Below are positions 1 to 64,000 of a stretch of 64,000 nucleotides of DNA, in pieces. The first letter of the stretch is position 1, and the number at the start of each line of letters is the position of its first letter. The translations under genes were made by a program, and so were the position numbers. Below the pieces are notes generated by a model. That model saw only the letters and a list, made by a program, of their open reading frames with translations. It had not been told where the DNA came from and searched no databases. The stretch is from Polytrichum commune. Its lineage: Eukaryota; Streptophyta; Polytrichopsida; Polytrichales; Polytrichaceae. The stretch covers positions 39,020,527 to 39,084,526 of the forward strand of contig OX485808.1 of NCBI GenBank assembly GCA_950295325.1, written 5' to 3'.

Positions 1-1417
1 GGCGTCCTCCCGTTGTTTTAGAATGCATCTTGAATGCCTCTATCCTTCATCAACGTCGTCATTTTAAGGAGGTTTCCAACTTCATTCTTTCTCTTCCACC
101 CTCCTATCCGCGGAGAGCTCTAGGCGTTGCGAGGTCAGATGTGGGCATGGCTGATCTTGTCATTGCCGACATCCCGGAGAACCTGCCTGTACCCAATGTC
201 TCCGATCCTTCCTATAGTGTACCTTCCTGGAATGCATTGGATACCGATTTTCTAGGTGAGCTCTTCGATTTTGCGGATGAGATCCTGCATGACGATGGAG
301 CTCTCCTCCTCTTTCATGCAGATGACAATGGTGACTTCAAGGAGAGCATTCAAGACCACTTCGCTGCTTTTGGGTTCACGATCTTTAAGGAGTGGCTGGG
401 AGTCAACCGTCTTCGCCTTCATTCAGCTAAACATGTGGACAAGACCACCAACCTCTTCCAGGTTGTCTTACTTGTTCGTGCCACCAAAACAATTGGATCC
501 GACCTTGATAAACGGCCCCGGCACTCGTCATTCCGCCTTCGCGATGCCAATGAGCTCAAGGCTCTTGGCATTGAGCTCGATATGGATGATGCGATTATGA
601 ATTATACCGTAACTCCTCTCATGGACGGCTCCAAAGCTTGGCGTGGTCCTCGGGAGAAAGATATTTCTTTCATGTCCTCCTTGATAATGGCCACTACGGA
701 CATTGGACAGGTTGTGGTGGACGTTAATGCGGGCGTTGGTATGTCCTACTTCACTTGCCATCATATCCAAGTTTTCAATTTCTAAGTTTTTTTTTTTTTT
801 TTCCTTTGCTAACATTTCTTCCGCAACAGGGACTTCTATCCATGCATGCAGGCAGCTTGGGCGCCATATTGTTGCTCTTGAGGAGGACGAGGACACCTTC
901 AACCGTGTCCTTAAGCCACTTAAGAGTGTTAAGCCTGCGGTGAAGGCTCCATCCATTGTTGTTGCTTCCACGCAGGCTTCACAAGGCACGTAGAAGAGGC
1001 CGCCGGCCTTGAAGCGATCGAGGCCAAAGTCCTCGCAGTAAGTGAGTATGATGACCTTCTAAGTTGCTTCTTTTCCTTGTCCACTTAGCTTTTACATTTT
1101 CCATCCTTTTTCTTACAATTTTCATGCTTGTTTTCAGACTTGGCCTTGGAGCGGATGTGTTTGGTACGCCTACCAAAGGATTCTCTTTGCCAATCTATGC
1201 CCATGATATGGCGATGGTACTAGCGGCACAACCTTCTCCTAGCAAAGCTAGTACCCCGTCTCCACGTTATGACCCCCGTGCCTTAGACTTTTTCGATGTT
1301 CTTGCAGAGGTGGATAATGAATGCCATACCTTAGATTCCTCTTCAGATGAGGGCGGCCATGAGGGGAGTATCTTTGGAAGTAGGGAATCTAGTAGTGACA
1401 ACGTCATTGTTGATTGA
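1..1417 (+). pseudogene. DNA N4/N6-methyltransferase-like gene, 3' part, three exons, one in-frame stop
   Basis: The reading frame is open to the left edge, so the gene starts outside the window. Exons are 1-738, 830-1037 and 1138-1417. The introns are GTATGT...CAG (739-829) and GTAAGT...CAG (1038-1137), and all three exons join in one frame. Exon 1 has LVIADIPENLP where a DPPY catalytic motif would sit, then a hydrophobic strand and helix (DDGALLLFHADD). Across the first intron it reads VVDVNAGVG then TSIHACRQLGRHIVALEEDE, which matches the SAM-binding motif I of beta-class methyltransferases (motif IV before motif I). The tail is basic (KRPP, KRSRPK) and then acidic and serine-rich. A TAG at 991-993 interrupts the frame and could come from CAG. 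The altered catalytic motif suggests a non-catalytic or dead protein. The family call rests on motifs only. Confidence 0.55.
739..829 (+). other. intron 1 of the methyltransferase-like gene
   Basis: Consensus donor GTATGT, an 18-T run and acceptor CAACAG. Removing it restores the motif-I reading frame across the junction, which is the main evidence for splicing. Confidence 0.75.
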
Positions 1418-1558
1418 TTTTTGGTTTGATTGATTGGTATTTGGATTTATAAAGTGTGGTGTGGTTTTCAATATTCCAATTATCTTGTTGAATGCATCTT
1501 GTCGTTGTTCTCAAATAACACTACACTTTTGTGGTCGTCAACTAGTATACAATCTAAA

Positions 1559-1790
1559 GACAAGTAGCCAAACCAAATACACATAACATTTTGATTTCTC
1601 AAGCATATCCTACCCACAAAAAAAAGGCCTCGGATCCGAGGCCTCTTTCCAAACCTCCTCCTCATGCTAGAACATACAAGAAATGGCCAAAAATGCAAAG
1701 ACAAGTAGCCAACTCAAATATACATAACATTTTGATTTTCAAGCATAACCTACCCACAACTAAGAGGCCTCGGATCCGAGGCCTCTTCCC
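1559..1790. repeat. two-copy tandem duplication, each copy ending in a CTCGGATCCGAG palindrome
   Basis: A block beginning GACAAGTAGCCAA recurs about 141 bp further on (1559 and 1700). Each copy ends in a palindrome: 1625-1644 (20 bp) and 1762-1787 (26 bp, perfect), both with core CTCGGATCCGAG. It lies between the 3' ends of the two convergent genes. From about 1800 to 2018 I see nothing recognisable. Confidence 0.8.
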
Positions 1791-2018
1791 ATAGGTCCAC
1801 CATCTTCTCAACCACACTGAATTTTCCCACGGCCATAGGGCCTCGTTGGTAATTTTTAGAAACTTTTGGTCCTAAAAATTAGGCACTCCATAAATATCGG
1901 CCTCATAATTCCAAAATTAAACTTGAAATATGTGCAAAATCCACGGTCATAGGGGTCCTAACTTTCGTTAAATGGAGTTTAAAATTTTGATTTTCTGCTC
2001 ACGAGATCTGCTCACCGC

Positions 2019-3054
2019 TCACCGCTCACATCGTAGCATTCCTGCTGTAGGGGCTGGTTGCGGCACCGGCTGAGGGGTCTGTTGCCGAGCAAAGCTCATT
2101 GCTTCTTGGAGCAAGCCCGATAGCATGGTGGGCAGTGTTCTGCTCATGATGCCCACGATTTTCTCCTCCACCCACGTCTCTGTAATCGCGGGCTCTTGAG
2201 ACCGTGTACTATGTCTCTTCGACTGCCGGTCTTTGTGCTTCCCTCGCTTGGAAGCCTTGGGTTTCGGTGGACTAGGGGGTGGGATCTCTTCGCCGCTCTC
2301 ATGGCGATGTGGTGGCGACGGTGGTCGTGAGGTGGTTGGAAGATCGGGTGCGGGTGTGCCCACAACGTATTCGGTTGTGTTTTCTTCGACAGGGGCCTCG
2401 CGGTCGGCCTCTTCCCCTTCAGTAGGGTCTTCCGCTACGGCCTCATCAGGGTCCTCCTCGTGGACCTCCTCAATTTCCTCCTCCACGCCCTCGTGCTCGT
2501 CCCCGCCATCATCATCGTCATCGTGGGTGTCCGCTTGTTCAACCTCCTGATGTGGTTCCTCTAGCGGGTCATCCGCCAACGAGGTGACATGATCAGGATC
2601 CTCAGCAAAGTCGAGCACCCTGGCCTGCAAAGGGGAAGGTGAATGACGAAAATCGTGCGGTCACCTTTGTGAGTGAATGGAATCGCTATCGCGATTCCAA
2701 CTGCTGCTCCTCCCCTCTGCTAGCAGCCTCGTCTGTATCCTGCTCGCTAGGCGCCTCTTTGTCGTCGTCGTCATGTTCAGGCTCTTCGTAGTCGTCGCCC
2801 TCTGAGTCGTGTCTATCAATGTCCATGGCATCGATATCCACACCGGGTGAAGGATCTCGGGGGGCATCCTCCAACAACAGTGTTGGGGTTGCATGTTGTT
2901 GACGATGAGGTTGCGAAGCTCTGCCGTGCGCAGCGTCATCCTCCTCTTCATCTTGGAAGTCTACTGCCCGAAGGGGTCGAATGTGTTCAATCTTATCGGG
3001 CAGCGTGTGCACAAAGCAAGAGTCCATATACGAAAACACATGTTGGTCGTTCAT
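2019..3054 (-). CDS. acidic C-terminal exons of the ParB fusion gene
   Basis: The first exon (3054-2665) starts right after a GGGCAG acceptor, continues the motif-I region (HVFSYMDSCFVHTLP) and becomes acidic (EEEDDAA, EEPEHDDDDKE). A TAG at 2688-2686 interrupts it. The last exon (2624-2019) is strongly acidic (DDDDDGGDEHEG, EEEIEEVHEEDPDE), then proline-rich with a basic patch (KASKRGKHKDRQSKR), and ends in a helix. Low-complexity acidic tails also end the other gene. Confidence 0.4.
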
Positions 3055-3146
3055 CTGCCCACATGAACAATATAGATGTTATGTAACTTGATCCATTTAA
3101 AACAAGAACTTAAACCCTTAAACTTCAACCCTCTAAAACTTAAAGT

Positions 3147-3246
3147 CCTCCCCACTTAAAAGCTTCCCTGCAGTGTACAAGGGAGGTTCCTCTCAGCCGA
3201 GAGGAACCTCCCTTGTACACTGCAGGGAAGCTTTTAAGTGGGGAGG
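3147..3246. repeat. 100-bp near-perfect palindrome inside an intron
   Basis: Arms 3147-3196 and 3197-3246 are reverse complements with one mismatch, next to the centre (CTCAGCCGAG instead of CTCGGCCGAG). The inner part is GAGGTTCCTCTC/GAGAGGAACCTC, shared with other palindromes in the window. The outer 35 bp of each arm are specific to this site. It lies in the 3289-3055 intron. Confidence 0.95.
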
Positions 3247-3289
3247 GAGGCAGTGAGGGACTAGGTGTAGGGTGTTGCAGAGAACATAC

Positions 3290-4678
3290 CAATGCGGCAG
3301 CAATTGGCTTCAAGCCGCCGAATAAGTTAATCACGACTCCTCCCGTGCTTCCAAGGAAGCTGAAAAATGACAGATAAACCTCCATTCGCAACTCCCCCCG
3401 GGTCACTTCGTATGAAAATTCGGACCACTCCTTGGGGTTCACATTGTAACGCCGAGCTTCAGGCGGCATCATTGGACATCGGAAGATTTTGTGGCCCGGG
3501 AGGATGCTCGGGCAAGTAAGGAAGTCCACGTAAATCATCGGTGACTCCCTCTTGCAGTCCACTTCCTTGTAGAATGGATAATTCTCGGCGTGACAAGGTA
3601 AATACACCGACGGGATATTCAGGAACGTCTGCGGATGCTTACGAATTATGGCTAAGATGAATTCCTCAGCTGCGTTGTGGTTTCGCAAGTCGGAGACAAT
3701 CATCCAAGCTGGGATGGTCTTGAGTCCGGGAGACCATATTGGATCCGTAAAATACTTCACCAAGGACTTCACGACCGAAGAGGACACTGGTTGATCGACA
3801 CAACCTGGAATGAATCTAAAGTCGATGACCCCCCCTGTTATGGTGAACTTCGACATCCAATCAAGATCACGCTTATCTTGCACAGGGATCAGCAACTTCC
3901 TTTTGAGAGCGTTATACTCGACATATCGTGTAATCACATGTCCGTCACTCTCTTCAAGGTATGTATGATGCCACTCATTCAACAAACGCAGACATGCTGG
4001 GGGCGGATCCAAGAACTTGTTATTGGGCATCCGCTTCTTGTTCAGCCAACTATCAGTAGCAACCTGGTAAAGCTTCACCCACTTGGCCTTCGAGATACAG
4101 TGGTCCTTCTTGAATTTAGACCAAACGGATCGGTTGAGACACTCAGCACCCTCCGCGTCCTTTCCCCAAATGCCAAGATCTTTTGGGTTGCGTGCTGACA
4201 ATTCTTGCAGCAGTATGTTTTTCCACTTCCTAAAGATACACCACGACTTCAAGAGTGACACATTAGAGTTCTTTGTTGACCTGAAAGTCACTCTAGGAAC
4301 CTCTTCGCCTGGCCTTACTTCGAGTATTCGTTTTGCACACAAAAGATAGTCAGACTTAGTCAAACCGGCCAAGACCCTGAAAGTTTCTCAAGTCAATGGT
4401 TTGCAGACATAAGGCTTCTCCTCAAATGTGGTTCCCGATTTATTCTTCTCATGACGCGCTCGTTGACTCTGTTGCGCTTCGAGGTATTCATCAAAATAGG
4501 TTGATCCTGGCTTGTCGGGATTCATGAGGGTTCCCTTCTTATGCGCAATGAAGATCTTCTTCCACAACCTGGCAGTCTCATCGTCGGCCATGATGATTGC
4601 GAGCTCAGCATTAAGGTCCGCGTGGGTGATACCTCTCGCAATGGCAGTGAACGAAGCCTTCATGCTTGTTGTGAAATT
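3290..4678 (-). CDS. methyltransferase-like exon of the ParB fusion gene
   Basis: It begins after a CATTGCAG acceptor and ends at a GTATGT donor (3289). One reading frame runs through it except for a TGA at 4390-4388 (CGA to TGA would explain it). The last 150 codons follow the same order as the plus-strand gene: GGVIDFRFIPG in place of the DPPY motif, a strand AWMIVSDLRNH, SPMIYVDFLT, and finally GGVVINLFGGLKPIAAAL. The last stretch aligns with VVVDVNAGVG of the other gene and resembles motif I. The middle (KWKNILLQ, SVWSKFKKDH, CLRLLNEWHHTYLEE) is helical and not recognised. With both catalytic motifs changed, it is probably not an active methylase. Confidence 0.4.
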
Positions 4679-5022
4679 CTGCAATGTGGAAGTGTTAGAA
4701 TACAAACATAAGGGAAATAGACAGGAGAGATGGAGTGGGAAAGAAATCAACCATGGCATCATAGTAGCTAGCTATTTAGGTAGTCATGTTTTTTTAGGTA
4801 TGTATCCCTCCCATGCAGTGCTCAAGGGAGGTTCCTCTCGGCCAAGAGGAACCTCCCTTGAGCACTTCATGGGATCCCTCCCTTGAGAAATACATGGGAG
4901 GTTCCTCGCGGCCACGAGGAACCTCCCATGATCACTGCAAGGGAGGCTCCCTTGAACACTACATGGGAGTGAGGGAGTTTGGAGAGAGTGAGGAAGTGCA
5001 TTGTATGAATATGCATACTTAC
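4679..5022 (-). other. intron of the ParB-like gene filled with nested palindromes
   Basis: GTAAGT donor and CATTGCAG acceptor, phase 0 on both sides. Palindromes at 4809-4874 (66 bp, few mismatches, centre CGGCCA) and 4893-4930 (38 bp, centre CGCGGCCACG) sit in it, with further related arms to about 4974. Confidence 0.7.
4809..4974. repeat. cluster of CTCG...CGAG-type palindromes
   Basis: Two palindromes share the arm GGGAGGTTCCTC. Outer arms reuse CAAGGGAGG, GAGCACT and CATGGGA in different orders, so several alternative hairpins are possible. They appear to have grown by repeated inversion and duplication. Confidence 0.85.
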
Positions 5023-5709
5023 TTTCCATGCCTCCATCATTTTGGGGTCGAGCGTTGCCTCAGCTTTGTTAACCCTTTGCTTCTGGGGCCTGCCTAGTTT
5101 CACCCACACTCTACGACAATACATAATCTGGGTTGTCCAAGTAGGGGTGAACTTGTTAAATGAATTGGAGTTATTTAGGGTATAAGATAGGCGGACTGTC
5201 ATGCTTGGATCCTCGCTCCAGACAATTGTACAAGGCCACGTCTTTAATTTATTTTTCAATGCTTGTTCTGTATCTTTGTGCCCTATAATTTCCCTTGATG
5301 CAGCCACGCTGTGTTGACCGTTGATAATGAGAAAATTTCCATTCTTGATGTCGTTCCAAATCATTCCTTCTCTCCATCTTTCACCCTTATTGAGCTTCGG
5401 CATTAGGCAAAGATTGTGATGAGGCCATGCCGGTGGAGTCTGTATAAGGTAGTTCTTCATGAGTGCTACCCCGGCTTCATCCAGTGGGCGAGTAACCTGG
5501 TAAGATTTAGCTTGCATCATTTTCTTGATGTGGACATGGAAAACTTTCTTCACACCGAAAGGGTAAAGGTGTCCAAATAATTGGACAAACTTTTTCTGGT
5601 CCGCTGCAGTTTCCTCCAAACTTGGTTCCTCTCCATGCGCGATAACTCTCCCCTTCTCTGCTGCAGTGAGCACTAGGGGAGTTTCATCTGTGTCATCCGT
5701 CGCCTTCAT
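5023..5709 (-). CDS. ParB/sulfiredoxin-like exon
   Basis: Open exon ending at a GTAAGT donor (5022). It contains NFLIINGQHSVAASREI at about 5345-5285, which resembles the (D/N)G.H(R)..A motif of ParB N-terminal and DGQHR-type domains. This is followed by WPCTIVWSEDP and YTLNNSNSF, where ParB family members have their next strand and helix. ParB-like domains bind or cut DNA, and some hydrolyse CTP. Upstream is a basic stretch and downstream, across a phase-0 intron, the chain continues into the methyltransferase-like exon. The second motif residue is S rather than R, so activity is uncertain. The call rests on one motif and the domain context. Confidence 0.45.
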
Positions 5710-6470
5710 CCTCTTGGCCTTGGTCTTCCTGGGTTCATCAGTTGTCCTCTTCGTGGCCGGGGGTTCTTTGGGCCCGTTGTCTCCTCGGGATTGTTGTCAA
5801 GAATTGGCGTTGGGTTGAGGGTCCTGGCCAACGGACCAATGTCACCTGAAACATTCTTAGACTTCTTAGAAGTCTCTCGTGTTCTTCCAATAGCTTCCTC
5901 TCCGGGTCTCTGTTTCTTTTGTATCTTCTTATTTCCTCCATCATCATTCCTAGAAGCGACAAGAGTCTCCGCTTGTTTCTTCTTTTGCTTCTTTAGCGCC
6001 TCCTTCTCGGACGCCTCTCTTGCATTGATATCACCTATTGCTTCAAATATAAAATTTATGGCCTTCTTGGAAATGCTAGAACCCATCATTATCTCCATAT
6101 CTTCTTTGTCCGCAGTAGGGAGCGTCGAGATTGATTGCGTGAACGGCTCCATATGGAATCTGTGTCTCTTGCAATCGATGGACAAAATTCATGCTTCAAG
6201 TCCTTCGACGACCGACACGTTTAGTTTGTCGCTATCACCGATAGCAGCCGAGGTAATTGCATTTCCCGAGTTTGGAATCCAGCTTTTGTCCACCCGGTAA
6301 GCGAATGTTAATTTTAGAGGCGATTCATTGTCTTTTCTATATATTTGCAGCGACCAGTGTCGCAAGTGGGTGTCCCTTAATTCCCAGTGGACACCCTTCG
6401 GCCCCACTTGGATATCCCCAACAAGATCGGTCCATAAAACTTCTCTCTCCATGTCACCTGCACGGATCAT
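5706..6470 (-). CDS. N-terminal region of the ParB-like gene (unknown domain plus basic helix)
   Basis: Two open stretches in the same frame (6470-6192 and 6185-5706) are separated only by a TGA at 6191-6189. The first part is compact with many aromatics (VHWELRDTH, HWSLQIYRK) and is not recognised. The second part is charged and helical with KKQKKKQ and KKIQKKQRPGEE, likely a nuclear localisation or coiled-coil linker. Near its 3' end the natural continuation (PKEPPATKRTTDEPRKTK) is in another frame, so a one-base indel near 5790-5740 is likely. Confidence 0.4.
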
Positions 6471-6579
6471 TGAACTGGTTAGTGTTTGTGGACTGCATGA
6501 AAGAGTGTGAAGTCTCAAGAGTGTGAAGAGTGTGAAAGAGAACCTCAAGAGTGGTGTGATAGTGTTTCTACATTGCGAA

Positions 6580-6714
6580 GGGGAGGAAGATCCTCTCGCC
6601 CGCGAGGAACCACCTCCCCCGCTCACAGTGAGCCCTTGTGAGGTTGATAACCTCACAAGGGCTCACTGTGAGCGGGGGAGGTGGTTCCTCGCGGGCGAGA
6701 GGATCCTCCTCCCC
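6580..6714. repeat. 135-bp inverted repeat, 66-bp arms, 3-nt loop
   Basis: Arms 6580-6645 and 6649-6714 pair with one mismatch around loop GAT. Each arm contains its own smaller near-palindrome CTCGCCCGCGAG or CTCGCGGGCGAG. Confidence 0.95.
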
Positions 6715-6715
6715 C

Positions 6716-7126
6716 CTCATCACTGAGCCATTGTGAGTCTCATCGACCTCACAGAGCCAGGGCTCAGTGATGAGGGGGGAGGAGGTTCCTCGCGGGCGAG
6801 AGGATCCTCCTCCCCCCTCATCACTGAGCCATTGTGAGTCTCATCGACCTCACAGAGCCAGGGCTCAGTGATGAGCGGGGGAGGAGGTTCCTCGCGGGCG
6901 AGAGGATCCTCCTCCCCCCTCATCACTGAGCCATTGTGAGTCTCATCGACCTCACAGAGCCAGGGCTCACTGATGAGCGGGGGAGGAGGTTCCTCGCGGG
7001 CGAGAGGATCCTCCTCCCCCCTCATCACTGAGCCATTGAGTCTCATCAACCTCACAGAGCCAGGGCTCAGTGATGAGCGGGGGAGGAGGTTCCTCGCGGG
7101 CGAGAGGAACCTCCTCCCCCGCTCAT
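6716..7126. repeat. four-copy 101-102 bp tandem repeat of alternating hairpins
   Basis: The start CTCATCACTGAGCC recurs at 6716, 6817, 6919 and 7021, and a variant at 7122. Each unit holds two hairpins: CTCATCACTGAGCC...GGCTCAGTGATGAG and GGAGGAGGTTCCTCGCGGGC...GAGGATCCTCCTCC. Units differ by a few bases. Confidence 0.95.
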
Positions 7127-7226
7127 CAGTGAACCCTTGTGAGCGTAGGGTAAACCCCTAACAGAACTGCTTAGTCAACTAAGCAGTTATGTTAGGGGTT
7201 TACCCTACTTGAACGAGTGTTCACTG
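7127..7226. repeat. 100-bp inverted repeat
   Basis: Outer arms CAGTGAAC/GTTCACTG (7127-7134, 7219-7226) and inner arms 7145-7175/7178-7208 share one axis. The inner arms have one mismatch; about 10 bp between inner and outer arms do not pair. Confidence 0.9.
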
Positions 7227-7234
7227 GTCGCCTT

Positions 7235-7270
7235 GGAGGAGGTTCCTCTCGACCGAGAGGAACCTCCTCC
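7235..7270. repeat. 36-bp CTCG...CGAG palindrome
   Basis: GGAGGAGGTTCCTCTCG and its reverse complement flank a central AC, giving one mismatch at the axis. Confidence 0.95.
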
Positions 7271-7384
7271 CCCAAAGCTACTTGTGTACGGATGGGAATT
7301 CCGTACAATTCGGACCACTCATTACATTCATCCATTGATTTGATGTGATTCTATGTTTATGTTAATGTTTTACATTGGATTTAA

Positions 7385-8050
7385 CAAGGGCATGAACATA
7401 AGTATAAGCATGAGCATAAACACAAGCATGAGCATAAACATAACACATTCAATCAGATAACACATTCAAACACTCAGAGCACACAAGCTCTTATACAGAT
7501 TGAATACAACCCCTAGGTACTCAAACACAACCAAAAAACACATTCAAACCCTGCCTACATTCAACCAGATTGAACACAAACACACATTCAAACAAACTAA
7601 ACCAGGTTCTATGAGTTTCAACACAAACACACACATTCAACACAAGCATAATCAATGTAGGATTCACCACAAGCACATTCAAACACATTCAAACAAACTT
7701 AACCAGGTTCTATGAGTTTCAACACAAACACACATTCAAACACATTCAAACAAACTAAACCAGGTTCTATGAGTTTCAACACAAGCACACATTCAACACA
7801 AACACACACACATTCAACACAAGCAGAATCAATGTAGGATTCACCACAAGCACATTCAAACACATTCAAACAAACTAAACCAGGTTCTATGAGTTTCAAC
7901 ACAAACACACACATTCAACACAAGCAGAATCAATGTAGGATTCACCACAAGCACATTCAAACACATTCATACTGAAGATAAACCCAACACATTCAAACAC
8001 ATTGATACACATTCAACACAACCACATTCATACTGAAGATAAACCTAACA
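7385..8050. repeat. CA-rich minisatellite
   Basis: Irregular repeats of CACATTCAAACA and of a longer block with AACCAGGTTCTATGAG (near 7598, 7701, 7760 and 7878). Open frames here are repeat artefacts. From 8050 to 8486 I see nothing I can name. Confidence 0.85.
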
Positions 8051-8486
8051 CATTGAGTTGAGAGTTACCACAAGTTGCTGGAAGGAGGGCTGAGGATTGT
8101 GGGAGACTTGGCTATGGAACTCAGCACCCCAACCTAGAGAGAAAAGGCGAACAATCTGGAGTAGAGAAAAGTCGAACTGGAGTGCGACCAGGAGTGCGAG
8201 AGCGTGGAAGTAGAGAAAAGTCGAACAATCTTGTTTAGGATGTACAATTCAATCTCAGAATCTGAGAGTGTGGAAGATGTCAGTGGAACTTGGAAGGAAG
8301 AGAGGAGAGGAACAGAGGAGGTGCCGACACAAATGAGGAGTCGCCCGACATTCGAATGGACGCCACCCGGGCGGGTACAGCTACTGGCCGGAATCGACGG
8401 TTCAGATTAAGCCGTCATCATGGATGGCCGGGATTAACTCACCTTCCCATGATGACAAGTGTACCGACTAGTAACAACTGCCTATG

Positions 8487-9010
8487 CACTACAACAGATT
8501 GGGTATTTTGTGACTGCAATTTATGACTGCCTTAAGTCATAAAATCCCAAAATATGACTGACGAGGCTCCGGATGAGGATGACGCGCGCGGTGACTGGGT
8601 CTAGTCATTACCGACGAGTCGCTTCGGACATGAGTCATATGAATATATACGGTTGTGGGGGCGTATAAAATGACAGATTCTACGATCCCCACAGCACGTG
8701 GGGCATACCTTGACTAGCCTTGGAGTCTGTGCCCTTTTTTGACCTGCCTGGGCAGAAAAAATACCTATCCGACGTGGCATGTGACTCTATGTAGTCATGT
8801 TTTCTGCTGACGTGTAATATGACTTGCATGTGTCATAATTTTGCCGACGTGGCAGGCCACGTGGAATGTGACTGCTAGTTTTTTGACTGCTTGTAGTCAT
8901 GTTTTTTGGGGCGTTAGTCACATTTTCTGCAGGGATGACATTATTATATGACGTCCTATAGTGATATTCTTAGTAACATGTGATGCATAATGTGACATGA
9001 TGGAGTGATA
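8487..9010. promoter_or_regulatory. left terminal and subterminal repeat region of the CACTA element
   Basis: TIR followed by many TGACTGC, AGTCAT and TGACTNNNTGTAGTCAT motifs up to about 8935. These are the probable binding sites of the element's TNPA-like protein. Confidence 0.6.
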
Positions 9011-9317
9011 TTCGCGTAGATGGAGAGTGATATTGCGTAGTTCTTTGTGCGTTGTTGTAATTGTATTGAGTTATATTCGTATTACTTGCAATTCTGAATG
9101 TCAGTCATATTTCTGGGCACATTCCAAGCAATGACGACACATTCAAGTCATGCGCTACATGACTGAGCCAAATAAGAAATTGAGTACACAAATTGAGCAG
9201 ATAAATATAAATAACTTGAATGATATTATGTAGTCTATGTCTCCAAGCATATCCAAATGTGTTCATCTTTTCCACATTTTTCCTAAATACGTAAACTACC
9301 AAATTCTAAGTGGCTTG

Positions 9318-9686
9318 TTAAGGTTCCGGCGGGATAGCCTTCAGTGCTTCCAATGGCCACTTGGTGATGGACTTCAGTGCATTGCCCAAACGCAGCATCA
9401 GAGGATCATCGTCATTGTTGCCCTCGTATAGCAACACGGATTCTACTCCCGGCTCGATTGGGAAGACGCAAACTGATACATTACCCTCCTCAATGAACCG
9501 CCCGTGGAGTGAGCCTCTTGCAAGGCTCACGATGATGCCTTGCGCCAGTACGTTCGCCTTGGCCTTGTTCTCCTCGTCCAAGTCAAACAATTTGACATTG
9601 GACCCCGTGGCCAACGGCAAGGGTGCGTCCTCCACCAACGCATTAGTCATCTCCGACAATACGGGAGTGACCTCCTCTGTCTGCGT
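9318..9686 (-). CDS. last exon, DUF8039-like domain of a CACTA ORF
   Basis: After a CTTATAG acceptor the exon reads NVLAQGIIVS...LHGRFIEEGNVSVCVF...LGNALKSITKWPLEAL. This pattern (residue-change strand, LHG, VxV strand, then a helix ending in WP) is typical of the small domain at the C-terminus of plant transposon accessory proteins (DUF8039 as I recall it). It ends in a normal stop, 830 bp inside the element's left end. Confidence 0.5.
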   Translation of the reverse strand, partial: TQTEEVTPVLSEMTNALVEDAPLPLATGSNVKLFDLDEENKAKANVLAQGIIVSLARGSLHGRFIEEGNVSVCVFPIEPGVESVLLYEGNNDDDPLMLRLGNALKSITKWPLEALKAIPPEP

Positions 9687-12199
9687 CTATAAGAGAAAAC
9701 GTAATTGTCAACAAACAAAAAAATCCGTGTGGAATTACAATTGCTTCAATATTCAATATATGACCTCACAGTAGGCTATGATTGCATAATATGACATGAC
9801 ATACTCATAGAACGCACCATAGTCATCATATATGACAACAATGAGTAATATAATTACGACCTATGACTAACCATAGTCATATGACTGAACATAGTCATAT
9901 TTCCTATGACTGATCATAGTCATATGATTGGACATAGTCATATTGTATGACTACAATAAGTAACATATTCGCATAGGGTCCTCATGTTACTTCGTGGAGT
10001 GACATACCTATGCGGACATATGTTATCAACATTTTCTCTGTCTGCGATTGGTGTGAGAACCAAATAGAAACAAAAAATATCCAAGAGCAGCTTACCTGTG
10101 TCGATGAACCTACCATGTTCGCTAGTACGGACGCTAGATGGACTCCTTGGTCATATACGCCAAACAATATTCAATGTCGGATTGCTTGCGGGCCAATGCT
10201 TCGAATGGGGTAGGACCTCCCCCACAAAAAACTCCACTGAACTGTCGTTCCCGCTGCAAGAAACGCAGCTACAACCTCTAGTACGGTCTGCTCTACGGGG
10301 GACCATATCCCGACATTAGAATTAGAACACAACATCGACAAGAACTTGTCGTAGTCGGTGTTTTTTTTTTTTTTTTTTACATTCAGTTCCTTAGCGTGGT
10401 GGATCACTAGATCCGGGCCCCACTCTCTCCTATCGTGCAGAGGTCTGATATCGCAAAAAAATCCTACGACATTCAACACTATAATTTTCCTACGCCCGGA
10501 GTTCGACACTCTTACCGAGGGGACCTTCGCGGCTAACGGCTGGATCTTCGGAGCATTGGCAGCCTTCTTCTTCTTCTTCTGTGGACTGCCTCCTTTATGT
10601 GCCCGTATTCCCGCCCTCTTCGCCGCAAGCTCCTCATGCTCCTCTTCCTCCTCCAAATCCACGGGTTGTTGCTGACTCGCTCCAGACGTCATAACCTGGA
10701 GCGCCACGACCCAGTAATACTCTAGCGTTAGATTATGACTGCTTGTGATAACCTCATGTCATGTTATATGACTGCCTATAGTCATATTATGTGACATAGT
10801 CATATGACTGTCCAATGTTGAGGCCAAATCTAAGACATGAAACTTGCACGTAAGTATAACTACCCGACAAGTATGATGAGCATATGGCAGGAAGGCCAAC
10901 CTCTTTCTGTCGAGCCATTGCACGCTGGGTAGGCCGTGCATCGCGTTCCGCCAATAGCTTCTCCGCTTCGCCTTTCCTCTTCTTGGCTATGGGTTTCTTC
11001 TTTCGAATGTCGGGTTGGCTACCCATATCTGCTAGGGTGTTACACAGGGGCTCCGATGCAGCAGTCGACCCAGTATGCCCGGATTCCGCCGACTTCCTAG
11101 TTGCCTACATGTTCTAATGATCCACATGAGGCGTGTATTAGTGAACGATCTTTCTACATGACATACAACATTGTTGAAGCAAAGGTGTTCCAAACATGTA
11201 CTCGAAACGAGTACCAGTGGGTATACAAAGGCAACCTTTTTGGTGGTTACTTGGATCACGTCGACTCCCACTTCTGCCGTGGCTGGCGGTTGCAAGGGCT
11301 CCGTCGTTCGCTTCTGCACCTCCTGCAGCAACTGCTTCACCATAGCCTTCACATCCTCCAACTCCCCCTTCATGCTATCTTGGAAGTCGTGCAGCTCGCT
11401 CCGCGTAACTGCGAGGCCTCTATCTCCCGCTCTTGCATTTGGGAGTGGCCCTCTAGACAACGACGACCGGCCCCGTCCTAATTTCCCGGGTGTCGCAAGC
11501 TCGGTTTCCACCTCCAGCTGCGTCGGGGGCCGCTCTAAATTTGCGGCCTGTGAAAGGAGCAACTGTGGATCCATGAAAAATGCGTAAACATACCAAAACC
11601 AACCAATATATGATTGTGAAGTTTAGTGTATTCATATGACTCAGAATATGACTAGGTGAAGTCATATGACGGTAACATATGACTATCTGAAGTCATATGA
11701 CTCATGATATGATTATGTAAAATCATATAATTCATTATATGACTGTAGGTTGTTACATATTCATTCACGAATGTCTTGCACACAAAATTACTTACAAGTC
11801 TAGAGCGCACCTCCCCCTCGGACCTTCCGGAATAGAACAAGGTATGCACGGTCAGACGTGCGGCTTTCATGCGCATGGCCTCCGCGGTTTTATCCGTCCG
11901 GGCAATTAACCGCTTGAAGTTGTCCACGTGTGCCTTCTTCACGTACGGTGGGAGCGGGCCACACCCCAGCCACTACCCTGCTCTCCCAGAGGCACGCCAC
12001 GGCTGCTCTCAAAAACACGCGCAAGCTCATTCGAAGTCATTTCCAAAACCGGCAATGAAATTGCCGGGAAACTAGCAATTGTACGAAATACTTCCACTTG
12101 CATGCCATCAAGCAGATTAGCTATTTTTCTTATCAAATTGACTAGTACATTATTCATTTCGGCAGAAATGGAGGAAGTCGCGGGAACCACACTGTTCAA
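9318..12199 (-). CDS. TNPA-like gene of the CACTA element, about six exons
   Basis: A run of minus-strand open stretches with plausible splice sites: about 12199-11950, 11942-11797 (GTAAGT donor), 11574-11251 (GTAACC donor), 11104-10864 (TAG acceptor, GTAGTT donor), 10695-10171 (CCAG acceptor) and 9686-9318. The chain has helical segments (AEMNNVLVNLIRKIANLL, ELEDVKAMVKQLLQEVQK), basic clusters (KKKPIAKKRKGEAE, PQKKKKKAAN) and an acidic patch (DLEEEEEHEEL). This suits a nuclear DNA-binding accessory protein. The last exon resembles the C-terminal domain of CACTA ORF products. Introns contain the TGACT/AGTCAT repeats. Joins between the first two stretches and before the last exon are not settled, and there may be frameshifts. 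Confidence 0.45.
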
Positions 12200-12419
12200 T
12201 ACGAACAGGAGTTAATAGACGGACATTACATCTCACAAAAATTATGACTCCAACGAGTGGCAATGCTGAAACATGACTCAAACGAGTCACAATGTCTCCA
12301 CATTTGTATGACTCTAAGGACTCATAATCATACGAATGTAACTGGAGTGCGTCATAATGACTCTAAACTATGACTACAACTTTACAAGAAGTCATAATAT
12401 TTTGAACTTGACAGGGAGT

Positions 12420-14220
12420 CACACTGCTCAAGACATGACTCACACATATATAAATATGTACACACATTTTCATTCACACTCTCTCACACACACACACACC
12501 TTTGTCAATGGATTTGGTGAAGATATTGGGTTACACACTCCAAGTTCCTAACTTTTGTATAATCTCTTATACCCACATTAACAGTCTTATTCTTACACTC
12601 ACACATATATTCTCACTCACATACATATTCTTACTTATATTCATATACATATTCTCATTCACACTCTCTCACATACACATACATTTTCAACACACACACA
12701 CCTACATCTTTATCAATGGTTTTGGTAAAGACATTGGGTCACACACACACACACATTTTCATTCATACAAATATACACATATACCTTTGTCAATGCATTT
12801 ATGAAGACATTAGGTTACACATTCCAAACCCTAACATTTGGAGTATTTCTCATATCCACACTAATACTCTTATCATTATATACACACACACACACATACA
12901 TACATTTTCATTCATACAAATATACACACATACCTTTGTCAATGCATTTGGTGAAGACATTAGGTTACACTTCCCAAACCCTAACTTTTGGATTATTTCT
13001 CATGTCCATACTAACACTCTTATCATTACACTCACATATATATTCACACACACACACAAACCCTAACCTTTGGATTATTTCTCATATCGACACTAACAAT
13101 CTTATCATTACACTCACATATATATTTATACACACACACACACATTTTTATTCATACAAATATACACATATCTTTGTCAATGCATTTGGTGAAGACATTA
13201 GGTTACACATTCCAAACCCTAACATTTGGATTATTTCTCATATCCACACTAACAATCTTATCATTACACTCACATATATATTCACATACACATATATATA
13301 CATATACACATACACACATTTTCATTCATACAAATATATACATACCTTTGTCAATGCATTTGGTGAAGACATTAGGTTACACATTCCAAACCCTAACCTT
13401 TGGATTATTTTTCATGTCCACACTAACACTCTTATCATTACACTCACACATATATTCACACACACACACACATACATTTCCATTCACAAAAATATATAAA
13501 CATACGTTTGTCATTGGATTTGGTGAAAACATGGGGTTGCATATTCCAAGTTCCTCACTTTTGATTTATCTCTTATATCTACACTAGCATTCTCATACTC
13601 ATACACACATTCTCATTTATTCCCTCACACATTTATGGTAAACCCTAATATTGCAAATATTGGGTTCCACACTCTAAGTTCCTCACTTTTGGCTTGTCTC
13701 TCATATCCACACTTACACTTCCATTCTCACACTTACACTTCCATTCTCACTCCTACCCACATATACATTCTTACACTAACACACACATTGTCACATATTC
13801 TCACTCACACTCTCATACTCACACACATACATTGTCATTCACACTCTCAAACACATTCTCATTTATACTTTCACATACTCCCTCACATTCACACACACTC
13901 ACACACACTCACACTCACACTCACACACACTCACACTCACACTCACTCACACTCACACACACTCACACTCACATTCACACACACTCACACACATTCACAC
14001 TCACACTCACACTCACACACACATTCACACTTACACTCACACTCACACTCACACTCACACACACTCACACTCACACACACTCACACACACTCACACTCAC
14101 ACTCACACACACACACACTCACACTCACACTCACACTCACACACACTTACACTCACACTCACACATTCAAACACACTAACACTCACACATACATCCTCAT
14201 TCTCACACTCAAACACTTAT
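12420..14220. repeat. CA-rich minisatellite with a 190-240 bp higher-order unit
   Basis: ACACAC/CTCACA tracts alternate with a conserved block TTTGTCAATG.ATTTGGTGAAGACAT followed by CCAAACCCTAAC, seen near 12500, 12705, 12790, 12935, 13175, 13350 and 13510. From 13700 on it degenerates to pure (CACACT)-type repeats. The frames in it (such as 12801-13499) only spell repeated HSHTHT-type peptides and are not counted as genes. Confidence 0.9.
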
Positions 14221-14234
14221 ATAAAACCCTAAAA

Positions 14235-14800
14235 CTATTGATATATTGTGTGAACACAAATTTGCGAATTTTTAAAAAAAAATTGGAATTTTCAGACATT
14301 CGTTATAAAAAAATTTGGGAAGGGGGGATCAATATATTTTTAAAAGTGGCATCTCGGATCCGAGATGCTACTTTCAAAATGATAATCGATCCCCCTACCC
14401 ATAAGGTTTCATAACCAATTTAAAAAAATCCATAATTATTGAGCTAATGTGGGAGGACAAATTTTGTGGAATTGTTTTGAACAAACTATGAAACTTTCCG
14501 GGCAAGGGAGATCATTTGTTCTTTTGAAAGGGGCATCTCGGATCCGAGATGCCACATTAAAAAAAAAATTAAAAAAAAAAAAAAAACATCTACCTCCCAT
14601 AAACATTTACAAACAATTCGAAGAAATTTCAAAAAAATCACACAATCCGAAACTATTGATATATTGTATGAACACAATTTTTGCAAATTTTTGCAAATTG
14701 TTTAGATTTTTTTGGAATTTTTGGGCATTAGTTATGAAACTTTCTGGGAAGGGGGAACAATATATTTTTTAAAGTGACATCTCGGATCGCCAGTGGAAGT
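14235..14800. repeat. three-copy module carrying CTCGGATCCGAG palindromes
   Basis: Copies share ACTATTGATATATTGT.TGAACACAA, TTATGAAACTTTC.GGGAAGGG and a terminal palindrome. Palindromes: 14343-14374 (32 bp, one mismatch pair), 14532-14553 (22 bp, perfect), and a truncated third at about 14778-14790. Confidence 0.85.
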
Positions 14801-15219
14801 GTGCAGCTCGTCACTCGACTTAGAGTATTGCGACTCGGACGGTGATTGACTTCCCGTCCGAGCAAGAAGTTGTATAAATGAAACTTAGGTGGGTATATAT
14901 TTAAGTTCAATTATATACATGTTCAATTAGTCTCTTGGCAATAGTCAATTTCAAATTTCCTCCCCAATTTTCCCCCTATATTTTCTAAAACATTAATCAA
15001 TTATCAATTCAATAAATAAACATGGGCCATTCCCAATTCTCATTGCCGTTCATACTATAACACACAAAGTACTTAATTTTGACCAAAATTTGTCATTATT
15101 AAATAAATACTCCAAACCATAATACTAGATAATGAGTCATGGGGCAAAAACACAAGCAGCCCGTCTAGGGCAGCCTGAATTTTCAAGGGCTGTCCAAAAA
15201 AAGGAAAAAAATGGTCCTC

Positions 15220-15504
15220 GTCAGAATGTGACTGAAGAATATGACTCACAGAAAAATGTGACTGCCACATATGACTAGGCTTCCACCAGACACGTTTCCC
15301 GTCGTTCCCTATAAAGGCACCCGTCGTTCCCATACGTCGTATATAGTACATTTTCCGAATACGACAGTCAAATATGACTGCGAGTCATATTTTTGAATTT
15401 CGTACCCCCCAAGGGTCGAGGCCTGGCAAAATGTGACTGCATGTAGTCACCAGTCATCCCCAGTCATATTTCCCTAGTCACAAAATACCCAATCTGTTGT
15501 AGTG
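15220..15504. promoter_or_regulatory. right subterminal and terminal repeat region of the CACTA element
   Basis: Dense GTGACTG/AGTCATAT motifs ending in the TIR. The stretch 14800-15220 before it shows nothing else I recognise. Confidence 0.6.
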
Positions 15505-15507
15505 ATG

Positions 15508-18500
15508 GGACATGTGTTGATTGAGTACCTTTTCCCCGGTTGCTCTTTCAACTAATTTTATTTTGGCCGTTGGATGCATGCGTAAACCCTATGGCTCCAT
15601 CTGCGACATCTGATGTCAAGATGGGAATGAGATTACAACCTTTCTTTTTCGATGCGGTAATGAGAAACAATTGTCATAATTGAATCCATATCTTATATGT
15701 CAAATTACAAAGTTACGTCATGGATCATATACATATTGGAATTATTTTATAAGCAACTAATCAAATACTAACACACACACACACGCATTAAGTACTACAT
15801 ATATGTGGATTTGTTAACATTTTCATGTAAGTTTTGACTTAATTATATGAAAAGATTGGATTGAAAACACAAAAGATAACACTCACCATGAGAAAACGAT
15901 TCGTATTAGTATAAATCAACGGTATTGTCAATTTGATTATCAAAACTTGTCTCAAAAGGTGTGTTAACATGTGCACAAAATATATACAATTTTGATAGAA
16001 GAATTCAACCTATTGTTGATCATCATGCACATTTGGAAGTTTGTTGAGAAGGGTTGATACCAATAGCGGAACTGATGTGGTGGTCATATATGGGTCCATA
16101 CCAATATCGGAAGTGTTGTGGTTGTCATATATGAGTGTACAAAACACAATCACTATTCACTCCAATAGTGATCATGATTCACAAAATCTAATCTACGCAC
16201 TCTCATGTATATGTCATATTATGCGACGCGACTCACACAACCAATGATTAATTCAATCTTTGTCCTCGTTGAACCCTAACAATAAGCACTAATAATAATC
16301 ACTAATAATGTTTAAATTTTATTATATCAGTATAAAGATATAACACCGTATAAATCCCAATAGTAAGTCACACAAATATCATATTTGGTCTAGTTGTTAA
16401 ATGTTGCTGAAACTGAGATGTTTCTCATATGATCATCAAGTGTGTGGGGAGTTTCTTACATAGATTTGATTAATAGGTGTGAATACCATATGATAGTAGA
16501 TCGTTCATTTCAAGCGAGGCATACCAAATATTCAATCACAAACATATACGAGTTAATGAGGCATTGTACTAATTTGTATTGTTAACTAATGTTTTTTTTA
16601 TGATGCATCATGCAACATCAAGTGTCTTAATATGCCACTTGTCTTTATTTTCTTATATCATTATTGATTCCTTAAAAACTAGGACATAAAGTTCAATGAT
16701 TGTAATTCTTAAACGTTCCCTATTGGCAAAATATTTAATACCTACATATGATATAGAGCATGGTAGAAGATACGTGTATTTTGTATTTAAAAGACACTCA
16801 TACAGCAACAATGCTCCTCAAAAATGATTTATTCATTTATTTTCTTTGTTGAGGTGCGATTACATAGTGACACGAAAGAAGACACCCATTTTGGCCGTTG
16901 GATGCGTGCTTCATAGCAAACTTAGGATGGTTAGCATATTTTGAGCACATAATCCTCATCTTTGCTAACATGTGTCTTCGTGCCGCCAATTCCAGGTCTC
17001 GACCTAACTACACACTACTCAAATATATAGGTGTCCAAATTATTGTTGTGGTTGATTTAGGCACATCTACCTTATATCAAGCTGGATAATATTGTATGAA
17101 TAGTCAAGTAACGGCCGAATGTCATGTGCGTCAAAGGTGGTGAGAGTCAGTGGCAACAAATATGGTTGTCCTAATAAGGATCAATTTCGTTTGGTAGTAA
17201 ATACATTATATCCTTCCATGCAATAAACATCAACTCGGGCCTAATTCGGTTAATTTTTTTCATTAGACACCTACCATAGAGGGCGTTCTATTTCATCAAG
17301 TAATGCCATAATGTACATAAACTAAAATAAATGTTACTTTACATAAAAAGAAGCACAAAATACAAATAATTAACCACATTAAGATTTGAGCAATACAATG
17401 AATGTGGCTTGCATTGATTTTCTATTGAAAAATAACTTCAAACAAATAGTTAAATGTAAATCATTATCATAGTAGTAGTAATGTTTCTTGCACACACTTG
17501 TATGTCAATCACCTAATATACTAATTCATTTTGCTTCTAGTAATGGACCCCAAAAGTAGGGCGTGAATTTTTACTACCCAAGATGTGTTATTACACAATA
17601 TTTCCAAGTGTTTCTTGACAACATCAATAAAATGGGGTCTCATGGTCACAACTAGTATTATCTTATAATACCCATTGTTGTTCATAAAAACAATTGAAGA
17701 TGGGGAAAGATGTTATTTCATCACCCCTGGGCCAATAACTAACACATGACCCATTTCCATGTATTAAACATGTACTCAATACTGAAATTGTGGTTAGCAA
17801 CACTCAAGGTTGATTATGTTTTTAAGATGCACCCATGGCATTGTGGACCCATAACATTAGTGGAATCCGAGCCAATGATTTGTTGGACCGACAGTGAATT
17901 TAGAAAGTGGGTGCGAACCTTCCATGATGGTGGGAGTGGCCGGTCTGATTTTTGGGCATAATCGGTCAACATCCCAATGTTTCCAAGTCCAGCCGGTTCC
18001 ATAATGTGATTGTTTGGTTTTAGGGTTTAGGGTTTGGCAAATACATGAATTTTAATTTTTAAAATAATAACCATAAAAACACCACGCAAATATATGACCC
18101 TATTACATTTAACCCTAAACCCTATTAGAATTAACATTATTTTACATTAATATTTGGCATCGCACGATGTACTGTTATTCCATTGGGCAATTCAAATGTA
18201 TTACTTATGAGTTCATAATCACTCATGTTGAAAAGGTTGTTTGGACGTTTAGGGCCTTCACTTATTTGTGTGAATAGGTGTGAAGCTAAGAAAAACCCAC
18301 CCCCCCCCCATAGGTAGAAAGAGAGTGTGTAGAAAAGATTGGACTTATATGTGCTCAAATATGGACATTAGGTAGGTTTAGTACTTAAGACATATGTAGA
18401 GACTTTGTAAGCGCTTTGGCTTTTCAATAATTAAAGGTTGACCAAGTAATCATTGTGAAGATTGACATGCAAATAGATAAATAGCATCACCAACTTCTTA

Positions 18501-20724
18501 TGCAAGCGAGCAAATGTAAATAGAGAGTCTCTTCACATGTAGGTGTTTACTGCCTTTTGGTGGGGAACTTTGTGACCATGACTTTATGAATGGTTTTGTA
18601 TCTTAGGTAGGGATTGATTAGATGGGACATTTGGGGAGAGGTCTTGGTGAGAGGTTAAGTGTGTTAATGAGGAGTTGGGTTGGGTGTGACTTCAACTTAG
18701 TGTTCTTGGGGGGGGGGGGGCGTGTGGCTTTTTGTGAGATGAAGATCAAGGGTTCGAAACCTTAATAGACGATAATGAGAAACATGATGACAAGAAAACA
18801 CTATCCTTTACCATAAATTGGGCGTTCTTTGGGGGTAGTTGAGTTTGGGTGACCAACCTACAAGGGATGCTCTCTCCATCAGTCAATTGTAATGCAGCTT
18901 TCAAAGATGTTTAGTTTCTTTTGCTAGGGGTTTGTTAAATGAAATCAACTCACTGCCAAGCTCTTGGGTGGGCAAATAGTGTGAATTGAGAGACAACCAC
19001 GATTGCATGTATTGTTGTAAGAGTTTGTAAGACTTTATCCTATGAATCATCATCCAAACACCGATTCAAAACCAAAACAACCTTAATTAATCATGTGAAT
19101 GTCTTAGTGAAAATAATTTGTGACACCAAGATGATATCGGAATCACCTTTGAAGTCTTCCTTGAATATTTCATTGGCTTTATGTCTTATTTAAAATCCTA
19201 ACTACACACCCAAGTGTCATGTATTACAATGTAGCATGCAAGAGGAAGATAATTGTGAGCAAGTATGGAATGTAGAATATATATTAAAAATGTTGAAACA
19301 TTGGTGTTCATGCACTAAGGTTGATGAGGCTATTGTGGAAACCTCTAGCCTACTTAAAATTATCTAGGTGATGGATTCGAGCATTAGAAGCTTGAGCAGG
19401 ATAACAATTGCGAATCATGACCAAGCAATCTAAAGTTGTTGAAATTGGAGTTGAGGAAGGTGTTCATCTAGGCTCTGGAATCAAAGATTCTCTACTTTCC
19501 AATTTGGTTTTAAAGCAAGCAACTCTTACATTGTTCAATGTTGTGTAAGTGGATGGCGACACTAGCAAATTCTACAGTTTGTTTTTTGCAAAGGTGGCTA
19601 AATCAACATGTATTACTCACCCACGGAATTAAAGCAACAATATTGCCAATTCCAAGCCAAATATAAGTGTCCAATAGGAAGCTAACTTAAGTGGCCTCCT
19701 CTTACCTTAGCGTAAATATGAGCCCATTCTCCTAACGTAGATAATGGGTGTCCATGATGTAAGGTGAGGTATCTACCCGTTTTTTTTTTTTGAAAGGTGG
19801 GCTCTATGTGGAAGTTTGAAGAGAGGGGTGGGGGCGTAGTTGAGGGTGTGTGGGTGGTATTGAGGTATTTTAACAGGGTTCTATGGTGGTTTGTCAATGG
19901 ACTACTTTTAGTTTTATTTTGTATATGATTGAATAGGTGAGGTATTTTATGGTAAGTTGGTATAAGGATTTCATTATTTTTTGGGTATGTCGAGGTTCTT
20001 GAGTTTTTCCATTGATGGCTCATGTATGGGGGCCTTTTACACCCACCATGATGGTTAGTAGGGGACTCAGGTTGATCACCTAGCACTTAGGACCCATGCG
20101 TTTAGAGCTTAATTAAAAGGGGAGAAGTTTGGTGCATGGTAGTATATATACGTCATTTATCGATTTCAAGATACCGTATAGTTAGTTAGAAAAATTGTAC
20201 TGTTGCATAAATTGAGGGATATGTTTGTTGAAAAAACCCCACCCCTGAAAACCTCATCAAAGTCATTCAAAATGCATAGTGCCATGCGAACGAGCATGAT
20301 AAATACACAAAATGCAAAAGCCACTAAAATGCAGAGGCAAATATCCTAGGGCTGACAAGATAAAAATGTGTCCTATAAAAACATCCATGATAGTGGATGA
20401 AGATGAACCATTTTCATTTGTCTATACCCTTGTACAAGGAACCAGTTGTCACATGTAGCTAGGTATAATTTCCCTCATTTTGTTTTTTCATGTGGAGAAG
20501 GCGGGGGGGGGGGGGGGGGTCACTCCCATATTTTACAAAACTATGTGAGAACCATATGGAGTCCACTTTGAAGTTGCTACATACAAATTATAAAACCTGT
20601 ATTTGTAACAATGACCAAGTTATATATTGAACTTTGCAATACAAATAAATTAGGGTGGTTACAAATTGACCATGTTAGAGAATTTTCAAAACTAACATAC
20701 CATAAGGTTAAGTAGGGTGGGGTG

Positions 20725-20772
<48 letters not shown>

Positions 20773-21492
20773 GCCCACACACTTTGGGAGAGACCTTAAT
20801 CCCATCATCCCAAATATTGAGACTAATTTTATTTATAACATTCAATATTTCATGCATAAAAGGAAACCCTTAGGGAAGGAGGAATGCCCTTCCCAAAATG
20901 CTAAAGAGGACTCATTTTCGCCCCATCTCTCTCAAGTGTAGTGTGGCTAAAAAGGGTGTGTGAACTCCTAGGGGTGTGGTAGTTTTGAGTGTGTTGTGAT
21001 GGCCTGGTTAGGTTGTGATTACACCAGTGGTGTCGTGGCATGGCTAGGTTGTGAGTGGCTCTCTCTCTTTTTCCTTTGAAATGTTTTGAAGATTGCTTAT
21101 AGAGTGTATGAATTTAGGGTTTAGGAACATGATGTGTGAGGAAGATACGTAGCACGCTAATGTCCAAGGGATTTTTGGGCATGATCGGTCAAAATGCTAG
21201 TGTTTGCAAGTCCAACCGGTTATTTCTCAAACTCAACTCTACAAGATCGGTAGCTTCAAAACATCAACGCCACCAAATGGCCTTTGACGTTATTTCACAA
21301 GATCGATAATTATGTTGAAGCGTTGAACTTCAAACATTTATTTCTCAAACTCAACATGTGCATTTGTAAGTATTGGTCAGTTCTCCCGTATCATTTCAGC
21401 CGATCATGTGTGCGCTTCACTAAGGATAGATCTCTCTTCCCAATTGGATAGACAATGATATTTTGCAATTCTCTCATATTTATTGGTGCTCA
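15508..21492. other. gene-free AT-rich intergenic DNA
   Basis: No coding region I can support. It includes short simple repeats (poly-C/G near 18300, 18710 and 20503), a two-copy repeat near 16050-16135 (GATACCAATA.CGGAA...GTCATATATG), and a GGGTTTAGGG scrap near 18022. Confidence 0.6.
20725..20769. repeat. (TA)n microsatellite
   Basis: About 22 TA units. Confidence 0.98.
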
Positions 21493-21495
21493 TGA

Positions 21496-21838
21496 TAGTA
21501 GAAAATTATGTCCAAAAACACCGTAGCCAAAATCAGCTGAGATTCTTTTGACTAGCCTTATCTGCAGTTGCTAAACAATTACATATATATTTTTATTTTT
21601 ATTTTTTGTTTTTTTGTTTTACAACAACAATTTCATGACGTTTAGAGCATGTAATATACCGTTGGAAAGGTGTTTTCAAGACCTTTCCAACAATTTATTA
21701 CACAAATACAAATTACTTAAAATTTTGGTTGCTTAACCAAGAAACAAATATGCAGTGTTTAAGCAACTGTTGATCACGATGGTCAAGATAACCGCAACCA
21801 ATTTTGGTTGCAGTTGTTTTTGACATAATTTTCTACTA
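21496..21838. mobile_element. 343-bp MITE with TIR TAGTAGAAAATTATGTC
   Basis: The ends TAGTAGAAAATTATGTC(C)AAAAACA and their reverse complement face each other. TGA flanks both ends (21493-21495, 21839-21841) as a 3-bp target duplication. An inner hairpin GTTGGAAAGGT/ACCTTTCCAAC lies near 21662-21691. No coding capacity; the superfamily is not certain. Confidence 0.75.
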
Positions 21839-21841
21839 TGA

Positions 21842-23645
21842 TGTGTCTATTTGAAAGTAGTTTGGTGAAAAGATACGATGTTGTTTTGCTAATTAGTTGT
21901 AGTAGCTATAATTGGGATGCTAGAGTCTTCTTGTTAAAGCAAAACCCCAGAGAAAGGCCCTAGAGTGCTCACTAATGTTTGAGCAGTGATTTCTCTCTAT
22001 AAAATTAAAGTGGTAATAATATGCGAGAATAGCAATGTACTCTAGTCTACCACACCTTCCAGTGTAATGTAGATACTATTAATATGGGTTGATAAATAGA
22101 CTTGTGGAGCCACTTCACATGGGACGTCTACTAAATTTGCCTACGTCATGGTAGAATTGAAGTTCATGAAATTGGTTTCAAAGATCCAAAAAGCTGCTAG
22201 AGTTAATTTAAGGCCCCCTACCATGAAATCGATAGGACACTTTGCTAACGTTTATTAAGTCCATGAAGTAGCTTGGAACCTTCATGAAATTGAGTTTGTA
22301 CTTCTACGAAGTCATCTTACTAGGAGTATGGTTATTTATCATTCTTGCGTCATCTGAGTCATCTGCCTCCGACAAAATTGAGGCACAGTTAGGAGGCACT
22401 AGCATTTTTGTCCATAAGGTACATACTAGGTCTTAAGTGGCACATTTTCCTAATTGGACACCTATATTTGATTGGACCAGGTATGCAGATCAATGAGGAT
22501 CACAAAGCAAACATCATGAAGACACATGTTTAAAATACAATGGATCGCGTCTTTCTTCCAATATTAATAACTAATCTACACTTGCTAGTGAACACAGTTC
22601 GGAGGATTTGTATATACATTAATTTCCACACAATCCAACAAACATAGTTTGCTAAAATAGGTCATACTTTAATAGTTCGACATTTTAATTAGAAACGGAG
22701 TATTTGCTTCAATATGGAAACTTCGACATTTTAATTGGAAAGTTCGACATTTCAATTAGAAACTAACGTTGGGGATATGACCCCACGTAACTTCTTGATG
22801 ATTACATATATAAGATGATACAATGGTTTTGCTTACATAACATATACCTAATCATCTTGTGCGATAGGTATTTATAATGTAGCCAGGGTAGCAAAGAAGA
22901 ATCAGACGACCATCATGAAACTTGACTACACGTGACCATGCAAATTGGGCCCGCAAAGCCAGTATGTCATTAACTATAGCCCATAGAGGCTTCAAAGCCA
23001 TGCAATGCGATGTGCACAAGTAGTTTGTTCTAACTTGGTGAAATTTTAATATATAACTAATAATTGATTCCTATGCCGCCGTCCTTCATGACTTCCCACC
23101 CATCCGCATGCAAAGGGTAATTGTGCACCTTCCTGGAACAACCTTAATAATTCTCGGTGTAGCAATCTTAATAATTAAGCATGCAACACACACAAAGCAC
23201 GGCAAATGGTTGTGGGCCCCATGAACTTCACTTAAGTGCCCAAATTTGTGGGTGCAAAGCCGTTCTTCTTTGATGCCCATCATCACCCCTTACCATTGGC
23301 TCTCTTTCACTATACACGTTTGAAATGCATGAATATGGACTCAAGTCTATGGAGTAGGGTATTGTGCTAATTCAAGTAGTGGTAACACTTATCGATTCCA
23401 CATAGGTTAGAAACTCGACCCCCTTTCGATGGGTGGCAACATCATCAAAGAGGCGCTAGACTAACGTATGCATGTGTTATTCAATAATTTCTCTTAATAG
23501 GACCCCCATAGTTGGTCGGTCCCTGGTTCAACGAGGGTCAAAGAACAAATACCATAAAGACATGTTTGAGGGGAAGTGGACTACATCTTCAAATTTGATC
23601 AAACTACTCCATGTTCAACAATGAACACATTTGAGAGGATCTATG
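21842..23645. other. gene-free intergenic DNA
   Basis: AT-rich. I see no gene, transposon end or strong repeat. Confidence 0.5.
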
Positions 23646-24043
23646 TAGTGCCACCCTCTATAAATGTTACACCTATAAGTGTTAACCCTCTCTAAATGTT
23701 AACTTTCTTCTACTGCCCACATATTGCACACTATAAATGTTAAACGAGTCAACTATTAACAAAATGGTACTCCCTTTGTAAATTTGACTCTGCAAATGTT
23801 AATGAATGAAATACAACCACAATATGGTTTTCACCAAAGAATCATTGATTCATACTTCACCCGTGATTTGTAAACTTTATTGAATAAAGTATTGATTGGG
23901 TTTATATACATTCATAAACTTAACATTTGTATATTGGTCAAAAAAGCAATTTACTAATTTTCTAATTGTTAATTATTAGCACCTTTATAAATGTTAACTT
24001 TGATCCACTCCCGAGGGTTAACATCTATAGAGGGTAGACTGTA
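23646..24043. mobile_element. possible Tc1/mariner-pogo-like MITE
   Basis: Imperfect inverted ends: CCACCCTCTATAAATGTTA at the left and the reverse complement of TTAACATCTATAGAGGGTAG at the right, each next to TA. Internal copies of CTCTGCAAATGTTAA and CTCTCTAAATGTTAAC repeat the end motif. About 0.4 kb with no ORF. Confidence 0.5.
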
Positions 24044-24980
24044 CACTCTAAATCTCGTTGTATCATGCCGTTGGCAATCAAAGGAAGGTAATGGAGAATG
24101 TACATTATAAGTACTATCAACTAGGGAGCACATCAACTCGCCAAACGATCATTCTCTACTACCACACCTCAAACCATGATATCTCCTACAAGAGAGGACC
24201 CCGTACAATAGGGAGGGAAGCTTCAAATATTTTAGTACCCAAACTTAGTCTCCCACCAAACCAAATTGACACTACTATATAAGGTCCATACCTCCAACCG
24301 TTTGTGGCTCTCACTCTTCAAGCATTTCCATATCTCATTGTTGCCATTCCATGCGTTCAGAACCCTGTGAGGCCAAAACCACCCCCCTTAGGCGTCCTAG
24401 TCCGGGTGATGGTGTTGAGAATCACATGTATTGTTCGTATCAAAAGAATGATCTCTTTGCATCCCGAGGCATACATGTCATTTTGAATCACTTTGTTTAT
24501 TAGTAGTGACCGAATTGGCCTTCTCAAGAGTCCAACCGGCGGCCTTGGCAACACAAGCTCTCAAGGATATCCCCCTTTGGCCTTTGATTATTCTCTTCGT
24601 TACTTGACCATTGCTAGAGTCTTCCGCTTTCTCCATCGGCCTAACCTCCTTTGTCTCGCCAATGTGGATGTCCTCCGCTTCCTCCATTTTTTTTTATAAG
24701 TGATCGATTTTCTACCAAAAAGGATGTAAGTGTTGAAAAACACTCCCTTAATGGTTAGACACGCCCACACACAATTGCCTTGCGGCCACCCTTAATTCTA
24801 ACTATACTAAAAGTCCTAACTACTTTCCCATGGCTAACTAAGGTTTTAAAGAATCTAATGTGATAGATGCTAGAATATGTTTGCGCCTTATTGATTAGTT
24901 CCAACTTCAAGTAGCCTCTTAGCTTAATTAAATGTAAATGGTTTACCCAACCAGGTAACCTTTTAATTTAACTAGCTTAC
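24044..24980. other. unclear intergenic segment
   Basis: Short open frames occur on both strands near 24300-24690 with many prolines and serines, but no start context, motif or splice structure supports a gene. Confidence 0.4.
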
Positions 24981-24982
24981 AG

Positions 24983-25145
24983 CCTCGGCGCTCCAGGGCC
25001 TTAGCCCAGACCTCGGTGCTGCAAGGGCTTAGACCAGACTTCGGTGCTGCAAGGGCTTAGCCCAGACTTCGGTGAGCCAGGGGCCTTAACCCAGACTTCG
25101 GTGATCCAGGGGCCTTAGCCCAGACCTTGGTGCTGCAAGGGCTTA
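24983..25145. repeat. 28-29 bp tandem repeat, about six copies
   Basis: The unit CAGACTTCGGTGCTGCAAGG varies between copies, starting near 25008, 25035, 25063, 25092 and 25121, with a partial copy before. Confidence 0.9.
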
Positions 25146-25326
25146 ATCAAACCAAACTAAAATTTACCACAATCCACCTAATCACCTAATTAGTCAAAGG
25201 CCCACATGCGAGCCTTTCAACTACACACTAAATGTAATCCTCTCAAGATGCTTAATCGGACAATGGATAACTCTTTTATTCTTTGACTAATAAACTAATT
25301 AATTAACTAACAACATTAACTAATCT

Positions 25327-25470
25327 ACACACGTGGTTCCAAGCTCTAAGAGCTCACCTCCTTGAGAGGACTAGAGAGAGAGCTTAACTCCTTCACTTCA
25401 CTAAAAACTAATCAACCCACACACGTGGCTCAAGCTCTAAGAGCTCACCTCCTTGAGAGGACTAGATGGA
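25327..25470. repeat. direct duplication, about 49 bp spaced by 92 bp
   Basis: ACACACGTGG..CAAGCTCTAAGAGCTCACCTCCTTGAGAGG occurs at 25327 and 25420. A GAGAGG purine tract follows at 25500-25545. Confidence 0.9.
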
Positions 25471-26022
25471 GAGAGAGGAAAATGAGAGAGAAAACACCTT
25501 AAGTAGCAAAGAGGGAGAGAGGGAGAGAGGGAGAGAGAGGTGAGGATAGGGTGGGAGGATTAGCACCCCCAATCACAATCCTTTAACCTTCTCCTCCAAA
25601 GTAGGGACTAATCCCCATCAACCAAGCTTCCTTCTTCCTAAACTACCAAGGTGGATCCAAAAGTGGGCATTTAACCCGTGGAGCTCACCTTGCTTCACCT
25701 TACCCCCTACTCACATGATCAAGGCATACTCTTATTGAATTCAACCTTGAAATAATCACACAACACATTCTAAAGCCTAAACTTAAATCCAAACCACACT
25801 TCACTTTTTTTATGTTTTGTGAATAATCATAACACATCAAAGTCAAACTAAAATTGGTTTCAAAGAGTTAATCACCACATGTGGGCACCATTTTGGGCTC
25901 ACAAACCCACACATGCTGGTTTTAGCAGGTGCCGGCCCAAGTAGCTCATGCTTTGCCTGAGCCACTGCTCCCCGAAAAAATATGCCCTACGTGTAGTACG
26001 TACAATTCTAGGATGCCAGCGT

Positions 26023-26048
26023 GTGGTCCGTACAATTGTACGGACCAC
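26023..26048. repeat. 26-bp perfect palindrome
   Basis: GTGGTCCGTACAA and its reverse complement. Parts of the arm also occur near 7283-7315 (CCGTACAATTCGGACCAC). Confidence 0.95.
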
Positions 26049-26056
26049 TGCGATAG

Positions 26057-26848
26057 GGTGCCGAGGTTCCTCTCGGCCGAGAGGAACCTCCGTTGCCAAG
26101 GGCCAGCCTTGGATATCCAAGGCTCCTCTCGGCCGAGAGGAACCTAGAGGCCAGATTGTTACTGCACTTGAAAGATTGATGTATGTGACATGGGCATTTC
26201 ATGTGGGGAACATGAAGAGGACAACTTAGACCCTATCTCCAATGGAAATATTTTTTATAATTTGAACCTCGATCTTGACTACATCAAATGTCTTCCAATG
26301 CAGTTGTACAGGAGTGAAATTACACTCTCGGAACTGTGATTTCAGATTCCTATATGGGATCAGACAGGTCAACTAATAGCTCATTCGGCTAATTTTGTGA
26401 TGGAACACCTGAAGGAGAGTAACAAATAGATAACATGGAGGCAAAGCAGATTGTGCTTGTATAGTTCACCTAATTGACTATCTTAATTTCCCAACCACGG
26501 GCTTGTGTAATTGCTATGTGGGCCTATATTGGGAGAAAGGGAATATAGACTTTGACCTGTCATACGTTTTGCATCTCAACTCCAATTCTGGAAACTGCAA
26601 CTGACCTAGAACTTGAAGTGATTGTCTCACCGTATTGTATGGATAGAGGGTTTAGGGTTTGGACAAGTATTATGTTTAGGGCCAGCCTTGGATATCCAAG
26701 GCTCCTCTTGGCCGAGAGGAACCTAGAGGATATCTAGGCTCCAAGGAGGTTCCTCTCGGCCAAGAGGAACCTAGAGGCCATATTCTGGATATCCAAGGCT
26801 GGCCCTTGGCAACGGAGGTTCCTCTCGGCCGAGAGGAACCTCGGCACC
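26057..26848. repeat. fold-back element, 63-bp perfect inverted ends built from CTCGGCCGAG palindromes
   Basis: Arms 26057-26119 and 26786-26848 are exact reverse complements around 666 bp. Each arm holds the 28-bp palindrome with core CTCGGCCGAG (26063-26090 and 26815-26842) and a CCTTGGATATCCA segment. Extra palindromes occur just inside at 26124-26141, about 26704-26720 and about 26747-26771. No ORF of note lies between them. Confidence 0.9.
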
Positions 26849-27312
26849 ATTTTAGGTGTCAGGGTCATGTTAAATGGTGCCGACAAAAGATGTCTTTTGT
26901 TTAACATGACCTCAAAAGACACCTCAAAAGACACGTTTAACATGTCCTCAAAAGACATCTAACCCTTCATGAAGGGAAGGCATGGTAAAATAAAGGCCAT
27001 AATTATTCGAACATTACTGAAACGTGGCGGATGCACTGGGTTATGTAATGGGTAAAATAGACACGGGTGGAGTTAGGTCTGATGCGTGTCAGGAGCAACA
27101 CCCATAAATGAAAATGAATTTTTTAAATTTGTAGTCGAATCTTGGCAATTCGTTATGTTTAGTACTTCGAGTTAAACATGGTTTAGGGTTTAGGCTATTT
27201 TAGGCTATTTATTACCTTAAGGTTGTTGATACGAGTGGATGATCTATCATGTATTAATTGGGTGGAGTTGGTTCTGATGGGTAGTAGGACCAACAAACAC
27301 TCAGGGTAAAGC

Positions 27313-27338
27313 AGGTTCCACTCGGGCGAGTGGAACCT
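27313..27338. repeat. 26-bp palindrome AGGTTCCACTCGG/GCGAGTGGAACCT
   Basis: One mismatched central pair. A member of the CTCG...CGAG palindrome group with a different arm (GGTTCCA). Confidence 0.9.
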
Positions 27339-27350
27339 CAATTCAGAGCG

Positions 27351-27375
27351 TTTAGGGTTTAGGGTTTAGGGTTTA
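27351..27375. repeat. interstitial TTTAGGG telomere-like tract
   Basis: Three and a half plant telomere units (TTTAGGG). Too short to be a chromosome end. Confidence 0.9.
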
Positions 27376-27549
27376 AGTTTCTAGGTAAGACACGGTTAAT
27401 AAAAGGCTATATTTTTGGTCATATTAATATAGGTTTCGGATGCAAATGGGCTATCTATCAGGTTAGGTAGATATTGTGGTGTTAGTTCTCGTGCGTGAGG
27501 GGCAACATCTTTATTGATTGATGAAGTTACGTGTGTTGTTATCAGGGTA

Positions 27550-28053
27550 ATGGAGCAAATGGAACTAGAGCATTTGAGTTCCGAGGAGGTGAGTTATTCT
27601 TGTAGTTTGTAATGTGATGTAAACTTAATGTGGTATTAGGGGTTTTACGTTAAGGGTAAACATATTATCATGATTCTACAATGCAAGGATCATCACTCTC
27701 TGAAGCGGTATTTACGGAAGACGAGGCCGATGTTGGCATTGAGGACATTGATGTAGATTGCAGCGGGCTTAAAAAGGAGGATGCTTGTAAACGCGACCGG
27801 CCTAAATTTGGCAAAAAGAATTTGCCGTAATGTCAATCCAATGGATTGTGTGGAAGACAAGTGTCTTGGAGAAGATAATGTGGGTGTGCTTATTATGGAG
27901 CCATTGGAGGGAATGATGGACATGGGATGGGTGTTCTCCTTACGAATGTGGCCCCTTACTTGTGTTTATCACCAGAGGTATACTCTTACACACCACCTCC
28001 TAGTGAGCACACGCAGGTTGTGTGTGCAAACCACATTGCTAGAAAGACGGAAG
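27550..28053 (+). pseudogene. 5' part of a DUF7869-type transposase-like gene, cut by the retrotransposon
   Basis: A start ATG at 27550 opens a 13-codon exon ending at GAG|GTGAGT. A second exon after ATGCAAG reads an acidic then basic chain (TEDEADVGIEDIDVD, KKEDACKRDRPKFGKK). A third segment ends at the insertion site. Removing one GGAAG copy, the frame of the third segment continues into the frame open at 46036. The phase of the first junction does not fit simply, so exon borders are tentative. Confidence 0.4.
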
Positions 28054-28089
28054 TGTTAAGCATAACATTATGAATCACAAGAGACTTCA

Positions 28090-28233
28090 AATGGAACTGA
28101 GAAAATTGCAAAGCAAAGACAGACCCTAACCCATCACAATGGAATTGAGACAATTGCAAAGCAAAGACAGACCCTAACCCATCACAATGGAATTGAGACA
28201 ATTGCAAAGCAAAGACAGACCCTAACCCATCAC
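28090..28233. repeat. 48-bp unit, three tandem copies in the U3 of the 5' LTR
   Basis: Copies 28090-28137, 28138-28185 and 28186-28233. The first differs at two positions (GGAACTGAGAAAATT against GGAATTGAGACAATT). Confidence 0.97.
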
Positions 28234-28894
28234 CGGAATGAAGAGGAGCTAACACCGAACAGAAGCTCGAAAGCTTGGGAGCTCTCGGCCTCGGGCTTAG
28301 GAGAGCGGCCACGGGAATAGGCCCTCTTTCCCGCGGCTTTACAAGGAGGACGCACGGCTTTAGGAGCCGGTACCTACGGCTATAGGATCCCAGCGCATTA
28401 ACCAAGGGGATTAAGTATTTAGCAAAGGGGATTAAGTACTTAGCACAAGGGAACTTTAAATTAGAAATACTTAGTAAGTATGAAGGACTTATAATAGGAT
28501 TATAGGGGTATATTAGAATGTTGAGGATGTATGAATATCCGAAGAGACATAATTATGGAATATATTAGAATGTAGGATTTTGAGAACATGATTATAAGAA
28601 TTTTAGATTCTTATGATACATAGACACTATGAAGACATTAAGGATAATATAGGAATAGGGTACATTCTACGAGCATGTTCCAAGTACCAAATATCGGAAT
28701 TGATACAATCAAAGATTTGATTGACTATCAAGGAGAATATAGTGAAATCTTGGTAGTGAGGACATTAGTATAGCAAAATGGTTGTAACCGTTTATGATAG
28801 ATAGAATCTACATATTTTGAAGATAGTTAGTTATCTAGAAAAATAGTGATAACAACCACTATTATTATGGATTCAAGGATAGGAAGAAAAAAAC

Positions 28895-28902
28895 TATATA
28901 AG
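28895..28902 (+). promoter_or_regulatory. probable LTR TATA box
   Basis: TATATAAG, about 840 bp into the LTR, followed by a region suited to a transcription start. The same box lies at 44710-44717 in the other LTR. Confidence 0.6.
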
Positions 28903-30221
28903 GGAAACAAATTAGGAGACCTACACCTCATTTTATACACAACGAAGTTATCTTAAATTTGAGTGTCAAGAATCACTTGAAGCTTTTGTAACTCTCCTCT
29001 CGAGGAACCTTTGCAATACATTTATCTTTTCTACAAATGTGTGTGACCTTTCTACCTCTCTCTCAAATTGTCTTACAAAGTTTGTCAAGCAGTACTTGGA
29101 ACTTGAGTGATTGAGCAACCGAGAGTAGAGTAGATTGAGTAGACTCTTTTGAGAAAGAACTCAAAAGATAGTGCGAGGGTGAGAACAAAGCGCTCAAGAC
29201 AAATTGGAGAATCAATGGGACTTTGAGAGAGATTGAATTGAGAAAGCGATTGTTAAACTTGAGTGAAAGAAACAAGATTATCTCTCAAAGCGGAACTTAT
29301 CATTGATCTCCTCAAAAGGGAATTATAAATATACATGTGATTGAATGATTGAAGAATTATATGCATGTTTAAAGCAAAACCACTTAACGATTACAAACTC
29401 CTTCAAAAGATGAGGAGCTTATTATTGAAAACTACATAATTGACTTATAAGTATTATACTACATATTGATTGTTGAACTTGTGATTGACAAGAATGATGA
29501 AGACATTAATTCACATCAAAGTTTGAATACATATGAATGAAGTAATATTGATATAAGATAATCTACTTACTACAATTGTTATTGAAGCTTCTTACTTTAA
29601 GATTCTTTGTGAGTTGTTGGATGTCATTACAATTTGAAGGATTATCTATTCAAGAAAAGATCTCTCTCTCTCTTGAGCAAAACTCAAGAGAGATAGGTTT
29701 ACTTCTCGTCATCAAGAAACACTTTGAAGTTAAACGTGACATTGCAAAACAATCAATGATGTGTTCATGAAATTATAACCACTATATATATACATGTCAA
29801 GTTACAATATTATAAGTAGTAACACTTGAGCTTAAAAAGGAAGACTCAAGAATATTAGATCTTCCTCATCGTTATAAGATTATTATCAATTGTGTAATTG
29901 ATGTGTATGAACTACAAAACTTAATGATTCATAGAACTTATTGAAACTATATGCTATTGTTACACCTCTTGAAGCTTTCTTAAATCTAAAGGTTCTTATT
30001 GTCAATGATGCCTTACATTGAGAACAAGAACTAAGATAATGAGATTGTGTTCACTCCGATAATATATTCATACCATAAGGAGAAGAGAGGAGTTATTAAA
30101 TTGAGGACCGAACATATTAATGAGGCACGGTAGTTCTCAAGCGAATATAAATTTACGTGATGAGCATCGTGAGTCTTCTTAGCTAATTTTGCAAAGGAAC
30201 GACCCACGGCGTCCATCATTT

Positions 30222-30239
30222 TGGCGACCATGCTGGGGA
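30222..30239 (+). other. primer-binding site
   Basis: TGGCGACCATGCTGGGGA starts 3 nt after the LTR. TGG pairs with the CCA end of a tRNA. The exact tRNA needs a database match. Confidence 0.75.
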
Positions 30240-30419
30240 TTCTTGCCATTAATGTGTCTCGGTGATTTTTAAGTGTGAAAGGGACGAAAGCGGAGGTTCT
30301 TGGCGAATGCGTTAACTAAGCACGTGGAGAATTACGCCAAGAAGAGCGGATAACCGCAACGTCATATCTACCAATTGGAACTTAACACGATTCGGAGATA
30401 ATGCGCCTTACTAGTAAGA

Positions 30420-31687
30420 ATGTCAAATGAGAAGAGACATACGGAAGACGACCGGGAGATACGTGATACGTTGAATGAATTAAACTTCATCACTTTTTGC
30501 GAGGCGATACTCAAGGAGACCGAAATTCAAGAGAAATTCTATCAAGTGGAGAATGAGGAATCCCTACTTTACAAATTGTGGCACACAACGGAAGAAATTT
30601 CAAATGAGCAACAACTCCAATTGGAACATTAAACCAAAAGAAACTAGAGCAAACAACAAAGAAGAACTAGTATCGAATTGGCCATGGGAATATCCAAACT
30701 ACATCAAAGAATCTAACCAAGAAGGAGAATGGACTAGCACCAACCGATTTCTCGGATTAATCATATGTATGAACCGATTATACATCAACCAAGCGGTGAG
30801 ATGTTTTGAAGAAAGGCGAATTAGTTTCACGTACCGATCGGAGTTTGAAAGAAGAATCAACGAGTTACCCGAAGAGTTACAAGCTATCATTTTCTCGAAA
30901 GTGTGGAACAAAGGCAAGGATACATTGTGGGAGTGCATGCCGGGAACAACGAAGCAAAGTGGGTACCATTATAATCAAGAAGGGTTCCTTTACGACTTAT
31001 ACTACACACGAGTAATGGTACCAACTATGATCAATGATTCCTTGGTTTGAAAACATCCATTGCCACGATAACTTACGAGAAAGATTAGAAGAAGGATCCA
31101 AAGAAAAGCAATTAATTGGACCACTTGAAGCCTCATACATCGAAGAATCAATTCTAAAAAGAATTGAGGATTCAAACGTAAAGGGATTATTTGTGATCGA
31201 GGATCTTATAGAAGACATAGGAGATGCGAGTCATTGGCCTTGGGAATACCCAAAGTTTAATTGGGACAAAAAGGTACTAACTCAATATGAAGGAGTAAAG
31301 AGGTTCCATGACTTGATGTGGAACATGCACAAAGTATACAAGAAGAGAGCAACCAAGAATTTCGTCAAGAAGCAAATAGGATTTACTTATCGATCGGAGT
31401 TTGAGAGGAGACTCTACGAACTACCGGAAGATCTACAAGCAAAGATATTCTCAAAAGTGTGGAATCACGGGAGAATTGGAACCGGAAAGTGGGCGAAAGA
31501 CGCCACAAGTCATAGAGGATACCACTACCCAAAAGAGGGACTATTATACAACATCTATTTTGAAAAGGTGATGATTAAACTCTACAACGGACTAGAAAGA
31601 TTGGAGAAGAGTGAGCGGGAGGTGACCACGATTAGAAGATCAAAACGTATAGCAAAAGAGAATTCATTGGGGAGAAAGAGAGACTAG
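30420..31687 (+). CDS. pre-gag ORFs with a duplicated WPWEYP...FSKVWN domain
   Basis: Three overlapping open stretches in three frames (30420-30632, 30553-31050, 31034-31687). Two copies of a domain are seen 556 bp apart. Copy 1 is SNWPWEYPNYIK ... FTYRSEFERRINELPEEL..IIFSKVWN. Copy 2 is SHWPWEYPKFNW ... FTYRSEFERRLYELPEDL..KIFSKVWN. Both end in a GYHY..EG.LY segment. Copy 2 is intact and ends in a basic tail (RRSKRIAKENSLGRKRD). Copy 1 is spread over two frames, so it carries frameshifts or was never one chain. I do not recognise the domain. Its place between PBS and gag suggests an accessory protein or a gag N-terminal precursor. Confidence 0.55.
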
Positions 31688-31696
31688 ATTAAGAAT

Positions 31697-32186
31697 ATCC
31701 TAAGAGTTGTACTAGCGAAAGGATGAGATAGATACACATAATTGAAGCCGGGAGGGCCGATTAGGGGTGATCTTGGGTCATGCTAAGTAGCGTTAACGTA
31801 CGACAAAGAGGAAGAGAAAATTAAATTGAGTGTTTCCTAAGAACCGTACTAGCGAAAGGATGAATATAGGTGCACATAGTTGAAGCCGGGAGGGCCAACT
31901 AGGGTGATCTAAGATCATGCTAAGTAGTGTTAATGTACGACGAAGAGGAAGACACTAGGGAACGAAGCCGTTCGCCGCCATCTAGGAGAGAGGCCGAGGC
32001 CGAACGTAGGCACATTAACCGTATGCAACACGGAGTAAACCCCAATAGCGAGGAAGGGCCAACTAGGGTGATCTAAGATCATGCTAAGTAGTGTTAATGT
32101 ACGACGAAGAGGAAGACACTAGGGAATGAAGCCGTTCGCCGCCATCTAGGAGAGAGGCCGAGGCCGAACGTAGGCACATTAACCGT
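31697..32186. repeat. tandem repeats in the retrotransposon leader
   Basis: A block with GTACTAGCGAAAGGATGA and GAAGCCGGGAGGGCC occurs twice (about 31710 and 31848). A block with GGGCCAACTAGGGTGATCTAAGATCATGC through the gag start codon region occurs twice about 154 bp apart (31898-32050 and 32056-32220). The gag ATG is therefore duplicated; the upstream copy (near 32022) soon runs into a stop. Confidence 0.85.
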
Positions 32187-35100
32187 ATGCAACACGGAGT
32201 AAACCCCAATAGCGAGGAAGGAAGAGCCGAGAGACAAAGAAGAGAGAGAGCGGAACGATACGAGAGACGGGCAAAACAAAGAGCCGAAGGTCTTGAAGTA
32301 TCTAGATCACCATCCCCATCACTAACAAACGATAATCTAGACCGACCATCACCTTACGAATACGGAGATATAAATAGAGAGGAGCAAGGAGATACCGTCA
32401 CTCCATTAGGAACATTCGAGACATACAATAGAGAGGGAATACCCCGGAATATTAATTTCGATCAAGACACACAAGAAAGTATAATAGAAAACGAAAATTC
32501 GACAACAACTCAAAGTGAGGAACCAACATCAAGACAAGTCAACCAAGCCTTTGAAGAATTTTTACAACAAGTAAGAGCTAGTGAACAAGCATTCAACTAT
32601 AGGGTACCAATTAATAGCACAACAAGTTCCGGGACAACAACATTAGGAACAAACCTCGGACATTCCGGAGGAGGAAGAGGAAGTGGAACTATAGCAATGT
32701 CGGGAGGAGCACCACCTCCCCCGAGAAGAGGGAAGATACCTCTTCCCACATACAAAGGAAAAGAGGATCCGGACACGTACATACAAGAGTATGTCAATAT
32801 ATGTCATGCCAATCAAGAAGGAACCGATGCGGAGAAACTAAGATTGTTTCCGGTGACTCTAAAGAAAAAGGCACTAGAATGGTACACTCAATTTCCCGCA
32901 AATCACTTTTTGAATTGGAACGATTTAAAGACAACTTTTATCCAACGTTTCCGATCAACCAAATCGGAAGGGGAGATCATCAACAACTTGTCACATGTAA
33001 AACAAAAGAAAGATAAATCGGTGGAAGAGTTTTATGAGCGAGTAATGGTAGCGGCGGCTAAAATTCAACCCGCACCGGGAGAACAAATTAGAAAAACTTG
33101 GTTCATAAATGGACTAAGGAAAGAATACGAGAAGTATGTGAACATTTTACCAAGTGATACTTTGGAAGAGGCACTAGCTTCGGCACGAAAAATTGAAATG
33201 AGCAAAACTAAGAAAGAGAGAATGAAAGAAGACGAATCAAGTGAAGATTCAAGTAGCGATTCCGACGGAGAAGCGCGGAGAAAGAAGAAAAAGGGAAAGG
33301 CTAAGAAAGCCGAAATTACCAAAGATGATCTAAAAGCCCTTAAACAAGAGATAGAGGAACTAGCAATCGGAACTCGGAAGTTTAGGACGGGAGTCACTTG
33401 CCGGAGATGCCACAACGAAGGCCATTATCCAAACGAGTGCCAATTAAAGAGTTGCACAAATTGCAATAGTACTACCCACAATACAAACGAATGTGTTTAT
33501 GATGGAAGAAGGCGAGAAAGGAGATATGGAGTGAATCAAGTACAACCACAATTTAACAACAACCGGAGAAGGGCGGGAGCCGAACCTCCGAGATTTAGAG
33601 ATGAAGATAGACCGCGGTTCGGGGAGAATCGGCGAGATATGAGATACCCCTATCAAGGGAGAGATAAGCAAAGGGATGAAGAATACCCCTATCACGGGCA
33701 GGAATACCGAAGAGGAGATCGGTACCCGTATGACAATTACCGGAGGGAAGCGACATACCCCTACCGAAGCCAATACTACCCAAGGGAAGAAGCATACCCC
33801 TTTACAGGCGGCCCTAGAGGACCTATTAATCACGGGAGATTGGAATACCCAAGAGATGTGATGGACAACAATGGCCAAAAAGCCGCGCCGAGAATCGGGT
33901 ACACTGGCCTACCGCGACGGGAAGGCAACGCCGACGAGTGCTATTATTGTCATCAACAGGGTCATAGAAAGCCGGAGTGCTCATTGTTTAGGAAACATCA
34001 AGATGAAGCGAATGAATACGCGAAGAAGCCCATGGTGGCGGCAAATGTAGTGACACCAAGTGTGTGTGTGATGACGAGAGCCCAAAGAGCGGCGAAAGAA
34101 AACTCTAAGGAAGAGAGTGAATCGGAAGATGAAGAAGATGATAGAAAGAGCGAAGACTCGGAGAATAGCGATAGTGATGATGAAAAGGATACCATAAAGG
34201 TTATGGATGAAGAAAGCGAAGAGCTTAGTGAGAATGAGAATGAGCCAAAGAATAGGCGAAAAGAACACGAGTCACAAGTGTTGCGGGATGCACCGGAGGA
34301 CTCGGAGTGGAAGAAGAAGCGGGAGATACACCGCCAAGTAACGAATACGATCAAGGAGATCCAACGGGAAGCGGGCGAAGATCTTTTAGAGCCAGAAGAC
34401 CTGGCCCCAAAGTACCGAAAGTCAGCTAAGGAAAAAGCGACGAAAGAAGAACCCCGGACGAGGGTAGGACAAATTATTCGAAAAGTACTAGATTCAACTC
34501 AAGCAAATATCACGATAGGGCAACTTTTGGAGATAGCCCCTTATTGTAAAAGAAAAGTAATGGAAGCAATTTGTACGAACGGGCGAGATGAGAGGGAAGT
34601 ACCTCAAACATATCTCGTAGCCACGAAAGACTTTGATGAAGAAATGCCGATGATAACGGTATGGACTAAGAATCGACGAATATCCAACGTGTTACTAGAT
34701 GGAGGATCGGGAGTGAATATTATTACGGACACTTTGATGGATAAATTGGGAATAGAAAAACAACTTGAAGTGGCACCATTTACAATCAAAATGGCGGATC
34801 AAAGGAAGGTAACGCCACTTGGGATCATCAAGAATTTGAAAATCAATATTGGAGGATTAACTTTTAAGATCACCGTGACGGTGATAAGGATGGAGAATCA
34901 AGAGAATAGTTACTCAATGCTACTTGGACGACCATGGCTTAAGCAAGCACGTGCCAAGCATGATTGGGGAAAGAGTCAACTAATTTTGTATCAAAATGGA
35001 ATAGATGTATGTATTGGTACTAATCGAAGACCAAAACTTCCGGATTCATCAAGACCAATCAATATCGAAGGATTTGATTGGGAAGCCGGATTAACTGATG

Positions 35101-36821
35101 AAGAGGAACAAGTAGTTTATCAAGCTTATCCAAGTTTACATTACATAGCGGATGTGGAACTTGATGGATTAAAGCAATTATACGAAACCGAATGCAATAT
35201 GGTCATGACAAGTATTGAAGGAGAAAACGTGGAAAACGTCAACAAGAAATCAAAAGCAATTGTCAAGAAGGAGAAACAAGTTCCCAAGCTCAAAGAAGGA
35301 ACTCCAAAACAAAAGGAAGACATGGGAGAGAAACCGGTCTATCCACCTCACTTTTATGAGATGAAGGAAGGAGAACAAGCGATCGATCGAACACCAGCAT
35401 CCGAAGCGGTGAAAGGAAAGACAATCGCCGGATGGACCATTGAAGATGAAGATATGATAAAGGAGATTAATTTGGGAACAACGGAGGATCCAAAAATGGT
35501 ACGAATAGGAAAGGAACTTGACCCTACCTATGAAAACCAAGTGATTGAGATACTCAGGGATTACAAGGATGTATTCGCATGGACGTATGAAGATATGAAA
35601 GGGATACCACCTCACATTTGTGAACACAAGATAGAGCTCAAACCGAATACCAAGCCGATCAAGCAAAGTAGATATCGAATGAATCCGAATTATGCGGCGA
35701 AGGTGAAAGAGGAGATTAACAAATTACTAAAGGCCGGATTCATATACCCGGTAGATAGAGCGGAATGGCTTTCACCGATAGTGATAGTACCAAAGAAAAA
35801 TGGAAAGTTAAGAGTATGCGTAGATTATCGGAAACTCAATGGAGCAACAAAATCCGACCCATTTCCATTACCATTCACGGAGGAGATTCTTGAGACGGTA
35901 GCCGGACACGAGATGTTGTCACTACTAGACGGGTTTAGTGGTTACAATCAAGTGAGGGTAGCACCGGAGGATCAACCGAAAACTTGTTTTATCACGGAAT
36001 GGGGAGCTTATGCTACTAGAGTGATGTCGTTCGGACTAATGAGCGCGCCATCCACTTTTCAAAGGGGAGTGATGACGATATTCGCGGAATTTCTAAATGA
36101 TTTTATGAAAGTATTTTTGGACGATTTTAGTATATATGGGACAAAGGCGGATCATATCAAACACCTTAAGCTTTGTCTTCAACGATGTAGAGAGTGTGGA
36201 TTAAGTCTTAATCCGGAGAAATGCATGATTTGTGTGACCTCGGGGAGATTACTTGGTCATGTGGTTTGCAAAGAGGGACTTTTGATAGATCCCAAAAAGA
36301 TCTCCGTGATTCAAAACTTACCACCACCAACAAATGTCAAAAGTTTACGAGCATTCTTAGGCTCGGTAACATACCATAGGAGATTCATATGGATGTTTGC
36401 ACAAATTACGAGACCTCTTTATGCTCTCCTCAAAAATGATGAAGCATTCGAATGGACGACAAATTGCCAACAAACATTTGAACTAGTCAAGAGACTTCTT
36501 ACAACAACACCAATATTAATGGCTCCAAATTGGTCAATGGAATTCCATGTCCATTGTGATGCATCAAACATAGCCATTGGAGCGGTACTAGCGCAAAAGG
36601 TGAATGGGAACATCGACTCGCCGATTTACTACGCAAGCCGATTATTAAATCAAGCAGAGAAAAATTATAGCACGACGGAACGAGAAGCCTTAGCAATGGT
36701 ATATTCGGTAAACAAATTCCGACACTACCTTTTGGCAAATCATTTCGTGTTTTACGTGGATCATCAAGCATTGTTATACTTGATAAATAGACCGATAATA
36801 TCGGGGAGAATCGCAAGATGA
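32187..36821 (+). CDS. gag-protease-reverse transcriptase-RNase H polyprotein (first part)
   Basis: 1544 codons. Gag has PLPTYKGKEDPDTYIQEY, ALEWYTQF and RFRSTKSEGEIINNL. Three CCHC knuckles follow: CRRCHNEGHYPNEC (residue 405 on), CTNCNSTTHNTNEC, and CYYCHQQGHRKPEC at 33939. Between knuckles 2 and 3 is a five-fold (R/E/T/A)YPY-type repeat. An acidic helical linker leads to the protease (LLDGGSGVNIIT, D838), then RT with PKKNGKLRVCVDYRKLN and FLDDFSIYG (D1312-D1313), and RNase H with HCDASNIAIGAVLAQ (D1458). The TGA at 36819-36821 sits where related elements have W in RIARW, and the same frame continues directly. It therefore breaks one polyprotein, probably TGG to TGA. The start is the ATG 32187 after the leader repeats. 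Confidence 0.9.
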   Translation: MQHGVNPNSEEGRAERQRRERAERYERRAKQRAEGLEVSRSPSPSLTNDNLDRPSPYEYGDINREEQGDTVTPLGTFETYNREGIPRNINFDQDTQESIIENENSTTTQSEEPTSRQVNQAFEEFLQQVRASEQAFNYRVPINSTTSSGTTTLGTNLGHSGGGRGSGTIAMSGGAPPPPRRGKIPLPTYKGKEDPDTYIQEYVNICHANQEGTDAEKLRLFPVTLKKKALEWYTQFPANHFLNWNDLKTTFIQRFRSTKSEGEIINNLSHVKQKKDKSVEEFYERVMVAAAKIQPAPGEQIRKTWFINGLRKEYEKYVNILPSDTLEEALASARKIEMSKTKKERMKEDESSEDSSSDSDGEARRKKKKGKAKKAEITKDDLKALKQEIEELAIGTRKFRTGVTCRRCHNEGHYPNECQLKSCTNCNSTTHNTNECVYDGRRRERRYGVNQVQPQFNNNRRRAGAEPPRFRDEDRPRFGENRRDMRYPYQGRDKQRDEEYPYHGQEYRRGDRYPYDNYRREATYPYRSQYYPREEAYPFTGGPRGPINHGRLEYPRDVMDNNGQKAAPRIGYTGLPRREGNADECYYCHQQGHRKPECSLFRKHQDEANEYAKKPMVAANVVTPSVCVMTRAQRAAKENSKEESESEDEEDDRKSEDSENSDSDDEKDTIKVMDEESEELSENENEPKNRRKEHESQVLRDAPEDSEWKKKREIHRQVTNTIKEIQREAGEDLLEPEDLAPKYRKSAKEKATKEEPRTRVGQIIRKVLDSTQANITIGQLLEIAPYCKRKVMEAICTNGRDEREVPQTYLVATKDFDEEMPMITVWTKNRRISNVLLDGGSGVNIITDTLMDKLGIEKQLEVAPFTIKMADQRKVTPLGIIKNLKINIGGLTFKITVTVIRMENQENSYSMLLGRPWLKQARAKHDWGKSQLILYQNGIDVCIGTNRRPKLPDSSRPINIEGFDWEAGLTDEEEQVVYQAYPSLHYIADVELDGLKQLYETECNMVMTSIEGENVENVNKKSKAIVKKEKQVPKLKEGTPKQKEDMGEKPVYPPHFYEMKEGEQAIDRTPASEAVKGKTIAGWTIEDEDMIKEINLGTTEDPKMVRIGKELDPTYENQVIEILRDYKDVFAWTYEDMKGIPPHICEHKIELKPNTKPIKQSRYRMNPNYAAKVKEEINKLLKAGFIYPVDRAEWLSPIVIVPKKNGKLRVCVDYRKLNGATKSDPFPLPFTEEILETVAGHEMLSLLDGFSGYNQVRVAPEDQPKTCFITEWGAYATRVMSFGLMSAPSTFQRGVMTIFAEFLNDFMKVFLDDFSIYGTKADHIKHLKLCLQRCRECGLSLNPEKCMICVTSGRLLGHVVCKEGLLIDPKKISVIQNLPPPTNVKSLRAFLGSVTYHRRFIWMFAQITRPLYALLKNDEAFEWTTNCQQTFELVKRLLTTTPILMAPNWSMEFHVHCDASNIAIGAVLAQKVNGNIDSPIYYASRLLNQAEKNYSTTEREALAMVYSVNKFRHYLLANHFVFYVDHQALLYLINRPIISGRIAR

Positions 36822-39800
36822 ATGCTTCTCTTGCAAGAGTACGATTTTGAGATTGTGTATATGCCCGGAAGACGACACGTGATGGCGGATCACCTCTCAA
36901 GAATCGACAATGGAGAACCACCCACCGGAGTAAACAACCAACTACCGGATGCGAATTTGTTTTGTATGGAGGTACTAGAGAAAGAAGATGATTACATGGA
37001 AGAAAAGGAGAAATCAAGTGAAGAAAATAAGCAAGGAAAGGAAAATGTGACACCATGTCTCGAATGGTACATGGTATATACTCAACCAACAGAGGATTGG
37101 AGAAAACCGTTCAAGGAATATCTCAAGCATGGAAGATTGATAACAATTGGAACAACGGAAGAAGAGCAAACACGCATAAGAAGAGCGAGTGAACCTTACA
37201 TGATGGATGGCGAAAAATTGATACGAATTTCTCCTAGTGGAGAATCAAAAACATGCATAGAGGGACAAATTATTGAGGAGATCATTTCGGAAGCACATGA
37301 ACAAGAAGGGCGACATCAAACGTTTGAAGACACATGGTTCACTATACTAAGTGGACCTTATTGGTGGCCAACAAGAAAAAGAGACGTAGCGAGTTATTGC
37401 GGAGATTGTCCGGTTTGTTTACAACAAAATGAAGGACGAGTACATGAACAAGAAAACGACACTTTAATATTAGATTCAAATACGGAGGATGAATCAACCA
37501 CGGAGGAAAATCATGCTACGGATTGGAGAACGCCCTACTTTGAGTACTTGAGAAATAGACAAGTACGTGGAGAGAATATTACAAACGAAAAGCAACTTCA
37601 ATGGGCAAACAAATGCAAACGGTTCGTTCTCGATAGAGGAACATTGATAAGATTACTACCCAACGGAGATACGCGAATATGCGTTACACGAAGCCGAGGA
37701 GGAAAACTAATAGCGGCAACACACAACGGAAAAGGAAAACACTTAACCTTACCAATGACTAAACAATTAATATTCTTTAGTCCTTATTGGTGGCCAATGA
37801 TTGACGAAGACATCAAATATCATGCGGAATACGAATGTGAAGAATGCATGTTACAACTCGATGGGAAGCAAGAAGAGATGAATCTAAAAGGGAAACAAAC
37901 GACTACATCAAAGGAGATATCACCATTGGATTGGAGAAAACCTTACGTCGAATACTTATCATTCGGAAAGGTAACTAGTAACGATTTGACCGAAGAAGAG
38001 AAAGAACGAATTGCGAATAGAAGCCAATTCTTCGCCATCATAAATGGCAAACTAATGAGGCAATTTGTTGCCAACGAAAAACCAAAAGAATGCATATCGG
38101 AGAATCGGATTCAAGGACTCTTAAAGGAACTTCATGAAAAACAGCAAACATGTGAAGAAATGATAAAGGAAGCGTCACAAGGACCATATTGGTGGCCTAC
38201 AATGACTCGCGACATTCAAAGTTTCATCAAGCAATACAACCAAAGAAATGGTACTTCAACAATGCAACAAAAGAATGGTTCAACCAAAATAGATTGGAGA
38301 GTACCAATAATGGAATGTTTGAACAATGGAGAAACCGAGAATCAAAATCTATTGGAAGAGGAAAATGAAACTTACTTTATGGAAGAAGGAGAATTACGAA
38401 AGGGAGTAAATCAAGGAGAAAGCAAAATATGTATCGCGGAAGATCAAATCAACCATCTACTCAAAAGGGTACATGAGCAAAATGGTTATCATCTCAACTC
38501 AAACGATACAATTCAACAAATTCTCAACGGGCCCTATTGGTGGCCTACTATAGCACAAGACACGGAACATTACATTAATGGAGAATGTCCGAGATGTAAG
38601 AAGAGAGCAACAACTAAGATACAATGCGGAGCGATTACCACCGATCCACAAGAGGATTGGAGGATACCAATTACTGACTACTTGTCGCACGGGAGATTGA
38701 CAACACCGGCAACAATTTCTCAAAGACAACAAATAGCGATAAGAAGTAGACCTTTTCAACTCATCAACGGAGACCAATTAATCAAAGAAGGAGCCGATGG
38801 TATAAAAAGACGATGTGTATCCGGACCAATTACTGAGGCAATCATCGCCGAAGCACATAAAGGTATTGCGGGAGGACATTTTGCAGCAAACATCACATTA
38901 CACAAAATATTAACGGCTCTTTATTGGTGGCCTACGATGAAAAGGGACGTGTACTTATATTGCAAACGATGTGACATATGTCAAAGAGTGGGACCAAAAG
39001 TATCAAAGTCCGCACAACCATTACACCCAATTATGCCTACAGAGGTGTTTCAAAGATGGGGATTGGATTTTATAGGACCAATCAATCCGCCGGCTAAAGG
39101 TACCAAAAATCGATACATTATTACCGCCACGGATTACACTACCAAATGGGTTGAAGCGAGAGCACTAAAGGATAACACCGCGGCATCTACCGCGAAATTT
39201 ATATTTGAGGAGATCATCACCAAATTCGGATGTCCGATTGAACTAGTTAGTGACCAAGGGAGTCACTTTCTAAATGAGACAATCCAAATCTTAACCAAGA
39301 CATTTATGGTCTTACATCGAAAATCGACAACTTACTATCCTCAAGCCAACGGACAAGCAGAGAGCACCAACAAAGTCATTAAAACAACGCTTACTAAGAT
39401 GGTAAACGCCAATCGCACGGATTGGGACACAAAACTATATGCGGCATTATGGGCATATAGAACGGCATATAAAGTCACCACCAAGCATACACCATTTTCA
39501 TTGGTATTTGGAACGGAAGCATTACTTCCATTGACATTCATTTACCACGAGAAGAATCTACAAAGGAGTCAAGAATGGCATCCCGTTCTTAAACAGAGAA
39601 TGGAACAATTAAGGACATTAGATTTGACCCGTATCGAAGCGGAGGAAAATATCGAGCATACTCAAACCATGAGAAAAAGGAGACAAGATAAAACGTTAAT
39701 TGAAGGCAAGAGGTGCAAACATTGCAAGAAAACCTCTTTTGACACTACGGAGAAAAATGAGAATACTCATCAAGCAATGGAAAAATCAAAAGGGAACAAA

Positions 39801-40964
39801 ATTCTTAAGTTCTTCAAGGGTCAAAAGATTTTATGGCATCAACACATGAACAAACCCGGCCCAGGCAAATTCCGAATTCGATGGAGTGGACCTTATGAAA
39901 TTACGGAAGTTTACGGTAACAACACCGTAGATGTGAGCACATTACAAGGAGAAAATCTTGGAAGGGTAAACATGAGTAAGATTAAACCTTACCATGAACC
40001 CCTTGAAGCCAAAGCCTTTGTTTTAGAAGTTGATGACGCCGCAAACTCATCACTTGACAATACAAGTACAAATTCTATAAACGGATCCATTGATACCAAC
40101 CACCACAAAGGAGAATCAAGCCATTCAAGAAAAACATGTTCATTTTACAAAGGACAAAGAGTGGTGACCAAACATATATCTAACAACCGAGTCAATATAC
40201 CTTATGAGAAACAAGAAGGAGTGGGACCGTACATTGTCACAAGAATTCATGATGACGATACCATTGAAATCAAGACCATTCATCAAAAACAATTGGGACG
40301 ATGGCGATCAAAGATGTTTTTACCATATGACAGGGTTAATCCCAACCAAGTTCACACTTACGATCAAGGAGGAATGGAGATTTTGACATCCCCGGAATAC
40401 GACGAGATCCACCATAAAATGTTGGAATGTTATTCCATTCAAACCACAGCAAGAGAAGTTCGCAACGGAACAATTAAAACAAAGGAAAGTTTTCTTATTC
40501 AGACCCTACCAAGAGCGAAGGTTAAGAAAGATTCAACCAATGGCGTATCAACAACGAGAACCGGCGGGTTAATTACTCAAACAAAGGGAGATGATTGCAA
40601 AGGCATTAGATCACACACATACGGAGATTCAACTACAAGCACAATTTACGATGATGATACAACCATCTCCACAACACATGCCAATAACGATCATAAAACG
40701 GCCTCTATGCTAACCATAATATGGTTACGACATGTGTGTGAGAATTGGTACTTAATACTTATGGTGCTAATTAATCTCGTTTGGTACTTAACCCAATGGA
40801 GCTCATATATTCAGTTACCAAACGATTACTTGACAAAAGAAGTTACCCAGTCCATGAAACCACAAAGTAATTACATACACATGCAAGATTTTACCAGAGG
40901 TCATCAAACACAGGAAAATCTACAGGAAAGAATACCAAGCAGGTTTAAACTGTTCTTAAAATAA
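36822..40964 (+). CDS. RNase H end, five H2C2 modules, integrase core and two GPY/F-like modules
   Basis: Same frame as the upstream ORF. It starts with the RNase H end (DFEIVYMPGRRHVMADHLSRI). Five tandem modules follow, each beginning DWR and ending near YWWP plus a Cys pair: 37095, 37521, 37929, 38292 and 38655 (363-426 nt apart). Zinc ligands: module 1 H-x5-H...CPVC, module 2 H-x5-H...CEEC, module 3 H-x5-C with no Cys pair, module 4 H-x5-H...CPRC, module 5 H-x6-H...CDIC. Module 5 is the normal integrase N-terminal domain. The core has D749 (GLDFIGP), D811 (VSDQGSHF) and E847 (GQAEST), so D-x61-D-x35-E. GPY/F-like modules follow at about 39887 (WSGPYEI) and 40224 (GVGPYIV). A hydrophobic segment (NWYLILMVLINLVWYL, 40739-40786) could cross a membrane. 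Confidence 0.9.
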   Translation: MLLLQEYDFEIVYMPGRRHVMADHLSRIDNGEPPTGVNNQLPDANLFCMEVLEKEDDYMEEKEKSSEENKQGKENVTPCLEWYMVYTQPTEDWRKPFKEYLKHGRLITIGTTEEEQTRIRRASEPYMMDGEKLIRISPSGESKTCIEGQIIEEIISEAHEQEGRHQTFEDTWFTILSGPYWWPTRKRDVASYCGDCPVCLQQNEGRVHEQENDTLILDSNTEDESTTEENHATDWRTPYFEYLRNRQVRGENITNEKQLQWANKCKRFVLDRGTLIRLLPNGDTRICVTRSRGGKLIAATHNGKGKHLTLPMTKQLIFFSPYWWPMIDEDIKYHAEYECEECMLQLDGKQEEMNLKGKQTTTSKEISPLDWRKPYVEYLSFGKVTSNDLTEEEKERIANRSQFFAIINGKLMRQFVANEKPKECISENRIQGLLKELHEKQQTCEEMIKEASQGPYWWPTMTRDIQSFIKQYNQRNGTSTMQQKNGSTKIDWRVPIMECLNNGETENQNLLEEENETYFMEEGELRKGVNQGESKICIAEDQINHLLKRVHEQNGYHLNSNDTIQQILNGPYWWPTIAQDTEHYINGECPRCKKRATTKIQCGAITTDPQEDWRIPITDYLSHGRLTTPATISQRQQIAIRSRPFQLINGDQLIKEGADGIKRRCVSGPITEAIIAEAHKGIAGGHFAANITLHKILTALYWWPTMKRDVYLYCKRCDICQRVGPKVSKSAQPLHPIMPTEVFQRWGLDFIGPINPPAKGTKNRYIITATDYTTKWVEARALKDNTAASTAKFIFEEIITKFGCPIELVSDQGSHFLNETIQILTKTFMVLHRKSTTYYPQANGQAESTNKVIKTTLTKMVNANRTDWDTKLYAALWAYRTAYKVTTKHTPFSLVFGTEALLPLTFIYHEKNLQRSQEWHPVLKQRMEQLRTLDLTRIEAEENIEHTQTMRKRRQDKTLIEGKRCKHCKKTSFDTTEKNENTHQAMEKSKGNKILKFFKGQKILWHQHMNKPGPGKFRIRWSGPYEITEVYGNNTVDVSTLQGENLGRVNMSKIKPYHEPLEAKAFVLEVDDAANSSLDNTSTNSINGSIDTNHHKGESSHSRKTCSFYKGQRVVTKHISNNRVNIPYEKQEGVGPYIVTRIHDDDTIEIKTIHQKQLGRWRSKMFLPYDRVNPNQVHTYDQGGMEILTSPEYDEIHHKMLECYSIQTTAREVRNGTIKTKESFLIQTLPRAKVKKDSTNGVSTTRTGGLITQTKGDDCKGIRSHTYGDSTTSTIYDDDTTISTTHANNDHKTASMLTIIWLRHVCENWYLILMVLINLVWYLTQWSSYIQLPNDYLTKEVTQSMKPQSNYIHMQDFTRGHQTQENLQERIPSRFKLFLK

Positions 40965-41631
40965 GCATTCAAATCCAATTTAGTTTTTACTGGAGGGGTC
41001 CGCGCAAGGCGAACCCCAAGAAAGGCGAGAACACTGCACAAGGCAGCGTTCTCTTTAATGTTTATCTGCACAAAATACACCACACGTCAGAACTTGTTAG
41101 CACAAACAGGTATTACAACCAAGACGGATAGAACATGTCATAGCACCAGTACGCCACCTCAAAGCCAGGTCAATAGTCAACAGACTAAAGAAACCAGCTG
41201 GAACTGCCACCCAACCATGAGGGAAGTAACAGAATTACCCAAAACCATCATTAGCAGAACACCAGTAACAGAATCGACCCGGCTATTTGGGGGAAGAACT
41301 ACAAGCTTTGTCTTTCTTTCCAAAGTAATCCAGCCCAAACTCTGCCCAAGTTTGTTTTGCTTAAGCCATTTCGAAGGGATCACAGACTTTCAGAGAGCGA
41401 GTCAGTTTAGCAATAATCACAGGGTGATTAAGTCCATATGTTCAGGTCCTGAGTCCAGAGAATGTTGCAGAGCACGACAGTTACCAGTTAGCTCAGATTT
41501 CGGCAACTTGCAAGCACTTCATAGATTGCAGCATAAAATCAAGGCGCATTATATAGCTGTTCAGCATAGTAGAACCAGGATAGAGGTCAGCAAGATGAGG
41601 TTTAACACCCAAAGACAAGGGCAAATCAGTA

Positions 41632-43932
41632 ATGACAAGATCCATTGATGAGATTGTTTTCAGCACTGACATGGCCGCATTAGACTTCGAACCCAACAGG
41701 GAAGAGGAAACCTTTTTGCAGATAATAGGTTTAGATAGGTTCATAACAAGAGTCACCTGGGAAATACTGAATGAACAGGTAGTGAGAGAGGTCATTGCTA
41801 ACCTCAACACAGAGACAATGGAGACCAAACTCAATGGGCAGATCATACCAATATTCAGTAAAACGTGGCGGCAGAAAATGAAGGCGGTGTTTTACTTAAA
41901 CACATTCCTCGCAAAAAGGGAGCCAGGTACACCACGAGTCCATGCAGCCGACATTTTTCCAAACATCAAGGAGAAAATGCGGAACAAGCTCGGGACATGC
42001 AAAATCAACGACTGTACAATACCAGAGGCAAGAAAACCTTTGAAATTCTTCAATTCTTTATTTCTGTTGAGAACAAGTCCCACCACCATATCATGCACAG
42101 CAGTAGCGCATATTCAGGATGCCTTGAACGGGAAAGAAGTGGACTGGCCAGCACTCTTCTTGGAACACATCAAATTGGAACTGATTTCTCTTAAAGAGGG
42201 ACTCTTCAAGGACAGAAATACAAGCATGAGGACCCTTGTAGGGCCTCCACTTACCATGTTACTAATCAATGAGGGATTCCTCACTGTTCAACAAGAAATT
42301 TCGGCGGGTATCCTAATGCCGGCCGAGTTAACCGAAAAACCAGCCTCGAAGAAACGCAAATTGGAAACAGAAATGGAACTCATCAGGGGAGAACCATCAG
42401 ATCAGAAAGAGGTACCAAATCTGTTAGTAGCCATGGCAAAACCAATCTCAGCTCAATCGGCCATAACAGAGTCATGCGCAGCCCAACCAATTCCGGCTCC
42501 AGCTGCCGAAACGACCCCAGGAGCGGCTCTGCACAAAACAGAGTTGACCAAGATATTAGAAAGATTCACACAGACCACCCAGATGTTGAGCAACTGGGTC
42601 ACACAAACAAAGGAATCAAAAGAAACTATTGTTACAAACAAGGATACTACAGTCATATCTCAAACACTCCTCCAGAATCAGAAAACGGCACTTGAAACAC
42701 AGTTACAGCAAATCCAAGAGCAATTCAAAGCAGCCACAAGTAAGATTGAGGGACTCAACATTGCTGCCGAAACCCGGAAGAAAGCGCTACAGGAGAAATG
42801 GAACTCTTACAGAGAACAGGTAACCAAGGCAGCACAAGAAATCAACCACCTCCGAACTACATGCCTTGGTGTTAAACAAATAGCCCTTGATCAGATCCAA
42901 GTATTCTCAAAAGGGATCGAAGAACTCAAAACAGAGTTCAAAACAATCAAGGATTCCGAACTTTCAGAGTCAGATCGAGCAATGGCACTAACGAAGATAG
43001 AAGCATTCGACCACTGGATTGATGGCCAATCTGAAACCAAGGAGCAAATGACAGCCAAATTGTTACTTGAAAGGGTAACAACAAAAATGGCTCACACATT
43101 TCATAACCTCAAAGCGGCACTGAACCAAGTGACTACAGAACGTGACGAATTACAAACCAAATTGGACCAGATCGAGGAAGATCGAGCTGAATCTCAGAAT
43201 TGGCACCAGATATTGGATGTCAACACAATAGAAGACCCCACAAATGCCATCACCACCATAACACGCAATCTGGCTCCGCCCATCAGCATTTTTCAGTATT
43301 ACAGGGCATTCAAACCCCTCATCCTGCAACAAAGTAACCTGCCGGATATTCGACTTAAAAGCCAATTCACAAGAGACCAATTCAGATCGATTTGGAGAAA
43401 AGCCAACCCAGCCGCAAAGGATCTGATTACTTTCATGTGGGTCTTAAAGGACTTATACATCCCAAAAGGCGTACTAGAGGTTACATCAGCGAATCCTTCA
43501 TTCTACCTTACTCGTTTTTGCATAAGAGCTTTGATTCATATCAGCCAGCATCACAACGAGTTCTATTCGAACATCGAAAATCGAAATTCTCTACCTCAGA
43601 TAGAGCCCTACAGCTTGGAAATGACAAAAGAGATCCAGAATATGACTACAGAGAACTTCCCTGAGTTTTTGTCCGCACTGGACGAATTGGCACAAGAAGA
43701 AACCTCACAACTGCATGAAGCTGCCCAGCACCACCAAAACCTCAGTCGGAAGCAACCGGATTCATTTCCAGTCACATTTCAGAGGATACAGTTGCATGGA
43801 TACATTACTAGGGCATTGGAAGACAGGAAACACACTTTGGAGCAGAAGCAAATCCTAACTCCGCACGCCAGGACACTTCTCTATCTTCCACAGTACGACC
43901 CCGGGAGCATGAAGATTGTGAAACGATCATGA
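41632..43932 (+). CDS. ORF3 downstream of integrase, 766 aa, coiled coil, unknown role
   Basis: It starts at ATG 41632 and ends 30 bp before the purine tract. The N-terminal third (VREVIANLNTETMETKLNG, WPALFLEHIKLELISL, GPPLTMLLINEGFL) recalls the plant mobile-element domain of the Transposase_32 / aminotransferase-like type. This is a resemblance only. A basic patch KKRKLE and an Ala/Pro linker follow, then a long coiled coil (about residues 340-540, heptad-like QNQKTALETQLQQIQEQF). A helical C-terminal region contains QYYRAFKPL and FMWVLKDLYIP. No signal peptide or clear transmembrane segment, so it is not an obvious envelope gene despite its position. The spacer 40967-41631 holds an overlapping frame that I do not support. 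Confidence 0.7.
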   Translation: MTRSIDEIVFSTDMAALDFEPNREEETFLQIIGLDRFITRVTWEILNEQVVREVIANLNTETMETKLNGQIIPIFSKTWRQKMKAVFYLNTFLAKREPGTPRVHAADIFPNIKEKMRNKLGTCKINDCTIPEARKPLKFFNSLFLLRTSPTTISCTAVAHIQDALNGKEVDWPALFLEHIKLELISLKEGLFKDRNTSMRTLVGPPLTMLLINEGFLTVQQEISAGILMPAELTEKPASKKRKLETEMELIRGEPSDQKEVPNLLVAMAKPISAQSAITESCAAQPIPAPAAETTPGAALHKTELTKILERFTQTTQMLSNWVTQTKESKETIVTNKDTTVISQTLLQNQKTALETQLQQIQEQFKAATSKIEGLNIAAETRKKALQEKWNSYREQVTKAAQEINHLRTTCLGVKQIALDQIQVFSKGIEELKTEFKTIKDSELSESDRAMALTKIEAFDHWIDGQSETKEQMTAKLLLERVTTKMAHTFHNLKAALNQVTTERDELQTKLDQIEEDRAESQNWHQILDVNTIEDPTNAITTITRNLAPPISIFQYYRAFKPLILQQSNLPDIRLKSQFTRDQFRSIWRKANPAAKDLITFMWVLKDLYIPKGVLEVTSANPSFYLTRFCIRALIHISQHHNEFYSNIENRNSLPQIEPYSLEMTKEIQNMTTENFPEFLSALDELAQEETSQLHEAAQHHQNLSRKQPDSFPVTFQRIQLHGYITRALEDRKHTLEQKQILTPHARTLLYLPQYDPGSMKIVKRS

Positions 43933-43950
43933 GGGCAGGATCTCAGCCTT

Positions 43951-43964
43951 GGGGGGGAGTAAAA
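43951..43964 (+). other. polypurine tract
   Basis: GGGGGGGAGTAAAA directly before the 3' LTR TG, the plus-strand priming site. Confidence 0.9.
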
Positions 43965-46033
43965 TGTTAAGCATAACATTATGAATCACAAGAGACTTCA
44001 AATGGAATTGAGACAATTGCAAAGCAAAGACAGACCCTAACCCATCACCGGAATGAAGAGGAGCTAACACCGAACAGAAGCTCGAAAGCTTGGGAGCTCT
44101 CGGCCTCGGGCTTAGGAGAGCGGCCACGGGAATAGGCCCTCTTTCCCGCGGCTTTACAAGGAGGACGCACGGCTTTAGGAGCCGGTACCTACGGCTATAG
44201 GATCCCAGCGCATTAACCAAGGGGATTAAGTATTTAGCAAAGGGGATTAAGTACTTAGCACAAGGGAACTTTAAATTAGAAATACTTAGTAAGTATGAAG
44301 GACTTATAATAGGATTATAGGGGTATATTAGAATGTTGAGGATGTATGAATATCCGAAGAGACATAATTATGGAATATATTAGAATGTAGGATTTTGAGA
44401 ACATGATTATAAGAATTTTAGATTCTTATGATACATAGACACTATGAAGACATTAAGGATAATATAGGAATAGGGTACATTCTACGAGCATGTTCCAAGT
44501 ACCAAATATCGGAATTGATACAATCAAAGATTTGATTGACTATCAAGGAGAATATAGTGAAATCTTGGTAGTGAGGACATTAGTATAGCAAAATGGTTGT
44601 AACCGTTTATGATAGATAGAATCTACATATTTTGAAGATAGTTAGTTATCTAGAAAAATAGTGATAACAACCACTATTATTATGGATTCAAGGATAGGAA
44701 GAAAAAAACTATATAAGGGAAACAAATTAGGAGACCTACACCTCATTTTATACACAACGAAGTTATCTTAAATTTGAGTGTCAAGAATCACTTGAAGCTT
44801 TTGTAACTCTCCTCTCGAGGAACCTTTGCAATACATTTATCTTTTCTACAAATGTGTGTGACCTTTCTACCTCTCTCTCAAATTGTCTTACAAAGTTTGT
44901 CAAGCAGTACTTGGAACTTGAGTGATTGAGCAACCGAGAGTAGAGTAGATTGAGTAGACTCTTTTGAGAAAGAACTCAAAAGATAGTGCGAGGGTGAGAA
45001 CAAAGCGCTCAAGACAAATTGGAGAATCAATGGGACTTTGAGAGAGATTGAATTGAGAAAGCGATTGTTAAACTTGAGTGAAAGAAACAAGATTATCTCT
45101 CAAAGCGGAACTTATCATTGATCTCCTCAAAAGGGAATTATAAATATACATGTGATTGAATGATTGAAGAATTATATGCATGTTTAAAGCAAAACCACTT
45201 AACGATTACAAACTCCTTCAAAAGATGAGGAGCTTATTATTGAAAACTACATAATTGACTTATAAGTATTATACTACATATTGATTGTTGAACTTGTGAT
45301 TGACAAGAATGATGAAGACATTAATTCACATCAAAGTTTGAATACATATGAATGAAGTAATATTGATATAAGATAATCTACTTACTACAATTGTTATTGA
45401 AGCTTCTTACTTTAAGATTCTTTGTGAGTTGTTGGATGTCATTACAATTTGAAGGATTATCTATTCAAGAAAAGATCTCTCTCTCTCTTGAGCAAAACTC
45501 AAGAGAGATAGGTTTACTTCTCGTCATCAAGAAACACTTTGAAGTTAAACGTGACATTGCAAAACAATCAATGATGTGTTCATGAAATTATAACCACTAT
45601 ATATATACATGTCAAGTTACAATATTATAAGTAGTAACACTTGAGCTTAAAAAGGAAGACTCAAGAATATTAGATCTTCCTCATCGTTATAAGATTATTA
45701 TCAATTGTGTAATTGATGTGTATGAACTACAAAACTTAATGATTCATAGAACTTATTGAAACTATATGCTATTGTTACACCTCTTGAAGCTTTCTTAAAT
45801 CTAAAGGTTCTTATTGTCAATGATGCCTTACATTGAGAACAAGAACTAAGATAATGAGATTGTGTTCACTCCGATAATATATTCATACCATAAGGAGAAG
45901 AGAGGAGTTATTAAATTGAGGACCGAACATATTAATGAGGCACGGTAGTTCTCAAGCGAATATAAATTTACGTGATGAGCATCGTGAGTCTTCTTAGCTA
46001 ATTTTGCAAAGGAACGACCCACGGCGTCCATCA
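43965..46033 (+). repeat. 3' LTR (2069 bp)
   Basis: Near-identical to the 5' LTR along its length, with a single 48-bp unit near 43999-44048. Ends CCATCA before GGAAG. Confidence 0.96.
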
Positions 46034-48764
46034 GGAAGAAAGATGGGAAGAGGGCATATGTCACATCACGCACGACCTCCCAGAGTAGACCGACAAAAAA
46101 ATCCCAGATTCTCAATAATAATAGCATCCAACAACTATCAGCTAGTGAGTGTTGTGATAGGGAGTGCACTAGATATTTTCCCAGGGAAGAGGCACTTGCG
46201 CTACGAACTGAGTTTTACACTTGTTCTCCACGGATGAGACATGCTAAACAACTCGAGGTCCATGGCCAATTACATGTACTACCTGGATGCTCAACGAAGG
46301 TCGTTACCTTGTGTGGTCGCAATGTGTGTGAAAAAGCATGGAGACACATATTTGCCGTCTCCAAAACGACGTTCTATAGGAACCGTTCAGAATTCAAGAG
46401 CGGTATGCGTCCACGCGATCATGGGAACCTAAACATGAAACGGAATCGAATATCCACCCAACAAGCTACTGCAACACTTTACACTTTATTGGAAGACAAA
46501 GCAGATATGATGCCTCACAAGGCTCGTACATTGCCAAATGGCACACGTGTTGTTGAAATGGTATTGCCTCGCGGAACAAAATGGAAGAAGTTTTTGGTTA
46601 CAATCAATGAGGTAAACATTCGATATGACCCAATTATCCGCTTTGTATGTGTCGGTCAACCACGAGGTATGTTTGTGGGTATTTAATAGACACGAATGGG
46701 TAATCATTAACATATCATATATGATATGGATTGAGAAGCATGTGAAGTATTATTAATGTTAAGTTATTTCTATATGTGCAGGTTAATGAGAAATGTGGTG
46801 TGCTCCCAATCTCTCTTTCAACTTTGAGCAAAATTCGGAATACCTACTTTAAGCACTACATAAAGAAGAGGGTTGGTGACAATTTTGCTCGTTGTGGGAA
46901 GTGTGATTCGTTTTCCGCGATTATACTTCAACATGTGAAAGGTTCAACTGCACACACATGGTTTTCGAAACAATTGGAGAAGCACCAAGCGCAGCAAGAA
47001 TCAGCTCGCAATGCATACCGTTGCATGAGGGCTCTTTCAATTGAGCATCCCCGAAAGGTGTTGACGATTATTCACGACAAAATGGATCATGGTAAAACCG
47101 CATCTCCTTGCTTTGCCTCCAAGAACAAAGATACCGATATGTTTACAAAGCTACCACTTTCTGTAACAGGCATGATGGCACATGGACATGGAGATGAGAG
47201 ATATGCCCACTATGCACTGGACATGTACCCTAGAGATTGCAACCATACTGTAGGGTCATTCGCGAGACTTCTACGTGATTTGGAGGAACCACCAATGTCA
47301 TCATCCCGGAGTCTTTTTCATGGTGTTGGGCGGTCACCTCTTTATCGTGCTGTTATTCATGGGAGCGAAATATGTTTGCAAGGGTTATGAGCCCCACCCA
47401 CGGAGCCCATACCGGCAATTCCTCTTCCACCCATTCTGCACGTTCAGCTTGATAATTGCTGGAAGGACAACAAGTGTAAGTTCGTAAAGGCATTCTGGTC
47501 TATGCTCACGGCGAAAGAAATATTCACGGAGGTACATGTGTTTTATCTATTGGTTGGCCACACCCATGACGACATCGATGCATCATTTGGAAGATGGAGT
47601 ATGGACCTGCGCGAACACGACTACCCCACTATCCCCCTTCTCATGAAATTATACATGGATATGGAAAAGGTTCCTGTCATTTCACACATGATAGAGGAAC
47701 TTCCAGATTGGAGATCATACGTTAGTGAGCATATCCCAAGTGGTAAGGAGAAACTCATTGGGCACACAAAGGCTCAACAGTTCAAATTCTATGTCTGAGA
47801 TGATGGTTGGCCTGTTATGCAATACAAAGTGCTTAGCACGCATGAGGAGTGGTTGCCCAAAGACGGTGTGAAGATGTGGAAATCCAATATAAAAAGGGAG
47901 CCCTGTCTTCCATCCGGGGACCCCTTTCCTGCACCACCGCGCGGTATGGCAAAACTGGAGGAAGTGGTTGTGGGACTGCAAGGGTTCATTGACTATTGGC
48001 AATCAATATGTGACCATGACACGACAGGAGCATATATGGGTTCACACATGCATATTTTGTAGTACTGGATAGGGGTGAAGGAGGCATTAGAGACACCTCT
48101 CAGAAACGTATACACTGCTGGGCATGCATTATGGGAGGGATTCTGGCCACGGAGTAGGGTCGAAGCAGATGCACATCCATTCATGCAGAATGGAGAGCTT
48201 CGGGAAGAGCACCAACCGGACGACCATTATGTTGGTCCAGCAAACCTTCGTCCTGCAGCTGCTTTCCGCATTGCGGATAATGTGCATGAGGGGCATATGC
48301 TAATATTGCGTCCCCAAGAACAAGATATAGGTAGACCCATTTGGGTTTGTCGTGCTTTGTCTGGACCCAACTTGGCGGTCACGGGAGAGCATCCACGTCA
48401 AATACTTGTACAATGGTTCACTCCCACTTCAACCGCCAGAGACCTATCAAAGAAATGGAATGGCTGGGACTCAAATCCTAACTTCAAGTGGAAACGTGAT
48501 TTGAAGTACTCCGTTCCCGACTGGCAGCCAATCGATTGCATTTTGGCAGCTTGGCCTCTGCCAGAACATGAAGATGTGGAGCCCTTAAAGGTTACAATCC
48601 CAATAGAGCAAATTGGATTTGCCAAAGATAATCTTCGACGTTGTTCAACAACTGAGCGTGGGAACAGGGTGGGTGGGGTGGACGTCGAGGAGCCTAGTGG
48701 GCAACAGGGAGGCCGTGGACATGGAACTGGTAGACGTAAGTCTGGGGGACGCGCATCCCGGTGA
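46034..48764 (+). pseudogene. DUF7869-type transposase-like gene, 3' part, three in-frame stops
   Basis: The first exon is open from the insertion site to 46666 (GAG|GTATGT). It has a Cys-rich segment (SECCDRECTRYFPREE) and GRNVCEKAWRHIFAVSKTTFYRN, typical of the N-terminal part of this family. The second exon starts after TGTGCAG (46782) and stays in one frame to 48764 except for TGA 47388, TGA 47796 and TAG 48060. The RNase H-like residues are HDKMDHGKTASP, QLDNCWKDNK and LVGHTHDDIDASFGRW, matching the D, DN..NK and GHTH..D patterns of DUF7869. The C-terminal region has WVCRALSGPN and LVQWFTPT. The phase at 46666/46782 does not join cleanly, another sign of decay or of a different junction. 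Confidence 0.6.
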
Positions 48765-49144
48765 TCAAAGACACCGGAATCCAAGGGCATACGGAATTAG
48801 AGGAACAAGTGTGAAGATCCTAGTGTTTTGTGGTAGGTGATAGGGCGGTCCTTTTTGAACCGAACGAAAGATTTATTTGTTGATACTTGCAATATTGCTA
48901 TATGTGCACATTGCAACCAATGACATACCTCCATGTGTGGTGTACACGCATTAATGTAATGTATACAAACCACAATGTAGGGCTTTTGAACATTAATTTC
49001 CTCGCATTTTCGAGAATGTGTCATGCCCCAAGCTACATATGTGCTGTGTAATGTTGTACTTTGCCAACTAATAATGAATATTGTGAGTATTGTGTGTAAG
49101 CGGTGTACAATAGTCAACGTTATGTCCCAAACACGGGCATTTGT

Positions 49145-49325
49145 ACGAAGAAGTTCCCGATGAACGTTCCCACGTTCATCACGTTCCCAACTGAGTTCAC
49201 ACACACGTTCCCATGTTCCCATGGAAGTTCCCATAAATGTTCCCATAAATGTTCCCATGTTCCCACTCAAGTTCCCATGAACGTTCCCGGGGTCCAGATG
49301 GCGTTCACATACACGTTCCCACGTT
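49145..49325. repeat. GTTCCCA-type minisatellite
   Basis: ACGTTCCCATG, AAGTTCCCATAAATG and similar units repeat about 15 times. The flanks 48765-49145 and 49325-49420 show nothing else. Confidence 0.85.
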
Positions 49326-49419
49326 GAATTTTGGTCAAACTTCACGTGTTTTGCAATTTTGGGACTCCCAAAAGTCCCATAATGTTTAATATCATGTTCA
49401 TGATACTTGGCATTCAACT

Positions 49420-50005
49420 AGTGCACTTACCAATATCTTGGCGTGATTATGTTGAATACTATTATGAGGTGCATGCCTATGTTACATTATGGTCTACCAA
49501 TTGACTAAAGTGTACACAATGACACTTGGCATTAGTGTGCTCAAGAATATCCCCCTCTTGCATACTAAAATGCAAACACATGACACTTGCCATTAGTGCG
49601 CTCAAAACTATCAACCCCATGCATGCTAATATGCAAGACTATCATCTAACATATCCTAATGTGCTACTCCAAAATGTCATAATGTAGATATTTGTCACTT
49701 AAAGAAGCTACTTGTGTTGACGAATGGAATCATATGGGCAATTAGGGTGCACGACACTTTGAGACCTCTAGGCATCTAGTGTAGGCCCTTCGCAAATAGT
49801 GTACATGACACTAAATACCATGAATGGTGTATTGACCATACTCATGACGGGATATTAGTAAGTGCATTTGGACGCCAAGTGTCCTAAGGTAACAATATAG
49901 ATGAAGTTGTTGCTCATAACTTAGCATACGCCTCGAAATGGAGTAAGTGGCATTATTACGCATATGACACTTAAATACCTCAACGGTGAAGTCCCAGAGG
50001 GCCTG
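49420..50005. repeat. interspersed repeat R1, copy 1
   Basis: Diverged match to 55790-56250, same orientation: TGACACTTG.CATTAGTGTGC, CCTCTTGCATA, and GTGTTGACAAATAGTGTCAT-like blocks occur in the same order. No ORF, unknown family. Confidence 0.6.
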
Positions 50006-50013
50006 ATCACACT

Positions 50014-51107
50014 CAGTGCTCAAAATTGAAGCCCTCATATGAATTTCATTTTGAAGGGCTCTGAAATTTCAACATTGCAATTGAAGGGCATATCTAAATC
50101 TAGGACGTCAATGGAAAAATTTAAAAGAAATATTAAAATTATATTAAAATTATGCATGATTTGCATGGTACATGCTTCTAGTACAATGAAATAATGGAGA
50201 ATCAACTATCTAACTCCACCTCTTGAAGTGACAATGCCCTACACTTGTTGGTTACTGTAGCGGTTTTCCAAGTGTCAAAAATGCCATTCCAATCCATGAA
50301 TTCAACTCCCAAACTGTTTAGGCTAACCCTCGTCAATGCATCAAGTGTGTCAAGGTTTAGGAATGTTCTCCTTTCGCTCTTAACCCAATTCTGCTTTGAA
50401 AAACCACGCTCACAAACAACAGTGCTAGTAGGGATCACAAGTATGGCTTGATAGCGACATTAGGGTTGGCCAATTGATCTTAAACTCTTGGTCACGGCCA
50501 CAAAAAACCCAATCTTCATGCATACTTCGGTGTTGACAAGCTGAAGATAACATCTCCACAAATTCGAGCAACTCCGCATTGGCTTGATCAACAAGAACAG
50601 AGCTCCACTTGAAATGTGTCACCAACCGGTTCAACCATTGCTCAGTTAAAGTGCCTCGATCCAATGCATCCATGGGATAGTGTTTTGGGCTGAAAAGCCT
50701 GGCCGCATTAAAAATGGGCAAGTCGGGGTAGCGATCATTTAGTGAGTCAATAACCTTTTGGACGTATAGTCTACCAAGGGTGATGCAATCCTCCAACGAG
50801 CCCCCTCCATCACACCCGGGCATAGAGTCATAGTGCAAAGTATGCACTTTCTCACAACCAAACCTATCAACATACAATTCCCATCTGGATTTGAGATCTG
50901 GAGCCCAAAGTTAGACAGCCGGAGTTAAACGGCTACTTGAGATGATGAACAATACTTGAAGGGTACTTCAAGTACTTATCCAACACTTCAAGTGAAGGGA
51001 GCACTTAGACATGAGGATTATGTTTTGAAGGGCTGTTTTCCTTGAGGTATTTTTTGAAGTCCCAAAACCCATTTGAAGGGCACTAAAGACTTCAATTTTG
51101 AGCACTG
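50014..51107 (-). mobile_element. non-autonomous hAT element, 1094 bp
   Basis: The ends CAGTGCTCAAAATTGAAG and the reverse complement AGCACTG at 51107 face each other. ATCACACT flanks both sides (50006-50013, 51108-51115), the 8-bp target duplication of hAT elements. Subterminal GAAGGGC motifs repeat. It contains only the C-terminal part of a transposase. Confidence 0.93.
50202..50877 (-). pseudogene. hAT transposase C-terminal fragment, frameshifted
   Basis: Two open stretches (50877-50425 and 50438-50202). The second has VIPTSTVVCERGFSKQNWVKS...RTFLNLDTLDALTRVS, the hAT C-terminal dimerisation motif. The chain YQAILVIPTST crosses from one frame to the other, which shows a one-base frameshift near 50448. 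Upstream catalytic parts are missing, so it cannot be a full transposase. Confidence 0.85.
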
Positions 51108-51115
51108 ATCACACT

Positions 51116-52217
51116 GACCAATTCTGGCATCATTTGTTAGCATCTCCAACTGTAAGAGTGTGAAATATGGTGGGCCAATATCTATTTTTGAACATAATCC
51201 CCAGCAATTTCAAGGCTAGGACCGGACGGAAAGTTTGCTATGATCAGGCCCTGAACTGGTTCACATTCCGGGCTTCAGGGTTGTCCCCGAGAGCTTGAAT
51301 CGGAGACGCAAGGAGAGGATTGGCATCTTTCTAGTCCATTGATTAGCTCCTGCGCTCTCAAACCGAGGCTCTTTCGTCGTATACTCTGTAACATATAAGT
51401 ATATGTTGGAGTGCTCAGCGGAGGTGTTCCTGTGGTCGCTTGCTTTGTGGAGCAACTTCAAGACTGATGGATGTTTAGATCCCCTTCAGATCCACCTCGG
51501 GTCGCGCTTCTGGTGTGTTCGTTCTTCCGTTTTAGTTTATTGCCACGTAACAGGGCCTGTAATTGTAAGTGGAAATCTCATCTTGCCTTTTTGTGATTAT
51601 AGTGTCAAAGCAAGGTGAATGACAAAAGATTCCAAGTAAAGATTCTCAAGACAAGGAGACTTTCAAGCTTATACTCGAGGTTACATCCTAGTACGGAGTT
51701 ATAGTAGTAGAGACATAGTTTGAAAATAACTGATCACTTGGCAACAAGTTCTCCTCCAGATTCAAGTCACTGTCTCCCTAACAAGACTTCAGCTTGCAAA
51801 ACACCTTGGGTAGGTTCTGAAGCCTACTTTTACGCATGTCTGTGTAGTGCAACTCTCAAAATAAGACACCAACGATAAGTGAAAGGTATGTGAAACCTCT
51901 TTACACCTCGACTTCAATGAAATCAGGGGAATCTCTTCGGCTGCAATTGTTGTGGATTTATTTTGTGAACAGATTTTTTTGGGACTGTTTTACCCCGAAT
52001 GCCACCGTTCAAGGCAGTCAAGTGGCCATGGCCTTACAATCTGAAGTGTTTTATACCTCAAATTTCTAGGAGAATAATCAACTTGGACGGTTGCACTTTA
52101 TGGTTAGTAAATCTGACACCCATAACTAATATTCCCTCGTTGACGTTATCATTGTTGGGCACAGGTTGTGGAGAGATTCTCAGTCCATCGTGACTTGGTG
52201 AGTTGTTGTTTAGAATC
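51116..52217. other. upstream region of the first kinase gene
   Basis: No coding frame I can support. It probably holds the promoter, 5' leader and perhaps a leader intron, but no element is sure. Confidence 0.4.
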
Positions 52218-53825
52218 ATGACTGCACTCAGATCTTCACCTGCCTGGATAGGCCGCATACTCAAAACGCCCTGGAAAACGGATTCTCACCAAGAGACGCC
52301 TAAGAGGTATTTACAGCTTGTGGAACAATGCTTGCATCAAGTGCAAGGGGTGACTTCTGAAGGCTCAAATGTGAAAGTCCATCACGAGCAGTGCAGATAC
52401 CTAGTCCATAAACTGGAGATGGTGGTGACGTTGATAAGGAGCAAGGGTTTAGACACTACACTACCTTCCTCGTCTCTTAGGTATGCAAGAGAGTTCCTCA
52501 AAGTTTGTAAACTCCTCTATCAGTTGGTGAACGAGATGGAGAGGTTCATCCTGAACTGTTGCAAAGATGAGTGGATACAAAGTGTCATGATTCTAACTGA
52601 TGTGTCTAAGCATGTGGCTACGGGAGCATTTCAATTGGAATTACTCATGCTACGTTTGCACAAGATTTTGGGAAGTGCATCACCTACCCTAGAACGGACT
52701 GAACTTGAGAGCCAACACGCAGATGAATTCAATAAAGTGCAAGCAACAGCTTCTGTCGATCGAGGCATTCTGGTGAAGAGATTGGAAAAGGTGATACACG
52801 ACTCAAACAGTCCGAAGAATGAACAATGTTGTCTTGCTACATATGTACTTCAAAGATTGGAGTTCCAACAAGCCCAGGCTGAGTCACGCCATTGGGAAGT
52901 GGAGTGTGGAAGTCTTCAACGCAAGGAGACATTGGCAAAAGGTACCATGGGTACTCTGGTGCAGAAAACAACTTGGCTGGGAGCTGAAATGGCTGCGAAG
53001 ACTTTCTTTGGAGAGGAGCTCTATCCCATTTTCCTGCATGAAGTCTCGATTTTACAGCGTTTATCACACTCTAATATTGTGCCATTGCTTTGTTATACGA
53101 CAAACAAACGTGAGAATTCCATTGTTATGGAGTTGATGGATAGTGACCTTCATTTTCTGATTCAAGAAAGATTCCAGTCGGGTAGCAGTTGCAAGGTTCC
53201 ATTCACCTTGGAGGAGTCTGTTGACATCATGCTTCAGGTCGCTGAAGCCATGAAGCACATCCATGAGAAGAGAATTTTGCACAGAGATCTGAAATCACAT
53301 AACATTCTAGTCAAGTATGTGAAGGGAAAAGGAGTTGTCCATGTGAAAGTGGCTGATTTTGGGATCTCCAAGGAACAGGAGTACAGCAGCACATTTTCGT
53401 GTCAGTCTTTGAATAAGGGTTCAACCAGATGGATGGCCCCAGAAATGATTGCGGTTCCGCGACAACCACAATCTAGCTCAGGCAGTGTGGAGGTGCTCAA
53501 GTATCCATTCAAGAGCGACATTTATAGCTTTGGGATGCTTTGTTATGAGATTTTGACCGGAAACGATCCATTTTGGGAAATTGATAGTCTTTCGCAAGTG
53601 AAAAGGAAGGTTTTGCGTGGTGAACATCCTTGGTTACCTGATATGTGTCCTGGGGACCTGAAGACCTTGATTATGAGATGCTGGGAATTCGAGGCTAGTG
53701 CACGGCCATCATTCGTGGAAATATGTAAAGAGTTGCAGTATTTACATTGGCGCATTTTTCTAGGTATGTTGCATTGCTTTCTAGTAGCAAATAGTGACAC
53801 AGTTGTGTACTTTGTATCTTCGTGA
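52218..53825 (+). CDS. Raf/MLK-like protein kinase with helical N-terminal domain
   Basis: 535 codons from ATG 52218 (MTALRSSPAWIGRI). Residues 1-220 are alpha-helical with a layout like the four-helix adaptor region seen before kinase domains of many non-seed plant kinases (an MLKL N-terminal / Cbl-adaptor-like bundle). The kinase domain starts near residue 238: loop KGTMGT (242), Lys 261 in AAKTF, HSNIVPLLCY, MELMDSDLHFL, HRDLKSHN (355-362), DFG (380) and MAPEM (406-410). It ends with SDIYSFGMLCYEILTG and RPSFVEICKEL. All catalytic residues are present. A GTATGT at 53764 just after the domain could be a splice donor, so the last 20 residues are uncertain. The next gene is a related kinase, suggesting a tandem duplication. 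Likely role: cytosolic signalling. Confidence 0.88.
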   Translation: MTALRSSPAWIGRILKTPWKTDSHQETPKRYLQLVEQCLHQVQGVTSEGSNVKVHHEQCRYLVHKLEMVVTLIRSKGLDTTLPSSSLRYAREFLKVCKLLYQLVNEMERFILNCCKDEWIQSVMILTDVSKHVATGAFQLELLMLRLHKILGSASPTLERTELESQHADEFNKVQATASVDRGILVKRLEKVIHDSNSPKNEQCCLATYVLQRLEFQQAQAESRHWEVECGSLQRKETLAKGTMGTLVQKTTWLGAEMAAKTFFGEELYPIFLHEVSILQRLSHSNIVPLLCYTTNKRENSIVMELMDSDLHFLIQERFQSGSSCKVPFTLEESVDIMLQVAEAMKHIHEKRILHRDLKSHNILVKYVKGKGVVHVKVADFGISKEQEYSSTFSCQSLNKGSTRWMAPEMIAVPRQPQSSSGSVEVLKYPFKSDIYSFGMLCYEILTGNDPFWEIDSLSQVKRKVLRGEHPWLPDMCPGDLKTLIMRCWEFEASARPSFVEICKELQYLHWRIFLGMLHCFLVANSDTVVYFVSS

Positions 53826-54289
53826 AATTTTTAGACTTTCCAAGGTGTGTTCTTAAGGGCATTGTACTTCCAAGTCTGTTAAGTTTAATACTAGGGCTCT
53901 CCAAGCTTAGAATACTTCGTCATGAACTAGGAGACATTAAAAATCGCTAACGATCCAAAGTTGACACAACTCCAAAGCAAGAAATATAATAGATCTATTT
54001 GAACTAAGTTTATAACATGTTTACCTACTTCATATTCCGAGATTTTTGGAAAAGTTGAATGAAGGTTCTTAGATTGCAGATACGAATTGCTTATTATCAG
54101 ATTTTACTCCTTTTTTTATTGTCAGAAGACTTGATATAGAATTCGAGTATTGAAAGAAACAACAACAAGAAAATCACCTCTCGAACACAACCTGGGTATA
54201 TTCCTATGAACAGAAGACTAAACTCTTCAAAGACGTGAAATACGTTACGATTTGCACCTGATAGAACCATATTTGAAAAGTGGATTGTC

Positions 54290-55594
54290 ATGTTGATATT
54301 AGGGTTTTTAGAGGAAGATCAGGAAAGAGGGAAAGAAACCACGAAGGAACCTTTTTACAGGAGAAGAAAGTACAGTCCTCTTTGCTGTAGGGGTTACAGG
54401 CTTGAGGAGATGGCAGTCAAAAAAGAGGAGGATGGTCGAGAAGGGTTTTCTTCTTATTCAGGACCCGCATCAGATCTCTACGCATCTCTACATCTCGACA
54501 TCTCTACACATCTCTGCATTTGCTTTACGGGCAGACACAGATTTGAGATGGTAGGCCAAAAAGCGCAGGGTGGCCCAGAAATGTATGATTTGCATTCAGG
54601 ATCCAGATTTGGTCATTTCGGGGGCGATGTCATGGCAATGAGTTTGAAGGAGGACATTTCGAACTTGAAATTGAAGAGACGGTTGGGGCGAGGTGGATCT
54701 AATAATGCCGATGTGTTCTTATCGACCTGGCATCATTACTCAAATGTCCAAAATGTTGCACAAAAGATGTTTCCTGTGAGATCCATTGGTAATGGAAGCT
54801 TCAAAAATGAAGTCTCAATCATGGCAAAGTTGAATCATCCCAACATTGTTCGGTTACTATGCTATGCAGAAGATCGACGCACACAGTCCATTGTCATGGA
54901 GCTGATGGATGGAGATCTCAATGATCTGTTAAAAAGAAGGTTAGCTGAAGATACAATCCGTGAAGTCCCGTTCTCTATGAATGTAGCAGTTGATATGATG
55001 CTTCAAATAGCAGCAGCTATGAATTACCTCCATCAGAACAATATAGTACACCAAGACTTAAAGTCAGACAACATTTTGTTCAAGGATGTAATGGAGGGCA
55101 CCTGGAAGATCAAGGTGGCAGATTTTGGGCTCTCCCAGGATCTAGGATCACACAACAATTTTCGACATTCTTCCAAGATGGTTCTATGTGAAAAAGATGT
55201 ATCAAAGGTGGCAACATACAGAGGAAACATTGGTACAATAAGATGGATGGCTCCAGAGCTAATGACCAGTACCCTTGGAAATGAAGATGAAGACGAAGAG
55301 GATACAAGTCATAATCTATACAAGAGTGATGTTTATAGCTTTGGAATGGTGTGTTCCGCAATCTTGACTGGACATGTGCCTTTCTCAGACATTCAAGATC
55401 CAAGTGAAGTGCAAATGAAGGTATTGGAGGGTGAGCGTCCCGTGTTACCAAACGAATGTAATCCCAAGCTAAAGGCTCTCATTGGAAGATGTTGGCATCC
55501 ACTAACTCCAGTGCGCCCTAGGTTTGTGAAAATCATTGAAGAGTTGGAAGGCATCTTATTGGAACAGCACAATGACCATTCATTGTGCACATAA
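54290..55594 (+). CDS. Raf/MLK-like protein kinase with HQD catalytic loop, no helical N-domain
   Basis: 434 codons from ATG 54290, 464 bp after the first kinase. The kinase domain begins near residue 127: GRGGSNNADV (about 133), VAQKMF, HPNIVRLLCY and MELMDGDLNDLL. It continues with HQDLKSDN (254-261), DFGLSQDL (278 on), GTIRWMAPEL (APE at 321-323), SDVYSFGMVCSAILTG and RPRFVKIIEEL. The HRD arginine is Q here, the other catalytic residues are kept, and the glycine loop is changed. The first 110 residues are low in predicted structure. A TTTACGGGCAG acceptor-like site near 54535 suggests that part of this may be a retained intron or leader, and M183-like internal starts are possible. TAA stop. 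Confidence 0.82.
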   Translation: MLILGFLEEDQERGKETTKEPFYRRRKYSPLCCRGYRLEEMAVKKEEDGREGFSSYSGPASDLYASLHLDISTHLCICFTGRHRFEMVGQKAQGGPEMYDLHSGSRFGHFGGDVMAMSLKEDISNLKLKRRLGRGGSNNADVFLSTWHHYSNVQNVAQKMFPVRSIGNGSFKNEVSIMAKLNHPNIVRLLCYAEDRRTQSIVMELMDGDLNDLLKRRLAEDTIREVPFSMNVAVDMMLQIAAAMNYLHQNNIVHQDLKSDNILFKDVMEGTWKIKVADFGLSQDLGSHNNFRHSSKMVLCEKDVSKVATYRGNIGTIRWMAPELMTSTLGNEDEDEEDTSHNLYKSDVYSFGMVCSAILTGHVPFSDIQDPSEVQMKVLEGERPVLPNECNPKLKALIGRCWHPLTPVRPRFVKIIEELEGILLEQHNDHSLCT

Positions 55595-55789
55595 TTCACG
55601 GCGAAACTGTCTATCCTTGTTTCCAATCTTAGGATGTGACTGCGCTCGTTTTGGAACCTCGGCTTTGACTTTTCCTTGGGAACTTGTGATGGTGTGTAGG
55701 CCCTGTTGGGCCCTTTTGATGTCTCGGAAGTCTACCCTGTTTGTAGTATTTAGTGTCAGTTACCCCATTGATGAGGCATATGCTAGGTT

Positions 55790-56250
55790 ACACTAACGGC
55801 CAACAACTTGATCGCTTGTATAACCTCATGACACTTGACGTTAGTGTGCATACTAATATTTGGCATTAGTATACTTGATATTGGAATGAGGTCTATGGAT
55901 GGTTTACATAACGGTCAACAAGTGGAATATAAATGTAACCACATGACAATTGGCATTAGTATGTACAGTAATATCTTCCTCTTGCATATTGAATTGTAAA
56001 AGTATATTCTCAAGCATTCCAATGTGCTACGCTTAATATGATACTTTGAATAGTTATGCACTTCAAAAGCAACTGATGTTGACAAATAGTGTCATGTTGA
56101 AACTTAGCGGGTGTGACACTACTAAGCCTTTAGGCGTCTAGTTTAGATTGTTCGCCAATAGTGCACATAGAATCCTAACTAATATACCATAAATTGTGTA
56201 TTAGTTAGGATATGTAGGTGGTAAATGTATTGTTAAATACTTGTGTTGGG
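55790..56250. repeat. interspersed repeat R1, copy 2
   Basis: Counterpart of 49420-50005 with many differences. No ORF. Confidence 0.6.
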
Positions 56251-56399
56251 TGAATATACATGAGGCACACAATTTTCACATTGTGTTGTAGTGTATGTGC
56301 ACATGACCATATTATGCATATCTCAATAATGTGCAAATTAATCAATCTTATGCTCATTAGTTCAACTTGTAAAGAATTAGTTTAATAGATTTATTGGGG

Positions 56400-57015
56400 T
56401 GTTTATCTCTATGAGTGGTGGACTTTGCATACCATGTATGATCTAGTGTGTACATTTAAAAAGGCTATTAGTTTTTTTGAAGTAGAGGTAGATGTACAAG
56501 AGGGGCCCCTAAGGATTAGAAAAGAACCCAATAATAAATGTGTTGGTTCCATCCACTTCATGTTTTCATCCATTGTTGTCACATAGTCATAGTCTTCAAT
56601 GACTACCATGTCTATTCTTGTAGGGTTTCTAGGTTTTTACAAACTAGAGGGTCTTGGAACTCTCATGGACTTCCTGTAGTTTTTCTCTTTGGATTGTCAC
56701 TACAATATCGTGCTTTTATCTTTGTTTTTTTGATACAATTGTTGAATTACATGCTTATGGATGGAAAAAAGATTCAATGACTTTCTCACTGGAAAGCTTA
56801 ATATTATTTTATATGTAATAAAGGCTTATTCATGATTTATAGTTTGTATATGTAGTGGAGGCATTTATCATATTAAATTGAAAAGCTTAGTATAAATACA
56901 CGAGTCCATTTTCTAGCATGTAGTTAGTACAAATGCATATTCTTTTCTTTATAAACTTCTCGTATATAGGGGGTTTCATTTCATAATGACCCACACACAT
57001 CAATTAGGTTTTAGA
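56400..57015. repeat. interspersed repeat R2, copy 1
   Basis: Diverged match to 60395-61040: AAAAGGCTATTA, GGTAGATGTAC, CATCCATTGTTGTCA, GGATTGT, and the end CCCACACACATCA..TAGGTTT. Short frames in it are not supported. Confidence 0.65.
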
Positions 57016-57545
57016 TGATGTGTCCAAACCCCCCCCCCCTTGTTCATTTCATAGAGACATATAGGTGTCTCCAAGGTCAATAGAGTAGTCAAAACTTAGG
57101 CTTCCATGTACATAATATCTAAGTACTAGTAATCATGTCTAAGGGCTCATCTCAAGTTTAAATGTTCCACATGCATTTTACACATATTGCAAGTCTCCAC
57201 TTGTATCATAAAAAAAATGTTCGTAGCCCTCAAAATTCCATGTATGAAAAATGTAAACTTGCATGATGTTCATCAATGAGTAGTTTTAAGGGAAAAAAAT
57301 TAAAATAAACAATTGCATATAAAAATATCATGCCTCGAGGAAAATTTTAAATCACCATGTCAAGTGAAGGATGACAAGCCATAATCTTCTCAATGGGAGG
57401 GTGCTCTAAGCTACACTTCACATGCTCGTCAACCAAAGTAACTTAATTTAACGGGACTCAAGAATTGTAAGACATTGCAAGAGTCCCAACTCCCAAAGCT
57501 TGGCAAAAAAAATCAAGTAGTCCTCAAGCAATCTTTCAATGAAAT

Positions 57546-57686
57546 CACTACTAGAAATGTGGTAGTTTCACGACACAAATTGACCATAATGACACGGGCT
57601 CGACTTAGGCCCAACTTGGGTTTGTGTGATGCTGGTCACTTCATGTTGAATCATCGTGTCGTGAAACTACCACATATCTGGTAGTG
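57546..57686. mobile_element. 141-bp CACTA-type MITE
   Basis: Left end CACTACTAGAAATGTGGTAG and the reverse complement of CTACCACATATCTGGTAGTG at the right, with GTTTCACGACAC continuing both arms. Flanks AAT and AGT are a near 3-bp duplication. Its TIR differs from that of the 8487-15504 element apart from CACTAC. Confidence 0.8.
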
Positions 57687-57689
57687 AGT

Positions 57690-59360
57690 TAAGAAATCAA
57701 ACTTGAAGATGATGCCACATTGTCGATACACTTTTCGTTCAAAGGGATGACCAATTTTGCAAGTTACAAACACTTTTCTTATCAAGGTAGAGACCCCCAT
57801 TGTTGATGGTCATTGGATTTGTAACATTTGTCAATTTGTTGAGATTGGATGTCATGTAAGTTGTGAATTTTTTATCTTCATTAGATAATGATTATACAAA
57901 TTATCTTCAATTTTGGCTAGGAAAATGATACTATTTAGCCATTGTTGAATGTGTTGTGAACTAGGAAGAACTAGAGATTTGTTCTTGCACAATGCTTGCT
58001 AAATCCTCTTCACATACACTAGATTGAATGCTCAATCTTGTATTTTTAAGCTCCTTCGATCCAACACATGTCCTGTGAACTAATAGCAACCTTTGTCGAG
58101 CCTAACTGGTCTTGCCACTAGCTCAACCCTCATGTTTAAACCCTTCCATATTTTTTTGTGTAGGCCCAAGGTGGATGTTATGAGCCATCTCCATGCTTAG
58201 CAGACTTGCCCACATGTGGTCAAATTGCTTAATATATAATACCTTTGCCACTTTGTCAGGTTAAAGGTGGGGCTTGGGATGGTTAGGTTATGATGGGCTT
58301 GGGGCATGCGCCCCTTAGTCGAGTCATTCGTGCGCACATACCATCAACTAGTCTTCCCTTGGACTCTTGAGCTAGACCATGGCATATGTTGGTCAAACCA
58401 AACATGAAACTTAGAGGATTTGTGATATTATGAATGCATTGGGTTCGTTGTAGGTTGATTCATGAAATAAATTGATGACATCGGCCACAATCCCAAGCAT
58501 ATCCAAATGATCACTGCAATTCTCTTGTATAGTAATGATGCTAAGAGGAAAACACGCACAAACCCCAAAAGACGCAATGATGAACCCTGTCATACGTCCC
58601 TATTGTTGAGACTGCATTATTCGCAAAGTGCAAACCAAATGTTGGCCCTGTTTTGGGCACCCTCCAAGATTTTTTTTAATTTTTTTTTAATAGCGTTCAT
58701 GTACTTTTTTAATTCAATAACCCGCCATCTCGAAAATTAATTGATTAATTGCATTCACGCACTCAAAAAATTCGGTAACCAGAATTACCGCCATGGGTCT
58801 CACATACTAAACCCCAAAGCTTAAGAGGTGAGACAAAACTCAAAACATGAAGAGCCCAAAGAGAATGAGTGAGAGATGCTAGGAGGTATATGAAGTTTTC
58901 AAGCCTTGGCCTCTAACCCTCGGCCCCTAGGGCTTTACATTAGTGATCCTTGACCCCTAGGATATTTGTTTTTTATTGTTCACTTGAGGCCGGCTCAAGA
59001 TTCAAAAGTACTCAAATATTGGTTGAGTTGGCCCCAAGATTTCACGGCCTTGACTCCTAGTGTAAAGCGGCCTTAAGTCTCCTTGCACTAAGTTGGGGCA
59101 TCCCATGGTTATATTCTCAGGACCCACATGAATGAATGCACACTACTTGATAATATTATGAGACTTCACAAAAATTACCAATCATTTTAGAACAAATTAA
59201 AGAGTATACCTCAAATCAATAAAGAAAAACCAAAAGGTGTCCGCATCTAACCAATTGGACTTGGAAACACTAGGACCTCAACCAATTAGTACGCCCAAAA
59301 ATCTCCCCAGACACTATTTGAGGGAATACCAAAATCGTAACTTGAAAACCTTGGCGTCCT
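57690..59360. other. gene-free intergenic DNA
   Basis: AT-rich. A T-run region near 58666-58690 and short frames only. Confidence 0.5.
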
Positions 59361-59367
59361 GTATGGC

Positions 59368-59740
59368 CAATGTTCAAGATCGAAGTCTTCAATGCCCTTC
59401 AAAATACACCTCTCTCAAAATAGCCCTTCAAAATGCAATTCCAAATTGAAAATGAAGACATCACTTGAAGTCCTCAATACAATTTGCCTGCCACAAGAAC
59501 CAACAAGCTTAGGGCATTGTCACTACAAGAAGTGGAGTTAGATGGTTGATTCTTAATTCTTCACATTGTATTAAAAACATGTACCATATAATTCATGCAC
59601 AAGTTTAATATGAGTTTTGTATTTCATTTCTATATTCTTGGATTGGCATCTTGGATTTGAACGAACCTTTCAACTGAAGAGCTGAGATTTGAGAACCCTT
59701 CAAAATGAAACTCATATGAAGGCTTCAATCTTGAACACTG
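59368..59740. mobile_element. hAT MITE related to the 50014-51107 element
   Basis: Ends CAATGTTCAAGATCGAAG and the reverse complement of CTTCAATCTTGAACACTG. The right 240 bp matches the left part of the hAT element in opposite orientation (AACCAACAAG.TTAGGGCATTGTCACT, GGAGTTAGAT.GTTGATTCT). Flanks TGTATGGC and CATACGGC are a diverged 8-bp duplication. Confidence 0.8.
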
Positions 59741-59922
59741 CATACGGCTCCTTGTTTTGGTACTGTAAGAGGTACAGTTACAGTTTTGTCCTTGCACAAA
59801 TCATCGATTCAGTTATGGGAAAAAAGTAAAGTTGTTTCTTCATTAAAGGCAAACCAGCTGCCCACACATGGAGGGAATGCCCACATGATGCTCAGTCCTC
59901 CTGTCACCAACTAAGCTTTCAA

Positions 59923-59926
59923 TGTG

Positions 59927-59957
<31 letters not shown>

Positions 59958-59958
59958 G
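59923..59958. repeat. (TG)n-(TA)n microsatellite
   Basis: GT units followed by TA units. Confidence 0.97.
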
Positions 59959-59979
59959 TACTCTTCTCCCTCTCTATTA

Positions 59980-60390
59980 AGACATGTTTAGTCAGGCAAG
60001 AATTCGGAATGTGGTATTCTAAGTATTATGGCCTTTTGGCTTCAAAATGTCATACTATCGAGGTTTTTAGGAAACTGGCCTAACTTTTTAATGTAAAATG
60101 TCATTTTGTACATACAGTGAAGATACATGAGTATGAAAGAATAGTTGTATTGAAGAAGAGTGTTCACAATGTTCTCTAAGGTTCTCCAATGCTCACAACG
60201 TTCCCCATTGTTTCCCAATGTTTACAATGCTCCCAAGGTTTTCATGTATGTTGCGAAGAACTAATCGCATATGAACTTTGAAATACATGAACATCCCACC
60301 ACTTATGCACATCGATTGCCTCTATTTTATGAAAAATCGGGCCTAAAAGATGTTGTATTATGAGTGTTGTAGTCGTAGTATGGAGATAAA
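59980..60390. repeat. interspersed repeat R3, copy 1
   Basis: Diverged match to 61385-61830 (TTAGACAT.TTTGGTCA.GCAAGAA, TCATACTATC.AGGTTTT, ACA.TGAAGATAC). Confidence 0.65.
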
Positions 60391-60394
60391 TTAC

Positions 60395-61040
60395 CTGGGG
60401 GTGGACTCTTCACACCATGTGCGAATTAACGTGTGTATAGAAACGAGTGTTGTTTGAGGCATTAGAATACATAGTATACAAAAGGGAGAGGTATGTTTTT
60501 TCTTTAGTGTGTGCATTTGAAAAGGCTATTAAGAATTTTGAAGTGAAGGTAGATGTACTTATTTCATTCAATTTACATTTACATCCATTGTTGTCATATG
60601 GTTTTTCTCCCCAAAGACTACGCCGGTCCATCCTTGTTAGGGTGTGCATTTGGATTCTAGTTTCTTCCAAAGTTGAGACTCTTAAAGTTCTCATCATCTC
60701 CCTTGAATTTGCTCTATGGATTGTGGCTAAGTTATTATGCTCTTGTCAACTTCGTTTATTTGATGTAATTTATGAATGAAATAATATTCAACAACTTTCT
60801 TATTGGAAAGTGAAAGTGGATCGTACATGCAACAAAGGCCTATTTATATCATCAGTTTTCATTTTATGTGTGTAATGCAAGCATTTATCACATTACATTG
60901 AAAAGCTAAGTATAAATACTTGAGCCCATTTCTAGCAGTTGTCTTTATGTATACATATGTTTTCCTCTATAGTTCCCATTTTGAGGGTGTATAGGGTAAT
61001 TCACCCACGCACATCATTTGGTTTCCAATGAAGAGTCCAC
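60395..61040. repeat. interspersed repeat R2, copy 2
   Basis: Counterpart of 56400-57015, immediately after R3 copy 1. Confidence 0.65.
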
Positions 61041-61135
61041 CGCTTGGGGATAAATTAACACTAGAAATTTTGGCTGACGAAAAATGCCTCGTATAGTCTA
61101 GGTGTTGAGTGTTGTAATATGGAGGGTGAATTGTA

Positions 61136-61381
61136 GGGGATTGTTAAATTGACCACACTTTGGTTAAAACAAACACAATGACACGTTGTGCGGTCACATG
61201 ACGTGTCAAAATTTGATTTTTTTATTGCACACATGAAGAGTAGCAAAGTATCAGCTTTGCTTCCTCTTTCTTTACATTTCAACTTACAATTGGAATTGTT
61301 CAAATATTGACAGGTCATGTGACCGCAGAATGCATCTCTATGGTCATTTTAGCAAACTAAGTGGTCAAATTAACAATCCCC
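61136..61381. mobile_element. 246-bp MITE with GGGGATTGTTAA ends
   Basis: Ends GGGGATTGTTAA.TTGACCAC and their reverse complement at 61362-61381. Subterminal GCGGTCACATGAC is also inverted (near 61190 and 61328). No clear target duplication. Confidence 0.7.
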
Positions 61382-61384
61382 ATA

Positions 61385-61830
61385 TTGCTTTGTTCTCCCT
61401 CTTATTTAGACATATTTGGTCATGCAAGAAAGTACCTTATTGTCCAAATGTCATATTCTTGGTAATATGATATTTTGGCCTCATATGTCGTACTATCTAG
61501 GTTTTCCAAGAAAATGGCCTATGTTCATTTCGTATGTTCATACAATGAAGATACAAAATTTTGAAAGAACGTTTGTATTGAAGATATTTGTTAACGTTCT
61601 CCAATGTTTTCCAAAGTTCCCCTGCATGTTTCAAAATACTTATCACATATGAACCTTGAAATGCACGTGGCTCTCACAAAATTCTACACATTAATTACCT
61701 CTATTATATGACAATTGGGACAAGTCATATTGTGAACGTTGTAGTCATAGTGTGAGGTAAATCCATACTAGAAAGTTTGGTCGACAGGAAATGCATTGTA
61801 TAACTGAGTGTCGTAATATGGAGGAATAGA
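61385..61830. repeat. interspersed repeat R3, copy 2
   Basis: Counterpart of 59980-60390. The MITE at 61136 lies just before it. Confidence 0.6.
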
Positions 61831-63500
61831 CTATATTCACTTCTCATATACTTACTACTTATATAGGACAGTGGGCGCACACATCAGTGCCAATGCTCAA
61901 TGTTAACCAAATCGGCATAAGTTACTAGGTACCTACTTAGCTGACAAAAAATAACAAACGTCCCTTCCACATGGAAGCGTGCATAAATGTTTTCTCCAAG
62001 GAGAATCACTAGTTAGCATAATTATAAGAGAAGTTGAATCTCTTTGAAAATCCCTATTCAGAGTTGAATCCCTATTCCCGTACAGAAAGGTCATTTTAAT
62101 TTGGACGAAGAATTTTTGATTTGCAAAAAACCCTACAAATGAACTTGAGTTCGTAATATTTTTTGCTCTTATTGTGACATAATTGTATCTTTCAGACATT
62201 CCTCAAATTTTAAACATGAACTTTGATTTTTTTTTAATTTCAAGATATGAAGCTCAAGAAATCTACTTTAGTATGCAATTTTCAAAGCAAGCACATACGA
62301 TGACAACCACATTCCAACTTGCATTCAACAAGAAAGCAAATCTTCCCATCAAAATGTTACAAGATCACATCCAAAGCTTCATCAACATCGATGAACGTGT
62401 CTAGTAATTGAGTTTCCTTCACCGAAAAGGTCAAACACATGAATTAAGGTAGACGGTCCTAAATCAAACATAGCAATAATCTAGACAGCTACAGTTTAAT
62501 GATCTAATGATGGCGACATTGGTTAGAAGCAAGGGACTGGAGATATCGATTGTGCTTGTACTCAAGATTCTCTCTCTTTGAAAGAGTGTTGAGCTCGGGT
62601 TGTGAAGGTTGTGTGGGAGTTCTTCTAGACAATATGCGCTTCATTAATGCGTGGATATGTTATTGAATGTGAATCTAAGAATGGCCACCAAAAAGACATG
62701 TGTTTAAAAGAGATTGGACTACGTGCTCAAAATTGTTGACCATAATTTCTGAGCTCAGCTAGTGGTAAGGTAATTAAGATACTAAATTGACTCACCTTCA
62801 GCCCAAGCAACTGAAATTGCAACAAGGTTAATAATGTATATAATAGTAACATTCTAAAGTGGTAGATCTTAATATACACATGATCAAAAAACAATGGCGG
62901 AAACCTTGCCTCAACCTCCGAAAGGAAGCATTTTGCTGAGATCTAAACCTCCACAATGTATCTATTAAAATTTCAAACAGAGTTACCCTAACAGATTATG
63001 GCCACCTTCAATCCCTGGAAGGTTCTGCACCTGTTGATCACTCCTTGCAGGTCCAGTACTCGATCGAAGTAAAATCAACATGAATATATTTCACAGATGA
63101 TTTTGATAACACATCATCATCATCATTCTAACGGCGAATTAAACTTGCAGACCACAATATAGATGAGGTTGTAGTAGTAGTACGAGGTTTGCATCAATAC
63201 TGATCATTTCCTGTTGAATGGATAAATGATATGTACAAAATCTCTAAATTATTAGCAAGCAGCAAGTTGCACAGCCGTTATTATTGTGGTCTCCTGCCAG
63301 CCAAAATGGAAACTTAAGCTCGTGTGTTGATGACGCTCTCTTGACTCTTCCAGTGCTCCTTTTTTTTTTTGGGGGGGGGGGGGAGGAGAGAGAGAGAAAA
63401 AGGGGAAGGAAATTCGACCTACGTTGGCACAGATTCCAGTTTGGCATCCATTTTTGGAGGTTTAGAGTAAATCACCGGAAGTAGGAAACTCGGAATATTC
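61830..63500. other. gene-free intergenic DNA
   Basis: AT-rich, with a T/G homopolymer junction at 63359-63382. No supported gene. Confidence 0.45.
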
Positions 63501-63531
63501 AACATCCACAATAATTACTCTCTGCAATCCA

Positions 63532-63923
63532 TGTCTGAGCTAGCTGATGCAGCCAAGTTTGTTATCAGTTCTCTTGAGTCCATGAGATCATGTCTCCATC
63601 TTCTTCAAGTCATCGTCTTCATGGCGAAAATTTATTGCACTTAAAAGGTTTCCACCAGACGTTGTCCTTCGATCGAGTAGTGATGACGCTAAGTTTGTAG
63701 AATTCTACAAAGTCAAAGAATCCAGAAGTTTTCCAACTAAGTTCAGGTCGTCCTCTTGAACGGCGTCAGATTCTCCAACTGAGAGCAAATTACATTAAGT
63801 TGATCATTGAACTGCAGGATGTCTCCAACAATGCATCATCGAATGGGAGTGATTACATTGATACTATGGTGGATGTCTACCTTGCACAGTGTGATTACAG
63901 CGCAATCCAAGTCTACAAGTGTA
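63532..63923 (+). other. possible 5' exon fragments of a gene running off the right edge
   Basis: An ATG at 63532 opens 33 codons with an amphipathic helix (SELADAAKFVISSLESMR). A second open stretch (about 63705-63921) is helical (QILQLRANYIKLIIELQ, MVDVYLAQ) and ends at T|GTAAGTG, a good donor. The helical character recalls the N-terminal bundle of the kinase at 52218, but I see no direct match. Confidence 0.25.
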
Positions 63924-64000
63924 AGTGAAGCATTCTCTCACTTCGACACAGCAACTACCTTATACTCCTCCGACAACTACCTCAAGTGCATCTTCGACCA

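What the first reader, a model, noticed from the sequence alone, without database searches (positions are those of the whole stretch)
37095..38990. Five tandem integrase zinc-binding modules in one retrotransposon polyprotein
The sequence shows five repeats of a DWR...YWWP...C..C module of about 121-142 codons ahead of the integrase core. Modules 1, 2, 4 and 5 keep H-H-C-C ligands; module 3 has lost them. Retroelement integrases normally have one H2C2 domain. Keeping the ligands in four diverged copies suggests selection. Possible roles (inference): multimer assembly, target choice, or binding the long LTR ends.
Basis: partly seen in the sequence, partly recalled or inferred. Interest (0 to 1): 0.92.

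Follow-up and report, generated by a model that had tools for sequence, protein, structure and literature searches.

The report
Retrotransposon integrase with five zinc modules
A plant-type jumping gene carries five diverged copies, in a row, of the small zinc-binding module that integrases normally have once; relatives appear to carry up to eight, so this looks like an old, maintained change to a well-studied enzyme and not an accident of one copy.

Summary
A 17,980-bp Ty3/gypsy-type LTR retrotransposon (28054-46033, 5-bp target duplication, 2,033 bp of LTR without a mismatch) has five tandem copies (37095-38999) of the unit "N-terminal extension + HHCC zinc domain" between RNase H and the integrase core. 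Modules 1, 2, 4 and 5 keep all four ligands; module 3 keeps only the first His. Twelve database proteins carry pieces of such an array; their overlaps give RNase H-A-B-C-D-E-F-G-H-core, eight modules. Trees match module 1 to A, 3 to E, 4 to the ancestor of F and G, 5 to H (2 unresolved) and reject a private duplication (AU p = 0.008). Of 120 listed RT relatives, 87 show one module and two show two in tandem; those two probably arose separately. Accessory modules keep H-H-C-C in 33 of 37 and exceed their linkers in conservation in 65 of 72 comparisons. Modules 1, 4 and 5 match foamy-virus, Ty3 or murine leukaemia virus integrase N-termini in fold. Function is inferred: I favour a multivalent N-terminal scaffold for intasome assembly. 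No dN/dS was possible; no second DNA copy could be obtained.

The parts
28054..30218 (+). 5' LTR (TGTTAA...CCATCA), 2165 bp; 96 bp longer than the 3' LTR, which equals two more 48-bp repeat units
43965..46033 (+). 3' LTR, 2069 bp; 2033 bp identical to the 5' LTR
28049..28053 (.). target site duplication GGAAG, left copy (right copy 46034-46038)
30484..31687 (+). two overlapping upstream ORFs holding two copies (44% identical over 117 aa, E 9e-36) of an unknown domain
   Evidence: no Pfam match at E up to 1
32130..36821 (+). gag, protease, RT and RNase H part of the polyprotein; ends at an in-frame TGA inside RNase H
37095..37436 (+). module 1 (groups with A); HHCC complete; net charge -5
37521..37865 (+). 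module 2 (relation to B neither shown nor rejected); HHCC complete, weakest Pfam score
37929..38264 (+). module 3 (groups with E); three of four zinc ligands lost
38292..38615 (+). module 4 (sister of F+G); HHCC complete; acidic (net -9)
38655..38999 (+). module 5 (equivalent of H, the canonical N-terminal unit); HHCC complete; basic (net +8)
39039..39341 (+). integrase catalytic core (rve)
39810..39998 (+). integrase C-terminal GPY/F (SH3-like; name recalled) domain, copy 1
40143..40334 (+). second, diverged GPY/F-like domain (27% identical to copy 1, pairwise E 7e-9)
   Evidence: the fold model was poor
41599..43932 (+). extra 777-aa ORF downstream of pol, function unknown

Best explanation
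Shown by sequence: an LTR retrotransposon lineage whose integrase N-terminal unit (extension domain + HHCC zinc domain) was duplicated in tandem to five copies here and, by overlapping fragments, eight in a sister lineage; at least modules 1, 3 and 4 arose before those lineages split, and residues were conserved afterwards. Inferred mechanism: the last module (5/H), which resembles ordinary single modules, does the usual work of crossing the synapse and holding LTR ends. The upstream modules are domain-sized beads on loose linkers that give each integrase chain several extra N-terminal domains in cis, a multivalent scaffold for intasome assembly and LTR-end contacts that other integrases obtain by recruiting more subunits. 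Some beads (2, B, C, E) are basic and could touch DNA; the acidic ones next to the canonical module (4, F, G) more likely dock on basic protein surfaces.
Against: No biochemical or interaction evidence. Module 3 here, and module F in P0002 and P0007, have lost zinc ligands, so not every bead needs zinc. Pfam misses module 2 alone. Modules 2 and 3 were not matched to an integrase in the listed rows of the structural aligner, and no Foldseek match had E under 0.001. Because the array lies upstream of the core in one frame, an open frame is expected even if the modules do nothing. Rooted on single-module elements, the tree puts W5 outside H plus all accessory modules (99/89), not the simplest history; the smaller tree instead put 1/A beside 5/H (85/92). 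Accessory modules diverge strongly between the lineages (26-44% for 3/E and 4/F/G, 31-34% for 2/B, 53-55% for 1/A, against 67-77% for 5/H).
Confidence: 0.42

Rival explanations
1. Neutral ratchet: this element gains tandem duplications easily, and extra modules persist because they are harmless and the frame must stay open for the core downstream.
For: The same element also has duplicated upstream ORF domains, a 164-bp tandem repeat, 48-bp LTR repeats and a second C-terminal domain; module 3 lost its ligands; module number differs between lineages.
Against: All four ligand columns invariant in each of classes B-E, where 31-52% of the other columns are; linkers diverge faster than modules; orthologous order kept between lineages whose RT is 75% identical.
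Confidence: 0.25
2. Target choice: the accessory modules bind chromatin or a host factor and steer integration, as the Ty3 extension domain is reported to contact TFIIIC.
For: Ty3 precedent (PMC8632968, passages); classes A-G each keep their own sequence, as expected for different partners; varied net charge.
Against: No insertion-site data were obtainable; one insertion gives no preference.
Confidence: 0.22
3. The array is cut from the integrase by the protease and acts as a separate protein, for example in particle assembly or RNA/cDNA binding.
For: A 52-residue stretch with net charge -9 precedes module 1; P0010 keeps part of the array (E-G) but shows neither module H nor the core.
Against: P0010 may simply be a deletion derivative; cleavage sites were not tested; the module 5 to core join was not compared with ordinary integrases in detail.
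Confidence: 0.08

Closest known systems
Ty3 integrase (Ty3/gypsy, solved as 7q5b)
   Different: Ty3 is described with one NED and one HHCC domain; this element has five units and a second C-terminal-like domain
Prototype foamy virus integrase (3l2q and related entries)
   Same: NED + HHCC fold; best sequence match of the array-plus-core profile (positions 619-847 only) and best fold matches
   Different: one unit only (established knowledge)
Plant non-chromovirus Ty3/gypsy, OTA superclade (Athila, Tat)
   Same: large size, extra ORFs and large LTRs, as described for many non-chromoviruses (PMC6317226, passages and section 13)
   Different: the described structural novelty there is an added RNase H in Tat (also PMC10508981, passages and section 5); in what I read of these two papers no repeated integrase N-terminus is mentioned
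Two-module elements P0043 and P0044 (found here, hosts unnamed)
   Same: two tandem NED-HHCC units, an acidic one before a basic one
   Different: placed apart from the array lineage on the module tree (AU p = 0.0235) and on the RT tree

Membership tests
Ty3/gypsy LTR retrotransposon | LTRs with TG...CA ends and a target duplication | tested here: met
Ty3/gypsy LTR retrotransposon | order gag-protease-RT-RNase H-integrase | tested here: met
   (protease below its Pfam cut-off: 26.6 against 28.2 bits)
Ty3/gypsy LTR retrotransposon | one N-terminal HHCC domain in the integrase (usual, not strictly defining) | tested here: not met
   five modules
OTA superclade (Athila/Tat) | RT phylogeny inside OTA | not testable with these tools
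   no reference set of named plant lineages was held; named RT relatives include Riccia, Marchantia, Adiantum and PITA entries (read by me as Pinus taeda), but also Tripterygium, fish and a pseudoscorpion at lower identity
OTA superclade (Athila/Tat) | extra ORFs and large size or LTRs (frequent, not defining) | tested here: met
   description from PMC6317226, which calls size and TSD of little use for classification
Tat | additional archaeal-type RNase H | tested here: inconclusive
   Pfam found only the native RNase H families in the five ORFs searched
Chromovirus | chromodomain at the integrase C-terminus (94% of chromoviruses, PMC6317226 section 13) | tested here: not met
   no chromodomain match in ORF 36822-40964 at E up to 1
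Integrase NED-HHCC fold (PFV/Ty3 type) | fold match of modules 1, 4 and 5 | tested here: met
Integrase NED-HHCC fold (PFV/Ty3 type) | fold match of modules 2 and 3 | tested here: inconclusive
   modelled with similar secondary structure but no listed integrase row aligns there

The most novel reading that the evidence does not exclude
Integrases of this lineage carry their own assembly scaffold: each chain has five to eight specialised N-terminal domains in cis, so that one chain supplies the extra N-terminal domains other intasomes obtain from additional subunits. An acidic module next to the canonical basic one evolved at least twice, perhaps as an internal clamp or regulator.
Probability: 0.25. 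Interest if true: 0.85.

Novelty: new variant of a known kind. Interest (0 to 1): 0.72.

Why it matters
Integrase architecture (one zinc domain, one core, one C-terminal domain) is described as common to retroviruses and Ty3-type retrotransposons, while intasomes differ greatly in how many subunits they need. A lineage that multiplied the N-terminal unit to five and apparently eight, and a separate one that reached two, offers a natural series for testing what extra N-terminal domains do in synapsis, LTR binding and target choice. If they act in assembly, stoichiometry can be altered within a chain instead of by adding chains.

Tried and rejected
Recent private duplication: rejected (module protein identity 23-39%, fourfold sites at chance; AU p = 0.008). 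Assembly artefact: rejected, since 12 proteins predicted from other contigs show pieces of the array. Common origin with the two-module elements: disfavoured.

W2 = B: neither shown nor rejected (p = 0.102). W4 + F alone is disfavoured (p = 0.0265), W4 beside F+G being the best tree.

Rows dropped: modules under about 95 residues were left out of the 73-row tree, so partial A, C, D, E, F and G pieces are not counted there; 2_W_IN, s1_P0019 and s1_P0115 were left out of the robustness tree. The single modules in trees and ligand counts are 21, chosen by me from the RT hits. The RT tree used the 48 rows of highest identity out of 121 (window included) with alignments of 300 or more residues, quick method, SH-aLRT support only. 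Only 120 of 3132 RT hits were listed, and only 7973 candidates were scored. Among the 87 one-module hits, 73 have a module of near full length; P0016, whose protein ends inside module A and which probably belongs to the array lineage, is counted among the 87.

No paper on tandem integrase zinc modules was noticed in the listings of ten full-text searches (open-licence PMC only, titles and abstract beginnings seen; one search was on intasomes). Absence from print is not shown.

Full report
The element. Direct repeats 15.8 kb apart are the LTRs of one insertion: 5' LTR 28054-30218, 3' LTR 43965-46033, flanked by GGAAG on both sides, 2033 bp without a mismatch. The insertion is therefore young (inference). 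Inside lie two upstream ORFs, a gag-pol frame (32130-40964) interrupted by a single in-frame TGA in RNase H, and a 777-aa downstream ORF. Relatives with an open frame across that stretch exist (P0009, P0016). The host is not identified; a plant is inferred from the RT relatives.

The array. ORF 36822-40964 carries five units of 107-115 residues before the core. Each comprises an N-terminal part (DWR... helices and a hairpin) and an HHCC part, which in modules 1, 2, 4 and 5 ends in C..C. Pfam Integrase_H2C2 scores are 37.9, 13.8, 24.4, 31.8 and 57.0 bits against a cut-off of 25.5. Protein identity between window modules is 23-39%; at fourfold sites with matching first two bases, 28 of 91 third bases agree, which is the chance level (third-position chance identity 0.303), so the duplications are old.

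Relatives. One search with the window array gave four proteins; a second with P0004 gave twelve including itself. They show 3 to 7 modules each, some partial. Fragments overlap: P0009 RNase H-A-B-C, P0008 A-D, P0004 A-G, P0001 C-H-core, P0002 and P0007 D-H. No single protein shows all eight; the order is composite.

History. In a 73-row tree all accessory modules (A-G, 1-4; 41 rows) form one group (99/99); 1 joins A (97/89), 3 joins E (95/76, not starred), 4 is sister to F+G (94/95), 5 lies with H and the single modules of ordinary elements. A tree with a simpler model and without three long rows repeats these groupings (94/88, 93/73, 91/92; accessory group 100/99). Holding window modules 1-4 together is rejected (p = 0.008), holding the two-module elements with the accessory group is disfavoured (p = 0.0235), and 2+B is open (p = 0.102). 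Against a tidy history: rooted on single-module elements, W5 branches outside H plus all accessory modules (99/89), and the earlier 27-row tree without single modules put 1/A beside 5/H (85/92). I cannot say whether this is gene conversion, rate effects or error. The RT tree joins the window to P0016 (SH-aLRT 98), 75% identical, whose protein ends inside module A; the next branch includes P0019, which has one module (SH-aLRT 88). P0043 and P0044 sit elsewhere, beside P0073, which has one.

How unusual it is. Of 120 listed RT relatives, 20 show no module, 87 one, 13 two or more; of these 13, two (P0043, P0044) are tandem and 11 have the two far apart. Many of these proteins are truncated; 73 of the 87 have a near full-length module, and P0016 is among the 87.

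Constraint. By alignment column, all four ligands are present in A 1/2, B 5/5, C 5/5, D 6/6, E 6/6, F 4/6, G 6/7 (33 of 37), H 6/6, 21 of 21 single modules, and window 4 of 5 (a looser pattern in the same call counted A 2/2). In 72 comparisons of a module with the linker behind it in the same pair of proteins, the module was more conserved in 65 (means 0.69 and 0.47; Wilcoxon p 3e-12, pairs not independent, linkers short). An open frame alone proves little, as the core lies downstream; these residue-level results do more.

Charge. 20 of 21 single modules and all six H modules are net positive; W5 is +8. The module just before the last is negative in W4 (-9), in 6 of 7 G modules, and in both P0043 and P0044 (-4, -3); F, one further upstream, is negative in 6 of 6. 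Acidity is not confined to that place: W1 is -5, A is -7 and 2, D ranges from -4 to 5. The pattern was noticed after looking and the independent cases are few.

Other duplications. A second GPY/F-like domain follows the first (27% identity); I did not see one by eye in the tails of P0003 or P0010. The upstream ORFs hold two copies of an unknown domain, and tandem DNA repeats lie before gag. The element is duplication-prone, which feeds the neutral rival.

Mechanism. Known roles read in passages: N-terminal domains cross the synapse and drive tetramerisation (PMC9065133); the Ty3 extension domain stabilises LTR contacts and is reported to contact TFIIIC (PMC8632968). From these I infer that module 5/H is the working N-terminus and the others add valency, with target choice and neutral retention as serious rivals.

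Noticed in passing
window 40143-40334: Second diverged GPY/F-like integrase C-terminal domain downstream of the first; not seen by eye in the tails of relatives P0003 and P0010.
   Followed up: partly
window 30484-31687: Upstream ORFs with two copies (44% identical) of an unknown domain containing FTYRSEFERR.
   Followed up: partly
window 31888-32215: 164-bp tandem direct repeat, two copies 99% identical, overlapping the start of the gag-pol frame.
   Followed up: no
window 41599-43932: 777-aa ORF downstream of pol with no Pfam family above its cut-off; possibly coiled-coil (impression).
   Followed up: no
P0043 and P0044: A separate gypsy lineage with two tandem integrase zinc modules, the first acidic.
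   Followed up: partly
P0010: Array relative in which module H and the integrase core are missing and the array runs straight into the C-terminal domain; likely an internal deletion.
   Followed up: no
window 12563-14414: Long low-complexity stretch translating to HTHT/HSHS repeats.
   Followed up: no
window 52194-55594: Two neighbouring protein-kinase ORFs (PF07714) downstream of the element.
   Followed up: no
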